This document shows, piece after piece, positions 1 to 64,000 of a stretch of DNA of 64,000 nucleotides. Origin of the DNA: Unio delphinus (taxonomy: Eukaryota > Mollusca > Bivalvia > Unionida > Unionidae). Both the position numbers and the translations under genes were made by a program. Numbering within the stretch: the stretch's first letter is position 1; every line of letters starts with the position of its first letter. Where the stretch lies: positions 881,501 to 945,500 of the forward strand of contig JAQISU010000345.1 in assembly GCA_029339505.1 (NCBI GenBank). Reading direction: 5' to 3'. Below the pieces are notes generated by a model. It was not told the DNA's origin and ran no database searches. It saw nothing but the letters and a program-made list of their open reading frames with translations.

Positions 1-694
1 GTTTTTGTATACCATAGCTATCAACTCCTGCTTTAAAAGTTCTGTACTCAATTGTATCCTTTTTCAAATTACCAGTAATCTCCTTGTTTATTTTATACAA
101 CCAATCTACCCAGTCGTCTCGTTTAATTCTACTGTTTTTATACTCGTCTTTTAAAAACTCTTCCCTTGAATAATATTTTTGGATAGCGAAAATGCCAAAA
201 TCTGCATAATCGTTGGGTTTTATTAATTCAGGTCGTTTGATTTCTGTTATAGCTCCTTCGGTGAATTTGTCTATAAAGGGGATACCTTTTGGGGTGACGA
301 CATCAACAGGTTGTGGTTCAGGCGCAGAATCATCAATATCAGCTAATTGTTCATACTCGCGCTGAGTTTTTATATCACTGGATAACTGTTGTATCCCTGC
401 GCGTGTTTGTCCGGTCTCTGCTGCTATCTTTTCAAGCGTATCAAGCAGCGGCGCCTTCTTTACTCGTTCTCGCTCAGGAATATCTCCGTATATCGCTGCT
501 TCAGTTAACTTTTTCACATCTTTGGTCGCACTTGTTATCGGAGTAAACAGTTGTTCACTTGACACAGAAAAGTCAGTCTGCGCTTGTTGTCGTTGTTGCA
601 GTTTATTCCGTACAGAGTCACGAATTGGTACAAATCTCCTGATTGCATCCAGTCGTTCACGAGCCAATCGGGTTGTTAATGCTTCATTGACCAT
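1..694 (-). CDS. Unknown conserved element protein, C-terminus beyond window
   Basis: An open frame runs from an ATG at 692-694 to the left edge (231 codons visible). I do not recognise it. It is homologous to the partial gene at 63752 in element D: both begin with a short Thr/Leu/Arg-rich helix, share an arginine-rich stretch ending in KLQQRQ, and share the motif AIYGD followed by I/V-P near residue 80. The visible part is polar, mostly helical in composition, and has no signal peptide or membrane segment. It lies after the small unknown gene in both elements, so it belongs to the interior of the viral genome, where structural genes of Polintons usually lie. That makes a virion protein possible, but this is only positional inference. 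Confidence 0.65.
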   Translation of the reverse strand, partial: MVNEALTTRLARERLDAIRRFVPIRDSVRNKLQQRQQAQTDFSVSSEQLFTPITSATKDVKKLTEAAIYGDIPERERVKKAPLLDTLEKIAAETGQTRAGIQQLSSDIKTQREYEQLADIDDSAPEPQPVDVVTPKGIPFIDKFTEGAITEIKRPELIKPNDYADFGIFAIQKYYSREEFLKDEYKNSRIKRDDWVDWLYKINKEITGNLKKDTIEYRTFKAGVDSYGIQK

Positions 695-789
695 TATTTA
701 AAAACAGAAACAATTTTTCAATTGCAAAACAATTTTTCAATACCGACCTAACACCATCGTGGAAGTGTTTTAACATCTCTATCAATGAT

Positions 790-840
790 GGGGAAAGTGA
801 CATAATTGTATATAAAAATAATTAATATCACACTTTCCCC
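790..840. promoter_or_regulatory. Origin-like dyad, element A
   Basis: Ten-base arms GGGGAAAGTG (790-799) and CACTTTCCCC (831-840) are separated by a 31-base A/T-rich core. It is the same dyad family found ten times in element B. The flank also matches the sequence just after the B primase-helicase gene (a shared TTGATCAA...TGGCTGGTT block in reverse orientation), so A and B share this non-coding module. Role inferred only: candidate binding site for the UL9-like helicase. Confidence 0.6.
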
Positions 841-976
841 ACTTTTCCATTTGATCAATCCGAACCAGCCATCAATTTTTTATTCACTGATTTCAACAGT
901 TTTAATCAAAAAATGCTAAAAAAAAATTAAAATCTCTATGAGGGACGGTCACAATCAAATAATGATAAATGGTCAA

Positions 977-1333
977 TCAAAATTGTTCATTTTCTTGAAT
1001 TAACGCCTGTAGGTTTCTAACTTTAGAATTAACCTCCTTTTTCAATTCGTATTCGTACCCCAATTCTTTTCGTATTCGTTCTACGATGGTATACAACGGA
1101 GCGAACACACTTACGTCACTGGAAAATGCGAGAGAGTCCCGAATAGAATTCTGAATTCTTTTGATGAGCGCATACTTCTTTGGTAGCATATACTTGTTAG
1201 TGCTAACTCCGTATTCTATATCCTGAAAATCAGACATGATTTGATCAGGATTTAACCCATCTGATAGTTCAATATCCCAACTTTTCAATTTTGAAATCTC
1301 GGATATGATGCTATTCATGTTTTCAGAATTCAT
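977..1333 (-). CDS. Small conserved element protein, unknown function
   Basis: 118 aa. The start at 1333 is chosen because the homologues in D (63194) and C (55046) begin at the same residue (M-x-I/S-x-N-x-x-I-I). Shared features are a GLxxDQI/DKI motif near residue 25, a DIEY/DIQF acidic patch, and a C-terminal VPL-x-x-I-V-E-R-x-R-K-x-L-G segment. Mostly alpha-helical in character, no Cys clusters, no membrane segment. It follows the HNH endonuclease gene on the same strand with the stop and start close together. No function can be assigned. Confidence 0.7.
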   Translation of the reverse strand: MNSENMNSIISEISKLKSWDIELSDGLNPDQIMSDFQDIEYGVSTNKYMLPKKYALIKRIQNSIRDSLAFSSDVSVFAPLYTIVERIRKELGYEYELKKEVNSKVRNLQALIQENEQF

Positions 1334-1377
1334 TATTCTATAATAATGATATATTTCTAAATGAAAAATATGACGCA

Positions 1378-1869
1378 TTAGACGTAACTAAATCGAATTT
1401 TCTGTCCTGTCTTTTTTGAAATCGCCGTTTTGGTTATCCCCTCTGCAACTCTTCGTACTGAGGGTGGACAAATATCGAAGTGCCTACCGGCGCTGGTTAT
1501 TGATTGAAATATTTTTTCTTCATTAGTTATCGTATTCAAAGATTTCACAGGTCTCGCTTTTTTCGAGTATTTCCCAGTCCCCCCTCGTTCGGAATTTTCA
1601 CTTTGTGTGATAGCCTGCAGATTTGATAAAGAATTGTTTTTCGGATTAAAATCGATATGATCAATAACAAAATCATCCTCGATCAATCCATAAACACACT
1701 CAAATGCGAAACGATGATTGAGATAAGTTTTCTTTCCAGCACCAAACACCAAATACCCCATACCATTGTCAGCACCAACTGATTTCTTCAGTCTGCGGTT
1801 TCTTACAACACCATCACTGGATGCTTCATAATTTGTGATCACAGGGTGTGGTCTGAATTCTTGGTTCAT
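1378..1869 (-). CDS. HNH homing-type endonuclease (NUMOD4/HNH_3/NUMOD1-like)
   Basis: 163 aa, open. Residues 5-30 resemble NUMOD4 (a tyrosine-containing strand followed by S-x-DGVVR). Residues 50-95 are an HNH_3-type nuclease: H-R near 52, IDHIDFN at about 70, and N-L-S-N-L-Q around 80-85. The C-terminal third (FQSITSAGRHFDI...) resembles NUMOD1, a helix-turn-helix DNA-binding repeat of GIY/HNH homing enzymes. The domain order is that of a free-standing homing endonuclease. Orthologues sit at the same place in C (53555) and D (61714), so it is a stable gene of the family and not a recent visitor. Possible roles are DNA processing or defence against co-infecting relatives; neither is shown by sequence. 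Confidence 0.8.
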   Translation of the reverse strand: MNQEFRPHPVITNYEASSDGVVRNRRLKKSVGADNGMGYLVFGAGKKTYLNHRFAFECVYGLIEDDFVIDHIDFNPKNNSLSNLQAITQSENSERGGTGKYSKKARPVKSLNTITNEEKIFQSITSAGRHFDICPPSVRRVAEGITKTAISKKTGQKIRFSYV

Positions 1870-1883
1870 TCGTATACATAATA

Positions 1884-2264
1884 CTAGTGTTTGTCTAATT
1901 CATAGTTTGGTTTAATGATAAATCTTTCGATGTAGTCTTGAGGAGTTCTTATGATTTTATCCTTGATACTGACTTTGTCAGCGTCAAGAATACTGACTTT
2001 GTCAGCGTCAGGGTCAAAATTTCTGATTGATTGTCCATTTTTTATTCTTTTATCATAATAACGCTTCAACTCCCTGTATCGCTTACTACCGCAATTTAGA
2101 CACAACTGAGATTTTCCCCTGACCCCAACTCCACATAGAATACAAGGTAACGGACCAAGGCTTCCACGACGAAAGCTTTGCATATGATACCCACAGAACT
2201 CATTTCTGCATGATTTGTTACACGGGGTTATTGATCCAATCATAAGCCACTTGCAGTGATTCAT
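1884..2264 (-). CDS. Cysteine-rich zinc-binding protein, divergent from polymerase gene
   Basis: 126 aa; start at 2264 is chosen because C and D begin at the same MNHCKW. About eight Cys and one His form likely zinc sites: C-x10-C-x3-C-x4-C-G-Y-H, then C-x2-C-G-V-G-V-R-G-K-S-x2-C-x2-C. A basic R-Y-R-E-L-K-R-Y-Y helix follows. The A copy has two extra tandem DADKVSI repeats, each containing the 13-bp palindrome CTGACTTTGTCAG (1969-1981 and 1993-2005), absent in D. The start lies 42 bp from the polymerase start on the other strand. A paralogue is likewise divergent from the primase gene in element B, which suggests a replication-linked role, not proven. Confidence 0.75.
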   Translation of the reverse strand: MNHCKWLMIGSITPCNKSCRNEFCGYHMQSFRRGSLGPLPCILCGVGVRGKSQLCLNCGSKRYRELKRYYDKRIKNGQSIRNFDPDADKVSILDADKVSIKDKIIRTPQDYIERFIIKPNYELDKH

Positions 2265-2306
2265 TATATAAAAATCTTTCATTTAAATGCTTGTTTTAAT
2301 TATAGC

Positions 2307-5300
2307 ATGAGAGAATTAGGGAGAACGCCTTCGAAAAATGCTGATAAGGAGTTTAAGAGATTATTAAAAATCAATCCTAGATTTAATCTCGATAGACCCA
2401 AAAAACGTCCAATAGACGGAAACATGAAAGAGTTTAAGAGATTATTAAAAATCAATCCTAGATTTAATCTCGATAAACCAAAAAAAACGTAACAAACGTC
2501 CAATAGACGGAAACATGAAAGAGTTTAAGAGATTATTGAAAATCAATCCTAGATTTAATCTCGATAAACCCAAAAAACGTCCAATAGACGGAAATATGAA
2601 AGAGTTTAAGAGATTATTAAAAATCAATCCTAGATTTAATCTCGATAAACCAAAAAAACGTCCAAGAGAGATTACCCCTGGAAAGATGCTCAATTCAATC
2701 TCGATATAGTTTCTAATACACCAAAGAATACAATTCTTGATAAAGCCATGATTAGTAAAATCAGAGACTGTTTTAATGAATTCAAGCGTGATGGAGCATC
2801 TTATTGTTGGTCAACATTTCGAATTGATGGTGTTGTTGACGCTACCATGAATGATGAAAAAGCAGCAGTGATAATTTCACGTGTTGGGGAAAAACGGCAT
2901 TTTTTCCGAATCAAATTCATTATCGAAGTCGATGGTAAACGGATTATTAGGGATAAATTTGAACCAATCCTCAAGAATAAAAAAGCTGTCATTGTGAGTA
3001 GAGATTCCAAACCAGGAATTCTAACCGGAATCGATAAGCCATACTACGAAAGATCTTATCCCGTAACAGCAATGGTTTATGGGATATATCCGTTAAATGA
3101 TAAACCCGATATCGCAAAACTAGCTCCTATGAAATATTCTAGTTCACTGAATTGTGTAGCAGAACGAATAATAGAACACTTCACAAATGCGTCCCGGGGG
3201 AATAAACTAACTGATCTAAGACGAAAAAAAATAACCGAGTGGGAATTAACGGTAAAACAGCACGGTGCAAAGATTTCTGATATAGCTAAATTAGAAGCAT
3301 CATTAAAATTCCCAATATCAGTAACAACAATAACCGGAGAAGTATTATACGAACCGAAATATCAATCGCGAGGAGCCCCAATACAGATTATTGATCATAA
3401 CAAACACGCGTGGACACCTGCGGTAACAATATTTCCACGAGATAGAACCTTGAAATATATCCCTAAGGAGTTCGTCGGGGATGTTTTCTATGAAGAGAGA
3501 TTATTCGATGCTATTCATGCGTTGTGTAAGGATGATCCTGTGTCAGTGTGGTTACTTAGAAGTGATGAAGAATTCGATCAATTTGTAAAACCAAATGGTG
3601 AATTATATCGCGTTGAAGAATTAGATAACAGAATGAGAAAAATCGCTAGTGATTTTTCACCGGAGAATTCCCATGAAAAACTACTCACGGATAGTTTTAC
3701 TATTCCATCAGTGGTAGCTCACTTCGCAAGAGAAAAAAACTCATGGCGTCCAACACGAAGTGATTTTCTCGAGGATGTTAAATTGAGTTGCGTCGGATTT
3801 GGTCATGGAGGACTGTGGAATACGAAATACTCACGTGATGGTATGATTTCAATTTATTGTCGCGTGTTATCCCGGAAGTTTTCTCGGATATGGGGAATGC
3901 GCTGAGTACTTCAAACGATTTGGACACCCCACGCATGAAATGACTCGTGTTGCGATTAATGGTCCATTGCCTGATTTTGATTTAACCGGATTCGCTCGTG
4001 TGATATCATTTGAATTAGCTACAGGGTTACATCCGTGTAGTTATGTTTGGCTCGGTAGACACCTATCTGAAAAACACTGGATGCCAATAGTGCTATTGAG
4101 ATATATGATTGATTGTGGTATGCTAATATCGTTGATTGTTTCCGAGGCTATTATATGCTATCGAGCTCAGAAAGAAGTTTGGCTACCACAACCCGATCTA
4201 GATAGAATAATCAACGAACTACGAAAACAGTTTCCAGATTTCAGTGAAGAAGAAATCATAAATTGGTCTAAAAAGTTATTTGAAATTAAAAAAGAACAAG
4301 CAAAAGATCTCGGACGAAGAATAATCGGTAAATTTACCCAGGGTGGACGATACGACAACGCAAAATACTCTTCGCGGTTGATCATAGATGTCGCTGAATA
4401 CGATTTTATTGTAGCGGATTTAATGAAACAGGGAAAACTTGTATCCCGTAAGGATGCTTTTCTCTCCAATGGTGAGAAATTAGGTACGGTTGTTACCTAC
4501 TGTGATGGATATAATTCCCAGTACACACATTTGAGAAGTTCAATGCTAGCCTATGCTTCTATTAATCTATTTTCGATGATAAATAGATTTCCTAATACCG
4601 CGGTTAGAGTAGCCACTGATTCGATGTATATACATAATAAGTACAAATCAGCTGTAGCGGCATTCACAGATCCCGAAGAAAATTGGGGGCGTTGGCAATT
4701 TAAAAAGGAGATGCTACATGAGTATTGTGAATCCGCAGACGTTGCCATGGATGATAAATATCTTTGTTGTAACCGTATTGAAATTCAATCAGAATTTTCT
4801 AATGCACCACCGGTATCTGATCCAGTATGTAGATATAAGACAGTTTATTTAAACGGTTGTGGTGGGTCAGGAAAGACAACTCGTGCAATTGAATTATTTC
4901 GTCGTGGAAACGCTAGCGTTTCTAACATGATTGTGCTAACACCGACTCACAGACTCGCCAGAGAGATGATACAACGAGGGGTAAATGCTTGCACTTATCA
5001 CAGTTTTTTTCGATGGAAAGGTGACAAATGGACTCCTGATCGAATGGGTGATAAATTCATTCCTGAAATCATAATCTGGGATGAAATATGCAGTGTCATT
5101 AGATGTATTAAAAACATTTCTTGAGTGGTTGTTAAACAAAAACACAAAAGTCGTCATGTGCGGGGATCAAGGCCAACCACCACCATTTGTCGGTGCATCT
5201 CCACATGAATGGCTAAAGGGTTTTGTAGACTACTATGAAGAAATCACCACTGATTATAGATCACTTGATGAACGATTACGCGAGTTCAAAGCGCTAATTA

Positions 5301-6098
5301 GATTACAACCGGATAGAATCCAATGCGAAATAGCGCGTGAAGTGATTTCAGAAACCCCAATGAATGATTTCTGGGAAGCGTGGAGACCAAACGATTTGAT
5401 CATTGCAAGTAGAAAAATAGTCAGGGATACACTTCAGATGAAGTTATTTGAATTGCATAAAGAAAAATTTGCAACGCTTCCAGTACCCCTTTGTTCTAGG
5501 CCATCGGATACACGAAAACAGAATATTGAAGTTGATATTCCAGGACAGAGTGAAAAACAAATTCTCGTATTAAATGATATTGTGCTGGTTGATATCAATG
5601 TCGTTGAAGATGCATTGCGTGCTAATAAATCCCCGTGGACGCTAGGATACGCAGCAACAATACACTCTTCACAGGGATTGACTATATCGAATACAATTGT
5701 TTGGATGGTGGATAATCACATCGAATGGTCAAATTTAGTCTATCTCGCAGTATCCAGAGTACGAAACATAAATCAACTTCGAAGAGTTGTTTTCGATGAT
5801 AATGACACAACAATAAGTGATATTGATGTTAGCATCATTAATAAAAAAACTCTCCGGTTACAAACAACAGGACAAAAAAAAACAACGAGAATTTGATATT
5901 GATGCTGAACTAATAATCACTTTGAAGAAACAACAGAATAATCACTGCGCGAGTTGCAATTGTATAATGCGTTGGCAGTATTCGGATAAGGATCCTCGCC
6001 AATTCACCGTTGACAGAAAAAGTAACAATCTCGGTCATGTCAGAAATAATGTGATGTTGACTTGTCTTGAGTGCAATAGACGCAACGGTGCTAGTTAA
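2307..6098 (+). pseudogene. Broken PolB-SF1 helicase-HNH gene, element A
   Basis: Collinear with the intact 1.2-kaa protein of element D. The N-terminus contains four copies of an 81-bp repeat (starts 2349, 2430, 2521, 2602), with a 10-bp extra insertion between copies 2 and 3 that breaks the frame. Further breaks: a frame change near 2690; loss of several bases near 3860 that removes the polymerase motif A region; a one-base loss near 5095 just after helicase Walker B; and an extra A in a poly-A run near 5845 before the HNH tail. Walker A (GGSGKTT) near 4860-4880, helicase motif III and the CxxC zinc tail remain legible. Recently dead, non-functional copy. Confidence 0.85.
2349..2680 (+). 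repeat. 81-bp coding minisatellite at the polymerase N-terminus
   Basis: Four near-identical copies of a unit encoding K-E-F-K-R-L-L-K-I-N-P-R-F-N-L-D plus a basic tail. Element C has three copies of a shorter version and element D one, so copy number differs in every element. Confidence 0.85.
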
Positions 6099-7035
6099 GA
6101 CCATGCGGTGGCAATTGAGTATCCTCGGGAATCACTTGTAGTTGTTGTCGAGTAAAACCCCGCTGAGGGGCAGTTGAATCCAGTTTATAGACTGGAGGTC
6201 TACCAGTTGATCGTGTTATACTAGATATCTTATGCGTAGTGACGCTCCAAATAGGATCAGTAGCCCTTTTTCTACCCCCTTCAAGCTCTCCTGGTTCGTA
6301 TAAGTACCTCACAATGACATTACTACCAAGAATTGGTTCTTTGAAATCTTTTTGTGGTTGTACGGGTATTGACTTCTTTTTAATCGCGTTGATAGGTTTC
6401 ATGTTGATTGTTCTAGTAATCTCGTTATTCAGTGCAGTAATCACAGATGGTAATCTTTTAACCCATTCACTGGATCGCTTTTCTTGAATGAATTCTTTTG
6501 CGTATTGATATCCAAATAACCGCTCAGCAATCGTCCGATTAAATCGTTCTACAATGGCCTGATCGCGATGTAGCGCAGTATGCCCTCGTCGTATGGTGAC
6601 ATTATGATGTTTCATTGTAGATAACACTGCACCCTGAAATTCCTTGCCAGGATCAACCTGCAATAGATTTGGCCAGTGCAGAGGACCTCGTCGATAAATC
6701 CTTTCAAATGCAGAAGCGACTTCAGTGGCTGATTTTGTTTTTAACGGTTCTGCTTCTTTGTATCGACTTGCAATATCAACTACGGTTAAAGCGTATTTGT
6801 AACCACGATCATGTGGCAGAAATAATATATCAGCCTGATGAACTTCATTAGGAGCGGTCACATCAAAATGCGAGAATTGAATTTGTTTAGGCGGTGGTAG
6901 ATAAATTTGCCATAGTGCCTGTTTGGATAACCAATTAGCCGCAGTGGTTTGTTTCACTTTTGCAGCGCTAGCGAGTTTATGGACTGCTGATTTACCCCTC
7001 CAGTATCCTCTTGGGGAATAATAAATTGATTCCAT
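6091..7035 (-). CDS. RVE (retroviral-type) integrase, element A
   Basis: 314 aa, open. Start at 7035 (MESIYYSP...) is shared with C and D. The N-terminal part is basic and helical, without a clear HHCC zinc site. The catalytic core shows the DDE order: D in HQADI at about residue 70, D in QVDPGKEF at about 125, and E in AIVERFN at about 160. The C-terminal domain ends with a conserved PQRGFTR-x-QLQVIP block. This is the Polinton-type integrase, expected to act on the AG...CT termini and leave 5-6 bp target duplications. It overlaps the 3' end of the opposing polymerase gene by 8 bp. As an intact copy with B-like termini, it or a sibling could have mobilised element B. Confidence 0.9.
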   Translation of the reverse strand: MESIYYSPRGYWRGKSAVHKLASAAKVKQTTAANWLSKQALWQIYLPPPKQIQFSHFDVTAPNEVHQADILFLPHDRGYKYALTVVDIASRYKEAEPLKTKSATEVASAFERIYRRGPLHWPNLLQVDPGKEFQGAVLSTMKHHNVTIRRGHTALHRDQAIVERFNRTIAERLFGYQYAKEFIQEKRSSEWVKRLPSVITALNNEITRTINMKPINAIKKKSIPVQPQKDFKEPILGSNVIVRYLYEPGELEGGRKRATDPIWSVTTHKISSITRSTGRPPVYKLDSTAPQRGFTRQQLQVIPEDTQLPPHGLN

Positions 7036-7039
7036 ATTA

Positions 7040-7399
7040 TTAATTACCGGCACCTAACATCAATTTACTTTTCATAGCCGATTTTATTAAAAATGAAGCC
7101 AATTTTTCTTTGAAGGATTTATCAGGAATAGCATTTAACGCATGAATTAATTTCACATCTGCGAGACGCCTGTGTTGCAGATTGCTGCTTTTATAAGCAA
7201 CATCATGAAGGTGACAGGCCTTATCAATGGCGTTTATTGGTTCTTCACCGGGGTTGGGTTGATTTTGATTATTGAGTCTGATATCAAGTCTGGTTCCCGG
7301 TCCACAGTAGCTATATCCTGGGAGGTGCTTTTCTCCGGGGTACTTTGCCCATGGGGTTCCAGGGAGCTTTGCCAATTTGGCTGCGATATCACCTCCTCG
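7040..7399 (-). CDS. Parvovirus-type phospholipase A2 domain, likely made by -1 frameshift
   Basis: 120 codons, open from just after the A9 run (7400-7408) to a stop at 7040. The calcium-loop motif YCGPG and the catalytic block D-K-A-C-H-x-H-D-V-A-Y are both present, matching the viral PLA2 of parvovirus VP1 and of some adintoviruses. No ATG lies near the beginning: the residue aligned to a start in all copies is a TTG codon, and a stop lies just upstream in this frame. Expression therefore most simply comes from the zinc-ribbon gene by slippage at A AAA AAC. Known role of the family: acting on host membrane lipid during virion delivery. Confidence 0.75.
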   Translation of the reverse strand, partial: RGGDIAAKLAKLPGTPWAKYPGEKHLPGYSYCGPGTRLDIRLNNQNQPNPGEEPINAIDKACHLHDVAYKSSNLQHRRLADVKLIHALNAIPDKSFKEKLASFLIKSAMKSKLMLGAGN

Positions 7400-7557
7400 T
7401 TTTTTTTTAAATCAGATCTCATAGACACAAATCTAAATTTCTTTGTACCACATTGCACGCATTTACCAGAAAGCGCTGATCGGTTATTTTTAGTTGTAAC
7501 CGTCGTCACATCATCTGTGCCAGTACGCGTTTTACACTTCACACAATATAGATCCAT
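7234..7557 (-). CDS. Zinc-ribbon small protein (0-frame product), element A
   Basis: 107 aa in the 0 frame. An N-terminal CVKC and a second CVQC about 28 residues later form a four-Cys zinc ribbon. After the A9 run the frame continues as a polar, low-complexity tail that overlaps the PLA2 frame. In D the same frame stops after 60 aa, so the tail is not conserved; the conserved parts are the zinc ribbon, the slippery heptamer and the PLA2 frame. Divergent from the ATPase gene with starts 17 bp apart. Confidence 0.7.
   Translation of the reverse strand: MDLYCVKCKTRTGTDDVTTVTTKNNRSALSGKCVQCGTKKFRFVSMRSDLKKNEEVISQPNWQSSLEPHGQSTPEKSTSQDIATVDREPDLISDSIIKINPTPVKNQ
7399..7405 (-). other. -1 slippery heptamer A AAA AAC
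   Basis: On the minus strand the zinc-ribbon frame reads TTA AAA AAA AAC. A -1 slip at A_AAA_AAC leads directly into the CGA-GGA-GGT... PLA2 frame. The identical heptamer in the same phase occurs at 48196-48202 (C) and 56349-56355 (D). Polymerase slippage on the A9 run is an alternative mechanism. Confidence 0.65.
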
Positions 7558-7574
7558 AATTTATGTATAGAAAT
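7558..7574. promoter_or_regulatory. Divergent start region between zinc-ribbon/PLA2 and ATPase genes
   Basis: Only 17 bp separate the two start codons, all A/T-rich. In D the same space contains TATATATAAA. A TATA-like string touching the ATG is repeated at many starts in the elements, suggesting very short leaders. Inference only. Confidence 0.35.
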
Positions 7575-8234
7575 ATGGATATAATTGATTTTTCAGCGAC
7601 TAAAACAAGAGAACCAATTAAGCATCATGCAGCGCTACCAAACTCTATCCGGATGATTATAATCGGGCCATCTGGATCCGGTAAAACGCAATTGTTGCTC
7701 AATTTAATAATGAGATGGATGAAGTGGGATAAGTTGTATTTAATTGCCCCTAGCGTAGATGATCAACGATGTTATGAAGTGTTAAAGGATTTTAACGAGA
7801 ATGCATCAGAAATTAAGGGTGAGAACGCCATTGATTTTATAACCGATATCGATGAAGCACCGAGTATTGATGATATTGATGGAGATATTAACAATTTAGT
7901 CGTATACGACGATATAATGTTGGATAAACAAACAATTCCTGCTAGAATATTTTCCCGTGGGCGTCACAAAAACACTGACGTGATATATGTCACTCAACGC
8001 TACACTCAGGTTCCAAAAGTCATCAGAGATAACTGCAATATTCTTTCTGTATTCAACGGAGTTGATACTCATACTCTTAGAAATATTTGGCAGACATGGT
8101 GTTCTGATATGGACTTCAATCAATTTCGAGATTTCTTTAGTCATGCTCAGTCGACTCCGCACGGATTCGCAACAATAAATCTACATGATCCTCGGACACG
8201 ATATCGTATCGGACTTAATCAAATATTCGGTTAA
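7575..8234 (+). CDS. FtsK/A32-type genome-packaging ATPase, element A
   Basis: 219 aa, open. Start M at 7575 is aligned with D; an ATG 12 bp upstream is not shared with D. Walker A IIGPSGSGKTQ at about residue 28, Walker B NLVVYDDIM at about 103, followed by an arginine-rich RGRHKNTD and a sensor-like TQRYTQ-x-PK. This matches the short Polinton/adintovirus packaging ATPases that load DNA into the capsid. The gene reads toward the terminus and ends about 40 bp before the terminal module. Copies occur in B (two, broken), C (frameshifted) and D (open). Confidence 0.92.
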   Translation: MDIIDFSATKTREPIKHHAALPNSIRMIIIGPSGSGKTQLLLNLIMRWMKWDKLYLIAPSVDDQRCYEVLKDFNENASEIKGENAIDFITDIDEAPSIDDIDGDINNLVVYDDIMLDKQTIPARIFSRGRHKNTDVIYVTQRYTQVPKVIRDNCNILSVFNGVDTHTLRNIWQTWCSDMDFNQFRDFFSHAQSTPHGFATINLHDPRTRYRIGLNQIFG

Positions 8235-8275
8235 AATTATTTATTATTTTTTGTTATCCCAGAACTGAAAACTTT

Positions 8276-8503
8276 AGCAGCAGAGAGGGTGGATGACCAC
8301 ATCGTTGCGAGCAAAATTGATTAAAAAATCGTAAAATCTCCGTTTTTGCAAAAATGGAGACTTTTTTTTTGGTTAAATGAGATTTGTTGGAAACCTGATA
8401 TTTTGTTCGAAAACGTTATCTATAGGCCATATTTTGTTCGAAAACATGATCTGGAAGCCTTATTTTTGCTTGAAATCGTGGTCTGTTCACCCTCTCTGCT
8501 GCT
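8276..8503. repeat. Terminal module of element A
   Basis: A 228-bp block bounded by a 16-bp inverted repeat: AGCAGCAGAGAGGGTG at 8276-8291 and its complement at 8488-8503. Inside are a 24-bp palindrome with one mismatched pair (8337-8360, centre TTTTTGCAAAAA) and three tandem copies of an approximately 32-bp unit with the core TTTTG-C/T-TYGAAAACG. The same arrangement is at both ends of B. The inner inverted copy is unusual for a simple terminal repeat. Confidence 0.85.
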
Positions 8504-9074
8504 ATATTACTGTGAAGAAGTGTGAAACATGCTGTGTTGTGAATCTGTCATACTCTCCAGAATGACCAATGTTGATACAGTGTTGCAGTGTATGAAAAAA
8601 TAAACATGCTCCCTTTTGTTGCTGAACTTCATAAAATCAAACTCCAGACCAGAGTTCTGACCTTTAAATTTTCTGGGCTTTGGTCATTTTGCGGATATTT
8701 TGCCTTCAAATCACACATGTACACTGTTTAGATGACTAATCATGTTTTCTGTTTTGTAATTGGAGTCGCATCTGATGTCATTTATCATGGACTTGCTGAT
8801 CCTTGATAATGATAGTATGAACATTCTCATTCAAGGCAATGATGTTTAATAACTTTTTTTCTTTAAGACACAACTCTTTGATTTACTTGACTTAAAAAAA
8901 ATAGGGTTATTCTGCTTATTTATGCAAAGTAGCCTAATTGGTTCTGACTAGTTTCAAAGAACTGATGAACTTTACTGCCCTCACCATTAAGTAATTTGTG
9001 AAATGGTGGTTACTTAACTCAGACCATCTTAGCTTTTAATTGTCTCTATGATAATCTGCTGTATCAACTGCCCT
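8504..9074. other. Host intergenic DNA, no gene seen
   Basis: A/T-rich, no convincing open frame or recognised repeat on either strand. Confidence 0.5.
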
Positions 9075-9957
9075 GAGGATATTTTTACATAATGGTTCTA
9101 ATCAGGACTGTTTACTTTATAAAATGCCCAGAGGATATTTTTACATAATGGTTCTAATCAGGACTGTTTACTTTATAAAATGCCCCGAGGATATTTTTAC
9201 ATAATGGTTCTAATCAGGACTGTTTACTTTATAAAATGCCCAGAGGATATTTTTACATAATGGTTCTAATCAGGACTGTTTACTTTATAAAATGCCCCGA
9301 GGATATTTTTACATAATGGTTCTAATCAGGACTGTTTACTTTATAAAATGCCCTGAGGATATTTTTACATAATGGTTCTAATCAGGACTGTTTACTTTAT
9401 AAAATGCCCTGAGGATATTTTTACATAATGGTTCTAATCAGGACTGTTTACTTTATAAAATGCCCCGAGGATATTTTTACATAATGGTTCTAATCAGGAC
9501 TATTTACTTTATAAAATGCCCCGAGGATATTTTTACATAATGGTTCTAATCAGCACTGTTTACTTTATAAAATGCCCCGAGGATATTTTTACATAATGGT
9601 TCTAATCAGGACTGTTTACTTTATAAAATGCCCCGAGGATATTTTTACATAATGGTTCTAATCAGGACTGTTTACCTTATAAAATGCCCAGAGGATATTT
9701 TTACATAATGGTTCTAATCAGGACTGTTTACTTTATAAAATGCCCAGAGGATATTTTTACATAATGGTTCTAATAAGGACTGTTTACTTTATAAAATGCC
9801 CAGAGGATATTTTTACATAATGGTTCTAATCAGGACTGTTTACGTTATAAAATGCCCTGAGGATATTTTTACATAATGGTTCTAATCAGGACTGTTTACT
9901 TTATAAAATGCCCTGAGGATATTTTTACATAATGGTTCTAATCAGGACTGTTTACTG
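9075..9957. repeat. 56-bp minisatellite, 16 copies
   Basis: Units start with GAGGATATTTTTACATAATG at 9075, 9131 and every 56 bp to 9915. Copies differ mainly at one position before GAGG (C, T or A), so the array is recently homogenised. No coding frame persists across units. Confidence 0.95.
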
Positions 9958-10405
9958 TTTATACAGACTACATACAATAGACATAGACAGTCTGTCTCAC
10001 AGTAGAAAAGGTAATAAGACTACTGTAAATCATAGCTTTCAAAACAGGACTGTTGGAGGGGTTGGCAGTTTTAAAAAAATCATTTTTCACGTCACATTTT
10101 ATTTTAGCAGGTATGTGATAAATGTGTATGTGTGTTGGAATGTGCTCGAGTAATGTTTGCATTGATCTTTCAGAGATTGGTTGTTGTGATATAAAGTTAA
10201 TTAATGCAGAAAAGTGAAAAACTTCCTTAGAAAGGCAGTTTATTGTCAGTTCCCATTTGAAAACAACTTAACACACCCTTCCAATGAATATCTTACTGTT
10301 GTCCATCCCATTTTTAATTTTTCAGAGGTCCCAAGTAGCTCACACACTCACTTCTATGTTTCTGAACCTTGCTGTGCTGAGCTTTCAATGGAGAAATTTT
10401 TAATG
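9958..10405. other. Host DNA, paralogous to 36420-36700
   Basis: No gene seen. Parts match the region upstream of the second collagen-like exon (36420-36700), forming one end of a duplicated host segment. Confidence 0.45.
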
Positions 10406-10720
10406 TGACATTTGTATGTACTGTAAACCAGTACAAGTCAGTCTTGCATGTAGCATGACATTTGTATGTAATATAAACCTGTACAAGTCAGTCTTGCATA
10501 TGACATAACATTTTTATGTAATATCAACCAGTACAAGTCAGTCTTGCATGTAACATGACATTTGTATGTAATATAAACCAGTACAAGTCAGTCTTGCATA
10601 TAACATGACATTTGTATGTAATATAAACCAGTATAAGTCAGTCTTGGATATGCCATGAAATTTGTATGTAATATAAACCAGTACAAGTACGTCTTACATA
10701 TACCATGACATTTTTGTCTT
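10406..10720. repeat. 50-bp tandem repeat, about 6 copies
   Basis: Units begin near 10406, 10456, 10506, 10556, 10606 and 10656 with TGACATTTGTATGTA followed by AACCAGTACAAGTCAGTCTTGCAT. A degenerate form of the same array lies at 36730-37030 beside the paralogous exon. Confidence 0.85.
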
Positions 10721-10829
10721 ATTTACCTGAGGCATAAGCCATCCTTGCATACAACATTTTAATGACTCCTCTGACCATTGTGGTGTGGGACCAGAGTATA
10801 CTTTATTTCAGTGTGAAAGTGGGTTCATG

Positions 10830-11535
10830 TCACTTGCTACACACGGCACATGTCAGCTCACATCCATTCACATATGGAGGACAAGGAAGGTAGCCACAAC
10901 TGGCCTCGACAAAGTAAAACCACCGGCCCCCTTCATCTCTGTATCCAGCTGGGTCAGCTTCAGGGGCTTCATCCACACAGATGAACTCACCTGCCGCTTT
11001 ATAGGAATGGTGACCAGCCATTAAGTAACCTTGGTACTCCAAATGCCAATCATCATAGCAGTTGTTGCGTGCAGGAATCATGAATACATTGATGCTGCTA
11101 TGGCTCCTAGATACTGAACATCGCATATTGTGATTTTGAAAATGCTCTGCATTCTTTGTTAGGAAATTTTGTACACATTCATATTCAGCACCATAAATTA
11201 CAGTTTGGCTGATGCCGTCAGAATATTTGTTCCATACAGGATCATGAGGAAGACAGAGTGTGTTATTGACTGCAACCACACCATTGTATACAAGTTCTGT
11301 GTCCCCATTGGGACATGTTGTTCTTCCCCAACGGACATATATGGCCCCTCCTAAACTGCTCTTAAATTCTGTTTGACCTTGATGTGTTTCTCTCATATGA
11401 GTTCTATTAATGTTTATATCGTCAATGGCTCTCTTTGTTCGTGAATGTTTCCCCATCTTGACCTGTGTCAACCTCAACATTTTTCTTAATTCTTTCTGTG
11501 CCACCAGTAATCTGCTGATCAATGCGTCCATATTG
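10830..11535 (-). CDS. Terminal exon of a short-chain collagen C4-like gene, copy 1
   Basis: A host exon bounded by a splice acceptor (a pyrimidine tract and CAG ending at 11536) and a stop at 10830. One base plus 235 codons, so the preceding exon should end in phase 2. The exon shows a basic RTKR (furin-like) site, then GAIYVRWGRTTCPNG, a PAR-x-x-CY block, GYLMAG and a Cys-rich end SLPCPPYV/ELTCAVCSK-type, characteristic of the mollusc short-chain collagen C4-like proteins (secreted or membrane-anchored extracellular proteins; exact role not established). Open throughout. A candidate 5' exon of the family is at 42322-42623. Element B lies about 670 bp upstream of this exon. Confidence 0.8.
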
Positions 11536-11595
11536 CTGAAAGATAGAAGAGTAGTAATCATGAGACTTTGTCTTGTAAACTGTTTCATTGACAGA

Positions 11596-12203
11596 ATTGT
11601 TAGGATAGAATTTTTTGGTAAAATTAATAAGATTGCAATTTTCTTTAAATTGTATTAAAGTAATGTTTTATTCATTTATATTAAAGTAAGTTCTAAAATA
11701 TATTTACATCAATTTCATTTATTTCTAAAGCACAACTATATATGTTAATAGAATGAAAATAGTTGCTGTGCAAGAATAAAATTGACAACGTACATCACTA
11801 GCTATACGAATGTACATTTGTTGTGTAGAATAAGTGTATAATGTTACTAAAGGCATTGTGTGCTGTTCCGCTGATTCAGTAAGAGCTCCCTAGCTGCTCT
11901 GTAAGAAATATATAGTTCTAAAAACCAGACAAATTTCAAGATTATGCATTGGCGAATTTCTAATCCGGTGACTAAGACAGCCTGGCCTTCTGTTAGTGAC
12001 ATAAAACAAAATGGTTCTTATCTAATGATGAACAGATGTCACTGCTGGCTTAGTATATTAAGGGATTACCATATTTGGTCCTGACTTGTGCCAAACGAGT
12101 ATAAGTAAGAGGCGTATATTACCTAGGTCAGTCACTTATACTTTGAAGCTAGCGGAACGATCGTTTTTTCATTACAGATGTAGCTGTCTTATCATCGTGG
12201 CGA
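11596..12203. repeat. Duplicated host flank, left of element B
   Basis: About 500 bp here match 46638-47135, which is the left flank of element C (shared strings such as AATTAATAAGATTGC and TTTCTTTAAATTGTATTAAAGTAATG). No gene seen. Bases 12198-12203 (TGGCGA) are repeated right after element B. Confidence 0.75.
12198..12203. repeat. Target-site duplication of element B, left copy
   Basis: TGGCGA; the right copy is at 26639-26644. Polintons characteristically make 5-6 bp duplications. The exact boundary is uncertain by one base because the last A could be the first base of the element. Confidence 0.75.
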
Positions 12204-12433
12204 ACAGCAGAAAGGGTGAACAGACCACGTTTTCAAGCAAAAATAAGGCTTCCAGATAACGTTTTCGAGCAAAATAAGGCTTACAGACCACGTTTTCGAA
12301 CAAAATATAAGGCTTTCAACAAAATCTCATTTAACCAAAAAAAAAAAAGTCTCTATTTTTGCAAAAACGGAGACTTTTACGATTTTTTAATTAATTTTGG
12401 TCGCAACTTGTTGTCATCGCCCTCTCTGCTGCT
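12204..12433. repeat. Left terminal module of element B
   Basis: 230 bp with the same parts as 8276-8503: outer end ACAGCAGAAAGGGTG, three subterminal units, the central TTTTTGCAAAAA palindrome (about 12350-12374) and the inner inverted copy ending at 12433. Confidence 0.85.
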
Positions 12434-12461
12434 ACAAGTTAACAAAAAATAAGAAATGATT

Positions 12462-13480
12462 TTAACCGAATATTTGATCCAGTCCGATACGATATCGTGT
12501 CCGAGGATCATGCAAATTTATTGTTGCAAATCCGTACGGGGTTGACTGAGCATTACTAAAGAAGTTTTTAAATTGATTGAAGTCCATATCAGAACACCAT
12601 GTCTGCCATATATTTCTAAGAGTATGAGTATCAACTCCGTTAAATACAGCAAGAATATTGCAGTTATCTCTGATGACTTTTGGAACCTGAGTGTAGCGTT
12701 GAGTGACATATATCACGTCAGTGTTTTTATGCCCCTGACTTTGTCAGGCTCTGGAAAAGATCCTAGCAGGATTTTTTTGTTTATCTAACATTATATCGTC
12801 GTATACGACTAAATTGTTAATATCTCCATCAATATCATCAATGCTCGGTGCTTCATCGATATCGGTTATAAACTCAATAATACCCTCTCCGGATTTTTCT
12901 ACCGCGCTGTCGTTAAAATCTTTTAGCACTTCATAACATCGTTGATCATCTACGTGGCGTTTTGCGCTGGGGCAATTAAATACAACTTATCCCACTTCAT
13001 CCATCTCATTATTAAATTGAGCAACAATTGCGTTTTACCGGATCCAGATGGCCCGATTATAATCATCCGGATAGAGTTTGGTAGCGCTGCTGGTTCTCTT
13101 GTTTTAGTCGCTCGGCTCTTTTTTTAAATTATTTTCTGACTTTATCAGCGCGGCAGTTATCTGTTTCTCACGGAAAGTCTTTAAAAACTCTTCTGGGGTC
13201 GGTATTGGTATATTTTTTCGTCGGAGATATTCTATTGCGGAACGATATTGTGGACAACCACACGCTATCCAAATGTGATATTTCCCTCTGACGCCTTTTC
13301 CACAACCAAGACAGGGTTTTGGCCCCTCGGGACAACCTTGTTTTGCAGTATAATTATGTACCCCACAGATTTCCCCGTATGAATTTTTTTCCACATCGTC
13401 GTGTAGATCCTAAAACAACGTCGTGTAGATCCTAAAAACAACCACGAGCATTTATTAACAGCAAATACTGGATTCACCAT
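12462..13480 (-). pseudogene. Left-arm Cys-rich/ATPase fusion remnant
   Basis: Read from 13480 down: the start of a Cys-rich protein (MVNPVFAVNKCSW...), then sequence joined to the packaging ATPase at its ATKTREP motif, then the rest of the ATPase to 12462. Broken by a roughly 19-bp tandem duplication in the Cys-rich part (13399-13437, absent from the right arm), a frame-shifting palindromic insertion at 12956-12968, and the 15-bp palindrome CCTGACTTTGTCAGG (12734-12748) that brings a stop into frame. Twelve bases near 13091 are also missing relative to the right arm. Walker A is intact. Not functional. Confidence 0.85.
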
Positions 13481-13534
13481 TATTATTAATTGTTAATAGG
13501 TATTCAATTAAACATTAAAAAGTATAATAGTATA

Positions 13535-16500
13535 ATGATTAGTGATTACTCTGATAACGATAATGAATTTTTTCAATGTCCGGAAACGTATCACGATCTT
13601 CAAGAATACTACAAAAGGCATTTAACGCCGTCATGGAATGTTTCTAGTAAAAAATCCGCGATGGAATTACTCACTGAAGACAGTTTTCTACGCCATGGTG
13701 TGATTATTCAACAACGGGGACAATTTTACGTTTTTGTAGATGATCCGGACATCACAGAATGTCAAGGATGTTCTGCGGTGAATGAAATTATCCCCCGGGA
13801 GCGATTAAGATATCCCACAATCGACATTGATTCTAAAAATCCATCATTGGAGGAGTTGTTATTGTATTTCAATGACTTAGTTGACTCTGTCAATGATGTT
13901 TTGGTTTTTGAAACCAGCGGCGGTTATCACATTTTATTGAAAACGATTCCTATCGATTTTGATACTCATCGGGAATTATTAAAAAAAATCGCCACAGACA
14001 GACCAACATGGAATGTTGATACACAGGCTGGACTTCATAGCATCAAATTACCCGGGACAAGATCAGCAAAAACAAACAGCATTGATAAACGATTAATTTA
14101 TCCTGTTGGATTTACTAGTTCATTATTGTCCTGCCCTGCTGCTATACAGCCTTGTTATGAAAAACGCACTGACAATGAAACCAATGACTTTATTCTCGGT
14201 GTTACTGGTGACGATTTGACCAACGAAGATTTCAATCAAATATCTATCGCGTTAACTGGTCAACCAGATCAAATCACTGGAATTACAAATCAAACCAGCA
14301 ATATGACTTCACTGGGAAGAGTTGCTGGATCGTATTGCAATATTTGTCAACGACGACATGGATATAACGAGATTGGTGGATTCATTGAGGGAAAAGCCAT
14401 CGATGCATTTGTGTGTGTGTATTCAGATCGATTTGTGATAGGTTGTTTCCGTACCACAAAAAATAAAATTACGATTGATGTCATTAACAATGATAGCATT
14501 CCCAATGATAGTAAAACACGCTACGAAAAATACCTAAAATCATATAATTATCGTCGAGGAGATCATAGCGGTGAATTCCCCACGAGGGTTCCGGATTATA
14601 CTTACTGTGAGCCCCCTGTTCATGAAAATGGCCAAGGATGTAGAATCATCCTTAACGACGACTATATGGATGGTTCTCGTTGTGGAATGGGTAAATCGGA
14701 AGCTGCATGGAAATCAATACCCGCTGACAAATCAACTCTGTGTATCATCTACCGAAAGACCTTTACCAGAAAGACAGCCATCGACTACAATCTCGAATCT
14801 TATGAAACAATTCATGGAGGAATTATTTTTGATACAAGAACTCATCGAAGGGTTATTTCGCAAATAGAATCCATTGTACGAGTGAGGGGAATTCCTGATG
14901 TGTTATTGTTAGATGAATGGCATGGCATTCTTCGTCAAATAATTTCATCGTGTCGTGGAAAACAAATTTGGGAAACACTGTTATGGTTGATTTCATCAGC
15001 AAAACGGGTTATTGTACTTGATGCAGATGCCAACAATGATGATCTAGAATTATTCAGGAAGTATTTAAACCGTCCGGACATGAAATTCATCATCAATGAG
15101 TATCAACCCGATCATGGAAAGAGGTTTATTGTAGAACAGTCTCATCGCGACAACTACGTTAAATTGTTAGACGCGCTGCAACAAGGAAATCGTGCAGTAG
15201 TCTTCACACAAAACAAACAACACGGGAATTATTCTGTAGAATCCCTTGCTAAACTATTACAGCATTTAGGATACCGAGTGAAGTATTATCACGCTGATAC
15301 TGATTCGGCAGAAAAACAAAGAGATTTTGCTGATCCCGTTGAAGCGTTTGAACACACCGACGTAGTGATTTATAATTGCACCGTAGAAGCAGGAATATCA
15401 ATCGTAGACGAACGATTCAAGTACATGACGGTATTTTCTGAACAATTAGGATCTGTAGAAGCCACTAAACAAGCAATTCATCGTTTCAGAAACATTACTG
15501 AAATCCATTATTCGTCTACTAAACGATCTTCCACAACATTGCCACTCACACGTGATGACATTATTTCTGCCATTGAATCACATGAAAGAAATTTATCCTC
15601 TACGGAATTGTTATTTAGGACTCCAAATCTCAATGATGTGAATTCCAGTTACGGATACGCATTTATCAGTGCCATTATTGACGAAAATAATTCGAAGTGT
15701 TATTTTACGGGACGACTTGTTACAATGATGAAAAGAACCGGATATGAAGTCACGTGGGAACTACCAGACGAATATTCGTTGTGGTGTGAAAAAAATAAAA
15801 CCAACAAAATCGATACCGCGGCAATGAACAATAATCCCGTCGTAGATGATTTTTTGAAATCTTCTATCGGGGGAAGAATTGCTGCTGCAAGTGATAAAAT
15901 CACCAGTGATAAAATCACCAGTGAACAACAAAAATATCATCGATATGATCCTGAGAATCCAAAGGATTTTCAACAACGATTAGAACCCTACGCGAAGAAA
16001 TTGATGTATCTCAATCATGTATTTCAAACTGATGTGGGAAAATTGGACACAAACACGATTGAACACCTCGACAAAAACGTATCACGGTTACAACGATACC
16101 AGCGAGTCCTTGTTGATAAATTTAATCATGGAAACGCGGTAACAACTACACCATGCCGATCTGATAAAATCAATCCACGACAACAACTCGAAATTATAAG
16201 AAATGTCCTTGAAGTATTAAAACTCCCTGATGTGGTTCCGGATGATTTATCGGTGAAAAGTGTTTCTGTGGACCGTACTGAATTAATCAAGAATATCAAT
16301 TACATGTTAAAAAACCCGGACCAATTCGATAAGTATCAAGCGTTATTAAAACACTTCGTTGAGATATTTCCGGACGTGTGGTTTAGAAATAAAACGCTAT
16401 CAGTGAAAAATATCATCGAAAAAATCAAATTGATTTACAAAGAATTCGGTGGAAAACTACAATCACATGATAAAAGAAACGCGAAACGCTCTAATCTCAC

Positions 16501-16684
16501 ATTGTTTTATCCTGAATGGCCCAAATCGGACTTTATAGATGATTCGATATGGATTAAAGAAACCGTTGACGATGTAGGTTTCGCTGGAAAAGATGTGACT
16601 GCAACGGATACACACACTACGATGTTAAGATTTCATATTTGGACCGTTAATGGCTGGTTCTCTCGATATGATATGTCGGATTGA
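13535..16684 (+). CDS. AEP-type primase fused to UL9-like SF2 helicase (left arm, intact)
   Basis: 1049 aa. The start at 13535 is used because the right arm begins at the same MISDYSD. N-terminal primase-polymerase domain: hhhDhD motif TIDID at about 95-99, GGYHIL (sxH motif) at about 129-134, and IKLPGTRS at about 170-177, as in PrimPol/UL52 enzymes. A zinc knuckle C-x2-C-x3-H (268-275) with the final C in IGCF (304) follows. The second half is a helicase: Walker A CGMGKSE (383-389), DEWH box (460-463), VLDADA (about 494), and an arginine-finger HRFRN (649-653), resembling herpesvirus origin-binding proteins. Expected to unwind origins and prime DNA synthesis. Divergent from the Cys-rich gene; followed directly by an origin-like dyad. 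Confidence 0.85.
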   Translation: MISDYSDNDNEFFQCPETYHDLQEYYKRHLTPSWNVSSKKSAMELLTEDSFLRHGVIIQQRGQFYVFVDDPDITECQGCSAVNEIIPRERLRYPTIDIDSKNPSLEELLLYFNDLVDSVNDVLVFETSGGYHILLKTIPIDFDTHRELLKKIATDRPTWNVDTQAGLHSIKLPGTRSAKTNSIDKRLIYPVGFTSSLLSCPAAIQPCYEKRTDNETNDFILGVTGDDLTNEDFNQISIALTGQPDQITGITNQTSNMTSLGRVAGSYCNICQRRHGYNEIGGFIEGKAIDAFVCVYSDRFVIGCFRTTKNKITIDVINNDSIPNDSKTRYEKYLKSYNYRRGDHSGEFPTRVPDYTYCEPPVHENGQGCRIILNDDYMDGSRCGMGKSEAAWKSIPADKSTLCIIYRKTFTRKTAIDYNLESYETIHGGIIFDTRTHRRVISQIESIVRVRGIPDVLLLDEWHGILRQIISSCRGKQIWETLLWLISSAKRVIVLDADANNDDLELFRKYLNRPDMKFIINEYQPDHGKRFIVEQSHRDNYVKLLDALQQGNRAVVFTQNKQHGNYSVESLAKLLQHLGYRVKYYHADTDSAEKQRDFADPVEAFEHTDVVIYNCTVEAGISIVDERFKYMTVFSEQLGSVEATKQAIHRFRNITEIHYSSTKRSSTTLPLTRDDIISAIESHERNLSSTELLFRTPNLNDVNSSYGYAFISAIIDENNSKCYFTGRLVTMMKRTGYEVTWELPDEYSLWCEKNKTNKIDTAAMNNNPVVDDFLKSSIGGRIAAASDKITSDKITSEQQKYHRYDPENPKDFQQRLEPYAKKLMYLNHVFQTDVGKLDTNTIEHLDKNVSRLQRYQRVLVDKFNHGNAVTTTPCRSDKINPRQQLEIIRNVLEVLKLPDVVPDDLSVKSVSVDRTELIKNINYMLKNPDQFDKYQALLKHFVEIFPDVWFRNKTLSVKNIIEKIKLIYKEFGGKLQSHDKRNAKRSNLTLFYPEWPKSDFIDDSIWIKETVDDVGFAGKDVTATDTHTTMLRFHIWTVNGWFSRYDMSD

Positions 16685-16697
16685 TCAAGGGAAAAGT

Positions 16698-16748
16698 GTG
16701 GAAAGTCACAGTATTAATTATTTTATATACAATTATGTGACTTTCCAC
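16698..16748. promoter_or_regulatory. Origin-like dyad after the primase gene, left arm
   Basis: Arms GTGGAAAGTCACA (16698-16710) and TGTGACTTTCCAC (16736-16748), perfect 13-bp match, 25-bp A/T core. Starts 14 bp after the stop codon. Confidence 0.7.
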
Positions 16749-17034
16749 ATCACTGATAGAGCCGTTAAAACAACAAAATGATCGTGTCAAAAATCATCTA
16801 TGATATGTCATTGATCAATGGGGGCTTATACGATGCTGTCAAATATCATCTAACACCACCGGATTACAGATTTTCGATTGTCTCGTAACATAACGGAAGT
16901 AAATAGTGCGGGTCATAATCATTTTGTCGTAGAAATATAACGGATTTTTGAGAATTATCCAACTCGGTACGATCACACAACCCTATTGATTTCTGTTATC
17001 ATTTTAAAGATTAATTAAATAACAGCTTTAATAT

Positions 17035-17487
17035 ATGTCTGCGACAGAAACAATCGATCAAATGCGGCAAAAATACCCCAGTGGGAAATTTTCAGAGCGT
17101 ATCAACAATAATGGACGTCGCAAAGTATCCTATAGAGCTCCCGATGAAATTGTGCATCCGATAGCAACCCGAGTGAATCGAGATTCTACAGCACGTGTTA
17201 ATCTCTCCAGAAAATATCATCAAGAAAATCAACAAAATCAACAAAATCAACAAAAATCCGTTGAGGTGTTAGATATCCAAATACTACTAGACGATGGTGT
17301 CCCCGCTGTGATAATAATTGATGATCAAGGCACCCATATCGTTCGCAATAAACCGGATTCTATTGATCCATCAAAACCGCATAGATTAATTGAAATCGAA
17401 AATACCGAGTCTTTAAGCTATTTCTTCTCTGTTCCAATCAGCGAAACTGAGTTTAAAGCGATTGAAACCAGATTACAACGCAAGTGA
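17035..17487 (+). CDS. 150-aa conserved protein, left arm
   Basis: Not recognised. The N-terminal half is basic and polar (Y-P-S-G-K-F, then an arginine-rich stretch), followed by a Gln/Asn repeat (QENQQNQQNQQK, about 62-74). The C-terminal half is a compact alpha/beta-looking domain (V-E-V-L-D-I-Q-I-L-L-D-D-G..., ending FKAIETRLQRK). The right-arm copy (21396-21848) is open and nearly identical (one Glu/Gly difference at residue 38), unlike the decayed primase copy. Converges with the HTH gene, with the stops 2 bp apart. A DNA-binding or virion-associated role is possible, not shown. Confidence 0.75.
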   Translation: MSATETIDQMRQKYPSGKFSERINNNGRRKVSYRAPDEIVHPIATRVNRDSTARVNLSRKYHQENQQNQQNQQKSVEVLDIQILLDDGVPAVIIIDDQGTHIVRNKPDSIDPSKPHRLIEIENTESLSYFFSVPISETEFKAIETRLQRK

Positions 17488-17489
17488 GA

Positions 17490-18233
17490 TTAGTCATCAT
17501 CAAGTACTTCATTGATTTCTTTTATTAACTCAAGATCTTCTTCGGGTAAAAATAACCTCCATGTGTTATCTTTGCGCCGGTTACGTTTTTGTCTGTGTTT
17601 TTTCTTTTTTAGTTGTGATTCATTTTCTTGTGCTACAGCCTCATTTTGTTGTAGAAGTTGATTGTATTTACTTGCGAGCTCTGCGTATTTAATGTGAATA
17701 GATTCTAATTCACGTCGCACATCATTGAGCTCAGTCATAAGTTTACTGCGATCTCGAACTGCATCGCTATGGTGTTGCTGTGTGGTATCTAATTGGTATT
17801 GTAGATCATTTAACGAATCATTGATAGATTGTTGTTGTTGTTGTTGTTGTTGTCGTTGTTGTCGTAACGCTGTTACTTTTCCTTGCAGCAATTTATTCTG
17901 ATTGGTTAGGTTGGTCACTTGAGACTGCAATTGACAGATCATTTCTTTATCAATGATTTTATCAGTGACTCTGTCACTGGCAACATGCACTTTTCCATCT
18001 AACATTTGATTCATTTCATTCTCAACTTCAGCATCAATAAGCCGCTCAACGGGTACATCATTAGCATCATCAGCGCTAACATTTCCGATTCCAATTTCAT
18101 CCGATTTCCATATTCTATAAATCCGCTGATAACTGATTTTATATTTATCAGCAATTTCTGCTATTCCAACACGGTTTCGCAATTGCTTAATCGTATTAAT
18201 GTCATCGCGGGTTAGTATCCTACGATGAGGCAT
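17490..18233 (-). CDS. HTH plus coiled-coil protein, left arm
   Basis: 247 aa. Residues 5-45 look like a transposase-type helix-turn-helix (TRDDINTIKQLRN...IAEIADKYKISYQRIYRIW). A long heptad-rich region (about 95-205) contains a polyglutamine run of CAA/CAG repeats. A strongly basic stretch KKKKHRQKRNRRKD (about 207-221) and an acidic C-terminus follow. The order suggests a dimeric sequence-specific DNA-binding protein, possibly a regulator or dyad/terminus binder; this is inference. The gene contains the 17-bp palindrome CAGTGACTCTGTCACTG (17963-17979). The right-arm copy (20650-21393) is open with very few substitutions. Confidence 0.8.
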   Translation of the reverse strand: MPHRRILTRDDINTIKQLRNRVGIAEIADKYKISYQRIYRIWKSDEIGIGNVSADDANDVPVERLIDAEVENEMNQMLDGKVHVASDRVTDKIIDKEMICQLQSQVTNLTNQNKLLQGKVTALRQQRQQQQQQQQSINDSLNDLQYQLDTTQQHHSDAVRDRSKLMTELNDVRRELESIHIKYAELASKYNQLLQQNEAVAQENESQLKKKKHRQKRNRRKDNTWRLFLPEEDLELIKEINEVLDDD

Positions 18234-18626
18234 GTTTTATACAATTAAAAAATATTTTTTAACAACAACAACAACAACAACAAAAAAAAAGTGTGTTACA
18301 ATAGAACGGCTAAATCCACCGTTTTTCAGACCAAAATCGGCCTATATCCATGATGATATTTATCAACGAAAGCTCAGAGCGTTAATTGCTGAGAGTATTC
18401 ACAACGCCGAATCTCGTGAGTTGTATAAAAAAGAATCACGGTATTTATAATTATCAACAGGTCAATAGCATACTTGTCGCCACAGGATAACAGGTTGTAC
18501 AATTGTCCACCAGATGGATTAGCATAGACTATCTCAATCTCTCAGTTGTTTTGTCATTGTAAGTCAATACGATTTTTTGATACGGTCATTGAAGTGTAAT
18601 CTCGTCGGATAAATACTTCTATCATT
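18234..18626. other. Non-coding region 5' of the HTH gene, left arm
   Basis: Contains an (AAC)n tract (about 18262-18283) and sequence mirrored at 20255-20640. A 72-codon open frame (18232-18450) is present but begins in low-complexity repeat and is not scored as a gene. Confidence 0.5.
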
Positions 18627-18692
18627 GATGGGGAAAGTGCCGGAATTACTAATAAATAATTATTTTTAATTAATACTGGCACTTTCCCCATC
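18627..18692. promoter_or_regulatory. Origin-like dyad, perfect 15-bp arms
   Basis: GATGGGGAAAGTGCC (18627-18641) and its exact complement (18678-18692) around a 36-bp A/T-only-like core. Confidence 0.7.
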
Positions 18693-18947
18693 TATGGATC
18701 AACTCAGTCTGAGCCATCGTATCGAGAGAACCATCCAGTAATTACACAACGCCGAATCTCGCGAGTGCGCATACATGTATCAATTTGATATAAAAAAGAA
18801 TCATGGTATTTATAATTATCAACAGGTCAATAGCATACTTGAAACAATCCACCAGATGGATTATCTCAATGTCTCAGTTGTTTTGTCATTGTAAGTCAAT
18901 ATGATTTTTAATACGATCATGGAAGCGTTATTTCATCCTATCAGGTT

Positions 18948-19000
18948 TGTGGAAAGTGTCATAATTGTATATAAAATAATTAATACCGACACTTTCCACA
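18948..19000. promoter_or_regulatory. Origin-like dyad, perfect 13-bp arms
   Basis: TGTGGAAAGTGTC (18948-18960) and complement (18988-19000), A/T-rich core of 27 bp. Mirrored at 19881-19933. Confidence 0.7.
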
Positions 19001-19100
19001 CTTTTCCATTGATCAATCTGATATGTCATTGCAAATCAATATGATTTTTTACATCACCATGGAAGCGTTATCTGATTGTTTTAACGGCGTTATCATTGAT

Positions 19101-19161
19101 GAGGGAAGTGTGGAAATTGTATAAAAAATAATTATTTTTAATTATTATCGGCACTTTCCCC
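19101..19161. promoter_or_regulatory. Origin-like dyad, imperfect
   Basis: GAGGGAAGTG at the left and GCACTTTCCCC at the right around an A/T core; one base is missing in the left arm. Confidence 0.5.
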
Positions 19162-19265
19162 ACTTTCCATTGATCAACCTGACATGTCATTGCAAATCAA
19201 TATGATTTTTGACATCACCATGGAAGCGTTATTTGATTGTTTTAACAGCTTCTATCATTGATGTT

Positions 19266-19311
19266 GAAAGTGTCCAAATTCCTATAAAAATAATTAATAC
19301 GGACACTTCCC
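19266..19311. promoter_or_regulatory. Origin-like dyad, imperfect
   Basis: GAAAGTGTCC (19266-19275) and GGACACTTCCC (19301-19311), one base short on the right, A/T core. Confidence 0.5.
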
Positions 19312-19414
19312 TCATTCTATTTTTGATCAATCTGACATGTCATTGCAAATCAATATGATTTTTGACATCACCATGGAAGTGTTATTTCATCCTATAACAG
19401 TTTCTATCATTGAT

Positions 19415-19475
19415 GGGGAAAGTGCCGGAATTACTAATAAAATAATTATTTTTAATTATTATCGGCACTTTCCCC
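19415..19475. promoter_or_regulatory. Origin-like dyad, perfect 12-bp arms
   Basis: GGGGAAAGTGCC (19415-19426) and complement (19464-19475), A/T core of 37 bp. Confidence 0.65.
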
Positions 19476-19517
19476 ACTTTCCATTGATTATTTGATTGTT
19501 TTAACGGCGTTATCATT

Positions 19518-19574
19518 GATGGCGCAAGTATCATAATTGTAATAAAAATAATTAATACCGACACTTTCGCCATC
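19518..19574. promoter_or_regulatory. Origin-like dyad, two mismatches
   Basis: GATGGCGCAAGTATC (19518-19532) and GACACTTTCGCCATC (19560-19574), A/T core. Confidence 0.5.
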
Positions 19575-19758
19575 TATGATTCAGCTTCAACAATATGTCT
19601 CTTTATTACAACCACGCATCATTATAGCCACGCGATTGCAAATCAGCACTGTTTCACCGGCAATAACGCAAGTGTTGAATACAGCGTGATTGAAATTCTA
19701 TATAAAAAAAATGAGGTGACTGAAAAATTATAATAAAAAATATTTTTTCCACCCTAAT

Positions 19759-19865
19759 AATATATCACACCTTTTTATTGTTGTTGTTGCTGTTATTATG
19801 TTTATTCTCAAGTACATACTAATGCGACTTAACAACAACAACAACAATAAAAAGGTGTGATATAT
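19759..19865. repeat. Centre of the element B palindrome
   Basis: A 31-bp perfect stem (19759-19789 with 19835-19865; AATATATCACACCTTTTTAT... and complement) closes a loop of about 45 bp that is not self-complementary. The loop would be the turn of a folded-back molecule. Confidence 0.85.
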
Positions 19866-19880
19866 TGATCAATGGAAAAG

Positions 19881-19933
19881 TGTGGAAAGTGTCGGTATTA
19901 ATTATTTTATATACAATTATGACACTTTCCACA
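19881..19933. promoter_or_regulatory. Origin-like dyad, right arm
   Basis: TGTGGAAAGTGTC (19881-19893) and complement (19921-19933). Partner of 18948-19000. Confidence 0.7.
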
Positions 19934-20188
19934 AACCTGATAGGATGAAATAACGCTTCCATGACCGTATTAAAAATCATATTGACTTACAATGACAAAA
20001 CAACTGAGACATTGAGATAATCCATCTGGTGGATTGTTTCAAGTATGCTATTGACCTGTTGATAATTATAAACACCATGATTCTTTTTTATATCAAATTG
20101 ATACATGTATGCGCACTCGCGAGATTCGGCGTTGTGTAATTACTGGATGGTTCTCTCGATACGATGGCTCAGACTGAGTTGATCCATA

Positions 20189-20254
20189 GATGGGGAAAGT
20201 GCCAGTATTAATTAAAAATAATTATTTATTAGTAATGCCGGCACTTTCCCCATC
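20189..20254. promoter_or_regulatory. Origin-like dyad, right arm
   Basis: GATGGGGAAAGTGCC (20189-20203) and complement (20240-20254). Partner of 18627-18692. The rest of 20255-20649 mirrors 18234-18626 and holds no gene I trust. Confidence 0.7.
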
Positions 20255-20649
20255 AATGATAGAAGTATTTATCCGACGAGATTACACTTCAATGACCGTA
20301 TCAAAAAATCGTATTGACTTACAATGACAAAACAACTGAGAGATTGAGATAGTCTATGCTAATCCATCTGGTGGACAATTGTACAACCTGTTATCCTGTG
20401 GCGACAAGTATGCTATTGACCTGTTGATAATTATAAATACCGTGATTCTTTTTTATACAACTCACGAGATTCGGCGTTGTGAATACTCTCAGCAATTGAC
20501 GCTCTGAGCTTTCGTTGATAAATATCATCATGGATATAGGCCGATTTTGGTCTGAAAAACGGTGGATTTAGCCGTTCTATTGTAACACACTTTTTTGTTG
20601 TTGTTGTTGTTGTTGTTGTTGTTAAAAATATTTTTTAATTGTATAAAAC

Positions 20650-21393
20650 ATGCCTCATCGTAGGATACTAACCCGCGATGACATCAACACGATAAAGCAA
20701 TTGCGAAACCGTGTTGGAATAGCAGAAATTGCTGATAAATATAAAATCAGTTATCAGCGGATTTATAGAATATGGAAATCGGATGAAATTGGAATCGGAA
20801 ATGTTAGCGCTGATGATGCTAATGATGTACCCGTTGAGCGGCTTATTGATGCTGAAGTTGAGAATGAAATGAATCAAATGTTAGATGGAAATGTGCATGT
20901 TGCCAGTGACAGAGTCACTGATAAAATCATTGATAAAGAAATGATCTGTCAATTGCAGTCTCAAGTGACCAACCTAACCAATCAGAATAAATTGCTGCAA
21001 GGAAAAGTAACAGTGTTACGACAACAACGACAACAACAACAACAACAACAACAATCTATCAATGATTCGTTAAATGATCTACAATACCAATTAGATACCA
21101 CACAGCAACACCGTAGCGATGCAGTTCGAGATCGCAGTAAACTTATGACTGAGCTCAATGATGTGCGACGTGAATTAGAATCTATTCACATTAAATACGC
21201 AGAGCTCGCAAGTAAATACAATCAACTTCTACAACAAAATGAGGCTGTAGCACAAGAAAATGAATCACAACTAAAAAAGAAAAAACACAGACAAAAACGT
21301 AACCGGCGCAAAGATAACACATGGAGGTTATTTTTACCCGAAGAAGATCTTGAGTTAATAAAAGAAATCAATGAAGTACTTGATGATGACTAA
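20650..21393 (+). CDS. HTH plus coiled-coil protein, right arm
   Basis: 247 aa, inverted copy of 17490-18233 with only a few substitutions (for example Lys to Asn after MLDG, Ala to Val in the coiled coil, His to Arg near the QQH motif), all missense and none disrupting. Same HTH, polyQ and basic regions. The 17-bp palindrome is at 20904-20920. Two open copies in one element give a double dose; whether both are expressed is unknown. Confidence 0.8.
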   Translation: MPHRRILTRDDINTIKQLRNRVGIAEIADKYKISYQRIYRIWKSDEIGIGNVSADDANDVPVERLIDAEVENEMNQMLDGNVHVASDRVTDKIIDKEMICQLQSQVTNLTNQNKLLQGKVTVLRQQRQQQQQQQQSINDSLNDLQYQLDTTQQHRSDAVRDRSKLMTELNDVRRELESIHIKYAELASKYNQLLQQNEAVAQENESQLKKKKHRQKRNRRKDNTWRLFLPEEDLELIKEINEVLDDD

Positions 21394-21395
21394 TC

Positions 21396-21848
21396 TCACT
21401 TGCGTTGTAATCTGGTTTCAATCGCTTTAAACTCAGTTTCGCTGATTGGAACAGAGAAGAAATAGCTTAAAGACTCGGTATTTTCGATTTCAATTAATCT
21501 ATGCGGTTTTGATGGATCAATAGAATCCGGTTTATTGCGAACGATATGGGTGCCTTGATCATCAATTATTATCACAGCGGGGACACCATCGTCTAGTAGT
21601 ATTTGGATATCTAACACCTCAACGGATTTTTGTTGATTTTGTTGATTTTGTTGATTTTCTTGATGATATTTTCTGGAGAGATTAACACGTGCTGTAGAAT
21701 CTCGATTCACTCGGGTTGCTATCGGATGCACAATTCCATCGGGAGCTCTATATGATACTTTGCGACGTCCATTATTGTTGATACGCTCTGAAAATTTCCC
21801 ACTGGGGTATTTTTGCCGCATTTGATCGATTGTTTCTGTCGCAGACAT
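21396..21848 (-). CDS. 150-aa conserved protein, right arm
   Basis: Inverted copy of 17035-17487, open over its full length, with Gly instead of Glu at residue 38. It keeps the Gln/Asn repeat and the C-terminal domain. Its preservation beside a badly decayed primase copy on the same arm suggests either gene conversion between the arms or selection on this gene. Confidence 0.75.
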   Translation of the reverse strand: MSATETIDQMRQKYPSGKFSERINNNGRRKVSYRAPDGIVHPIATRVNRDSTARVNLSRKYHQENQQNQQNQQKSVEVLDIQILLDDGVPAVIIIDDQGTHIVRNKPDSIDPSKPHRLIEIENTESLSYFFSVPISETEFKAIETRLQRK

Positions 21849-22134
21849 ATATTAAAGCTGTTATTTAATTAATCTTTAAAATGATAACAGAAATCAATAG
21901 GGTTGTGTGATCGTACCGAGTTGGATAATTCTCAAAAATCCGTTATATTTCTACGACAAAATGATTATGACCCGCACTATTTACTTCCGTTATGTTACGA
22001 GACAATCGAAAATCTGTAATCCGGTGATGTTAGATGATATTTGACAGCATCGTATAAGCCCCCATTGATCAATGACATATCATAGATGATTTTTGACACG
22101 ATCATTTTGTTGTTTTAACGGCTCTATCAGTGAT

Positions 22135-22185
22135 GTGGAAAGTCACATAATTGTATATAAAATAATTAATACTGTGACTTTCCAC
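22135..22185. promoter_or_regulatory. Origin-like dyad after the primase remnant, right arm
   Basis: GTGGAAAGTCACA (22135-22147) and complement (22173-22185). Partner of 16698-16748; the dyad is perfect in both arms. Confidence 0.7.
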
Positions 22186-22198
22186 ACTTTTCCCTTGA

Positions 22199-25100
22199 TC
22201 AATCCGACATATCATATCGAGAGAACCAGCCATTAACGGTCCAAATATGAAATCTTAACATCGTAGTGTGTGTATCCGTTGCAGTCACATCTTTTCCAGC
22301 GAAACCTACATCGTCAACGGTTTCATTAATCCATATCGAATCATCTATAAAGTCCGATTTGGGCCATTCAGGATAAAACAATGTGAGATTAGATCGTTTC
22401 GCGTTTCTTTTATCATGTGATTGTAGTTTTCCACCGAATTCTTTGTAAATCAATTTGATTTTTTCGATGATATTTTTCACTGATAGTGTTTTGTTTCTAA
22501 ACCACACGTCCGGAAATATCTCAACGAAGTGTTTTAATAACGCTTGATACTTATCGAATTGGTCCGGGTTTTTTAACATGTAATTGATATTCTTGATTAA
22601 TTCAGTACGGTCCACAGAAACACTTTTCACCGATAAATCATCCGGAACCACATCAGGGAGTTTTAATACTTCAAGGACATTTCTTATAATTTCGAGTTGT
22701 TGTCGTGGATTGATTTTATCAGATCGGCATGGTGTAGTTGTTACCGCGTTTCCATGATTAAATTTATCAACAAGGACTCGCTGGTATCGTTGTAACCGTG
22801 ATACGTTTTTGTCGAGGTGTTCAATCGTGTTTGTGTCCAATTTTCCCACATCAGTTTGAAATACATGATTGAGATACATCAATTTCTTCGCGTAGGGTTC
22901 TAATCGTTGTTGAAAATCCTTTGGATTCTCAGGATCATATCGATGATATTTTTGTTGTTCACTGGTGATTTTATCACTTGCAGCAGCAATTCTTCCCCCC
23001 GATAGAAGATTTCAAAAAATCATCTACGACGGGATTATTGTTCATTGCCGCGGTATCGATTTTGTTGGTTTTATTTTTTTCACACCACAACGAATATTCG
23101 TCTGGTAGTTCCCACGTGACTTCATATCCGGTTATTTTCATCATTGTAACAAGTCGTCCCGTAAAATAACACTTCGAATTATTTTCGTCAATAATGGCAC
23201 TGATAAATGCGTATCCGTAACTGGAATTCACATCATTGAGATTTGGAGTCCTAAATAACAATTCCGTAGAGGATAAATTTCTTTCATGTGATTCAATGGC
23301 AGAAATAATGTCATCACGAGTGAGTGGCAATGTTGTGGAAGATCGTTTAGTAGACGAATAATGGATTTCAGTAATGTTTCTGAAACGATGAATTGCTTGT
23401 TTAGTGGCTTCTACAGATCCTAATTGTTCAGAAAATACCGTCATGTACTTGAATTGTTCGTCTACGATTGATATTCCTGCTTCTACGGTGCAATTATAAA
23501 TCACTACGTCGGTGTGTTCAAACGCTTCAACGGGATCAGCAAAATCTCTTTGTTTTTCTGCCGAATCAGTATCAGCGGTATCCTAAATGCTGTAATAGTT
23601 TAGCAAGGGATTCTACAGAATAATTCCCGTGTCGTTTGTTTTGTGTGAATACTACTGCACGATTTCCTTGTTGCAGCGCGTCTAACAATTTAACGTAGTT
23701 GTCGCGATGAGACTGTTCTACAATAAACCTCTTTCCATGATCGGGTTGATACTCATTGATGATGAATTTCATGTCCGGACGGTTTAAATACTTCCTGAAT
23801 AATTCTAGATCATCATTGTTGGCATCTGCATCAAGTACAATAACCCGTTTTGCTGATGAAATCAACCATACCAGTGTTTCCCAAATTTGTTTTCCACGAC
23901 ACGATGAAATTATTTGACGAAAAATGCCATGCCATTCATCTAACAATAACACATCAGGAATTCCCCTCACTCGTACAATGGATTCTATTTGCGAAATAAC
24001 CCTTCGATGAGTTCTCGTATCAAAAATAATTCCTCCATGAATTGTTTCATAAGATTCGAGATTGTAGTCGATGGCTGTCTTTCTGGTAAAGGTCTTTCAG
24101 TAGCTGATACACAGAGTTGATTTGTCAGCGGGTATTGATTTCCATGCAGCTTCCGATTTACCCATTCCACAACGAGAACCATCCATATAGTCGTCGTTAA
24201 GGATGATTCTACATCCTTGGCCATTTTCATGAACAGGGGGCTCACAGTAAGTATAATCCGGAACCCTCGTGGGGAATTCACCGCTATGATCTCCTCGACG
24301 ATAATTATATGATTTTAGGTATTTTTCGTAGCGTGTTTTACTATCATTGGGAATGCTATCATTGTTAATGACATCAATCGTAATTTTATTTTTTGTGGTA
24401 CGGAAACAACCTATCACAAATCGATCTGAATACACACACACAAATGCATCGATGGCTTTTCCCTCAATGAATCCACCAATCTCATTGTATCCGTGTCGGC
24501 GCTGACAAATATTGCAATACGATCCAGCAACCCTTCCCAGTGAAATCATATTGCTGGTTTGATTTGTAATTCCAATGATTTCATCTGGTTGACCAGTTAA
24601 CGCGATAGATATTTGATTGAAATCTTCGTTGGTCAAATCGTCATCAGTAACACCGAGAATAAAGTCATTGGTTTCATTGTCAGTGCGTTTTTCATAACAA
24701 GGCTGTATAGCAACAGGACAGGACAATAATGAACTAGTAAATCTAACAGGATAAATTAATCGTTTATCAATGCTGTTTGTTTTTGCTGATCTTGTCCCGG
24801 GTAATTTGATGCTATGAAGTCCAGCCTGTGTATCAACATTCCATGTTGGTCTGTCTGTGGCGATTTTTTTTAATATTTCCCGATGAGTATCAAAATCGAT
24901 AGGAATCGTTTTCAATAAAATGTGATAACCGCCGCTGGTTTCAAAAACCAAAACATCATTGACAGAGTCAACTAAGTCATTGAAATACAATAACAACTCC
25001 TCCAATGATGGATTTTTAGAATCAATGTCGATTGTGGGATATCTTAATCGCTCCCGGGGGATAATTTCATTCACCGCAGAACATCCTTGACATTCTGTGA

Positions 25101-25317
25101 TGTCCGGATCATCTACAAAAACGTAAAATTGTCCCCGTTGTTGAATAATCACACCATGGCGTAGAAAACTATCTTCAGTGAGTAATTCCATCGCGGATTT
25201 TTTACTAGAAACATTCCATGACGGTGTTAAATGCCTTTTGTAGTATTCTTGAAGATCGTGATACGTTTCCGGACATTGAAAAAATTCATTATCGTTATCA
25301 GAGTAATCACTAATCAC
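22199..25317 (-). pseudogene. Right-arm primase-helicase, decayed
   Basis: Inverted copy of the intact left-arm gene. It is open from 25317 to 24097 (primase, zinc knuckle, Walker A), then a CGA-to-TGA nonsense change follows Walker A. A 17-bp deletion near 23577 and a one-base C insertion in a C run near 22995 shift the frame twice more. DEWH and the arginine-finger block remain readable. The truncated 406-aa first part would keep the whole primase domain, so a primase-only product is conceivable. Confidence 0.9.
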
Positions 25318-25378
25318 TAATCATTATACTATTATACTTTTTAATGTTTAATTGAATACCTATTAACAATTAATAATA
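25318..25378. promoter_or_regulatory. Divergent start region, primase and Cys-rich genes, right arm
   Basis: 61 bp, A/T-rich, between the primase start (25317, minus) and the Cys-rich start (25379, plus). It has TATTATACTATTATAC-type strings next to the primase ATG. Same layout as 61327-61368 in D. Confidence 0.35.
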
Positions 25379-26381
25379 ATGGTGAATCCAGTATTTGCTG
25401 TTAATAAATGCTCGTGGTTGTTTTTAGGATCTACACGACGATGTGGAAAAAATTCATACGGGGAATTCTGTGGGGTACATAATTATACTGCAAAACAAGG
25501 TTGTCCCGAGGGGCCAAAACCCTGTCTTGGTTGTGGAAAAGGCGTCAGAGGGAAATATCAAATTTGTATAGCGTGTGGTTGTCCACAATATCGTTCCGCA
25601 ATAGAATACCTCAAACGAAAAAATAGACCAATACCGACCCCAGAAGAGTTTTTAAAGACTTTCCGTGAAAAACATATAAAGTCAGAAAATAATAAAAAAA
25701 AGAGCCGAGCGACTAAAACAAGAGAACCAGTTAAGCATCATGCAGCGCTACCAAACTCTATCCGGATGATTATAATCGGGCCATCTGGATCCGGTAAAAC
25801 GCAATTGTTGCTCAATTTAATAATGAGATGGATGAAGTGGGATAAGTTGTATTTAATTGCCCCAGCGCAAAGCGCCACGTAGATGATCAACGATGTTATG
25901 AAGTGCTAAAAGATTTTAACGACAGCGCGGTAGAAAAATCCGGAGAGGGTATTATTGAGTTTATAACCGATATCGATGAAGCACCGAGCATTGATGATAT
26001 TGATGGAGATATTAACAATTTAGTCGTTTACGACGATATAATGTTAGATAAACAAAAAAATCCTGCTAGGATCTTTTCCAGAGCCTGACAAAGTCAGGGG
26101 CATAAAAACACTGACGTGATATATGTCACTCAACGCTACACTCAGGTTCCAAAAGTCATCAGAGATAACTGCAATATTCTTGCTGTATTTAACGGAGTTG
26201 ATACTCATACTCTTAGAAATATATGGCAGACATGGTGTTCTGATATGGACTTCAATCAATTTAAAAACTTCTTTAGTAATGCTCAGTCAACCCCGTACGG
26301 ATTCGAAACAATAAATCTACATGACCCCAGACAAGGTCTGGGACACGATATCGTATCGGACTGGATCAAATATTCGGTTAA
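25379..26381 (+). pseudogene. Right-arm Cys-rich/ATPase fusion, broken
   Basis: Begins as an open 167-codon frame: a Cys-rich zinc protein (C-x2-C...GKGVRGKYQ-x2-C-x2-C pattern, a paralogue of 1884-2264), then directly ATKTREP and the ATPase Walker A IIGPSGSGKTQ. The frame ends at LIAPAQSAT because an insertion containing GCGCAAAGCGC (25865-25875) shifts it. The next segment is stopped by the insertion CCTGACAAAGTCAGG (26084-26098), and a third palindrome CCCAGACAAGGTCTGGG (26326-26342) is found in this arm only. In A, C and D the Cys-rich gene and ATPase are separate and on opposite strands. Confidence 0.85.
26326..26342. repeat. Arm-specific short palindromic insertion
   Basis: 17 bp, stem CCCAGAC/GTCTGGG with loop AAG. 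The left arm, A, C and D lack it at the homologous place. It therefore arose after the palindrome formed. Confidence 0.85.
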
Positions 26382-26409
26382 AATCATTTCTTATTTTTTG
26401 TTAACTTGT

Positions 26410-26638
26410 AGCAGCAGAGAGGGTGATGACCACATCGTTGCGAGCAAAATTGATTAAAAAATCGTAAAATCTCCGTTTTTGCAAAAATAGAGACTTTTTT
26501 TTTTGGTTAAATGAGATTTTGTTGGAAGCCTTATATTTTGTCTGAAAACGTAGTTTATAAGCCATATTTTGCTTGAAAACGTTATCTGGAAGCCTTATTT
26601 TTGCTTGAAAACGTGGTCTGTTCACCCTCTCTGCTGCT
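26410..26638. repeat. Right terminal module of element B
   Basis: Inner 16-mer AGCAGCAGAGAGGGTG at 26410-26425, central 24-bp palindrome near 26467-26490, three subterminal GAAAACG units, outer end CACCCTCTCTGCTGCT ending at 26638, followed by TGGCGA (26639-26644). Confidence 0.85.
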
Positions 26639-26674
26639 TGGCGATACTCTTTTAAGAAAGCCTGAACTCTTTCA

Positions 26675-26678
<4 letters not shown>

Positions 26679-26740
<62 letters not shown>
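26679..26740. repeat. (CT)n microsatellite
   Basis: About 31 uninterrupted CT units just outside element B. Confidence 0.9.
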
Positions 26741-26745
<5 letters not shown>

Positions 26746-26878
26746 GGACGTTGACGTTACTTAACTTACGAGTAATTCCTTCTCATAGCAAGAATGAGAA
26801 GAAGGTTATGAAAAACTAATCACAACATACATAACAAAAACTTTCATAACATGTGACAACAGCTTTTTATTACATAAC

Positions 26879-27444
26879 AGTACAATTAATGAGTATACAT
26901 AAATAGCTAATTAAATTATTTGATATGCTTGTAAATTTTGTCAAACATTTTGGGTTAAATCAGTAGATGTGCATGAGATGCTACAAAGGAACAACTTTCA
27001 CTGGGTTTTGAAATACATGGCTAGAAACCATGAACTAAATAATACATTGCCATGCCATGAAATATTACTGGTATGTCTTAACAGTATTAATATTATGTAT
27101 TATACTACTATTATTTATTAAAAGTATTACTAGTATATATTAACGTTATTACTAGCCACTGCTATCTCATCTCTGTCCAAGGGCTTGACGAATGTGTGTA
27201 TTTGAGAAAGCTTGGTCTGTGGTTCTTAACGGGCTTTTCCTAGGTTCTTTATGCACCAATTATAATGGATGCCATGATGGCCTATCTTACACAGAGAAAT
27301 GGTGCTAAATCCCAAACAGCAGCATCAACAGTAACTAGTACGTATTAACATTTACTGTTATGTATTAGCATTACTAGTACATATTAACATTATTTATATA
27401 TTTTAACATGAGTTTACATGCTGAAGACTTTATTTGTAATTAAA
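26879..27444 (+). repeat. Dispersed repeat, inverted partner at 38158-38772
   Basis: About 570 bp matching the reverse complement of 38158-38772 along most of its length (shared strings include TAATGAGTATA and CATGCTGAAGACTTTATTTGTAAT). The middle contains a SINE-like tail segment (GGTCTGTGGTTCTT...CCTAGGTTCTTTATGCACCAATTATAATGG). Identity as a named family is unknown. Confidence 0.75.
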
Positions 27445-28345
27445 GTGGTGACCAAAGGTGGGCGAGCTACCCCCGAACAACGAGGACAACTGTTTAGTCA
27501 GCCAGGGGTGTTGACCCCATCCAAGGACACCCCTTGCAATTCAGAGAGCTTGTCTACATCACAACTTCGGAAATCCTAGGACCCTCAACTAAAAGGCAAC
27601 ATGACTGGTTTGATCAGAACTGCAACGAGATGAAGCAGTTGATGGATGAAAAACACATCCTCCTTCAAACCTACCTAACCAACTTTAAGTCCACCTCTAG
27701 GAAAGATGTGTACAGCAACATACTCAGAAATGTAAAACGTCAGATGAGAGACACATGGCTGAGCAATAAATATGATGATATCAAGTGCGACGCAGACCAG
27801 CATGACATGAAGAATTTATACAGTGCCCTGAAAGATGTATATGGACCTACATCCTCAGGATCATCCCCCTTCTCAGCCCTGACGGGAACACACTAATTAC
27901 TGATAAACAGAAGATCTTTTAATGATGGGATGACACTTTGACAGCTTCCTGAATTATATTTCATCCATCAATGATGAAGCCATCACCAATTACCCATCAA
28001 CGAAGCACTGGATGACTCTCCAACCTTGCTGGAGACACAGAGAGTGATATGTCAGCTCTCCAGTGGCAATACACTGGTTCAGACTCCATCCCAGCTGAAG
28101 TCTAAAAGGAAAATGTGGCAGCAAGAGACGATCACATAAGAATTCAAAGACGCCTTCATAACCCACCTGTATAAGCGCAAAGGGAACATCCAGGCCTGCG
28201 ACAACCACCGGGGTATATCCTTACTCTCAATTGCAGGAACGATACTCGCCAGAATCCTACCGAACCGGATCACTATGCACCATGACCAGGGACTACTGCC
28301 AGAAAGCCAGTGTAGAATCTGACGAAAACGTGGGACCATCGGAAA
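27445..28345 (+). pseudogene. Degenerate LINE fragment with reverse-transcriptase start
   Basis: Frames resemble the non-LTR retrotransposon ORF2 often annotated as craniofacial-development-protein-2-like. A segment with KRQHDWFDQNC...VKRQMRDTW...LYSALKDVYGP is followed, after frame breaks, by RT motif 1-2-like text (a KRKGN-x-x-x-CDNHRGISLLSI block near 28170-28240). Truncated before the RT catalytic YxDD. Confidence 0.75.
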
Positions 28346-28867
28346 TGAAAAACACAGTAAAAGAGTTTTAAAAATCAACTTTTATGTTATGAGCCGCACA
28401 ATAGCTTATTATGATAAGAAACATATTGGTGTCATGTAGAAACGTCGCTGATGTTCAAAATTAGTTACACTTTAAATTCACATCATATTCTTTGACACGT
28501 TAACTTATTTAAACGATTTATCGTATACTTTTGAATAAATGTATGAGAACTTGTTTTTGGCGCCTTGTTGTCTGAAGTAACGATTAAAATAATAATGTAT
28601 TAAGTTTACAATCGATAATCAATATATGGACGTTCTTTGAGTATGTTATGGGTCAATTATATGTCTGATATTTTTTAAAAATTAACCACAAATATGCGGA
28701 GTACACTAAATTTCTATACTTAAGAAGTTCATCAAAAACCAGATAGCTACTATCTTCAATTTTATTTAGCACGATAGAGTGAATCTTCATTTTCTGTTTT
28801 GTTACACTTTTACAGCATCAAAGTTGTTTTAGTTTGCTGGCGTTAACCTACTGATCAATCAAAACTA
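28346..28867. other. Host DNA, no gene seen
   Basis: A/T-rich, no supported feature. Confidence 0.45.
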
Positions 28868-28968
28868 AGCATGTGAAAAATCTTTCCAGTAGCTTCTTGT
28901 TGATCTGTGGTTCTTTCGGGGTGGGGGGAGGTGGCATTACAAACGGATTTAAAGCCTACAACAACAAT
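28868..28968 (+). repeat. Degenerate SINE 3' half
   Basis: Matches the tail of the SINEs at 41245 and 41948 (TGTGAAAA...CCAGTAGCTTCT...CTGTGGTTCTTTCGG...TTAAAGCCTACAACAACAA). Confidence 0.65.
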
Positions 28969-29674
28969 CAAGACTAAGCAAGGAACATGATTTGTTTTCC
29001 CTCACTTTTCTGAATAAAGTGATTACCCAGTGTCTGTGATGCTGTCTATTTTATACCGTCTACAGCTTTGTGTCAATATAGTGATTCCTTATTTTCCCTG
29101 CATCCTATTTACTACCGTCTATTTCTTTTGTGTCCATAATGTGACATACCGTTTTTCGTGATGTGCCATTTTCTACCGTCCAGATGATTGATGTCATTAA
29201 AGTGATTCCCCATCGTCCGGATTTCCATTTTTGTTTCTTTCGTCTATGTGTTCTGTGTCAATAAAATGAATCCCCTTGCCTGATTATCCCATTTTCTGTT
29301 TCATTTCAGTGACTGACAGTTGTCCGTGCTGTCTCATATTATACCGTAATCATGTTTGGTTTTAAAGAAATGGAGTCCACATTGTCCCACTTTGTACCGT
29401 CTATATGTTTTGTGCCAATAAAGTGATTGATCATTGTCCGTGATGTACCGATTTCTACCGTCTACGTTTTGTGCCAATAATTATGTTCATACTTTGTTCT
29501 AATTGACCGAGACCGTGTAATTGTGTTCTGATTGTTCGTGATGTACTATTGTCTCCAATGTCTATGGGTCGACCAATGCGTCGTCAGTTTTAATTGATTC
29601 TTAAGACTCGTGTGTAGATGCGATCCATTATTTATTTTGTAAATTATTAAACGCGTCTTTCTTTTTACCTGGTA

Positions 29675-29675
<1 letters not shown>
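28969..29675. repeat. Degenerate tandem region, no gene
   Basis: Repeated phrases TACCGTCTA...TTTTGTGTCAATA-AAGTGATT...CCGTGATGT recur roughly every 60-65 bp from about 29020 to 29560, an old decayed minisatellite. Confidence 0.55.

Positions 29676-29762
<87 letters not shown>
29676..29762. repeat. (AT)n microsatellite
   Basis: About 43 AT units. Confidence 0.9.
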
Positions 29763-29765
<3 letters not shown>

Positions 29766-31622
29766 ATTTATTCTGAAAAGCAGCGAAAAAGACTTTCGAA
29801 ATAAGTCAGATATATTTTTATATTATTAATAGATGTAATTACATAACGAGAAACACTGTTCATATTGATGTAGTTAGTTTAGAATTTTGCTTACTAGAAA
29901 TGGCGAAGCTACTATAAGCTGTGATGATGAGAGTAAAATTGATATTATTTGTAACATTGTCAAACTTTGAATGAAATAGTTATAGTAGAAGAAATTATTT
30001 CTGAAATATTGCTTTAAGACAATCAAGCAGACCTGAATGTTTTGTAGCTGAGATGCCGCATCATTCTTACGGATTCTGTTGAACAAAATGTTATACCCGT
30101 GTATCTTTCTTGAGGAATGGAGTAAAAACATCATTTATCCATTACGAAAAAAACTCTTTACACGATCCAACAATTTGCAGAGGTATTTAGAAACATTATA
30201 ATAATGTCTTGCAAATGTGTGGAATAAGACATTAAAAGACAATACTGAATAAAGGCCGTTTTCTGCCCGTTAGCCAATTTCATCGTATAATGTGGCAGAT
30301 TTAATTTATGACACACGTTTTATGCTAATGTTTTGGTTGCCTATGTGTCAAGAAGAATATCAAAAATGAATGTACATTCTAATATTTTCGATGTATTTCT
30401 CCATGACATTGTCTTTCCCTAAAATATTCACGAAAATGAAAATATTTAGGGATATCGCGCATCGATGAGAAATTAATTAATTAACCCATGTTAAATAAAT
30501 TTATCTTAAAGTCAGCATCAACATGTTTGAATCTCTTTCCCAAAATAAAGAAAGTCACTGTAAAAAAATAAAAACATCGGTCTACATTTGAAAAAAGTCT
30601 TATTGTTGGCTGATACAACTGATTATAAGGCCTTTCATGAGACCTTTCACGAGACCTTTCCGAATTCATTAAAAAAATATTGGTTTTCGTCCCCTTGCTC
30701 CTTGAAAAGACAGATAGCCCTAGCTCCTAACCCTAACCCTTTTGCAATATTTTCCCTCTTTTATTGGGAAAACACACAAACGTACACACACCTTAGCATA
30801 AGACCATACACTATAATCGATTTAAAACTGGGCTGAGTCATGTGGATTTATTTTGTTTTCCTTGTCCATAACTCATCGATACCTGTCTAGTTTTAAAGCG
30901 AGCATCGCGAGAATTCGAATTTATTGATTTCAAAAAGTTGCGTTTCTGAAGGTCACTTACACCGCAAATTGTTTCTACCCTTATTAAGGTGACCGCACAA
31001 GAAGCTAAAAAAAAAAGAAAGAAACACTAGCTTTACCTTGATTATTCTTTCTATAGTAAACGTTTAATATAAAGGGTTACAATACTTTATAATGGTATCA
31101 ATGGTTTCTCAAAAACGTTATCTTTGTACACAAATTGAACACATTCCACATAATATTCCTATAGAACTAGAAAAGGAAATAGCATACGCTCTACGTCCTA
31201 AACGTGATTTATATAATAATTTCCGTCAACCATGCATGTTTTGTGGTAGGAATGGATCAAATGTAGTCAAATAATCTCTGGGACAATAATAGGATGATAC
31301 TGAACCAATCAATAATTCAATAACCAATCAATATTTCAATAACCAATCAATACTTCAATAACCTTATGAACTGGAAATATTACAGATTACTCTTGGATGC
31401 TACCTTGATACACTTGACAACACAATTTCAATTGACTCGCGTCACCATACAGTTACGATACAGAATTTTAGCGACAACCTTTAGGAGCATTTGAACCTGT
31501 CTCTATGGATTTTATAAGTACAATCGTGATGAAGAGTGTACCAAAGTCATGTGAACTTGATCCTTTTCCGACATCACTGCTGCTTGATTGCTTTGACCAA
31601 ATATTGTCTTCAGTGATGTTAT

Positions 31623-31626
<4 letters not shown>
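29763..31626. other. Host intergenic DNA, no gene supported
   Basis: Several short open frames (up to 86 codons) without recognisable domains or splice context. Nothing can be supported. Confidence 0.45.

Positions 31627-31711
<85 letters not shown>
31627..31711. repeat. (CT)n microsatellite
   Basis: About 42 CT units. Confidence 0.9.
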
Positions 31712-31714
<3 letters not shown>

Positions 31715-31959
31715 TGCGGAATTCACATCATTTCTCAAAAGTACCATCGTAAAGCCTCTGCTGAAGAACCCAACACTTAACCATAACGATTTAAACAACT
31801 ACCGCCAGTTTGTAAACTCCCGTTCATATAAAACATATTAGAAAAGTTGTTCTAACCCAACTTGTATCTCATTTGAATTCAAACAGTCCTTTTAGCAATG
31901 TACAGTCTGTATATCGCCATTGCCAGAGTACTCAAACTTCTCATCTGAAAGTATTTAAT

Positions 31960-33230
31960 GACATTCTGCTTTGGATAGCGGAAAGAATACAGTCCTCACC
32001 CTCCTTGATTTGTCTGCAGCAGTTGACACAATATACCATGATATATTACTTCAACGTCTCCAACATGTATTTGGCATTCACAATACAGCCGTATTGTGGT
32101 TGAAGTCATACTTAGTCAACAGGACACACATTGTATCTACAAATGGAATACAATCCATCCCAGGTAATTTATGGTGTTGTGTTCCACAAGCTTCTATTAT
32201 TGGGCCTGTTTTCTTCGTTATATGCAATCAGCAGCTTCAATTGTCATAGATAATCACCCAGTGTCTCACAAACTGTACGCTGATGACATCCGAATATACA
32301 AGTGTATCCAACCAACTGAAGTTGATGCTACCATCCAAAAAGTAGAGAGGTGCATTCCTGATGTGAAATCATGGATTACATGTAATAAGCTACATTCTGA
32401 TCACAACACAAATACTTTCTCATTCACATCCTTTACCTCAAACAATAAATATCAGCAACACCAGCATTAATATCACACAGTCAGTACGAAACCAAGTGTT
32501 ACTCCTGACAATACTCTCACATTGCACCAACATGTCATGAACATATGCAAGGCTGCAAATCTTGAAATAAAACGCATAAGCTCCATTCGCAAATATTTTT
32601 CAGTTGATGATACTAAAACACGTGTGCGTTCATTAGTACTTTCTAGACTGAACTGTTGTAACTCAATTATGTCTTGTTAGTCACAACATCTACTCCAGAA
32701 ACTTCAAAAATTTAAAACAAACACAGCTGCTCTGATCATCTTTAGAGTACCTCGATCAGAGCACACCTCACCACTGATCTGTACCCTACACTGGCTATCC
32801 ATTCGATCCAGAATCAGATACAAAATGTATTCTCTGTGCGCCGTTTCACTGACGGACTCAAGCCCAGCTTACCTATCTGGCCTCACCAATGTGTACACAC
32901 AATCAATATACTTACACTCTTGTTCTGACAATCGTATACTCATTATTCCCACTATTAAAACAAATTTATATGGACTTAAAAAAAAAATCCTACTCCAAGA
33001 ACAAACGTAAAGACCTAAAAAAGTGTTTCCTACCTTAACTATATTCAGCATTTTCTTCTGCTTTCCAATTTAATGGTGTTGTTGTTTATTTATTTTTTTT
33101 TTTTTTGTATTTTTTTTTTGGTTTATGTTTTTATTGTTTATTTTTTGTATTCATATCATTATAGATGTTGTAAAGAGCTTAGAGCTTCTAAAGATTAGGC
33201 GCTATAAAAAGTCGTCATTATTATTACCTG
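31960..33230 (+). pseudogene. CR1/Jockey-like LINE remnant, RT and 3' end
   Basis: RT text with LDLSAAVDTI-x-HDILLQRL (motif A; the usual F of AAFDT is V), a VPQ-x-S-I-x-GP block (motif B) and the catalytic LYADDI (near 32270-32290). Frame breaks separate them. A 3' region runs to an ATTATTATTA tail near 33220, typical of CR1-group LINEs. Inactive. Confidence 0.85.
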
Positions 33231-34274
33231 GCTAAAAGACGATTGAATGTAAATTTGCACCTAAATTCCTGTCCCCAAGTTCTTGGAAAGCTTTAAGCAA
33301 AACTTCAGATCAGGTTCATGATTAGAAAACTTAGATGTAACAACTTTTCGATTAAAATGACGTTCGAGTTGTAAAACTGTTGGGATCTTCTAAACATTGT
33401 TTTTAATATTAGCCTGCTGAATTTAGATTACGTTGATTTCCTCCATGTATGATATCTAAGTTTAGTGTTTTAGGTGTATTGTAGTTTGAAATCATACAAG
33501 CCATTTTGATCTAGGTTTAATGTGAAAGATTACATGCACTCTAAATTGGATTAATAAAATAAAATGAAACAAGCAATACCACATCAATTCACCTAGGTTT
33601 ATCCATCGGCGTAGTAAGGGTAAATACCGCACAGGGCGACGATGATGACCCGCCAACGAGTTTCCTGCAATTTAATTTCTATTAGCTATTTTGTTTTTAT
33701 TAGGTGTTTTGGCGCACAATACCTCTGGAACCCTGGGCAAACTAAATCTACATCCCCACACCAGCAACAACCCGTTCATACGCAGTTGGTTTTATCGTAT
33801 CCAGGTTGAACTATCGGTCATTTCACAAAGTAAAGCAACAGTTAATAAAGCTATAATGTATCTATTTATTTTACTTGAGAACCGAAATACGTAATCTATA
33901 TCGCTGAAGAGGTAAGTACCGTCTATAAGGGATTCATTTGTAATGTTTCATGTACACGTCGTGTTGGATTGCAGCAAGTTTGTAATGTTTCATGTACACG
34001 TCGTGTTGGATTGCAGCAAGACGGTGCACTTGGTTTGACCAGAACTAAGCAAATCCAAACTTCCATTCTAACTTTCAAAATGAAATGCATTACCGATATC
34101 CAACTCCACTGTCGTTTCATGTTGTCGACGCTACTAACTCCTGTATGGACGACGCATTAGAACTTGTCCAGGATAAAATGTTAGTTGTCTTTATCAACAG
34201 CATGATTACATATTTAAACGTAAACCCTTGGAAAATGAGATGATATATTGCACATAACGCCTATGATTTATTTC

Positions 34275-34323
<49 letters not shown>

Positions 34324-34787
34324 CACACAGACAATTCTGCTTTTTTATTAGAGGGACGTTAATTCAAACTTTTGATTATGTACTGTAGTGGAAAGCTGAA
34401 ATACCGATATTAGTGAAACAAATCCTGAGTTACCTGCATTTTATTTATGCGCCTAGACGTATATATTATGACAGATACTGCGGAATTAAAATGAAATGTT
34501 TGTTGAATATACATATTCCCTTTTGATACTTTGGCGTCATGCAGCTATAGAATCCGGGTTGTAATAAAGATATGGAAGTTATGGTTCAAAGGGGGGGAGG
34601 TTTTTTTTGTTTTTTTTTTTTTTTTGGTTTTGAGCGGAATTACATTATAAACTATATCGTGTCAAGAAAATTAGACTTAAATGCCTTTCTCTAGGACACA
34701 CCAAGACTGACTGAAGCAGGTATTTGGAGCTCGATATAATTAATAATATGCTAAAAGTGCTGTCCCCTCCCCCCCCCCAAAGAAAAA
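33231..34787. other. Host DNA with small repeats
   Basis: Holds a 42-bp direct duplication (about 33937-34020), a (GA)n tract (34279-34320) and poly-T. No gene supported. Confidence 0.5.
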
Positions 34788-35114
34788 GCCTCCATCTTTA
34801 TTACTAATATATAGTACTTATCGCAGTCTCAGTGTTAATAAGCCTCCATCTTTATTACTATATACAGTACTTGTCACAGTCTCAATGTTAGTAAACCTAC
34901 ATCTTTATTACTAATATATAGTACATGTACTTGTCGCAGACTCAATGTTAGTAAGCCTCCCACTTTATTGCTAATATATAATACTTGTAGCAGTCTCAAT
35001 GTTAGTAAGCCTCCATCTTTATTACTAATATATAGTACTTGTCGCAGTCTCAATGTTAGTAAGCCTCCATCTTTATTACTAATATATAGTACTTGTCGCA
35101 GTCTCAATGTTAGT
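34788..35114. repeat. 54-bp minisatellite, 6 copies
   Basis: Unit begins GCCTCCATCTTTATTACTAA; copies start near 34788, 34842, 34895, 34955, 35009 and 35063, with the third and fourth more diverged. Confidence 0.9.
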
Positions 35115-36050
35115 TTAAAAAAATGTCAAACAACAAGATAAAAAATACCGTTCCGAAATTCGAACATGGTTCAATCTCATGGCTGTCGGGCGCTTTACCA
35201 AAGTTTATTTCAACGGGCATCCCATTTTAAGCTGACCAATGTAATGCAGTCCTCTATATTTGGACTTTTGTTTCCATAATTTTGGAGAAAATGAAGTAGC
35301 GTATACATAATTACTTTACAGCTGACACTGTGCATAATGTATAATTCATATAAAAGAAACCAATCCATTTCTAGGGTACTCCACCAAGACAAAAAAAAAA
35401 CGTTAATTCTGTTAAAACGTGAGGAAAGATCGACTGAATTTGTAACGTTTCCTTAATGTATTCTAGTATTAACCTTACTCTATGGAAAATAGAAAGCTGT
35501 ACTTCGTACGCGCGCTCGAGTGCGTGCGTGCTTGCGTGTGTGTGTGTGTGTGTGTGTATGTGACCCAGAACTCGTGTCGTGTACCAATGTGCGTGTTTCT
35601 CGTGGGTGCGCGTTCGAGTGAGTGTTCAATCGATGTCCACGATTCCCGTGCTTCACGAGTATTAAAATCAATTCCCCGCCATCTTCTGGCATCCCTTCTC
35701 TAGTGCTTGAGACAGACAACACCTCGAGTAGTACGAGTCATGAAGATGAAGAGCAATATCTTTCACGCAAGTGAAAGACAAGGTATTGAATATATAATTT
35801 GGAAAAAGTATACCTTTCGAGTCGGATAAGGTATCATTTGTGCTTTTTCTGCGATACAATTATAAATGACGGTGTGTCGGTTGTGTAAGGTGCATTGTAT
35901 TTGTAACGGTTATATTCTGTATTGTATTTGTCTTGTATTCTAAGTATGCGCTTTGTATCGTTTTATGTTTATTTCGTACAATTTCATCTCACAATAAATC
36001 CAACAATCGACAAGAGAGTGCTATCATTTCAACCCTAAATGAGACGGAGC

Positions 36051-36055
<5 letters not shown>
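35115..36055. other. Host DNA, no gene seen
   Basis: Contains a short (TG)n tract (about 35536-35557). No supported coding region. Confidence 0.45.

Positions 36056-36106
<51 letters not shown>
36056..36106. repeat. (AT)n microsatellite
   Basis: About 25 AT units. Confidence 0.9.
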
Positions 36107-36109
<3 letters not shown>

Positions 36110-37105
36110 TTTTTCCCTTTTTGTTTCATAAATTGTTTTATTTCATTTTTTGTGCTGTTTTTCAAAGGGTTACAGAAAGAGGACAGGTGAAATATCATTC
36201 GCAGTAACACATGAAAAGACGGGTTTACAATTTATATTTAACATTCTACTATCTAGACGATATAAATAGACACAAAATGTCAAAACGCAAACCTCTTGGA
36301 AACCTATTTAGTAGTCGTAGAAATTTTCATTCCCAACTCAATGGAGGGGTACCCAAGAATGTTGAAAATCGTATTTTTCATAATGAATGTTGTGTGTCAA
36401 AGATCTTGCTTCTAATATCTCATAAGAGTTAAATAGCAGGTATGTAATACATGTGAATTATGTTGAAATCTATTGAAAGTTATTAATGCCTCGTTCTTTC
36501 TGAGATTGATTGTCTGAAAATAAAAGTAATTTAATTAGAAACGCAAACAACTTCATTAGAAAAGGTCATTTATTAACAATTCACATAGCATGAGCCTTTA
36601 AACAATCAACCCACCCTCTCTTCGCCATCTTGGGACTTTTGATATCCGTTCTATTTTTAACTCAGTCGATTATGCTTCAGTCTATTATTTGGGCCTTTTT
36701 GTCCACGTGTTGTCAAGGGATAAATATATAACATGAGACTTTAAATAATATAAGCCAGTACATGGCAGCCTTATGTAACGCAACATTTTTATGCAATATA
36801 CCCCCACCATAAGGCAGTCTTGCATATCGCATCACATTGTGTCGTATAATCAAATATTGGGCAGGTATGCACATAACACGGAGCGTTTAATTAATATACC
36901 CTAGTATAAAGCTGTCTTGCATATAGAATAACACATATATGGAATATACCCCAGTATAAGGCAGTCTTGTATATGGCACTATGCTTTTATGTAATATACA
37001 ACAGTATAATTTAGTTTCGCATGTAGTATGGCATTTATATGGCTGAATGAGCATTAGGATTAGGGACCAGAGTATACTTTATTTCAATGTGAAAGTGGGT
37101 TAATG
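36107..37105. other. 3' flank of collagen-like copy 2
   Basis: 36420-37030 is a diverged paralogue of 10100-10720, including a degenerate version of the 50-bp tandem repeat. No gene seen. Confidence 0.5.
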
Positions 37106-37829
37106 TTATTTGCTACACACGGCACATGTCAGCTCACGTCCAGAAACATATGGGGGACACGGAAGGGATCCACATACGGCCTCAACAAAGTAAAACAGCT
37201 GGCCCCTTTCATCTCTATAGCCGGCTGGGTCAGCTTCAGGGGCTTCATCCACACAGATGAACTCGCATGCCGCTTTATAGGAATAGTAACCAGCCATTAA
37301 GTAACCTTGGTACTCCAAATGCCAACCTTCATAGCAGTTCTTACGTGCAGGAAGCATGAATGCGCTGTTTCTGCTATGGCTCCTACATACTGAACATGGC
37401 ATATTGTGATTTTGCAAGTTCTCTGCGTTTGTCATTAGGAAATGTGATGTTGCTCTATATTCAGCACCAAATATCATACTGCTGTTGTAGGCAGCAGTAC
37501 TATCTGTTCCATACAGGATCATGGGGAAGACAGTGTTAGCGGATGCACCGTCATGATCATAGTTTGATCCAGCAGCCACACCATTGTATACAAGTTCTGT
37601 GTTCCCATTGGGACATGTTGTTCTACCCCAGCGAACATATATGGCCCCTCCTAAACTGCTCTTCAGATATGTATGATGTGTTTCATTTATTTTAGTTCTA
37701 ATAATGCTTTCATCGTCAATGGCTCTCTTTGTTCGTGAAGGTTTCCCCACCTTGACCTGTGTCAACCTCAACATATTCCTTAATTATTTCTGTGCCACCA
37801 GTAGTCTGCTGACCAATGCGTCCATATTG
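37106..37829 (-). pseudogene. Terminal exon of a short-chain collagen C4-like gene, copy 2, with a stop
   Basis: Paralogue of 10830-11535 with the same acceptor (CAG at 37832-37830), RTKR site, GAIYVRWGRTTCPNG block and Cys-rich end. One base plus 241 codons. In the phase that matches copy 1, a TAA at 37784-37786 replaces GAA of copy 1, 15 codons into the exon. Everything after it is open. Either this copy is dead, uses another upstream exon or acceptor, or the base is a polymorphism. Confidence 0.7.
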
Positions 37830-38157
37830 CTGAAAGATAGAAGAGTAGTAATTAATCATTTGAGACTTTGTCTCGTAAACTGTTTCATTGACAGAATCAC
37901 TACATGACTAAAAGTACGTTGTATTAAAAGTATAGTTAAAATTACTGAAATATTTCTTAAGATTAATACTCCAAAATAAAAAAGTATTTATCACATCTTC
38001 AAAAACGTACACACGCAATACTGTTATTTTAAACTTACCATGCATTTTCAGATCTGTCATTACTAAACGTAACTAAATAAGATGATTAATTCCATTATAG
38101 TGTTTTTAAATGTGGAGGCTTCTTTTATGTTATGGGACAATTGGTCAGAATCCCAGT

Positions 38158-38772
38158 TTAATTACAAATAAAGTCTTCAGCATGTAAACTAGTGTTAAAA
38201 CATAGTGTTAATACGTACTAGTAATGTTAATACATAACAGTAAATGTTAATACGTACTAGTAATGTTAATACATAACAGTAAATGTTAATACGTACTAGT
38301 TACTGTTGATGCTGCTGTTTGGGATTTAGCACCATTTCTCGGTGTAAGATGGGCTATCATGGCATCCATTATAATTGGTGCATAAAGAACCTAGGAAAAG
38401 CCCGGTAAGAACCACAGACCCATGGGAAGCTATAAGCAAGCTTTCTCAAATACACGCATTCGTCAAGCCCTTGGACAGAGATGAGATAGCAGTGGCTAGT
38501 AATAACCTTAATATATACTAGTAATACTTTTAATAAATAATAGTAGTATACTACATAATAGTAATACTGTTAAGACATACTAGTAATATTTCATGGTATG
38601 GCGATGTATTATTTAGTTCATGGTTTCTAGCCATGTATTTCAAAACCCAGTGAAAGTTGTTCCTTTGTAGCATCTCATGCACATCTACTGATTTAACCCA
38701 AAATGTTGGCCAAAATTTACAAGCATATCAAATAATTTAATTAGCTATTTATATATACTCATTAATTGTACT
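38158..38772 (-). repeat. Dispersed repeat, inverted partner of 26879-27444
   Basis: Reverse-complement match over about 570-615 bp. Includes a local triplication of a roughly 33-bp unit with GTTAATACGTACTAGTAATG (about 38205-38300). Confidence 0.75.
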
Positions 38773-40040
38773 ATTAAATGGAACCTGCATATATTTGAAT
38801 AAAAGCTTTTGTCCATGCGTTATACTCGCTGGTTTAATTGTACTGCAATATTCTTATAAAACTGTGACCCTACAGTAAAATACTTGTTTCAAATAAATTG
38901 ACTGGAGGTCATGAATAATAGTTTGCTTACTAAGGTAAAATTAAATTCATCAATGGATATGACTTGTTTTACACGATTTATCATCAGACATATTATAAAC
39001 ATTTCTATTGGCAACATACTATGTTTCCAAAACTAAATAGAGAGTAGCAACATTTTCGTATTCTTATTATTATTTTTAAATCTATTCACAACTGATATCT
39101 TTGTAAATTTAAGTGCAGCAAGATTCAAGAAAGTTTTTCTTCGTGTAATTTCTTTGCAAGTTCCACATACTTACTATAATTGCCACAAGTTTTGGTCAAA
39201 TTACATCATTTCCATATAGTTTTGTGGAAATTGGATACTCTCCGATCATGTTATGAAGCCTTTTGTCACAGTATGTATTTTTGTATCACTACCTACACAG
39301 CAATTTAATCTATAAACAACACGGTTTAGTTATCCTTATTCTTAAAGATATTATTATGTCGCTGGTAATGCACATATTGCACACAAACATTATGACTTTA
39401 TTTAAAATTACTGGTTAAATGTTACATTTGTATTTTTATATGCAAAGCATATTCAGTTTTTAATGTATCATGAAATGACGCCTTTACTACTACGGAGACT
39501 TGAAACGTTGTCAACCTTTTTGTTACAAGATGCGATAGATTTTAATTACGTACTTGATATTATGACCAGTTGGTTTCATTGTAGCCGTCTGCAGCTGTTT
39601 GTAGCTCTCCGTACGTATGTACATGTATATACGTATGTCTGTGTTCATGGTGAATCCATGAAAATTACGTGTGGCCAATACAAGCGTGCTAACCACATTC
39701 CGGAGAACTATGTACTGTCTGTACAATTTTGTGTGTGTTGGGGGGGAGGGGGTATAACAGTCTGACCGTCAGTGCGTCTATATGGAATTAGAAGATGATG
39801 TAACCATAAAAGCCATACAAAGACGAAACCTCTAATTTGTAAACTTGAAGGCATGGTGGATCCGTGAATGATGTGAATGTGGTTTGTCAGTCGACCCATT
39901 TGCAAGCTTTTACAAATATTTATGAATCATACGGCTGCACAAATGAGTCATTTGTTTGTTCCAATTAATTGTTGTTTCAACTGAGTGAGTTTATAAATAC
40001 ATGAGATTATCTGAATCTTATATTAATTACAGAAGATTAT
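38773..40040. other. Host DNA, no gene seen
   Basis: A/T-rich; open frames are short and lack domain features. Confidence 0.45.
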
Positions 40041-40622
40041 TTGAACCAATTTTCATTCCATGAGGTTGTCTGAATCTCACTTTCATTGTAAGACATTGCA
40101 TGAGGTTATCTGAATCTCACCTTCATTGTAAGAAATTAAACGACCTTATCTGAATCTCACCTTTTCATCGTACGAAAGTACATGAGGTTATCCGAATCTC
40201 ACTTTCATTGTACGAAATTACATGAGGTTATCTGAATCTCACTTTCATTGTAAGTAATTACACGAGGTTATCCGAATCTCACTTTCATTGTAAGAAATTA
40301 CAAGAGGTTATCCGAATCTCATTTTTCATCGTACGAAAGTACATGAGGTTATCCGAATCTCACTTTCATTGTATGAAATTACACGAGGTTATCCGAATCT
40401 CACTTTCATTGTAAGAAATTACAAGAGGTTATCTGAATCTCACTTTCATTGTATGAAATTACGAGGTTATCCGAATCTCACTTTCATTGTAAGAAATTAC
40501 AAGAGGTTATCTGAATCTCACTTTCATTGTATGAAATTACACGAGGTTATCTGAATCTCACTTTCATTGTATGAAATTACAAGAGGTTATCCGAATCTCA
40601 CTTTCATTGGAAGAAATTACAT
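40041..40622. repeat. 39-40-bp minisatellite, about 14 copies
   Basis: Unit GAGGTTATCYGAATCTCACTTTCATTGTAYGAAATTACA. The unit period is close to a multiple of three, which creates a spurious repetitive open frame. Confidence 0.9.
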
Positions 40623-41244
40623 GGATATATAAATCTTACCGTCATACATTTGTATATGAACCATTTTTCTGTTTTCCTGTTTGTGAATGTTGGTATACGT
40701 AATTGAATGAGACGTATGTTTTAGAGCGTCAAAGAATCCATGTATTTGTAGTATATATTTTTTATTAACCAGTTGCACTAAATTCCATCACATTGTGTTT
40801 AGTTATCATATTATCCAAGCGTCCATTCAGGTCTGTCCTGTTAAAAACACTAAATTATTTTTATGGTGTCTGCTTATTCCTAAATGAAAACTGTGCCGAT
40901 CTGACAGCCATTGTGGCTGCCATTGCCGTCATCTTGAAAACCTTGTTAATATTATCCTAAATCGATTTTATATCAACATTTGATTTTCACCGGAAAATAA
41001 TTTGTCTGGTTGGTCCTTGATGAAAAAGATACCAATGTGACTTCTCTAAAAATAAACAAATCTCACAATAGTTACTTCTCCTAAATAGATGACCATATCA
41101 GTATTTTTTTTTAAAAGTATCTTCTTCCTTGCAATCTATTTTCTGTGATAAAATGATGCTAATCTAACCTCCAAAATGGCTAACTTAATGACCATCCCAA
41201 AATCTTGATATGGATAATTCTAAATGGATAGTCATATCAATAGG
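40623..41244. other. Host DNA, no gene seen
   Basis: No supported feature. Confidence 0.4.
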
Positions 41245-41490
41245 GAGGGGCCCCGAGTGATCTAAAGCTCTTTCCGTTACGGATCACTGCCATCTCACCT
41301 GTCTGCGTGTGTTCGAGACTAGGATTCGGCCAACGTGCGTATGTGAAAACGCTTGCCAGTAGCTTCTCGTGGGTCGGTGGATTCTTTCCGGTTTTTTTCC
41401 CGGGCTCTTCCTCCACCAATAATACTGGCCGCCATGTATAGCCAGCCTATCGTTATGCTGAAAAATGGCGTTAAACCCTACAACAACAAC
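41245..41490 (+). repeat. tRNA-derived-looking SINE, copy 1
   Basis: Begins GGGGCCCCGAGTGATCTAAAGCTC (A-box-like), has GTGTTCGAGACT (B-box-like), a shared body, and ends GGCGTTAAACCCTACAACAACAAC. Confidence 0.75.
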
Positions 41491-41947
41491 ATGTCAAAAG
41501 GTGCTTTCCCAAAAACACTATTATAGTAATACACCTTGAATGATGATACTTAAATCATTTATTTTCCTTCAAAAACTATTAATTCTAGATTTAAAGTGTA
41601 TTATCTGAGACAGTCTGAACGAGTTCCTATTTATAGTATTATGTTAAAGGTCTGTGGTAATGACATTGACTTTTGAACAGTACATTGTTATCTTGTAAAC
41701 ATATTAACTCGTATTTGTATTTTTTTTTAAATGTGTTAGAGTTTTTCAAGACAATTAAAGATTGTTTCAATACTCTGTAATTAAAGTGAAAACATGGCCT
41801 TGCCTTAGATTCCTTGAAATTATGTTTGGCTAGTCCATTTGAAGAATTCTTGTTAATTACAAACATGATCATTTGACGTGTTCAGCTGCAATATGTAAGT
41901 AAAGGTTTGAGAAATAAAATGAACAATGAGCTGTTCACATGTAGAAG
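41491..41947. other. Host DNA between two SINEs
   Basis: No gene seen. Confidence 0.4.
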
Positions 41948-42190
41948 TGGGGCCCCGAGTAGTATAAAGTGCTCTCCGTTACGGATCACTGATCTCAGCT
42001 CTGCGTGGGTTCGAGTCTCAGATTCGGCCAGTGTGGGTATGTGAAATTGCTTGCCAGTAGCGTCTCGTGGGTCTGTGATTCTTTCGGAGGATGTTCCAGG
42101 ATTCTTCCTCACAATTTATACTGGCCACCATTTATAGCCTATCGTGTGCTGAAAATGGCGTTAAACCCTACAAACAACAACAACAACAAC
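41948..42190 (+). repeat. tRNA-derived-looking SINE, copy 2
   Basis: Same structure as the copy at 41245, with a better B box (GGGTTCGAGTCTC at 42007-42019) and an (ACA)n tail. Confidence 0.8.
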
Positions 42191-42321
42191 ATGTAGAAGC
42201 AATACCAAATGACAAGATCACACGTAAAAATTTGGATATTATAGATCAGTTATGAATTCATAATAAATATATTATGTAAAAATACAGGTTTACAAATTTT
42301 ATAATCAGCTGCCCTTCTTAC

Positions 42322-42623
42322 CTCAACTTGACAGTGTCATGGGATTCCTTCATTGTTCCAGAGTCAGCTTGAATGTCCTGATTTTCCATTACTTGACTGT
42401 CTGCAGCTCTTTTGTTTCGTGACTCTTTTTGGAAGTTTTTATCTACGTTGGCATCATCTTGCTGCTTGGAGTCATGCTGAGGACTTTTATGATTATTCTG
42501 AGGGCCAAATATCATTGCCTGTAAGTGTGTGATGTCTATTTGATGCATAGCTAATACAGCTATGCCACCCATTATAAGGAATCCTATGGATATCCAGGGT
42601 CTTACACCTTGCACTGATTGCAT
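42322..42623 (-). CDS. First coding exon of a type II membrane protein, probably collagen C4-like family
   Basis: ATG at 42621-42623, then WISIGFLIMGGIAVLAMHQI, a single hydrophobic segment starting about residue 10 (signal anchor), a polar Gln/Asp/Lys-rich stalk and an RNKR furin-like site. The exon ends in a perfect donor (G|GTAAGAAG on the minus strand, boundary at 42322/42321) in phase 2, which fits the phase of the exon at 37106-37829 and that of copy 1. Same strand and about 4.5 kb upstream of copy 2. Joining them is inference. Confidence 0.6.
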
Positions 42624-42999
42624 TTTAGTAATTGTTGACACTGTTTCATGTGTAATCTAATTATAATCTGCAAATGCACCTATGTTATATAATATTGCAA
42701 TATCGTATGCATCCACATGGTGGTTCCCTTACGTGTATTGACTCATGCTGCTTGTCAAAGAAAAGTAGTCGGAAAATGTATTGGCCATATTTTCTTATGC
42801 TCCAGATTAACTCCAGAACTTCCAAACTTAGAACTCATTTCAGATCCTAATTTTGAAATTTACAAATGTTCAAGAAAACATTTCAGACAAAATTTCATCT
42901 TATATCATTGCACACAAAAATACTGGTTCAGGTTTTGCAGTGTTTTATATATAGTCCTATATATTCCTCTTCAAATTAAATCGTAGATATCAATATCTG
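42624..42999. other. 5' flank of the membrane-protein exon
   Basis: Presumed promoter/5' UTR area; no recognised motif. Confidence 0.35.
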
Positions 43000-44765
43000 A
43001 TGTTGTGATATCCTGCAATGTAACATGGGTAGTGGCAGATGCTCTATATGCTCGGGAAATGGTCGAACCCACCCATACACGAGTCTCGCTGCCTTGCAGG
43101 ATGGCTTTGGTTAGCCAAAGGCTAACGGAGTAAACCCTAAAAGAAAATCCGGAGTGGCAGTTGGACGATGTACTACATCCCCTTCTGGCAACTCCTTGGT
43201 CTGGAGAGGGATGGGCTACGCAAAAAGACTTTTGCCCAAGACACACTGATAATGCTGGACAAATCTGAAGTTATAAGACCGGATCGGTCGTCGCCCGGGT
43301 CCACAAGAACCATGCTTGCCTTTGTCCAACAGGACGGAGGTGACAAGTCTGCTTCTGGTACTTTGAATAGAATCAGAGCGAGAGACAACTTTGTCATCAC
43401 CACCTGGAACATTAGAACTCTGGCGTAAACTTGAAGACTCCAAGAGTTGACACATGAGATGGAACGCTACACATGACACGTAATGGGACTCTGAAGTAAG
43501 ATGGAAAGCCCTAGGAGAATACCAAACTGACGATAGGCTTCCTTGTAAACAAAGTCATCAAGGGATCTGTGCTTGAATGTCACCCCATATCTAGCAGAAT
43601 CGTCTCCATTCATCTGAAAACATTTCCTCTTAACATCACAATTATCCAAGTCTATGCCCCAACTACTGATCATGATGATGAAGAAATAGAGGAGTTCTAC
43701 AACAAAATCCAGGGTATAATAAACATGGTAAGTAATAAAGACATTCTCAGTATCCAAGGAGACTGGAATGCCAAAGATGGCAAAGATCCTTTAAAAGAAT
43801 GGGATGATCATTGTGGACCTTCATGCAAAGAGCTTACCAATGGAAGAGGGAGACGGCTGCTAGACTTCGCAAGCTACAACAACTTGGTACTAGCCAACAC
43901 CCTAGGCCAACATAAAGCTTCACGATGCTGGACATGGCACGCACCAAATGGAACCCATCATAACCAGATCGACTACATACTGGTTCAAAACCGGTACCAA
44001 TCTGGCATCAATAGAGCAAACACAAGAACGTTCCCAGGGGCTGATGTTGGGAGTGATCACAACCTCGTCATTATGAACTTCTGAGTGAGGTTGAAGACAA
44101 TTAACAAGCCAAAGAAAATGAGGTTCAAATTCAACCTTGAGCAACTAAATGACCCTAACATCAGCAAGTCATTCCAAGCCACAATTGGAGGAACATTTGC
44201 TTCACTCCTTGTGATAGATGTTGATGTTAAAGTGATGACAAACACTTTCAACGCAGTCATGACAACATCTGTCAAGGACACCATTGTCCCCCATCACCCA
44301 AAGAAACACCCTGGGTTAGAGAAGAGATTCTGAATCTGCCTGATGCTCGAAGAGATCTCAAAAACACCCGACACACAACAGGGGCAGTAGAGTACCAAGA
44401 AATAAACAAGACCACATGGACCACATCACAAATAAAGAAGTGTGTAACACCATCAGGTGCAAAGTAGGCCAATATCAAGACCTCCTCACGAGCCTCAAAA
44501 TAAGAAAGCTGAAATGGTATGACCATGTCACTAGAGCCGATAGTCTATCCACAACAGTACTGCAGGGCAACGTCCAGGGTGGTAAATGGAGAGGTAGACA
44601 GAAAAAGTGGACAGACAACAGCACAGAATGGACCAGGAAAAGTTTTGCGGAGACGCACGCATTCGCGCATGATCAAGACAAGTGGAGGGAACTGGTCAGA
44701 TGTTCAGCAGACAGCACAGCGCCTCGACGACCACACTTGGTCAAGAAAATGATGATGATTATACC
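43000..44765 (+). pseudogene. Internally deleted LINE: endonuclease plus ORF2 C-terminus
   Basis: 5' region with a TTTGGTTAGCCAAAGGCTAACGGAGTAAACCCTAA string, then an APE-type endonuclease in pieces: TTWNIRTL, the S-I-Q-GDWNAK (DxN) block, and GSDHNLV near the end (43569-44084). Soon after come the ORF2 C-terminal RKLKWYDHVTRAD and GGKWRGRQKKW blocks (44416-44796). The reverse transcriptase itself is missing. Confidence 0.85.
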
Positions 44766-44819
44766 TAGCCCTGAACTGGTCAATAAAGCATATTAGCATT
44801 GTAAATGGTCAATTCAGTG

Positions 44820-44972
44820 TTGTTGTTCAGTGTATTCGTAGTGAAGCTACTGGCAAGCTATCTCACATACCCACATTGGCCGACTCTGAGACTTGAACAC
44901 ACACAGACAGAGGCGAGATGCAGTAATCTGTAACAGTGAGCACTTTAGAATACTCTGTCACTCTCAGGGCCT
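44820..44972 (-). repeat. Degenerate SINE on minus strand
   Basis: Reverse complement matches the body of the 41948 SINE (GAAGCTACTGGCAAG...TCACATACCCACATTGGCCGA...). Confidence 0.65.
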
Positions 44973-45683
44973 CTCATTTCAGTGTAATGATACTGTAAAA
45001 TAGTAAATTTAGCATACTAGCATCATCAAATATAATTATTACATTAACTGGCTCCTATGGCAAGTGCGAATATGATAATTGGGCCTTTGCCCATAATGCA
45101 TCATCAGTTACTGTTACCACTGGCATAATTTGAAAAATCATCAAATCTCCAAAACCACATGAAATAGATAACATCGTAGCCTTTTATGTTTATACAAATG
45201 ATGTCGATTCACCATTAAACATAGCTGACATTACTAACAGTAAAAAGACTTTAATGGCTTCTATATAAAAAAACGAAAACAAAACAGACTTTGTCCAAAT
45301 TTTACAGACGCATCCAGGCTTAAAGGCCTTTCAAGTTTTGAATTAAATAATACCAGTCTGCCATAAAACATGGCGGCCATTACAAACCACATACAATCAC
45401 TTCTTATAATTCTGGAAACATTTCGTAGTGAACTCAACCACATATGATGTGAAACAATGCATTGTGCTTGCCAGATACTACAAGTTAATTAAACCATTTT
45501 ACCGTTATAGAATTGTTATTATAGCAATCAACAAAATTTCAAGCAATTTATGCCGAAAGCATCATACTAAAGGTTTTAGGCAGTTGCAAGCCAGGTGTGT
45601 GATTTCAGTTTGGGCATACTTGTTAGAAAGCTCTAATATGTATTTACCAGAGTTATGTTCAACTTTTCGGTGTTAAATGTGTG

Positions 45684-45754
<71 letters not shown>

Positions 45755-46637
45755 GATAGATGCAGAGGAGACCACTAAAAGGGTAGATATGTCCCATCGG
45801 ATGAATTAGAATGGCTGGTGTACATTATATAGGGTCAATGTCAAGGGTCACAATTGACCCATCATTACTGCGGTTTTCTGTATGCCCTGTGTGCATAATT
45901 AAACAGAAAGATACTGCAATTTGGTATTTCCAGTCCATAAGTGGGCTTGCTTGAGAGAGCAGAATTTCCCTTGGTATTTTTAGGGCGGATACTAACAATA
46001 TTAATAAATGATACCATTTGAAATTGAAGTATTATATGAAAGATTAAGATTTTCTAAATCAAATGTTATTTTCATGAAACTATTTGGCTGTTTCAAATTG
46101 CGCGCATTCATCCCTTATCAGTCTATTCCAGATATCAATTTAACAAAGAAACTATATTCAAAAACCAAAAATATATAACCAGGTACTAATCAGTTACTTG
46201 ATAAACTTGTATGTCGCTAGTATGATACATTTAATAAGTACTAATACACTAAATTGACAATTTAGACTAATTGTTTAAACATTTGACAATGCTAATATGC
46301 TGAAATGACCATTTTGCATTTCGAAAATATCGAATCTGCCATTTTACTTTGCAATTACATTTTAAATTATTTGGAATCCATGGCCGGATAAGTAATACTG
46401 AAAATCAGTATTAATCTGCTTCGACACATCAACATAGGATTTACGCTCTCCATTGTCAAATGCTGGATCAAATATATCTTTGAACAGAGTCTTCTAGTTA
46501 TTATTTCTCCAATACCATTTACCGTGCAAATCCACTCCCATTGCTAGATTTGCAAATCGCCGAATCGGTCAATTACTGCTCGGCGGCCTCGTTAAATCAT
46601 CTCTTTTACTAATTGTAGGCGGCATACATTATGTCTA
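44973..46637. other. Host DNA, no gene seen; (AT)n at 45688-45751
   Basis: One AT microsatellite of about 32 units. No supported coding region. Confidence 0.45.
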
Positions 46638-47190
46638 TGTGTTAGGATAGATTTTTTTAGTAAAATTAATAAGATTGCCATTTTCTTTAAATTGTATTAA
46701 AGTAATGTTTTATTTATTTATATTAAAATAACTTTCATTTGTTTTTCAAGCACAATTATATAGAATAAAAATGTTTGCTGCGCAAGTAGAAAAAAGGCAA
46801 TGTATATAGCCATACTGCATAAAACCAGTAAAAATAACTAAAAGCTTTGCCAATGTACAGTGCTGTGTGGAATTGTATTACGAAAAACATTATACATGCC
46901 ATTTCGCTGATTTCGCTAGAAACTCCTGAGTTCTATCAGTAAAAATATATATTCTGTAACTTAGACATTGGCGAAATTCCAATTCGGTTAATAAAAGTGG
47001 GTTAACCTTTATGTAAAGAGCTTCTATCCAGTGTCACAAAACAAAATGGTTCTCAACAAACAGATACCCATATTTGGTGTAAAGATGCCAAACGGATATA
47101 AATAAACCACAAGACTAAGTCTTATGACGTAAAACAAATTGGTTCCTACCTGATGAAACTTGTTCCTACCTGATGAAGAGTAAGCATCTT
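46638..47190. repeat. Duplicated host flank, left of element C
   Basis: About 500 bp match 11596-12110, the left flank of element B. The last six bases before the element (CATCTT) would be the left target-site copy of C. Confidence 0.7.
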
Positions 47191-47340
47191 AGCAGCAGAG
47201 AGGGTGAACCCTACAACTTTCCGAGCGTCGATTCGATGATCTAAGGCTTGTACCAAATAGTAAAAAAAATGGCGTCTATTCGATAAAATAAGATTTCCTT
47301 ATATACGCCAACGTCATTGTCATCCACCCTCTCTGCTGCT
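47191..47340. repeat. Terminal module of element C
   Basis: 150 bp bounded by the inverted 16-mer (47191-47206 and 47325-47340). The interior differs from A and B and includes GGCGTC-type strings shared with D. Confidence 0.8.
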
Positions 47341-47345
47341 ACAGG

Positions 47346-48003
47346 TTAACCAAATATTTGATCCAGTCCGATACGATATCGTGTTCGAGGATCATGTAAA
47401 TTTATTGTTATAAATCCATACGGGGTTGACAGAGTGTTACTAAAGAAATTTTTAAATTGATTGAAGTCCATATCAGAGCACCGTGTCTGCCAAATATTTC
47501 GTAACGTATGTGTATCAACGCCGTTAAACACAGCAAGAATATTACAGTTATCTCTGATCACTTTTGGAATCTGAGTGTATCGTTGAGTGACATATCATGT
47601 CGGTGTTTTTATGCCTGCCTCTGGAAAAGATCCTAGCAGGATTTTTTTGATTGCCTAACATCACATCGTCGTATACGACTAAATTATTAATGTTCCCATC
47701 AAGGTCATCCACGGATGGTGCCTCGTCAATATCAGTTATAAAATCAATGGTGTTCTCACCCTTAATTTCTGATGCATTCTCGTTAAAATCCTTTAACACT
47801 TCATAACATCGTTGATCATCTACGCTAGGGGCAATTAAATACAACTTATCCCACTTCATCCATCTCATTATTAAATTGAGTAACAATTGCGTCTTGCCGG
47901 ATCCAGATGGCCCGATTATAATCATCCGGATAGAGTTTGGTAGCGCTGCATGATGCTTAACTGGTTCTCTTGTTTTAGTCGCTGAAAAATCAATTATATC
48001 CAT
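47346..48003 (-). pseudogene. Packaging ATPase, element C, frameshifted
   Basis: Walker A and Walker B are intact, but two bases are missing near 47595 (ACATATCATG where others have ACATATATCACG), shifting the frame after KNTD. At the B insertion site this copy has neither the B palindrome nor the RGRH sequence of A and D. Confidence 0.85.
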
Positions 48004-48020
48004 ATCTCTATACATAAATT

Positions 48021-48146
48021 ATGGATCTATATTGTGTGAAGTGTAAAACGCGTACTGGCACAAATGATGTGGCGACGATTACAACTAAAAATAACAGATC
48101 AGCACTTACTGGTAGATGTGCAACATGTGGTATAAAAAAAAATTAG
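48021..48146 (+). pseudogene. Zinc-ribbon gene, element C, truncated
   Basis: CVKC and CATC pairs are present, then a lengthened A run gives an early TAG (48144-48146), before the slippery heptamer at 48196-48202. The PLA2 downstream is thus cut off from its presumed start. Confidence 0.8.
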
Positions 48147-48201
48147 ATTTCTTTCTACAAAATCAAAGATTTTACAATTCGGAGATGTTTTTAAAAAAAA
48201 A

Positions 48202-48561
48202 CGAGGAGGTGATATCGCAGCCAAATTGGCAAAACTCCCTGGAACCCCATGGGCAAAGTACCCCGGAGAAAAGCACCTTCCAGGATATAGCTACTGTGGC
48301 CCCGGAACACGATTAGATATCAGACTTGATGATCAAAATCAACCCAGATCCGGCGAGTATCCGATAAACGCCATTGATAAGGCGTGTCACGCTCATGATG
48401 TTGCATATAAAAGCAGCAATCTGCAACACAGGCATCTCGCAGATGTGAAATTAATTCATGCGTTAAATGCTATTCCTGATAAATCTTTCAAAGAAAAATT
48501 GGCTTCGTGGTTGGTAAAATCAGCTATGAAAGGCAAATTGATGATGGGTGCTGGTAATTAA
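48202..48561 (+). CDS. PLA2 domain frame, element C
   Basis: 120 open codons starting right after the A9 run, with YCGPG and D-K-A-C-H-x-H-D-V-A-Y. The frame itself is undamaged although its upstream zinc-ribbon frame is broken, so it is probably not expressed. No ATG near the start. Confidence 0.65.
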   Translation, partial: RGGDIAAKLAKLPGTPWAKYPGEKHLPGYSYCGPGTRLDIRLDDQNQPRSGEYPINAIDKACHAHDVAYKSSNLQHRHLADVKLIHALNAIPDKSFKEKLASWLVKSAMKGKLMMGAGN

Positions 48562-48565
48562 TAAT

Positions 48566-49526
48566 ATGGAATCTATTTATTATTCTCCAAAAGGATACTG
48601 GAGGGGTAACGCTGCAATCAATAAACTCGCCAACGCCGCAAAAGTGAAAAAGGCTACTGCGGCTAATTGGTTATCCAAACAGGCACTATGGCAGATTTAT
48701 CTACCACCGCCTAAACAAATCAATTTTTCGCATTTTGATGTTACCGGACCCAATGAAGTTCATCAAGCTGATTTATTGTTTTTACCACATGACAACGGTT
48801 AAAAATACGCGCTAACCGTAGTTGACGTTGCGAGTCGATACAAACAAGCAGAACCGCTAAAAACAAAGTCAGCTACTGAAGTAGCTTCTGCATTGAAAAA
48901 AGATTTATCGAAAGGGTCCTCTGCGTTGGCCGAATCTGTTACAAGTTGATCCTGGCAAGGAATTTCAGGGTTTAGTGTTATCAGCGATGAAACATCATAA
49001 TGTTACCATCAGACGAGGACATACTGCGCTACATCGCGATCAGGCAATTGTTGAACGATTTAATCGGACTCTTGCTGAACGGTTATTTGGATATCAATAC
49101 GCGAAGGAGTTTATTCAGGATAAAAGATCCCGTGAATGGGTTAAGAGATTACCAGCTGTGATTACCGCGCTCAAAAACGAGATTACTCGAACAATTAACA
49201 TGAAACCTGTCAACGCGATTAAGAAAGCGTCCATACCAAAAATGGAAATCCAAGGAATTTCACAAAAAGATTTCAAAGAACCAATTCTTGGTAGTAATGT
49301 CACTGTGAGATATTTATACGAACCAGGAGAGCTTGAAGGTGGCAGAAAAAGGGCTACTGATCCTATTTGGAGTGTTACTGCACACAAGATATCTACTATA
49401 ACACGATCAACTGGTAGACCTCCAATCTATAAACTAGATTCAACTGCTCCTCAGCGGGGTTTTACACGCGAACAATTACAAGTGATTCCTGACGATACTC
49501 AATTGCTACCTCATGGTCTTAACTAG
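48566..49526 (+). pseudogene. RVE integrase, element C, broken
   Basis: Starts MESIYYSP. A TAC-to-TAA change stops it at about 48800-48802 (after HDNG), and a frameshift follows near 48895-48910 before the second Asp. The AIVERFN catalytic-Glu block and C-terminus stay readable. Confidence 0.85.
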
Positions 49527-52500
49527 CAACTTTCGTCTGTTGCACTCAAGACAAGTCAGCATAACGTTATCTCTGATATGACCAATGCTGCTATTCTTTC
49601 TGTCTACGGTAAATTGGCGAGGATCTTTATCCGAATACTGCCAACGCATTATACAATTGCAACTCGCGCAGTGATTATTCTGTTGTTGTTTCAGCGTAAT
49701 TATTAATTTAGCATCAATGTCAAATTCTCTATTATTTTTTTTTATCCTGTTGTTTATAACCGGAGAGTTTTTTATTAATGATGCTAGCATCATCCATTGT
49801 AGTGTCATCATCGTCACCAATGATTTCATCATCGAAAACAACTCTTCGAAGTTGATTTAATCTCCTCACTCTGGATACTGCAAGATAGACTAAATTCGAC
49901 CATTCGATGCGATTATCTACCATCCAAACAATTGTATCCGATATAGTCAATCCCTGTGAAGAATGTATTGTCGCTGCGTATCCTAGCGTCCACGGGGATT
50001 TATTAGCACGCAATGCATCTTCAACCACGCTGATATCAACCAGCACAATATCATTTAACACGAGAATCTGCTTTTCACTCTTCCCTGGAATATCAACTTC
50101 AATATTCTGCTTTCGTGTATCCGAAGGCCTATAACACAACGGTACTGGAAGTGTTGCAAATTTTTCTTTATGCGTTTCAAATAACTTCATCTGAAGTGTG
50201 TCTCTGACTATTTTTCTACTTGCTACTATCAAATCATTTGGTCTCCACGTTTCCCAAAAAACATTAATGGGAGTTTCTGAAATTATTTCACGCGCTATTT
50301 CACATTGGATTTTATCCGGCTGTAATCTAATCATTGCTTTGAACTCGCGTAATTGTTCATCAAGTGATCTATAATCAGTAGTAATTTCTTCATAGTAGTC
50401 TACAAAACCCTTTAGCCATTCATGTGGAGATGCACCGACAAATGGTGGTGGTTGGCCGTGATCACCGCACATGACGACTTTTGTGTTTTTCTTTAACAAC
50501 CATTCGAGAAATGTTTGTAATATTTTCAACGATACTGTGCATATTTCATCCCAAATTATGATTTCAGGAATGAATTTATCGCCCATTCGATCAGGGGTCC
50601 ATTCATCGCCTTTCCATCGAAAGAAACTGTGATAAGTACAGGCATTTACCCCTCGCTGTATCATCTCTCTGGCGAGTCTGTGAGTCGGTGTTAACACAAG
50701 CATGTTTGACCGACGATATAATTCAATTGTACGAGTTGTCTTTCCTGACCCACCACAACCGTTTAAATAAACTGTCTTGTATCTACATATTGGATCAGAA
50801 ACCGGTGGTACATTAGAAAATTCTGATTGAATCTTATCACACTTTAAGTACTTTTCATCCATGGTAACATCTGCCGATTCACAATACTCATGTAGTTTTT
50901 CCTTTTTAAATCGCCAACGTCCCCAATTTTCCTCGGGATCTGTGAAATTAGCTACATCTGATTTGTATTTCTCGTGGATATAAATAGAATCAGTGGCTAC
51001 TCTAACTGCGGTATTATGAAATCTATTTATCATCGAAAATAAATTGATAGAAGCATAAGCTAGCATAGAACTTCTCAAATGCGTATATTGTTTAATATAT
51101 CCATCACAATAGGTAACAACCGTGCCCAATTTATCACCATTGGATAGAAAAGCGTCTTTACGATTTACAAGTTTTCCCTGTTTCGTTAAATCCGTTACAA
51201 TAAAATCGTATTCAGCGATGTCTATGATCAACCGCGAGGAATATTTTGCATTGTCGTATCTTCCACCCTGGGTAAATTTACCGATTATTCTTCGTCCAAA
51301 ATCTTTTGCTTGTCCGCTTTTAATTTCAAATAACTTTTTAGACCAATTCATGATTTGTTGTTCACTGAAATTCGAAGAATTTCCATCTGGAAATTGTTTT
51401 CGCAGTTCGCTAATTATACGATCTAGATCGGGTTGTGGTAGCCAAACTTCTTTCTGAGCTCGATAGCATATAATAGCTTCGAAAACAATCAACGATTGTA
51501 ACATCTCACAATCAATCATATATCGTAGTAACACTATTGGCATCCAGGCCTTTTCAGATATATGTCTACCAAGCCAAACATAACTACACGGATGTAACCC
51601 TGTAGCGAGTTCAAATGATATCACACGAGCGAATCCGGTTAAATCAAAATCAGGCAATGGCCCATTAATCGCAACACGAGTCATTTCATGCGTGGGGTGT
51701 CCAAATCGTTTAAAGTATTCAGCGGCTTTTCCATATCCTAGAAAACTCCCTGGATAACACGCAGCTATATCAATTGAAATCATACCATCACGTGAGTATT
51801 TTGTATTCCACAGTCCTCTATGACTAAATTCGACGCAACTCAATTTAACATCTTCGAGAAAATCACTTCGTGTTGGACGTCATGAATTTTTTCTCTTGCG
51901 AATTGAGCTACCACTGATGGAATAGTAAAACTATCCGTGAGTAGTTTTTCATGGAAACTCTCCGGTGAAAAATCATTAGCGATTTTTCTCATTCTGTTAT
52001 CTAATTCTTCAACGCGATATAATTCACCATTTGGTCTTACAAATTGATCAAATCCTATTTCGGGATCTTCATCACTTCTAAGTAACCACACTGACACAGG
52101 ATCATCTTTACACAACGCATGAATAGCATCGAATAATTTCTCATTATAAAAAACATCTCCGACGAACTCCTCGGGGATATATCTCACGGTTCTATCTCGT
52201 GGAAATACTGTTACTGCAGGTGTCCACGCGTGTTCGTTATGATCAATAATTTGTATCGGCGCTCCATTTTTGTTATATTTCGGTTCGTATAAAACTTCTC
52301 CGGTTATCGTCATTACTGATATTGGGAATCTTAATGATGTTTCTAATTTAGCTATATCAGAAATCTTTGCACCGTGCTGTTTCACTGTCAGTTCCCATTC
52401 GGTTATTTTCCTACGTCGCAGATCAGTTAGTTTATTTCCTCGGGATGCATTTGTGAAGTGTTCCATTACCCGTGTTGCTACACAATTCAGTGAACTAGAA

Positions 52501-53175
52501 TATTTCATAGGAGCTAGTTTTGCGATATCTGGTTTATCATATAGCGGGTATATCCCATATACGATTGCTGTTACAGGATAAGATCTCTCGTAGTATGGTT
52601 TGTCGATTCCAGTTAGAATTCCTGGTTTGGAATCTCTACTCACAATGACAGTTTTTTATCCTTGAGGATTGGTTCAAATTTATCCTTGATAATTCATTTG
52701 CCTTCGACTTCGATAATGAATTTTATTCTGAAAAAATACTTCTGTTGGGAATTGCGTTGTTGAAAATCCATGAAATTCCTTTGGATGCTACACCAAGGTG
52801 TGAAATTATCTCAGCTGCTCTTTCATCGTTCATAGTAGCATCGATGTTAGGTACATTGACATCCTCGTGTATAATTCGAAATGTCGACCAACAGTATGCT
52901 GCACCGTCTCGGTAGAATTCATTAAAACACTCCCTGATTTTACTTAGTATAGTTCTATCACCGATCAGACGTTTTGGTGTATCAGAGACTCTATCAAGAT
53001 TGAATTTAGCATTTTTCCAAGGCTTAATTTTCGATAATCTTTGGAACTCCTTATCAAGATTGAATTTAGTATTTTTCCAAAGATTAATTTTCGATAATCT
53101 CTTAAACTCCTTATCGAGATTGAATTTAGCATTTTTCCGAGGCTTAATTTTCGATAATCTCTTGAACTCCTCCAT
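49506..53175 (-). pseudogene. PolB-SF1 helicase-HNH gene, element C, broken
   Basis: Start MEEFKRLSK at 53175, followed by three copies of the K-E-F-x-R-L-S-K-I repeat. Frame breaks: near 52700-52740, at a T run near 52655, at a T run near 51875 (just before the polymerase core), and at a T run near 49735 (before the HNH tail). The 703-codon middle frame (51843-49732) keeps motif A SIDIAACYPG, the ATDSIYI motif C, Walker A GGSGKTT, DEIC and the SF1 motifs V-VI. Most breaks lie in homopolymers. Confidence 0.85.
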
Positions 53176-53217
53176 GTTATAATTAAAACAAGTATTTAAA
53201 TAGAAAAATATAGTGTA

Positions 53218-53541
53218 ATGAATCACTGCAAGTGGTTAATGATTGGATCAACAACACCGTGTAACAAATCATGCAGAAGCGAATTCTGTGGGTATCATTT
53301 ACAAAGCGTTCGTAACGGTTCAAAAGGTCCTCTCCCGTGCCTCCAATGTGGGGTGGGCGTCAGGGGAAAATCACAAGTATGCCTTGCTTGTGGGGGTAAA
53401 CGATACAGGGAACTAAAACGCTATTATGACAAACGAATTAATGACTCCGTCCTTGATAAAATCAATGACAAGGTCATCAAAACCCCTCAAGATTATATCC
53501 AGAGGTTTATAATTAAAGCAGATAATAAATTAGACAAATAG
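53218..53541 (+). CDS. Cys-rich zinc-binding protein, element C
   Basis: 107 aa, open, start MNHCKW as in A and D. Same Cys pattern ending C-L-A-C-G-G-K-R-Y-R-E-L. Contains the palindrome ATGACAAGGTCAT (53465-53477) at the site where A has its DADKVSI repeats. Divergent from the polymerase gene. Confidence 0.75.
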   Translation: MNHCKWLMIGSTTPCNKSCRSEFCGYHLQSVRNGSKGPLPCLQCGVGVRGKSQVCLACGGKRYRELKRYYDKRINDSVLDKINDKVIKTPQDYIQRFIIKADNKLDK

Positions 53542-53554
53542 TATTATTATACAA

Positions 53555-54079
53555 ATGAGCCAAGATTTCAGACCTCATCCAGTGCTTGTTAATTACGAAG
53601 CATCCCGTGATGGTGTTGTCAGGCACCGCAGACTAAAAAAAACGGTTGGATGGGTAAATAATATGGGATACTTGATGTTTTCAGCTGGGAGGAAGAAGTA
53701 TCTCTGTCACAGAATTATTTTTGAATGTCATAACGGATTAATCGAAGACGGATTTGTGATTGATCATATCAATAATAACAAGACTGATAATTGTCTTGGG
53801 AATCTTCAAGCCGTCTCGCAGCGCGATAACCTTTTAAAAAGCAACGCTGGTAGACACACAAAACACCCTAGGGGGGTCAAATCGTTTGATTTAGAAACCA
53901 GCGAGGAGAAAATATTTCAATCAATAAATGCGGCTGGAAAATATTTCGATATTTGTAGGACTTCAATTCGATTTGTTGCTGAAAATATAATTAAAACTGC
54001 TCTGTCGAAAAAAAATGGTCATAGGATACAATTTTCATATATCAAGGGGGATAAATCGTTCAATAATAAAGTCGCATAA
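53555..54079 (+). CDS. HNH homing-type endonuclease, element C
   Basis: 174 aa, open. NUMOD4-like start, H-R near residue 53, VIDHINNN HNH core, NUMOD1-like FQSINAAGKYFDI. Slightly longer at the C-terminus than in A and D because the last exon-like stretch runs into a segment duplicated downstream (54120-54200). Confidence 0.75.
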   Translation: MSQDFRPHPVLVNYEASRDGVVRHRRLKKTVGWVNNMGYLMFSAGRKKYLCHRIIFECHNGLIEDGFVIDHINNNKTDNCLGNLQAVSQRDNLLKSNAGRHTKHPRGVKSFDLETSEEKIFQSINAAGKYFDICRTSIRFVAENIIKTALSKKNGHRIQFSYIKGDKSFNNKVA

Positions 54080-54200
54080 CAGAGTTACGTCCCTTGAAGT
54101 TCAATTACTACTACGTGCACACAGGATACAATTTTCATATATCAAGGGAGATAAATCGTACAATAATAAAATAGCATGACAGAGTTACGTCCCTTGAAGT
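54023..54200. repeat. Direct duplication of the HNH 3' end
   Basis: Two approximately 80-bp copies (from about 54023 and 54120) beginning AGGATACAATTTTCATATAT and ending GAGTTACGTCCCTTGAAGT. The second carries several substitutions. Confidence 0.8.
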
Positions 54201-54747
54201 CCAATTAATATTACGATTAATAATCATTTTACGATGAAACCAATGAAATACACTCTGTTATCTAACAACTATATTCTTTTGTTTAATGTTTTATTCAAAT
54301 ATTTTGTCTCATTTAAATGTTGTGAAACAGCATTAATAAGTAATTCAAGGAAATAAAATAACACACTCGTGAATCAACGCTGCTGTATTAGTCACCTTAT
54401 ATAGCATATGAAAGGTAGAAAGCTGGGGCTTTCGAAGGCCAATGCGACCGATCAAAACTAACCAACGCCATTAACCCGGGCGTGTGGTTGTCTTTTGTTC
54501 ACAATCATGCAACCGGGTTAATTTAATTGGGTTGCTTTTGATTGGTTGGTTGGCCGTAGAAAATCCGCCCCGTCGTTTCATGTTTGTGCTGTCTTGTGCC
54601 GTCCCAAATCATTACCACATTGAATATATACATCCTTAATTAAGTGATGTCTCCCAAGCATATCTTCTGGGCGGTCTAAGATGATGTTTGTCACCTTAGG
54701 CCTCCCTTTCGGAGATGTATGCTTTGGGGACATCGCAAATCCCATCC
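54201..54747. other. Non-coding part of element C with a large hairpin
   Basis: No gene. 54643-54740 forms an imperfect stem-loop (GATGTCTCCCAAGCATA and TATGCTTTGGGGACATC). Confidence 0.55.
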
Positions 54748-54961
54748 TTAATTAAGTATATGTATGCCAAAAATCTGCCGCAACACTCGAGTGGAGATAT
54801 ACGGCACTGTACTGTCCATTAATTAAGTATATGTATGCCTAAAATCTGCCGCAACACTCGAGTGGAGATATACGGCATTGTACTGTCCATTAATTAAGTA
54901 TATGTATGCCTAAAATCTGCCGCAACACTCGAGCGGAGATATATACGGCATTGTGCTGTCC
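54748..54961. repeat. 71-bp tandem repeat, 3 copies
   Basis: Units start TTAATTAAGTATATGTATGCC at 54748, 54819 and 54890, each with CTGCCGCAACACTCGAG and a TATACGGCA string. Confidence 0.85.
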
Positions 54962-55045
54962 TTCAAAAAACGGGTCAAAAATGACCCCCAATTTTTTTTT
55001 AATAATTAGAGATACAGTATACTATATTTATATAAACTATAAATA

Positions 55046-55285
55046 ATGGATATCAAAGATGTAAATGCTATAATTGCCGAAATCTCAAATTTAAAAAATA
55101 ACGGGGTAGTATTATCTGAAGGTCTCGACTGTGACAAGATTACCTCGGAATATGAAGATATTGAGTATCAGTCTAGTAAGGGTCGTTATGTTTTACCTAA
55201 GATGTACAGGCTCGTGAAAGGAATTCAAAAGTCCATCTATGCTTGTTTGTACGGTAACGATATTGATGTATTTATAACTCTATTT
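55046..55285 (+). pseudogene. Small unknown protein gene of C, interrupted by element D
   Basis: 80 codons homologous to the first two-thirds of 977-1333 and 63194-63583 (GLDCDKI, DIEY and DVF-x-x-L motifs). The match ends exactly where the D terminus AGCAGAGGAGGTG begins at 55286. Confidence 0.85.
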
Positions 55286-55512
55286 AGCAGAGGAGGTGAA
55301 CAGACCAACTTTTACAGGCGTCGATTTAGCAAACTGAGGCTTTCTCGAAAATGCTTAATATAAGCCTCCATTCATCAAAATAAAATTAAAAAAAAAACGA
55401 CGCCATTTTTGTTGTCACCATCCCCTTTGCTGCTACGATGCTTGGAAAATTCGTGGAGTTTTCGGGTAAAAAAAAAGACGCCATTTAGTTGACGTTCACC
55501 TCCTCGGCTGCT
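55286..55512. repeat. Terminal module of element D
   Basis: Outer end AGCAGAGGAGGTGAAC (55286). Two inverted counterparts: CACC...CTTTGCTGCT ending 55434 and CACCTCCTCGGCTGCT ending 55512. Contains ACGCCATTT-type repeats. Related to A-C only at the outer motif. Confidence 0.75.
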
Positions 55513-55518
55513 AATGCG

Positions 55519-56181
55519 CTAACTAAATATTTGATCAAGTCCGATACGATATCTTGTCCGAGGGTCTGATAAATTTATCGTCACAAATCCGTGTGGGATT
55601 GTCTGAGCGTGGCTAAAGAAATTTCTAAATCGATTATGATCCATATCACCACCGCACCAAGTTTGCCAAATATTTCTAAGAGTATGAGTATCAACTCCGT
55701 TAAATACACCCAGCATATTGCAGTTATCTCTGATCACTTTTGGTATTTGAGTGTAACGTTGAGTGATATATATCACATCGGTGTTTTTGTGACGCCCCCG
55801 GGAAAATATTCTAGCAGGATTCTTTTGATTATCTAACATGATATCATCATATACGACTAAATTGTTAATACTTCCATCAATATCATCAATATTCGGTGCC
55901 TCTTCGATATCGGTTATAAACTCAATAACACCATCACCGTTAATTTCTTGCGCGGCATCATTAAAATCCTTTAATACTTCATAACATCGTTGATCGTCTA
56001 CACTCGGAGCAATCATGTACAATTTATCCCACTTCATCCATCTCGTTATCAAATTAAGTAGCAATTGTGTTTTACCACTTCCAGATGGTCCGATGATAAT
56101 CGCGCGAATAGAATTTGGTAACATTGCATGGTGTCTAATAGGTTCCCGTCGTCGAGTAGCTGAATAATCAATTACATTCAT
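55519..56181 (-). CDS. FtsK/A32-type packaging ATPase, element D
   Basis: 220 aa, open, start MNVIDYSAT. Walker A IIGPSGSGKTQ at about 28, Walker B NLVVYDDIM at about 103, intact RGRHKNTDVIYITQRYTQIPK segment. Expected to power DNA packaging into capsids. Reads toward the terminus and ends 7 bp from the terminal module. Best reference copy in the window. Confidence 0.93.
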   Translation of the reverse strand: MNVIDYSATRRREPIRHHAMLPNSIRAIIIGPSGSGKTQLLLNLITRWMKWDKLYMIAPSVDDQRCYEVLKDFNDAAQEINGDGVIEFITDIEEAPNIDDIDGSINNLVVYDDIMLDNQKNPARIFSRGRHKNTDVIYITQRYTQIPKVIRDNCNMLGVFNGVDTHTLRNIWQTWCGGDMDHNRFRNFFSHAQTIPHGFVTINLSDPRTRYRIGLDQIFS

Positions 56182-56199
56182 AACTGTTATATATAAATT
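56182..56199. promoter_or_regulatory. Divergent start region, ATPase and zinc-ribbon/PLA2, element D
   Basis: 18 bp containing TATATATAAA between the two start codons, leaving almost no room for leaders. Confidence 0.4.
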
Positions 56200-56382
56200 A
56201 TGGATCTATATTGTGTGAAGTGTAGGACGCGTACTGGCACAAATGACTTGACGACGATTACAACGAAAAATAATCGATCAGCGCTTTCTGGTAAATGCGT
56301 ACAATGTAGTACGAAAAAATTTAGATTTACTTCCACGAAACCTTTAAAAAAAAACGAGGAGGTGATATTGCAGCCAAATTGA
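56200..56382 (+). CDS. Zinc-ribbon small protein (0 frame), element D
   Basis: 60 aa with CVKC and CVQC pairs 28 residues apart and a basic end. Its frame passes through A_AAA_AAC at 56349-56355 and stops at 56380-56382. A -1 slip there would add the 120-codon PLA2 domain, giving a fusion of roughly 170 aa. In C the 0 frame is broken and in A it is longer, so only the part before the heptamer is conserved. Confidence 0.75.
   Translation: MDLYCVKCRTRTGTNDLTTITTKNNRSALSGKCVQCSTKKFRFTSTKPLKKNEEVILQPN
56349..56355 (+). other. -1 slippery heptamer A AAA AAC, element D
   Basis: In the zinc-ribbon phase TTA AAA AAA AAC. Moving back one base gives AAA AAA then CGA GGA GGT GAT into PLA2. Conserved in A and C. 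Confidence 0.65.
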
Positions 56383-56714
56383 CAAAACTCCCAGGAACAC
56401 CGTGGGCAAAGTATCCAGGAGAAAAGCACCTTCCAGGATATAGCTACTGTGGACCGGGAACACGATTAGATATCAGACTTGATAATCAAAATCAGCCCCG
56501 ACCCGGCGAGTATCCAATAAACGCTATTGATAAGGCGTGTCATATTCATGATGTCGCTTATAAAAGCAGTAATCTTCAACATAGACATCTCGCAGATGTA
56601 AAATTAATTCATGCGTTAAATGCTATTCCTGATAAATCCTTCAAAGAAAAGTTGGCTTCTTGGTTGGTAAAATCTGCTATGAAGGGTAAATTGATGTTAG
56701 GTGCTGGTAATTGA
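56355..56714 (+). CDS. Parvovirus-type PLA2 domain, element D
   Basis: 120 codons, open. YCGPG calcium loop and D-K-A-C-H-I-H-D-V-A-Y catalytic block. The first Met-like position in alignment is TTG. Ends in a short basic tail (AMKGKLMLGAGN). Presumed C-terminal part of a zinc-ribbon fusion and a virion component, by analogy with parvoviruses. Directly followed by the 16-bp palindrome AAAATGCTAGCATTTT (56714-56729), absent in A and C, then the integrase. Confidence 0.78.
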   Translation, partial: RGGDIAAKLTKLPGTPWAKYPGEKHLPGYSYCGPGTRLDIRLDNQNQPRPGEYPINAIDKACHIHDVAYKSSNLQHRHLADVKLIHALNAIPDKSFKEKLASWLVKSAMKGKLMLGAGN

Positions 56715-56732
56715 AAATGCTAGCATTTTAAT

Positions 56733-57689
56733 ATGGAATCTATTTATTATTCTCCGAGAGGATACTGGAGAGGTTACGCAGCAATTAATAAACTCGCTAG
56801 TGCATCAAAGGTGAAAAAAACTACAGCGGCAAACTGGTTATCTAAACAGGCAATATGGCAAATTTATCTACCAGCGCCTAAACAAATTAACTATTCGCAT
56901 TTTGATGTTACAACACCTAATGAAGTTCATCAAGCTGATATATTATTTCTGCCGTATGACAACGGTTACAAATACGCGTTAACGTTAGTTGATATTGCAA
57001 GTCGATACAAAGAAGCAGAACCGTTAAAAACAAAATCATCTACTGAAGTAGCTTCTGCATTTGAAAAAATTTATCGACGAGGTCCTCTGCGCTGGCCAAA
57101 TCTGTTACAAGTTGATCCTGGCAAGGAATTTCAAGGTGTTGTTACATCTACGATGAAACATCATAATGTCGCCATCAGACGAGGACACACTGCGCTACAT
57201 CGCGATCAGGCATTTGTTGAACGGTTTAATAAAACCCTTGCTGAGCGGTTATTCGGATATCAATACACAAAAGAATTCATACAGGATAAACGATCCCGTG
57301 AATGGGTCAAGAGATTACCAGCTGTGATTACCGCAATCAATAATGAGATTACTAGAATAATTAATATGAAACCTGTCAACGCTATTAAGAAGGCGTCTAT
57401 CAAAATGGAAATCCAAGGAATTTCACAAAAAGATTTCAAAGAACCAATTCTTGGTAGTAATGTCATTGTAAGGTACTTATACGAACCAGGAGAGCTTGAG
57501 GGTGGTAAAAAAAGAGCTACTGATCCTATTTGGAGTGTCACTACGCATAATATATCCGGTATAACACGATCAACTGGTAGACCTCCAGTCTATAAACTGG
57601 ATTCAACTGCTCCTCAGCGAGGATTTACACGCAAACAATTACAAGTGATTCCCGAGGATACTCAATTGCCACCGCGTGGTCTTAATTAG
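56733..57689 (+). CDS. RVE integrase, element D
   Basis: 318 aa, open. D in HQADI, D in QVDPGKEF, E in AFVERFN. It has a PKMEIQG-like linker (here KMEIQGISQKDF) that A lacks. No N-terminal HHCC motif. C-terminal STAPQRGFTRKQLQVIP block as in A and C. Likely catalyses insertion of the element with 5-6 bp target duplication. The 3' end overlaps the opposing polymerase gene by 8 bp. Confidence 0.92.
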   Translation: MESIYYSPRGYWRGYAAINKLASASKVKKTTAANWLSKQAIWQIYLPAPKQINYSHFDVTTPNEVHQADILFLPYDNGYKYALTLVDIASRYKEAEPLKTKSSTEVASAFEKIYRRGPLRWPNLLQVDPGKEFQGVVTSTMKHHNVAIRRGHTALHRDQAFVERFNKTLAERLFGYQYTKEFIQDKRSREWVKRLPAVITAINNEITRIINMKPVNAIKKASIKMEIQGISQKDFKEPILGSNVIVRYLYEPGELEGGKKRATDPIWSVTTHNISGITRSTGRPPVYKLDSTAPQRGFTRKQLQVIPEDTQLPPRGLN

Positions 57690-60600
57690 CACCCAGGGTG
57701 CTGTCACCCCGGCGTCTGTTGCACTCAAGACAAGTCAACCTCACATTGTTTCTGACATGACCGAGATTGTTATCTTTTCTATCTACGGTGAATTGGCGAG
57801 GATCTTTATCCGACCAATTCCAACTCATTATACAATTACAACTCGCGCAGTGATTGTTCTGTTGTTGCTTTAGTGTCTTAATTAATTCAGCATCAATGTC
57901 AAATTCTCTTTTATTTTTTTTATCCTGTTGTTTATAACCAGAGAGTTTTTTTCTGATTATATTATCATCGGTGTGTATATTACTTATTGTATTGTCATTA
58001 TCATTAACCACAATTCTTCGAAGTTGGTTTATTCGCCGTACTCTGGATACTGCGAGATAAACTAAATTTGACCACTCAATATGATTATCTACTATCCAAA
58101 GAGTTGTATCGGATATAGTCAATCCCTGTGAAGAGTGTATTGTTGCTGCATAACCTAACGTCCATGGGGATTTATCAGCACCTAATGCATCTTTAACGAC
58201 GCTGATATCAACCAGCACAATATCATTTAATACTAAATTCTGTTTTTGTTGTTGTCCAGGAATGTCAACGTCGATATTCTGCTTTCGTGTATCCTTAGGT
58301 CTATAACAGAGTGGTACTGGAAGCGTTGCAAATTTTTCTTTATGTAGCGCAAACAACTTCATCTGAAGTGCGTCTCTGACTATTTTTCTACTCGCGATTA
58401 TTAAATCATTTGGCTTCCACATTTCCCAAAAATCATTCATGGGAGTTTCTGAAATTATTTCACGCGCTATTTCACATTGGATTTTATCCGGTTGTAATCT
58501 AATTAGCGCTTTGAATTCTCGTAATTGTTCATCAAGTGATCTATGGTCGGTATCAATCTCTTCATAATAATCTACAAATCCTTTTAGCCATTCATGTGGA
58601 GATCCACCAACAAATGGCTGCGGTTGGCCGTGATCCCCGCACATGACGACTTTTGTATTTTTCAATAACAACCATTCAAGAAATATCTGTAATACTGTCA
58701 ATGATACCGTGCATATTTCATCCCAGATTATTACATCAGGAATGAATTTATCTCCCATTCGATCAGGAGTCCATGTATCGCCTTTCCATCGAAAGAAGCT
58801 GTGATAAGTACAGGCTTTTACCCCCCGCGCTATCATCTCTCTGGCGAGTCTGTGAGTTGGTGTTAACACAATCATGTTAGAAACGCTAGCGTTTCTACGG
58901 AATAATTCGATTGCACGAGTTGTCTTTCCTGATCCACCACAGCCGTTTAAATAAACTGTCTTGTATCTACAAATCGGATCTGATACGGGCGGTGCAGTAG
59001 AAAATTCTGATTGAATCTCTGAGATATTATGGTTACTTTTCAAGTATTTATCATCCATAGCAACGTCTGCGGATTTACAATACTCATGTAGTGTTTCTTT
59101 TTTAAACCTCCAATTTCCCCACGCTTCCTTAGGATCTGTGAATTTAGCTACATCTGATTTGTATTTCTCATGGATATACATCGAATCAGTAGCTACTCTA
59201 ACCGCGGTATCGGGAAATCTGTTTATCATCGAGAATAGATTAATACAAGAATAGGCTAGCATAGAACTTCTCAAATGTGTGTATTGACAACTTTTTCCAT
59301 CACAGTAGGTAACAACCGTACCTAGTTTCTTACCATTTCGAAGGACATCATCTACCCAAACATTATTAGTTCCGCTCGCAGATTTGTAAGCTTCCTCATC
59401 TAATTCCCCTGATAGAAAAGCGTTCTTACGGGTTACAAATTTCCCTTTTTTTATTAAATCAGATATTATGAAATTGTATTCTTCATCGTCTATGATTAAT
59501 CTCGAAGAGTATTTTGCATTATCAAATCTTCCACCTTGAGTGAATTTACCGATTATTTTTCGTCCGAGATCTTTAGCCTCTCTATTACTACCTTCGAATA
59601 ATTTCTTAGACCAATCTATGATTTGTTCCTCGCTGAAATTCTTCGAATTTCCATCTAGAAATTGTTTTCGTTGTTCGTTAATTATTTTTTCGAGATCGGG
59701 TTTTGGTAACCAAACATCTTTCTGAGCGTTATAACAAATAATCGCTTCACTGACAATTAACGATATTAGCATACCACAATCGATCATATACCGCAATAGC
59801 ACAATTGGCATCCACGCTTTTTTATACATATGTCTACCAAGCCAAAGATAACTACACGGATGTAACCCTGTAGCTAATTCGAATGATATCACACGAGCGA
59901 ACCCGGTTAAATCAAAATCAGGCAATGGACCATTAATCGCAACACGAGTCATTTCATGTGTGGGATGTCCAAATCGTTTAAAATATTCAGAGCATTCTCC
60001 ATACCCGAGAAAACTTCCAGGATAACACGCGGATATATCAATTGAAATCATACCATCACGTGAGTATTTCGTATTCCACAATCCTCCATGACCAAATTCG
60101 ACGCAACTCAACTTCACATCCTCCAGAAAATCACTTCGTGTTGGACGCCATGAATTCTTTTCTCGTGCGAAGTGAGCTACCACTGATGGAATTGTGAAGC
60201 TATCCGTAAGTAGTTTTTCTGTAGAAATGCTAGTGTTTCCTTCTAAATACTCATTAGCGATTTTTCTCATTCTAGTATCTAATTCTTCAGTTCGATATAA
60301 TTCACCATTTGGTTTTACAAACTGATCAAATCCTATTTCCGGATCCTCATTACTCCTGAGTAACCATACTGACACAGGGTCGTCTTTGGTTAACGCGTGA
60401 ATAGCATCAAATAATTTCTCTTCATAGAAATCATCTGAAAATTCCCCGGAAAATTTCCGGGGGATATATCGAACAGTTCTTTCTCGTGGAAATATATTTA
60501 CCGCGGGTGTCCACGCGTGTTTGTTATGATCAATAATTTCAATTGGAGCTCCTCGCGATTGATATTTTGGTTCGTATAATACTTCTCCGGTTATTGTCGC

Positions 60601-61326
60601 TACCGATATTGGAAATTTTAATAATGCTTCTAATTTAGCTATATCAGAAATCGTTGCCCCGCGCTGTTTCACTGTCAATTCCCATTCGGTTATTTTTTTT
60701 CTTCGTAGATCAGTTAATTTATTTCCCCGGGATGCATTTTTGAAGTGTTCTATTAACCGTGTTGCTACACAATTAAGTGGCAAAGCCACTGATGATGAAA
60801 ACATTGGAGCTAATTTTGTAATATTAGGATTATTATTTATTGGATATAACCCATACACAACTGCTGTTACAGGGTAAGATTTCTCATAGTATGGTTTGTC
60901 AATTCCAGTTAGAATTCCTGGTTTGGAATCTCTACTCACAATAACAGTTTTTTTATCCTTAAGGATTGGGTCAAATTTATCTCTGATAATCCATTCACCT
61001 TCCTCTTCGATAATGAATTTTATTCTAAAAAAATACCTCCGTAGAAATTGCTTTGCAATTTCACCAAGGTGTGAAAGTATCTCAGCTGCTCTTATATCAT
61101 TCATAGTAGCATCAATTATGGGTATATTGACATCTTCATCAATAATTCGAAATGTCGACCACGTATGAGATGCTCCATCACGCTTAAACTCATTAAAACA
61201 GTCGCTGATTTTACTCAATAGTGGTTTATCATCTACTAGACTTTTAGGTATATCAGAGATTCTATCGAGATTAAATCTAACATTTTTCCAAGGCTTAATT
61301 TTCGATAATCTCTTGAACTCCTTCAT
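57682..61326 (-). CDS. PolB-SF1 helicase-HNH fusion, element D, intact
   Basis: 1214 aa from M at 61326 (an in-frame ATG 51 bp upstream overlaps the Cys-rich gene). Residue numbers below count from that upstream ATG. One K-E-F-K-R-L-S-K repeat at the N-terminus. Polymerase: motif A SIDISACYPGS (445-455), a variant motif B RKIIGKFTQGG (606-616), motif C VATDSMYI (728-735). SF1 helicase: Walker A GCGGSGKTT (812-820), DEIC (885-888), CGDHGQP (913-919), TIHSSQG (1079-1085), AVSRVRR (1109-1115). Tail: CASC...FTVDR...CLECN zinc/HNH-like domain (1177-1221). Polintons normally have PolB alone; three replication activities in one chain are unusual. Protein-primed synthesis is expected from the family. 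In-frame palindromic insertions lie in several loops. Confidence 0.9.
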   Translation of the reverse strand: MKEFKRLSKIKPWKNVRFNLDRISDIPKSLVDDKPLLSKISDCFNEFKRDGASHTWSTFRIIDEDVNIPIIDATMNDIRAAEILSHLGEIAKQFLRRYFFRIKFIIEEEGEWIIRDKFDPILKDKKTVIVSRDSKPGILTGIDKPYYEKSYPVTAVVYGLYPINNNPNITKLAPMFSSSVALPLNCVATRLIEHFKNASRGNKLTDLRRKKITEWELTVKQRGATISDIAKLEALLKFPISVATITGEVLYEPKYQSRGAPIEIIDHNKHAWTPAVNIFPRERTVRYIPRKFSGEFSDDFYEEKLFDAIHALTKDDPVSVWLLRSNEDPEIGFDQFVKPNGELYRTEELDTRMRKIANEYLEGNTSISTEKLLTDSFTIPSVVAHFAREKNSWRPTRSDFLEDVKLSCVEFGHGGLWNTKYSRDGMISIDISACYPGSFLGYGECSEYFKRFGHPTHEMTRVAINGPLPDFDLTGFARVISFELATGLHPCSYLWLGRHMYKKAWMPIVLLRYMIDCGMLISLIVSEAIICYNAQKDVWLPKPDLEKIINEQRKQFLDGNSKNFSEEQIIDWSKKLFEGSNREAKDLGRKIIGKFTQGGRFDNAKYSSRLIIDDEEYNFIISDLIKKGKFVTRKNAFLSGELDEEAYKSASGTNNVWVDDVLRNGKKLGTVVTYCDGKSCQYTHLRSSMLAYSCINLFSMINRFPDTAVRVATDSMYIHEKYKSDVAKFTDPKEAWGNWRFKKETLHEYCKSADVAMDDKYLKSNHNISEIQSEFSTAPPVSDPICRYKTVYLNGCGGSGKTTRAIELFRRNASVSNMIVLTPTHRLAREMIARGVKACTYHSFFRWKGDTWTPDRMGDKFIPDVIIWDEICTVSLTVLQIFLEWLLLKNTKVVMCGDHGQPQPFVGGSPHEWLKGFVDYYEEIDTDHRSLDEQLREFKALIRLQPDKIQCEIAREIISETPMNDFWEMWKPNDLIIASRKIVRDALQMKLFALHKEKFATLPVPLCYRPKDTRKQNIDVDIPGQQQKQNLVLNDIVLVDISVVKDALGADKSPWTLGYAATIHSSQGLTISDTTLWIVDNHIEWSNLVYLAVSRVRRINQLRRIVVNDNDNTISNIHTDDNIIRKKLSGYKQQDKKNKREFDIDAELIKTLKQQQNNHCASCNCIMSWNWSDKDPRQFTVDRKDNNLGHVRNNVRLTCLECNRRRGDSTLGAN
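58880..58895. repeat. Short palindrome GAAACGC-TA-GCGTTTC inside the helicase
   Basis: Encodes N-A-S-V after the Walker A helix. Also in A (4907-4922); absent in C near 50705. Confidence 0.85.
59635..59651. repeat. Short palindrome GAAATTC-TTC-GAATTTC inside PolB
   Basis: In C the same stem has loop GAA (51367-51383); A lacks it at about 4239. In frame in both. Confidence 0.85.
60444..60462. repeat. Short palindrome CCCCGGAAA-A-TTTCCGGGG inside PolB
   Basis: In frame. A and C have a shorter protein loop here. Confidence 0.8.
60776..60790. repeat. Short palindrome AGTGGC-AAA-GCCACT inside PolB
   Basis: Adds four residues (V-A-L-P on the coding strand) relative to A and C, in frame. Confidence 0.85.
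61044..61062. repeat. Short palindrome GAAATTGC-TTT-GCAATTTC inside PolB
   Basis: In frame in D; A lacks it, and C has a different insertion with a frame break. Confidence 0.8.
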
Positions 61327-61368
61327 ATTATAATTAAAACAAGTATTTAAATAAGAAAATTTTATATA
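61327..61368. promoter_or_regulatory. Divergent start region, polymerase and Cys-rich genes, element D
   Basis: 42 bp, A/T-rich, with TTTTATATA touching the Cys-rich ATG. Same arrangement in A (2265-2306), C (53176-53217) and, for the primase, B. Confidence 0.4.
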
Positions 61369-61698
61369 ATGAATCATTGCAAATGGCTTATGATTGGATC
61401 AAAGACTCCGTGTAACAAATCATGTAGAAATGAATTCTGTGGGTATCATATGCAGAGTGTGAGAAACGGTTCGGAGGGACCTCTACCATGCTTGCATTGT
61501 GGGGTAGGTGTAAGAGGCAAGTCGCAGTTATGCATTAATTGCGGGGGTAAGCGTTATAGAGAGTTAAAACGTTATTATGACAAGCGAAGAATCAAAAATC
61601 CTGACGACGTCAATAGCAAAATCATAAAAACTACGGATGACTATATAAAAAGATTTGTTAATGTTATAATTCAGCCAATTAACGAATTAGACAAATAA
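61369..61698 (+). CDS. Cys-rich zinc-binding protein, element D
   Basis: 109 aa, open. C-x10-C-x3-C-x4-C-x2-H then C-x2-C-G-V-G-V-R-G-K-S-x2-C-x2-C, followed by a basic helix. No nuclease signature. Divergent from the polymerase gene; upstream of and on the same strand as the HNH gene (15 bp apart). A replication accessory or regulatory role is inferred from this constant pairing. Confidence 0.78.
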   Translation: MNHCKWLMIGSKTPCNKSCRNEFCGYHMQSVRNGSEGPLPCLHCGVGVRGKSQLCINCGGKRYRELKRYYDKRRIKNPDDVNSKIIKTTDDYIKRFVNVIIQPINELDK

Positions 61699-61713
61699 AT
61701 ATATTATATATAA

Positions 61714-62202
61714 ATGAGCCAAGAATTTCAAAGACATCCTGTTATTAAAAATTACGAAGCTTCTCGTGATGGTGTTGTTAGACACAGTAAAAATAAGAAA
61801 TCTGTTGGGCGGGATAATGGTATGGGTTATTTGATATTTAAAGCTGGAGGGAAAATGTATCTCAATCACCGTTTCGTCTTCGAAGTGTATAACGAATCAA
61901 TCAAAGATGGTTTTGTTATTGATCATATTGATTCCGATACTAAGAATAACAAATTGAACAACCTTCAAGTTATTTCTCAATGTGAAAACACAAAACGAGG
62001 AAGAACTGGGAAATACCCGAAAAATGCTAGATCCGTAAAGTCAATGGACACTGACAACAAGGAGATAGTATTTCAATCAATGTCAGAAGCTGGTAGGTAT
62101 TTCGATATTCACACCTCCTCGGTACAAAAAGTAGCAGAAGGAATTTATAAGACCGCTTTTTCAAAGCGTTTTAAAAACAAAATTCGGTTTATTTATGTAT
62201 AA
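61714..62202 (+). CDS. HNH homing-type endonuclease, element D
   Basis: 162 aa, open. NUMOD4-like start with the SRDGVVRH strand, H-R at about 52, VIDHIDSD HNH core at about 68, N-K-L-N-N-L-Q, and a NUMOD1-like FQSMSEAGRYFDI tail. Most similar in layout to the A copy. Kept open in all three elements, even in decayed C, which could mean recent decay of C or a benefit of the nuclease itself. Confidence 0.8.
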   Translation: MSQEFQRHPVIKNYEASRDGVVRHSKNKKSVGRDNGMGYLIFKAGGKMYLNHRFVFEVYNESIKDGFVIDHIDSDTKNNKLNNLQVISQCENTKRGRTGKYPKNARSVKSMDTDNKEIVFQSMSEAGRYFDIHTSSVQKVAEGIYKTAFSKRFKNKIRFIYV

Positions 62203-63193
62203 TACGTAAATAGAAATCCTACGGATTTTACGGGAGATAACTCCGTTAGGTATAACGCGTGTGAAATCCGTAGGATTTCCACCAATGACAGAGTTACGGA
62301 TCTTAAACACGGAAATACTAGCGTTGGAAAATCTTCGATTTTTGATTGGCTGTTATAATTAAATAAATCCGAACAAAACACAATCAATTTTGTCTTTTTT
62401 CAAGTATTAACAGAACTGTTTTATAAACACGTCGTATTTAAACATTTTTTTAAATGTCTGTTTCAAGTATTATATGTGTTTTCAACGTTGTCAGTGATCG
62501 CTAATAAACAAACAAATAATTACAATCACTACACCTATTTTATATCACCTCGTCGTAATGAGTGTATATATACAAATTCGTTCTTATTATAATTGGGCAT
62601 TTAGCCGAAATTCAAGTGTAAACAAAACCACACCGCCACACGTGGTATGAACGTTATTATTGACATTCAAAACCAAAGTTTCGATTTTGCGGTTTTATTT
62701 ACACTTGAATGTAGAATAGCCCGCGTCATCCATTGTCATTGAAATCAATTCATTCATTGTGTCACCTATAATCTATTGTTGTACCGTCGTCATTGTCATT
62801 GAAATCAATTCATTGTATATACCATTGTCATTGTTCACCTATAATCTATTGTTGTACCGTCGTCATTGTCATTGAAATCAATTCATTCATTGTTCACCTA
62901 TAATCTATTGTTATGTGTTTGTCGGTTGTAACCGTAGAAATCCCTTGGATTTCGGGCGCTGCTTGATGTATAAAACACCAAGGGGGTTCAAAACGGTGAA
63001 TGTGCCGTCGTCATTCATTATATATAATCATAATCACCTATAATCGCATTAAGCTTCTGGGTATACTAAGATGATCAACACCTTAGTGTATCCAGAATTC
63101 ATTTTGAAATACTTTGCATTTTTAATTCTAAAGAATTTTCATACTTTGTATTTGAAATACTTTGCATTTAAACAAATATATTTTTATATATAT
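62203..63193. other. Non-coding region of element D rich in short palindromes and repeats
   Basis: Contains AAATCC-TAC-GGATTT (62214-62228), GAAATCC-GTA-GGATTTC (62263-62279) and GAAATCC-CTT-GGATTTC (62937-62953). It also has a GGGAGATAACTCCG string near 62232 and two to three copies of a GTCATTGTCATTGAAATCAATTCATT / CACCTATAATCTATTGTTGTACCGTC repeat (about 62735-62910). No gene seen. It corresponds in position to 695-976 plus flanks in A but has no GGAAAGTG dyad. Confidence 0.6.
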
Positions 63194-63583
63194 ATGAATA
63201 TTGAAAATCTCAAATTGATTATTATTGAAATCAACAAGTTGAAGGATGAAAATGTAAAATTATGTTCAGGTTTGGATTGTGATCAAATTATGACCAATTT
63301 CGAGGATATACAATTTGCAGAACAGACTGGAAAATATGTCCTATCTAAAAAATATTTTTTAATTAAGAATATCCAAAAGCTTATACGTGAGAGCTTAGTA
63401 AATACTGAAGATGTTAATGTCTTCGTACCATTATGTAGCATCGTTGAACGTGTACGAAAGCAATTAGGATTAGAATATGAACAAAAGAGACTTATTAATT
63501 GTAAAGTGAGACAATTAAAAATGTTAATGGAAAACTCTGAAGGTGATGAGCCCACGCGTAGAGAGCCTCCTTTGTTTGTATAA
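63194..63583 (+). CDS. Small conserved element protein, element D
   Basis: 129 aa; start at 63194 matches A and C. GLDCDQI, DIQF, VPLCSIVERVRKQLG motifs as in A. The C-terminus is about 11 residues longer and Pro/Arg-rich. Function unknown; the gene is the one into which D itself inserted in element C. Confidence 0.75.
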   Translation: MNIENLKLIIIEINKLKDENVKLCSGLDCDQIMTNFEDIQFAEQTGKYVLSKKYFLIKNIQKLIRESLVNTEDVNVFVPLCSIVERVRKQLGLEYEQKRLINCKVRQLKMLMENSEGDEPTRREPPLFV

Positions 63584-63702
63584 CCAGTACGGTATGAGGA
63601 AGTAAAATTATGTGTGTAACAACAAGGAAGTATTAAAATGATTTACATTTTTTAGTTAGTGATTTCTTTCGAAATGATTTGCAATGAAATGCTTTGCATT
63701 TG

Positions 63703-63719
63703 AAAATCCAAAGGATTTT
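63703..63719. repeat. Short palindrome AAAATCC-AAA-GGATTTT
   Basis: Intergenic, same stem family as 62214, 62263 and 62937, with a fourth loop. Confidence 0.75.
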
Positions 63720-63751
63720 TTAATTTGACAATTAGTGATACTCTTCTAATA

Positions 63752-64000
63752 ATGATAGGACAATCATTAACTACACGGAACACTAAAGAAAGACTTGAAG
63801 CTCTTAAGAAAATATTACCCCTTCGTGATAGAATCCGTGAAAAACTTCAACAACGGCAATCAATGGCCACCGACTTCACAGAGGATACAGAACAACTCTT
63901 CAAACCGGTTGTCAAGGCAACTACAGATGTGAAAACAGCAACTGAACGGGCGATATACGGAGATGTCCCTAAAGAAGGTCCTAGAACAGAGAAGCCTCTT
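63752..64000 (+). CDS. Unknown conserved element protein, cut by window end
   Basis: 83 codons visible, homologous to 1-694 in element A: L-T-T-R near the start, KLQQRQ at about 33-38, AIYGDVP near residue 70. Not recognised. Same relative position after the small unknown gene in both elements. Confidence 0.65.
   Translation, partial: MIGQSLTTRNTKERLEALKKILPLRDRIREKLQQRQSMATDFTEDTEQLFKPVVKATTDVKTATERAIYGDVPKEGPRTEKPL

What the first reader, a model, noticed from the sequence alone, without database searches (positions are those of the whole stretch)
12204..26638. A 14.4-kb palindromic Polinton relative that integrated as one unit
Seen: two inverted 6.8-kb arms with element-A-type termini at both outer ends, flanked by TGGCGA at 12198-12203 and 26639-26644. 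Known: Polintons integrate with 5-6 bp target duplications. Inference: a fold-back (snap-back) genome, as known for defective forms of some linear DNA viruses, was accepted by an integrase supplied by a relative such as A. It carries a replication set but no integrase or polymerase, so it would be a satellite-like or defective-interfering form fixed in an animal genome.
Basis: partly seen in the sequence, partly recalled or inferred. Interest (0 to 1): 0.92.

Follow-up and report, generated by a model that had tools for sequence, protein, structure and literature searches.

The report
Palindromic hitchhiker of Polinton-like viruses
A 14.4-kb stretch of this genome reads almost the same on both strands around one hairpin, and palindromes built on that same hairpin were found elsewhere in the genome with their own insertion scars, so a large palindrome that carries the ends of virus-like Polinton elements appears to move and evolve as a unit.

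Summary
The palindrome is real: 12203-26638, arms 97.3% identical, flanked by a 5-bp (not 6-bp) duplication, TGGCG. Its axis is a perfect 31-bp inverted repeat around a 46-nt asymmetric loop. A one-sided 741-bp gap beside the axis looks like a later deletion.

The host assembly (2.5 Gb, unnamed) settles the main question. A loop pattern occurs 47 times, 0 in the control. Of 10 other loci fetched as two halves, 9 have arms of 7.0-8.7 kb. The 8 of these with the canonical terminus, and P, have perfect 5-bp duplications, all different. Arms within a copy differ by 0-0.4% in 7 of the 9, while copies differ by up to 35.6%. The stem changes in step on both sides. So the palindrome is transmitted as a palindrome.

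No arm has a detectable integrase or eight other queried Polinton genes. Outer ends and end genes match resident Polintons: the right-end ATPase in P, the left-end probable penton in others. One subtype carries its own family B polymerase. The replication mode, most likely a self-complementary hairpin genome, is inferred.

The parts
12198..12202 (+). left copy of the 5-bp target-site duplication (TGGCG)
26639..26643 (+). right copy of the 5-bp target-site duplication (TGGCG)
12203..26638 (.). whole palindromic element P
12203..19017 (+). left arm (matched part)
19864..26638 (-). right arm (matched part)
12203..12434 (+). terminal repeat of helper type, itself bounded by AGCAGCAG...CTGCTGCT
   Evidence: 89-90% to the two ends of element A
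26409..26638 (-). terminal repeat of helper type, other end
   Evidence: 91-92% to the two ends of element A
12462..13480 (-). Zn-ribbon plus A32-type packaging ATPase gene, left arm, broken
   Evidence: pieces; two small insertions absent from A, B and C are shared by both arms
25379..26390 (+). Zn-ribbon plus A32-type ATPase gene, right arm, broken
   Evidence: Pox_A32 hit on one piece
13490..16684 (+). primase-helicase (CyRepA1-like; Herpes_ori_bp helicase core), open frame in the left arm
22199..25320 (-). same gene in the right arm, broken (stop and frameshifts)
17035..17487 (+). ORF150, left arm
   Evidence: homologues in other copies
21396..21848 (-). ORF150, right arm
17490..18233 (-). 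helix-turn-helix plus coiled-coil protein, left arm
   Evidence: HTH hits below the curated cut-off; whole in both arms
20650..21393 (+). helix-turn-helix plus coiled-coil protein, right arm
18977..19488 (+). array of ~161-bp repeats with internal dyad symmetry beside the axis; related dyads at 16668-16777 and at 749-863 in element A
19018..19758 (+). sequence present only left of the axis: best read as a one-sided deletion in the right arm
   Evidence: copies C140, C122 and C30 are symmetric there
19759..19789 (+). left half of the axial 31-bp perfect inverted repeat
19836..19866 (+). right half of the axial 31-bp perfect inverted repeat
19790..19835 (+). 46-nt asymmetric loop at the axis, conserved in the family

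Best explanation
P is one copy of a family of mobile elements whose unit of transmission is a 14-17 kb palindrome with every gene present twice. Shown: one conserved axis (hairpin stem plus 46-nt asymmetric loop), near-identical arms within young copies, separate insertions each with its own 5-bp duplication, replication genes under purifying selection, and outer ends and end genes shared with resident Polinton-type elements. Inferred: in the mobile stage the genome is self-complementary. It snaps back into a half-length duplex closed by the loop, so each arm is the template for the other and the two arms are kept identical. Its own primase-helicase (or, in one subtype, a family B polymerase) acts at the dyad repeats around the axis. 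An integrase, and perhaps a capsid, come from a Polinton with matching terminal repeats. It would therefore work as a satellite or hitchhiker of Polintons.
For: Same axis: among the matches of the centre query, 32 of 39 loci have long hits on both strands about one point, my count from the listing (40 of 2162 candidates scored). The loop pattern occurs 47 times against 0 in the reversed control. 16 of 20 centres taken nearly in rank order are palindromes of 1.7-2.3 kb at 98-99%; of 12 centres not listed, 7 are palindromic at +/-400 bp.

Insertion as a unit: 9 of 9 examined copies with the canonical terminus (P included) have perfect, mutually different 5-bp duplications outside the palindrome; 600-bp flanks of different copies show no similarity.

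Transmission as a palindrome: in a helicase stretch the arms of a copy differ by 0-12 of ~1500 in 7 of 9 copies (P 21, C140 131), while copies differ by 0.6-35.6%. 11 of 45 stem pairs have changes on both sides, in 71 cells against 23 in shuffles.

Function: dN/dS is 0.14-0.28 in 21 of 21 helicase comparisons and 0.18-0.42 in 45 of 45 HTH comparisons.

Helper link: terminal repeats are 89-98% identical to A's in 6 of 9 canonical copies; of the other three (70-76%), C86 matches element B, 94.7% over 151 bp. The outer gene matches A's right-end ATPase or left-end 452-aa gene. Integrase and eight other Polinton proteins of A or C gave no hit in 20 arms at E 1e-5.
Against: No extrachromosomal form, particle or transcript was examined. 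C140 has arms that match inside (0.2%) but differ by 14-21% in the outer three eighths, yet it has a clean duplication. A genome templated strictly arm-by-arm should not integrate so, unless recombination came later. C251 and P also have unevenly diverged patches. In the stem test two of five measures do not stand out: pairs with change on both sides, 11 against 8.8, reached by 32 of 500 shuffles, and further pair types, 19 against 19.1; and I had left out the non-palindromic centres beforehand, which favours pairing. Action of a helper's integrase on these ends is inferred from end similarity only. 5 of the 12 further centres are not palindromic at +/-400 bp, so one-sided loss or single arms are common. 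The packaging ATPase of P carries the same two insertions in both arms, so packaging by its own ATPase is doubtful.
Confidence: 0.72

Rival explanations
1. A palindromic replicon with a central origin: replication starts at the dyad repeats beside the axis and runs to both ends, as in palindromic rDNA minichromosomes (recalled). No hairpin form is needed, and the arms are evened out by ordinary recombination between them.
For: Dyad repeats flank the axis. The encoded protein resembles a plasmid replication protein, CyRepA1, E 4e-30, though below the curated cut-off. Hetero-palindromes such as C140 are allowed.
Against: Does not by itself explain why a 46-nt asymmetric loop is conserved with a paired stem, nor identity of arms as complete as 0 substitutions in 7573.
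Confidence: 0.25
2. A chromosomal DNA transposon with giant inverted repeats, moved by a Polinton integrase and copied only by host replication. Gene conversion in the chromosome keeps the arms alike.
For: P shows a gradient from 6.1% difference at the tips to about 0.8% or less near the axis, as conversion near a palindrome centre would give.
Against: Replication genes are under purifying selection. The youngest copies are alike from axis to tip, not only near the axis.
Confidence: 0.2
3. Each palindrome formed after insertion, by inverted duplication of a half-length element.
For: Some centres are not palindromic (5 of 12; L013 and L014 of 20).
Against: One axis is shared by 32 of 39 listed loci; the duplications lie outside the full palindrome in 9 of 9; stem changes agree on both sides.
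Confidence: 0.02
4. Assembly artefact (for example missed-adapter fold-back reads).
For: Palindromes are a known assembly hazard (general knowledge); no reads were available.
Against: The arms differ by 79 substitutions and 14 indels in P. Except in C255, which lies in a tandem array, the two flanks of a copy differ, and the palindrome ends at a fixed terminal motif with a duplication outside it.
Confidence: 0.02

Closest known systems
Polintons/Mavericks (here element A, C361:873877-890003)
   Same: Terminal repeats, 5-bp duplications here, A32-type ATPase or probable penton gene next to the end, a related Zn-ribbon protein
   Different: No hit to integrase and eight other queried Polinton proteins in 20 arms; palindromic with a fixed hairpin axis; a different replication gene in 9 of 10 copies
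Snapback subgenomes of adeno-associated virus (PMC8235507, abstract and passages seen)
   Same: Self-complementary molecule with, when asymmetric, a single-stranded loop; replicates with Rep and helper functions supplied by others
   Different: Those are varying by-products within one virus population; this is one axis kept through deep divergence, inserted in chromosomes, with its own replication genes
Virophages and other satellites of larger DNA viruses (PMC4028283, passages seen)
   Same: Small DNA element thought to depend on a helper
   Different: No full capsid gene set found; palindromic; ends like those of the presumed helper itself
Palindromic rDNA minichromosomes of ciliates and slime moulds (recalled; Didymium paper PMC13182076 seen in a search listing only)
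   Same: Long natural palindrome that may replicate from near its centre
   Different: Those carry rRNA genes and are not known to insert with target duplications (recalled)
CyRepA1-type plasmid replication proteins (NCBIfam NF042913)
   Same: Helicase part of the primase-helicase matches, E 4e-30
   Different: Score 105 against a cut-off of 200; gene of an integrated palindromic element
Foldback elements and MITEs (recalled)
   Same: Inverted-repeat transposons moved by enzymes supplied elsewhere
   Different: Those are mostly non-coding (recalled); here the arms hold selected genes and the axis is a conserved loop

Membership tests
[quoted passage not shown]
   No hit of element C's PolB-helicase protein in 20 arms. 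Exception: copy C255 has a 1321-aa protein with no Pfam hit of its own, but 4 of 12 homologues carry PF03175 (family B polymerase, name recalled) and the DTDS motif is invariant in 12 aligned sequences
Polinton/Maverick | RVE-family integrase | tested here: not met
   0 of 20 arms with helper A's integrase as query
Polinton/Maverick | capsid genes and packaging ATPase | tested here: inconclusive
   Single end genes only: ATPase in 4 of 10 copies, broken or truncated in P, C140 and C19; probable penton in 4 of 10, a fragment in C518. None of 6 other left-half ORFs of A found in 20 arms; which of them is the major capsid gene was not established
Polinton/Maverick | terminal inverted repeats and short target duplication | tested here: met
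   (5 bp; 6 bp is recalled for Polintons)
Non-autonomous element of a Polinton helper | shares the helper's end sequences but lacks its integrase | tested here: met
   ends like A in 6 of 9 canonical copies and like B in C86; no integrase in 20 arms
Non-autonomous element of a Polinton helper | moved in trans by that helper | not testable with these tools
   inferred from matching ends and equal duplication length
Snapback (self-complementary) genome | long inverted arms around a short loop | tested here: met
Snapback (self-complementary) genome | free molecule that snaps back on denaturation | not testable with these tools
   needs DNA from the animal
CyRepA1 | score at or above the curated cut-off | tested here: not met
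   105.2, 111.2 and 99.6 bits for P, C67 and C19 against 200

The most novel reading that the evidence does not exclude
A class of genetic element whose heritable unit is a self-complementary hairpin genome: each arm is the other's template, so its genes evolve in duplicate but in concert. It survives by repeatedly swapping its outer ends for those of whatever Polinton-type virus is active, and it is still moving in this species.
Probability: 0.5. Interest if true: 0.96.

Novelty: categorically new. Interest (0 to 1): 0.93.

Why it matters
Long palindromes are usually seen as unstable accidents. Here one axis has been kept while the primase-helicase diverged to dS above 1.3, so a palindromic genome can be a lasting way of life. 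It offers a natural case of concerted evolution between two arms, a testable mobile counterpart of AAV snapback genomes, and a candidate satellite that changes ends to match different helpers. Copies with almost no difference between their arms make recent movement directly testable in living animals.

Tried and rejected
Post-insertion formation of P was considered first, because the ATPase insertions are shared by both arms and the tips are more diverged. It was dropped when other copies showed the same axis. An early reading of the 19:19 ratio of amino-acid-changing to silent differences between P's arms (expected 74% changing, p 0.0016) as proof of long life as a palindrome is weakened: C140 and C251 show patches of divergence that look imported, which could give the same ratio. 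Four IMG/VR scans, three with this primase-helicase or its alignments and one with P0003, found no relative. PDB searches gave nothing useful. Pfam and PHROGs gave no name for the 468-aa outer gene, the 235-aa protein of C30b or ORF163; 'penton' is a guess from position and sequence pattern. Nine paper searches were run; the seven that bear on this (open-licence PMC only) listed no palindromic element of this kind. The host was not identified. A search with the HTH/ORF150 region did not complete. The notebook says 17 of 20 centres are palindromic; the recount gives 16, plus C186 for 0.7 kb only.

Full report
WHAT IS THERE. The finding describes an inverted repeat at 12204-26638. A self-comparison of the window gives 12205-19017 against 26636-19864 at 97.3%; the two arms differ by 79 substitutions over 6740 compared positions and 14 indels. 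The terminus reads AGCAGCAG at the right end and AACAGCAG at the left, so the element starts at 12203, and the flanking duplication is TGGCG, 5 bp.

THE AXIS. A perfect 31-bp inverted repeat (19759-19789 with 19836-19866) encloses a 46-nt loop. It is the only perfect inverted repeat with arms of at least 20 bp and a loop of at most 100 in the window, stretches of only two kinds of base left out, and its fold has a z-score of -11.2. The stem ends where the right arm jumps to the mirror of 19017, so the unmatched 741 bp (19018-19758) are best read as a one-sided deletion beside the axis. Copies C140, C122 and C30 are symmetric there, which bears this out.

GENES IN P. From axis to tip each arm has a repeat region, an HTH-coiled-coil protein, ORF150, a primase-helicase, a Zn-ribbon and an A32-type ATPase beside the terminal repeat (Zn-ribbon is my label). 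The helicase part matches Herpes_ori_bp (4.5e-10) and CyRepA1 (4.3e-30, below the cut-off). Relatives found in public data are one 71%-identical protein on a 4.6-kb contig and three at 40-41% in the helicase part, 28-29% overall. All five share the DxD, H and K positions expected of an archaeo-eukaryotic primase; that label is my reading of the alignment. The primase-helicase frame is whole in the left arm and broken in the right. The ATPase is broken in both arms by the same two small insertions, absent from elements A, B and C.

A FAMILY IN THE SAME GENOME. The host assembly G000 (2.505 Gb, 1246 contigs) could be searched; each search scored only the best 40 candidates, so counts are lower bounds. 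The outer end of P gave 42 matches, including eight inverted pairs besides P, 9-19 kb across; many others are single ends of A type. The helicase stretch gave 40 matches: 13 inverted pairs, P included, all in the palindrome's orientation, and 14 unpaired, whose partners may lie below the cap. The centre gave matches at 39 loci by my count, 32 of them with long hits on both strands about one point; in the other 7, P among them, one side is short or missing. An IUPAC pattern of the loop has 47 exact matches and none in the reversed control.

HOW PALINDROMIC. Of 20 centres taken nearly in rank order, 16 are palindromes of 1.7-2.3 kb at 98-99% (one of them, C122, with a second inverted copy), one (C186) is palindromic for 0.7 kb, one (C14) has a central deletion between matching arms, and two (C108, C212) are not palindromic. 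Of 12 further centres that one search had not listed, 11 in list order and C264 chosen because its helicase match was unpaired, 7 are palindromic at +/-400 bp (6 of the 11, and C264) and 5 are not. In 10 loci taken from the axis to 10 kb on each side, 9 have two full arms; in the tenth, C186, an A-type Polinton lies beside the axis.

INSERTION SCARS. All 9 examined copies with the canonical terminus (P and eight others) have perfect 5-bp duplications, all different: TGGCG, CAAGG, CATTT, AACCG, AGTTG, TCATC, AGATG, GGAAA, ATATA; the last lies in an AT repeat and is weak. The tenth, C255, has another terminus inside a tandem array. The automatic test failed there, and CTAGT read by eye is uncertain. 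600-bp flanks of different copies show no similarity.

ARMS EVOLVE TOGETHER. Substitutions between the arms: C67 0 of 7573, C255 2 of 7435, C30b 3 of 7696, C518 6 of 7188, C86 13 of 7509, C19 25 of 7245, C30a 26 of 7000, C251 108 of 8281, C140 447 of 6843. P gave 113 of 6792 in this alignment, inflated at the axis by the deletion. For the helicase stretch, copies differ from each other by 0.6-35.6% (9 copies; C255 has no such gene). In the tree the two arms of C19, C251, C518, C67 and C30b pair; C140, C86 and P with C30a stay unresolved. For the stem I aligned 25 of 31 located stem-loops, leaving out six whose surroundings are not palindromic, which favours pairing. 99.0% of cells pair; cells changed on both sides number 71 against a shuffle mean of 23 (0 of 500), and the covariation score is 0.202 against 0.073 (0 of 500). 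Pairs with a change on both sides, 11 against 8.8 (32 of 500), and further pair types, 19 against 19.1 (350 of 500), do not stand out. Slid versions fall to 67% paired or less. The shuffle control does not allow for relatedness; the slid one does.

SELECTION. Among 7 open primase-helicase frames, one per copy (C140 and C251 are broken and were left out), dN/dS is 0.14-0.28 in 21 of 21 pairs, and among 10 HTH genes 0.18-0.42 in 45 of 45. The outer genes are truncated or broken in P, C140, C19 and C518. So the replication core is kept and the outer cargo looks expendable.

BORROWED ENDS. Element A, next to P, is a 16.1-kb Polinton with terminal repeats 99% alike and a 5-bp duplication ATATT. It has a PolB-helicase gene, an RVE integrase, a PLA2-like protein and an ATPase at its right end (the PolB and PLA2 labels are my reading). 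In P, C30a, C140 and C19 the palindromes' outer gene is A's right-end ATPase. In C67, C86 and C251 it is the 452-aa gene at A's left end (62% identical protein); C518 keeps a fragment of it. In C30b it is a 235-aa protein without a family hit. The terminal repeats also swap: C518 shares 94% with C19, whose core differs by 35%, but only 76% with C67, whose core differs by 2.7%. C86 has the end of element B (94.7% over 151 bp). C255 has, in place of the primase-helicase, a 1321-aa protein that has no Pfam hit itself; 4 of its 12 homologues carry a family B polymerase domain and all aligned rows share DTDS. None of 20 arms hit helper integrase, PLA2, PolB-helicase or six other A ORFs at E 1e-5.

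HOW IT LIKELY WORKS. The data show transmission and insertion as a palindrome. The step I infer is that the mobile form is self-complementary and passes through a hairpin closed by the loop, because this explains in one stroke the conserved asymmetric loop, the paired stem and the identity of the arms. AAV snapback subgenomes are self-complementary, with symmetric and looped asymmetric forms, and replicate with helper functions (PMC8235507, abstract and passages). The mosaic copies C140 and C251 suggest that arms can also recombine with other lineages, which the simplest hairpin model does not predict.

NOVELTY. Polintons are described as encoding pPolB, RVE integrase, ATPase and protease, with capsid and penton genes (PMC4028283, passages). 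P and eight of the nine other full copies fail on polymerase and integrase, C255 on integrase, so they are not filed as Polintons. Seven paper searches that bear on this listed nothing like them; that covers open-licence PMC papers only. The rating 'categorically new' rests on those searches and on my own knowledge.

LIMITS.

Noticed in passing
12203-12434, 26409-26638, 8276-8503, 47191-47340: Each terminal repeat is itself bounded by the terminal motif in inverted orientation (AGCAGCAG...CTGCTGCT), so each of these ends is a 150-230-bp unit that could fold back.
   Followed up: partly
ATPase region of P (12503-13090, 25730-26340): Three small insertions seen in the alignment have the form stem-AAA/AAG-stem (mini-hairpins), as snap-back templated repair would leave.
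   Followed up: no
57682-61377, 49732-51843, 2649-5896: Elements A and C, and perhaps B, seem to join a family B polymerase to a superfamily 1 helicase; the helicase part has Pfam hits, the polymerase part is my reading.
   Followed up: partly
L041/L042 (G000 C186): An A-type Polinton begins within 0.6 kb of the axis of a palindromic copy, apparently inserted into it.
   Followed up: partly
L010 (G000 C122): A palindromic copy with an extra inverted copy of 1.1 kb near the axis.
   Followed up: no
right arms of C140, C30a, C251 and P versus C19, C67, C30b, C518, C86 and C255: The HTH-ORF block lies in opposite orientations in two sets of copies.
   Followed up: no
L047/L048 (G000 C255): A palindromic subtype with a family B polymerase-like gene and other termini sits inside a ~30-bp tandem array.
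   Followed up: partly
749-863 and 16668-16777: Element A and P share a dyad-symmetric intergenic repeat that is multiplied beside P's axis.
   Followed up: partly
9062-9956 and 40055-40623: Tandem arrays of 56-bp (16 copies) and 40-bp (14 copies) units outside the elements.
   Followed up: no
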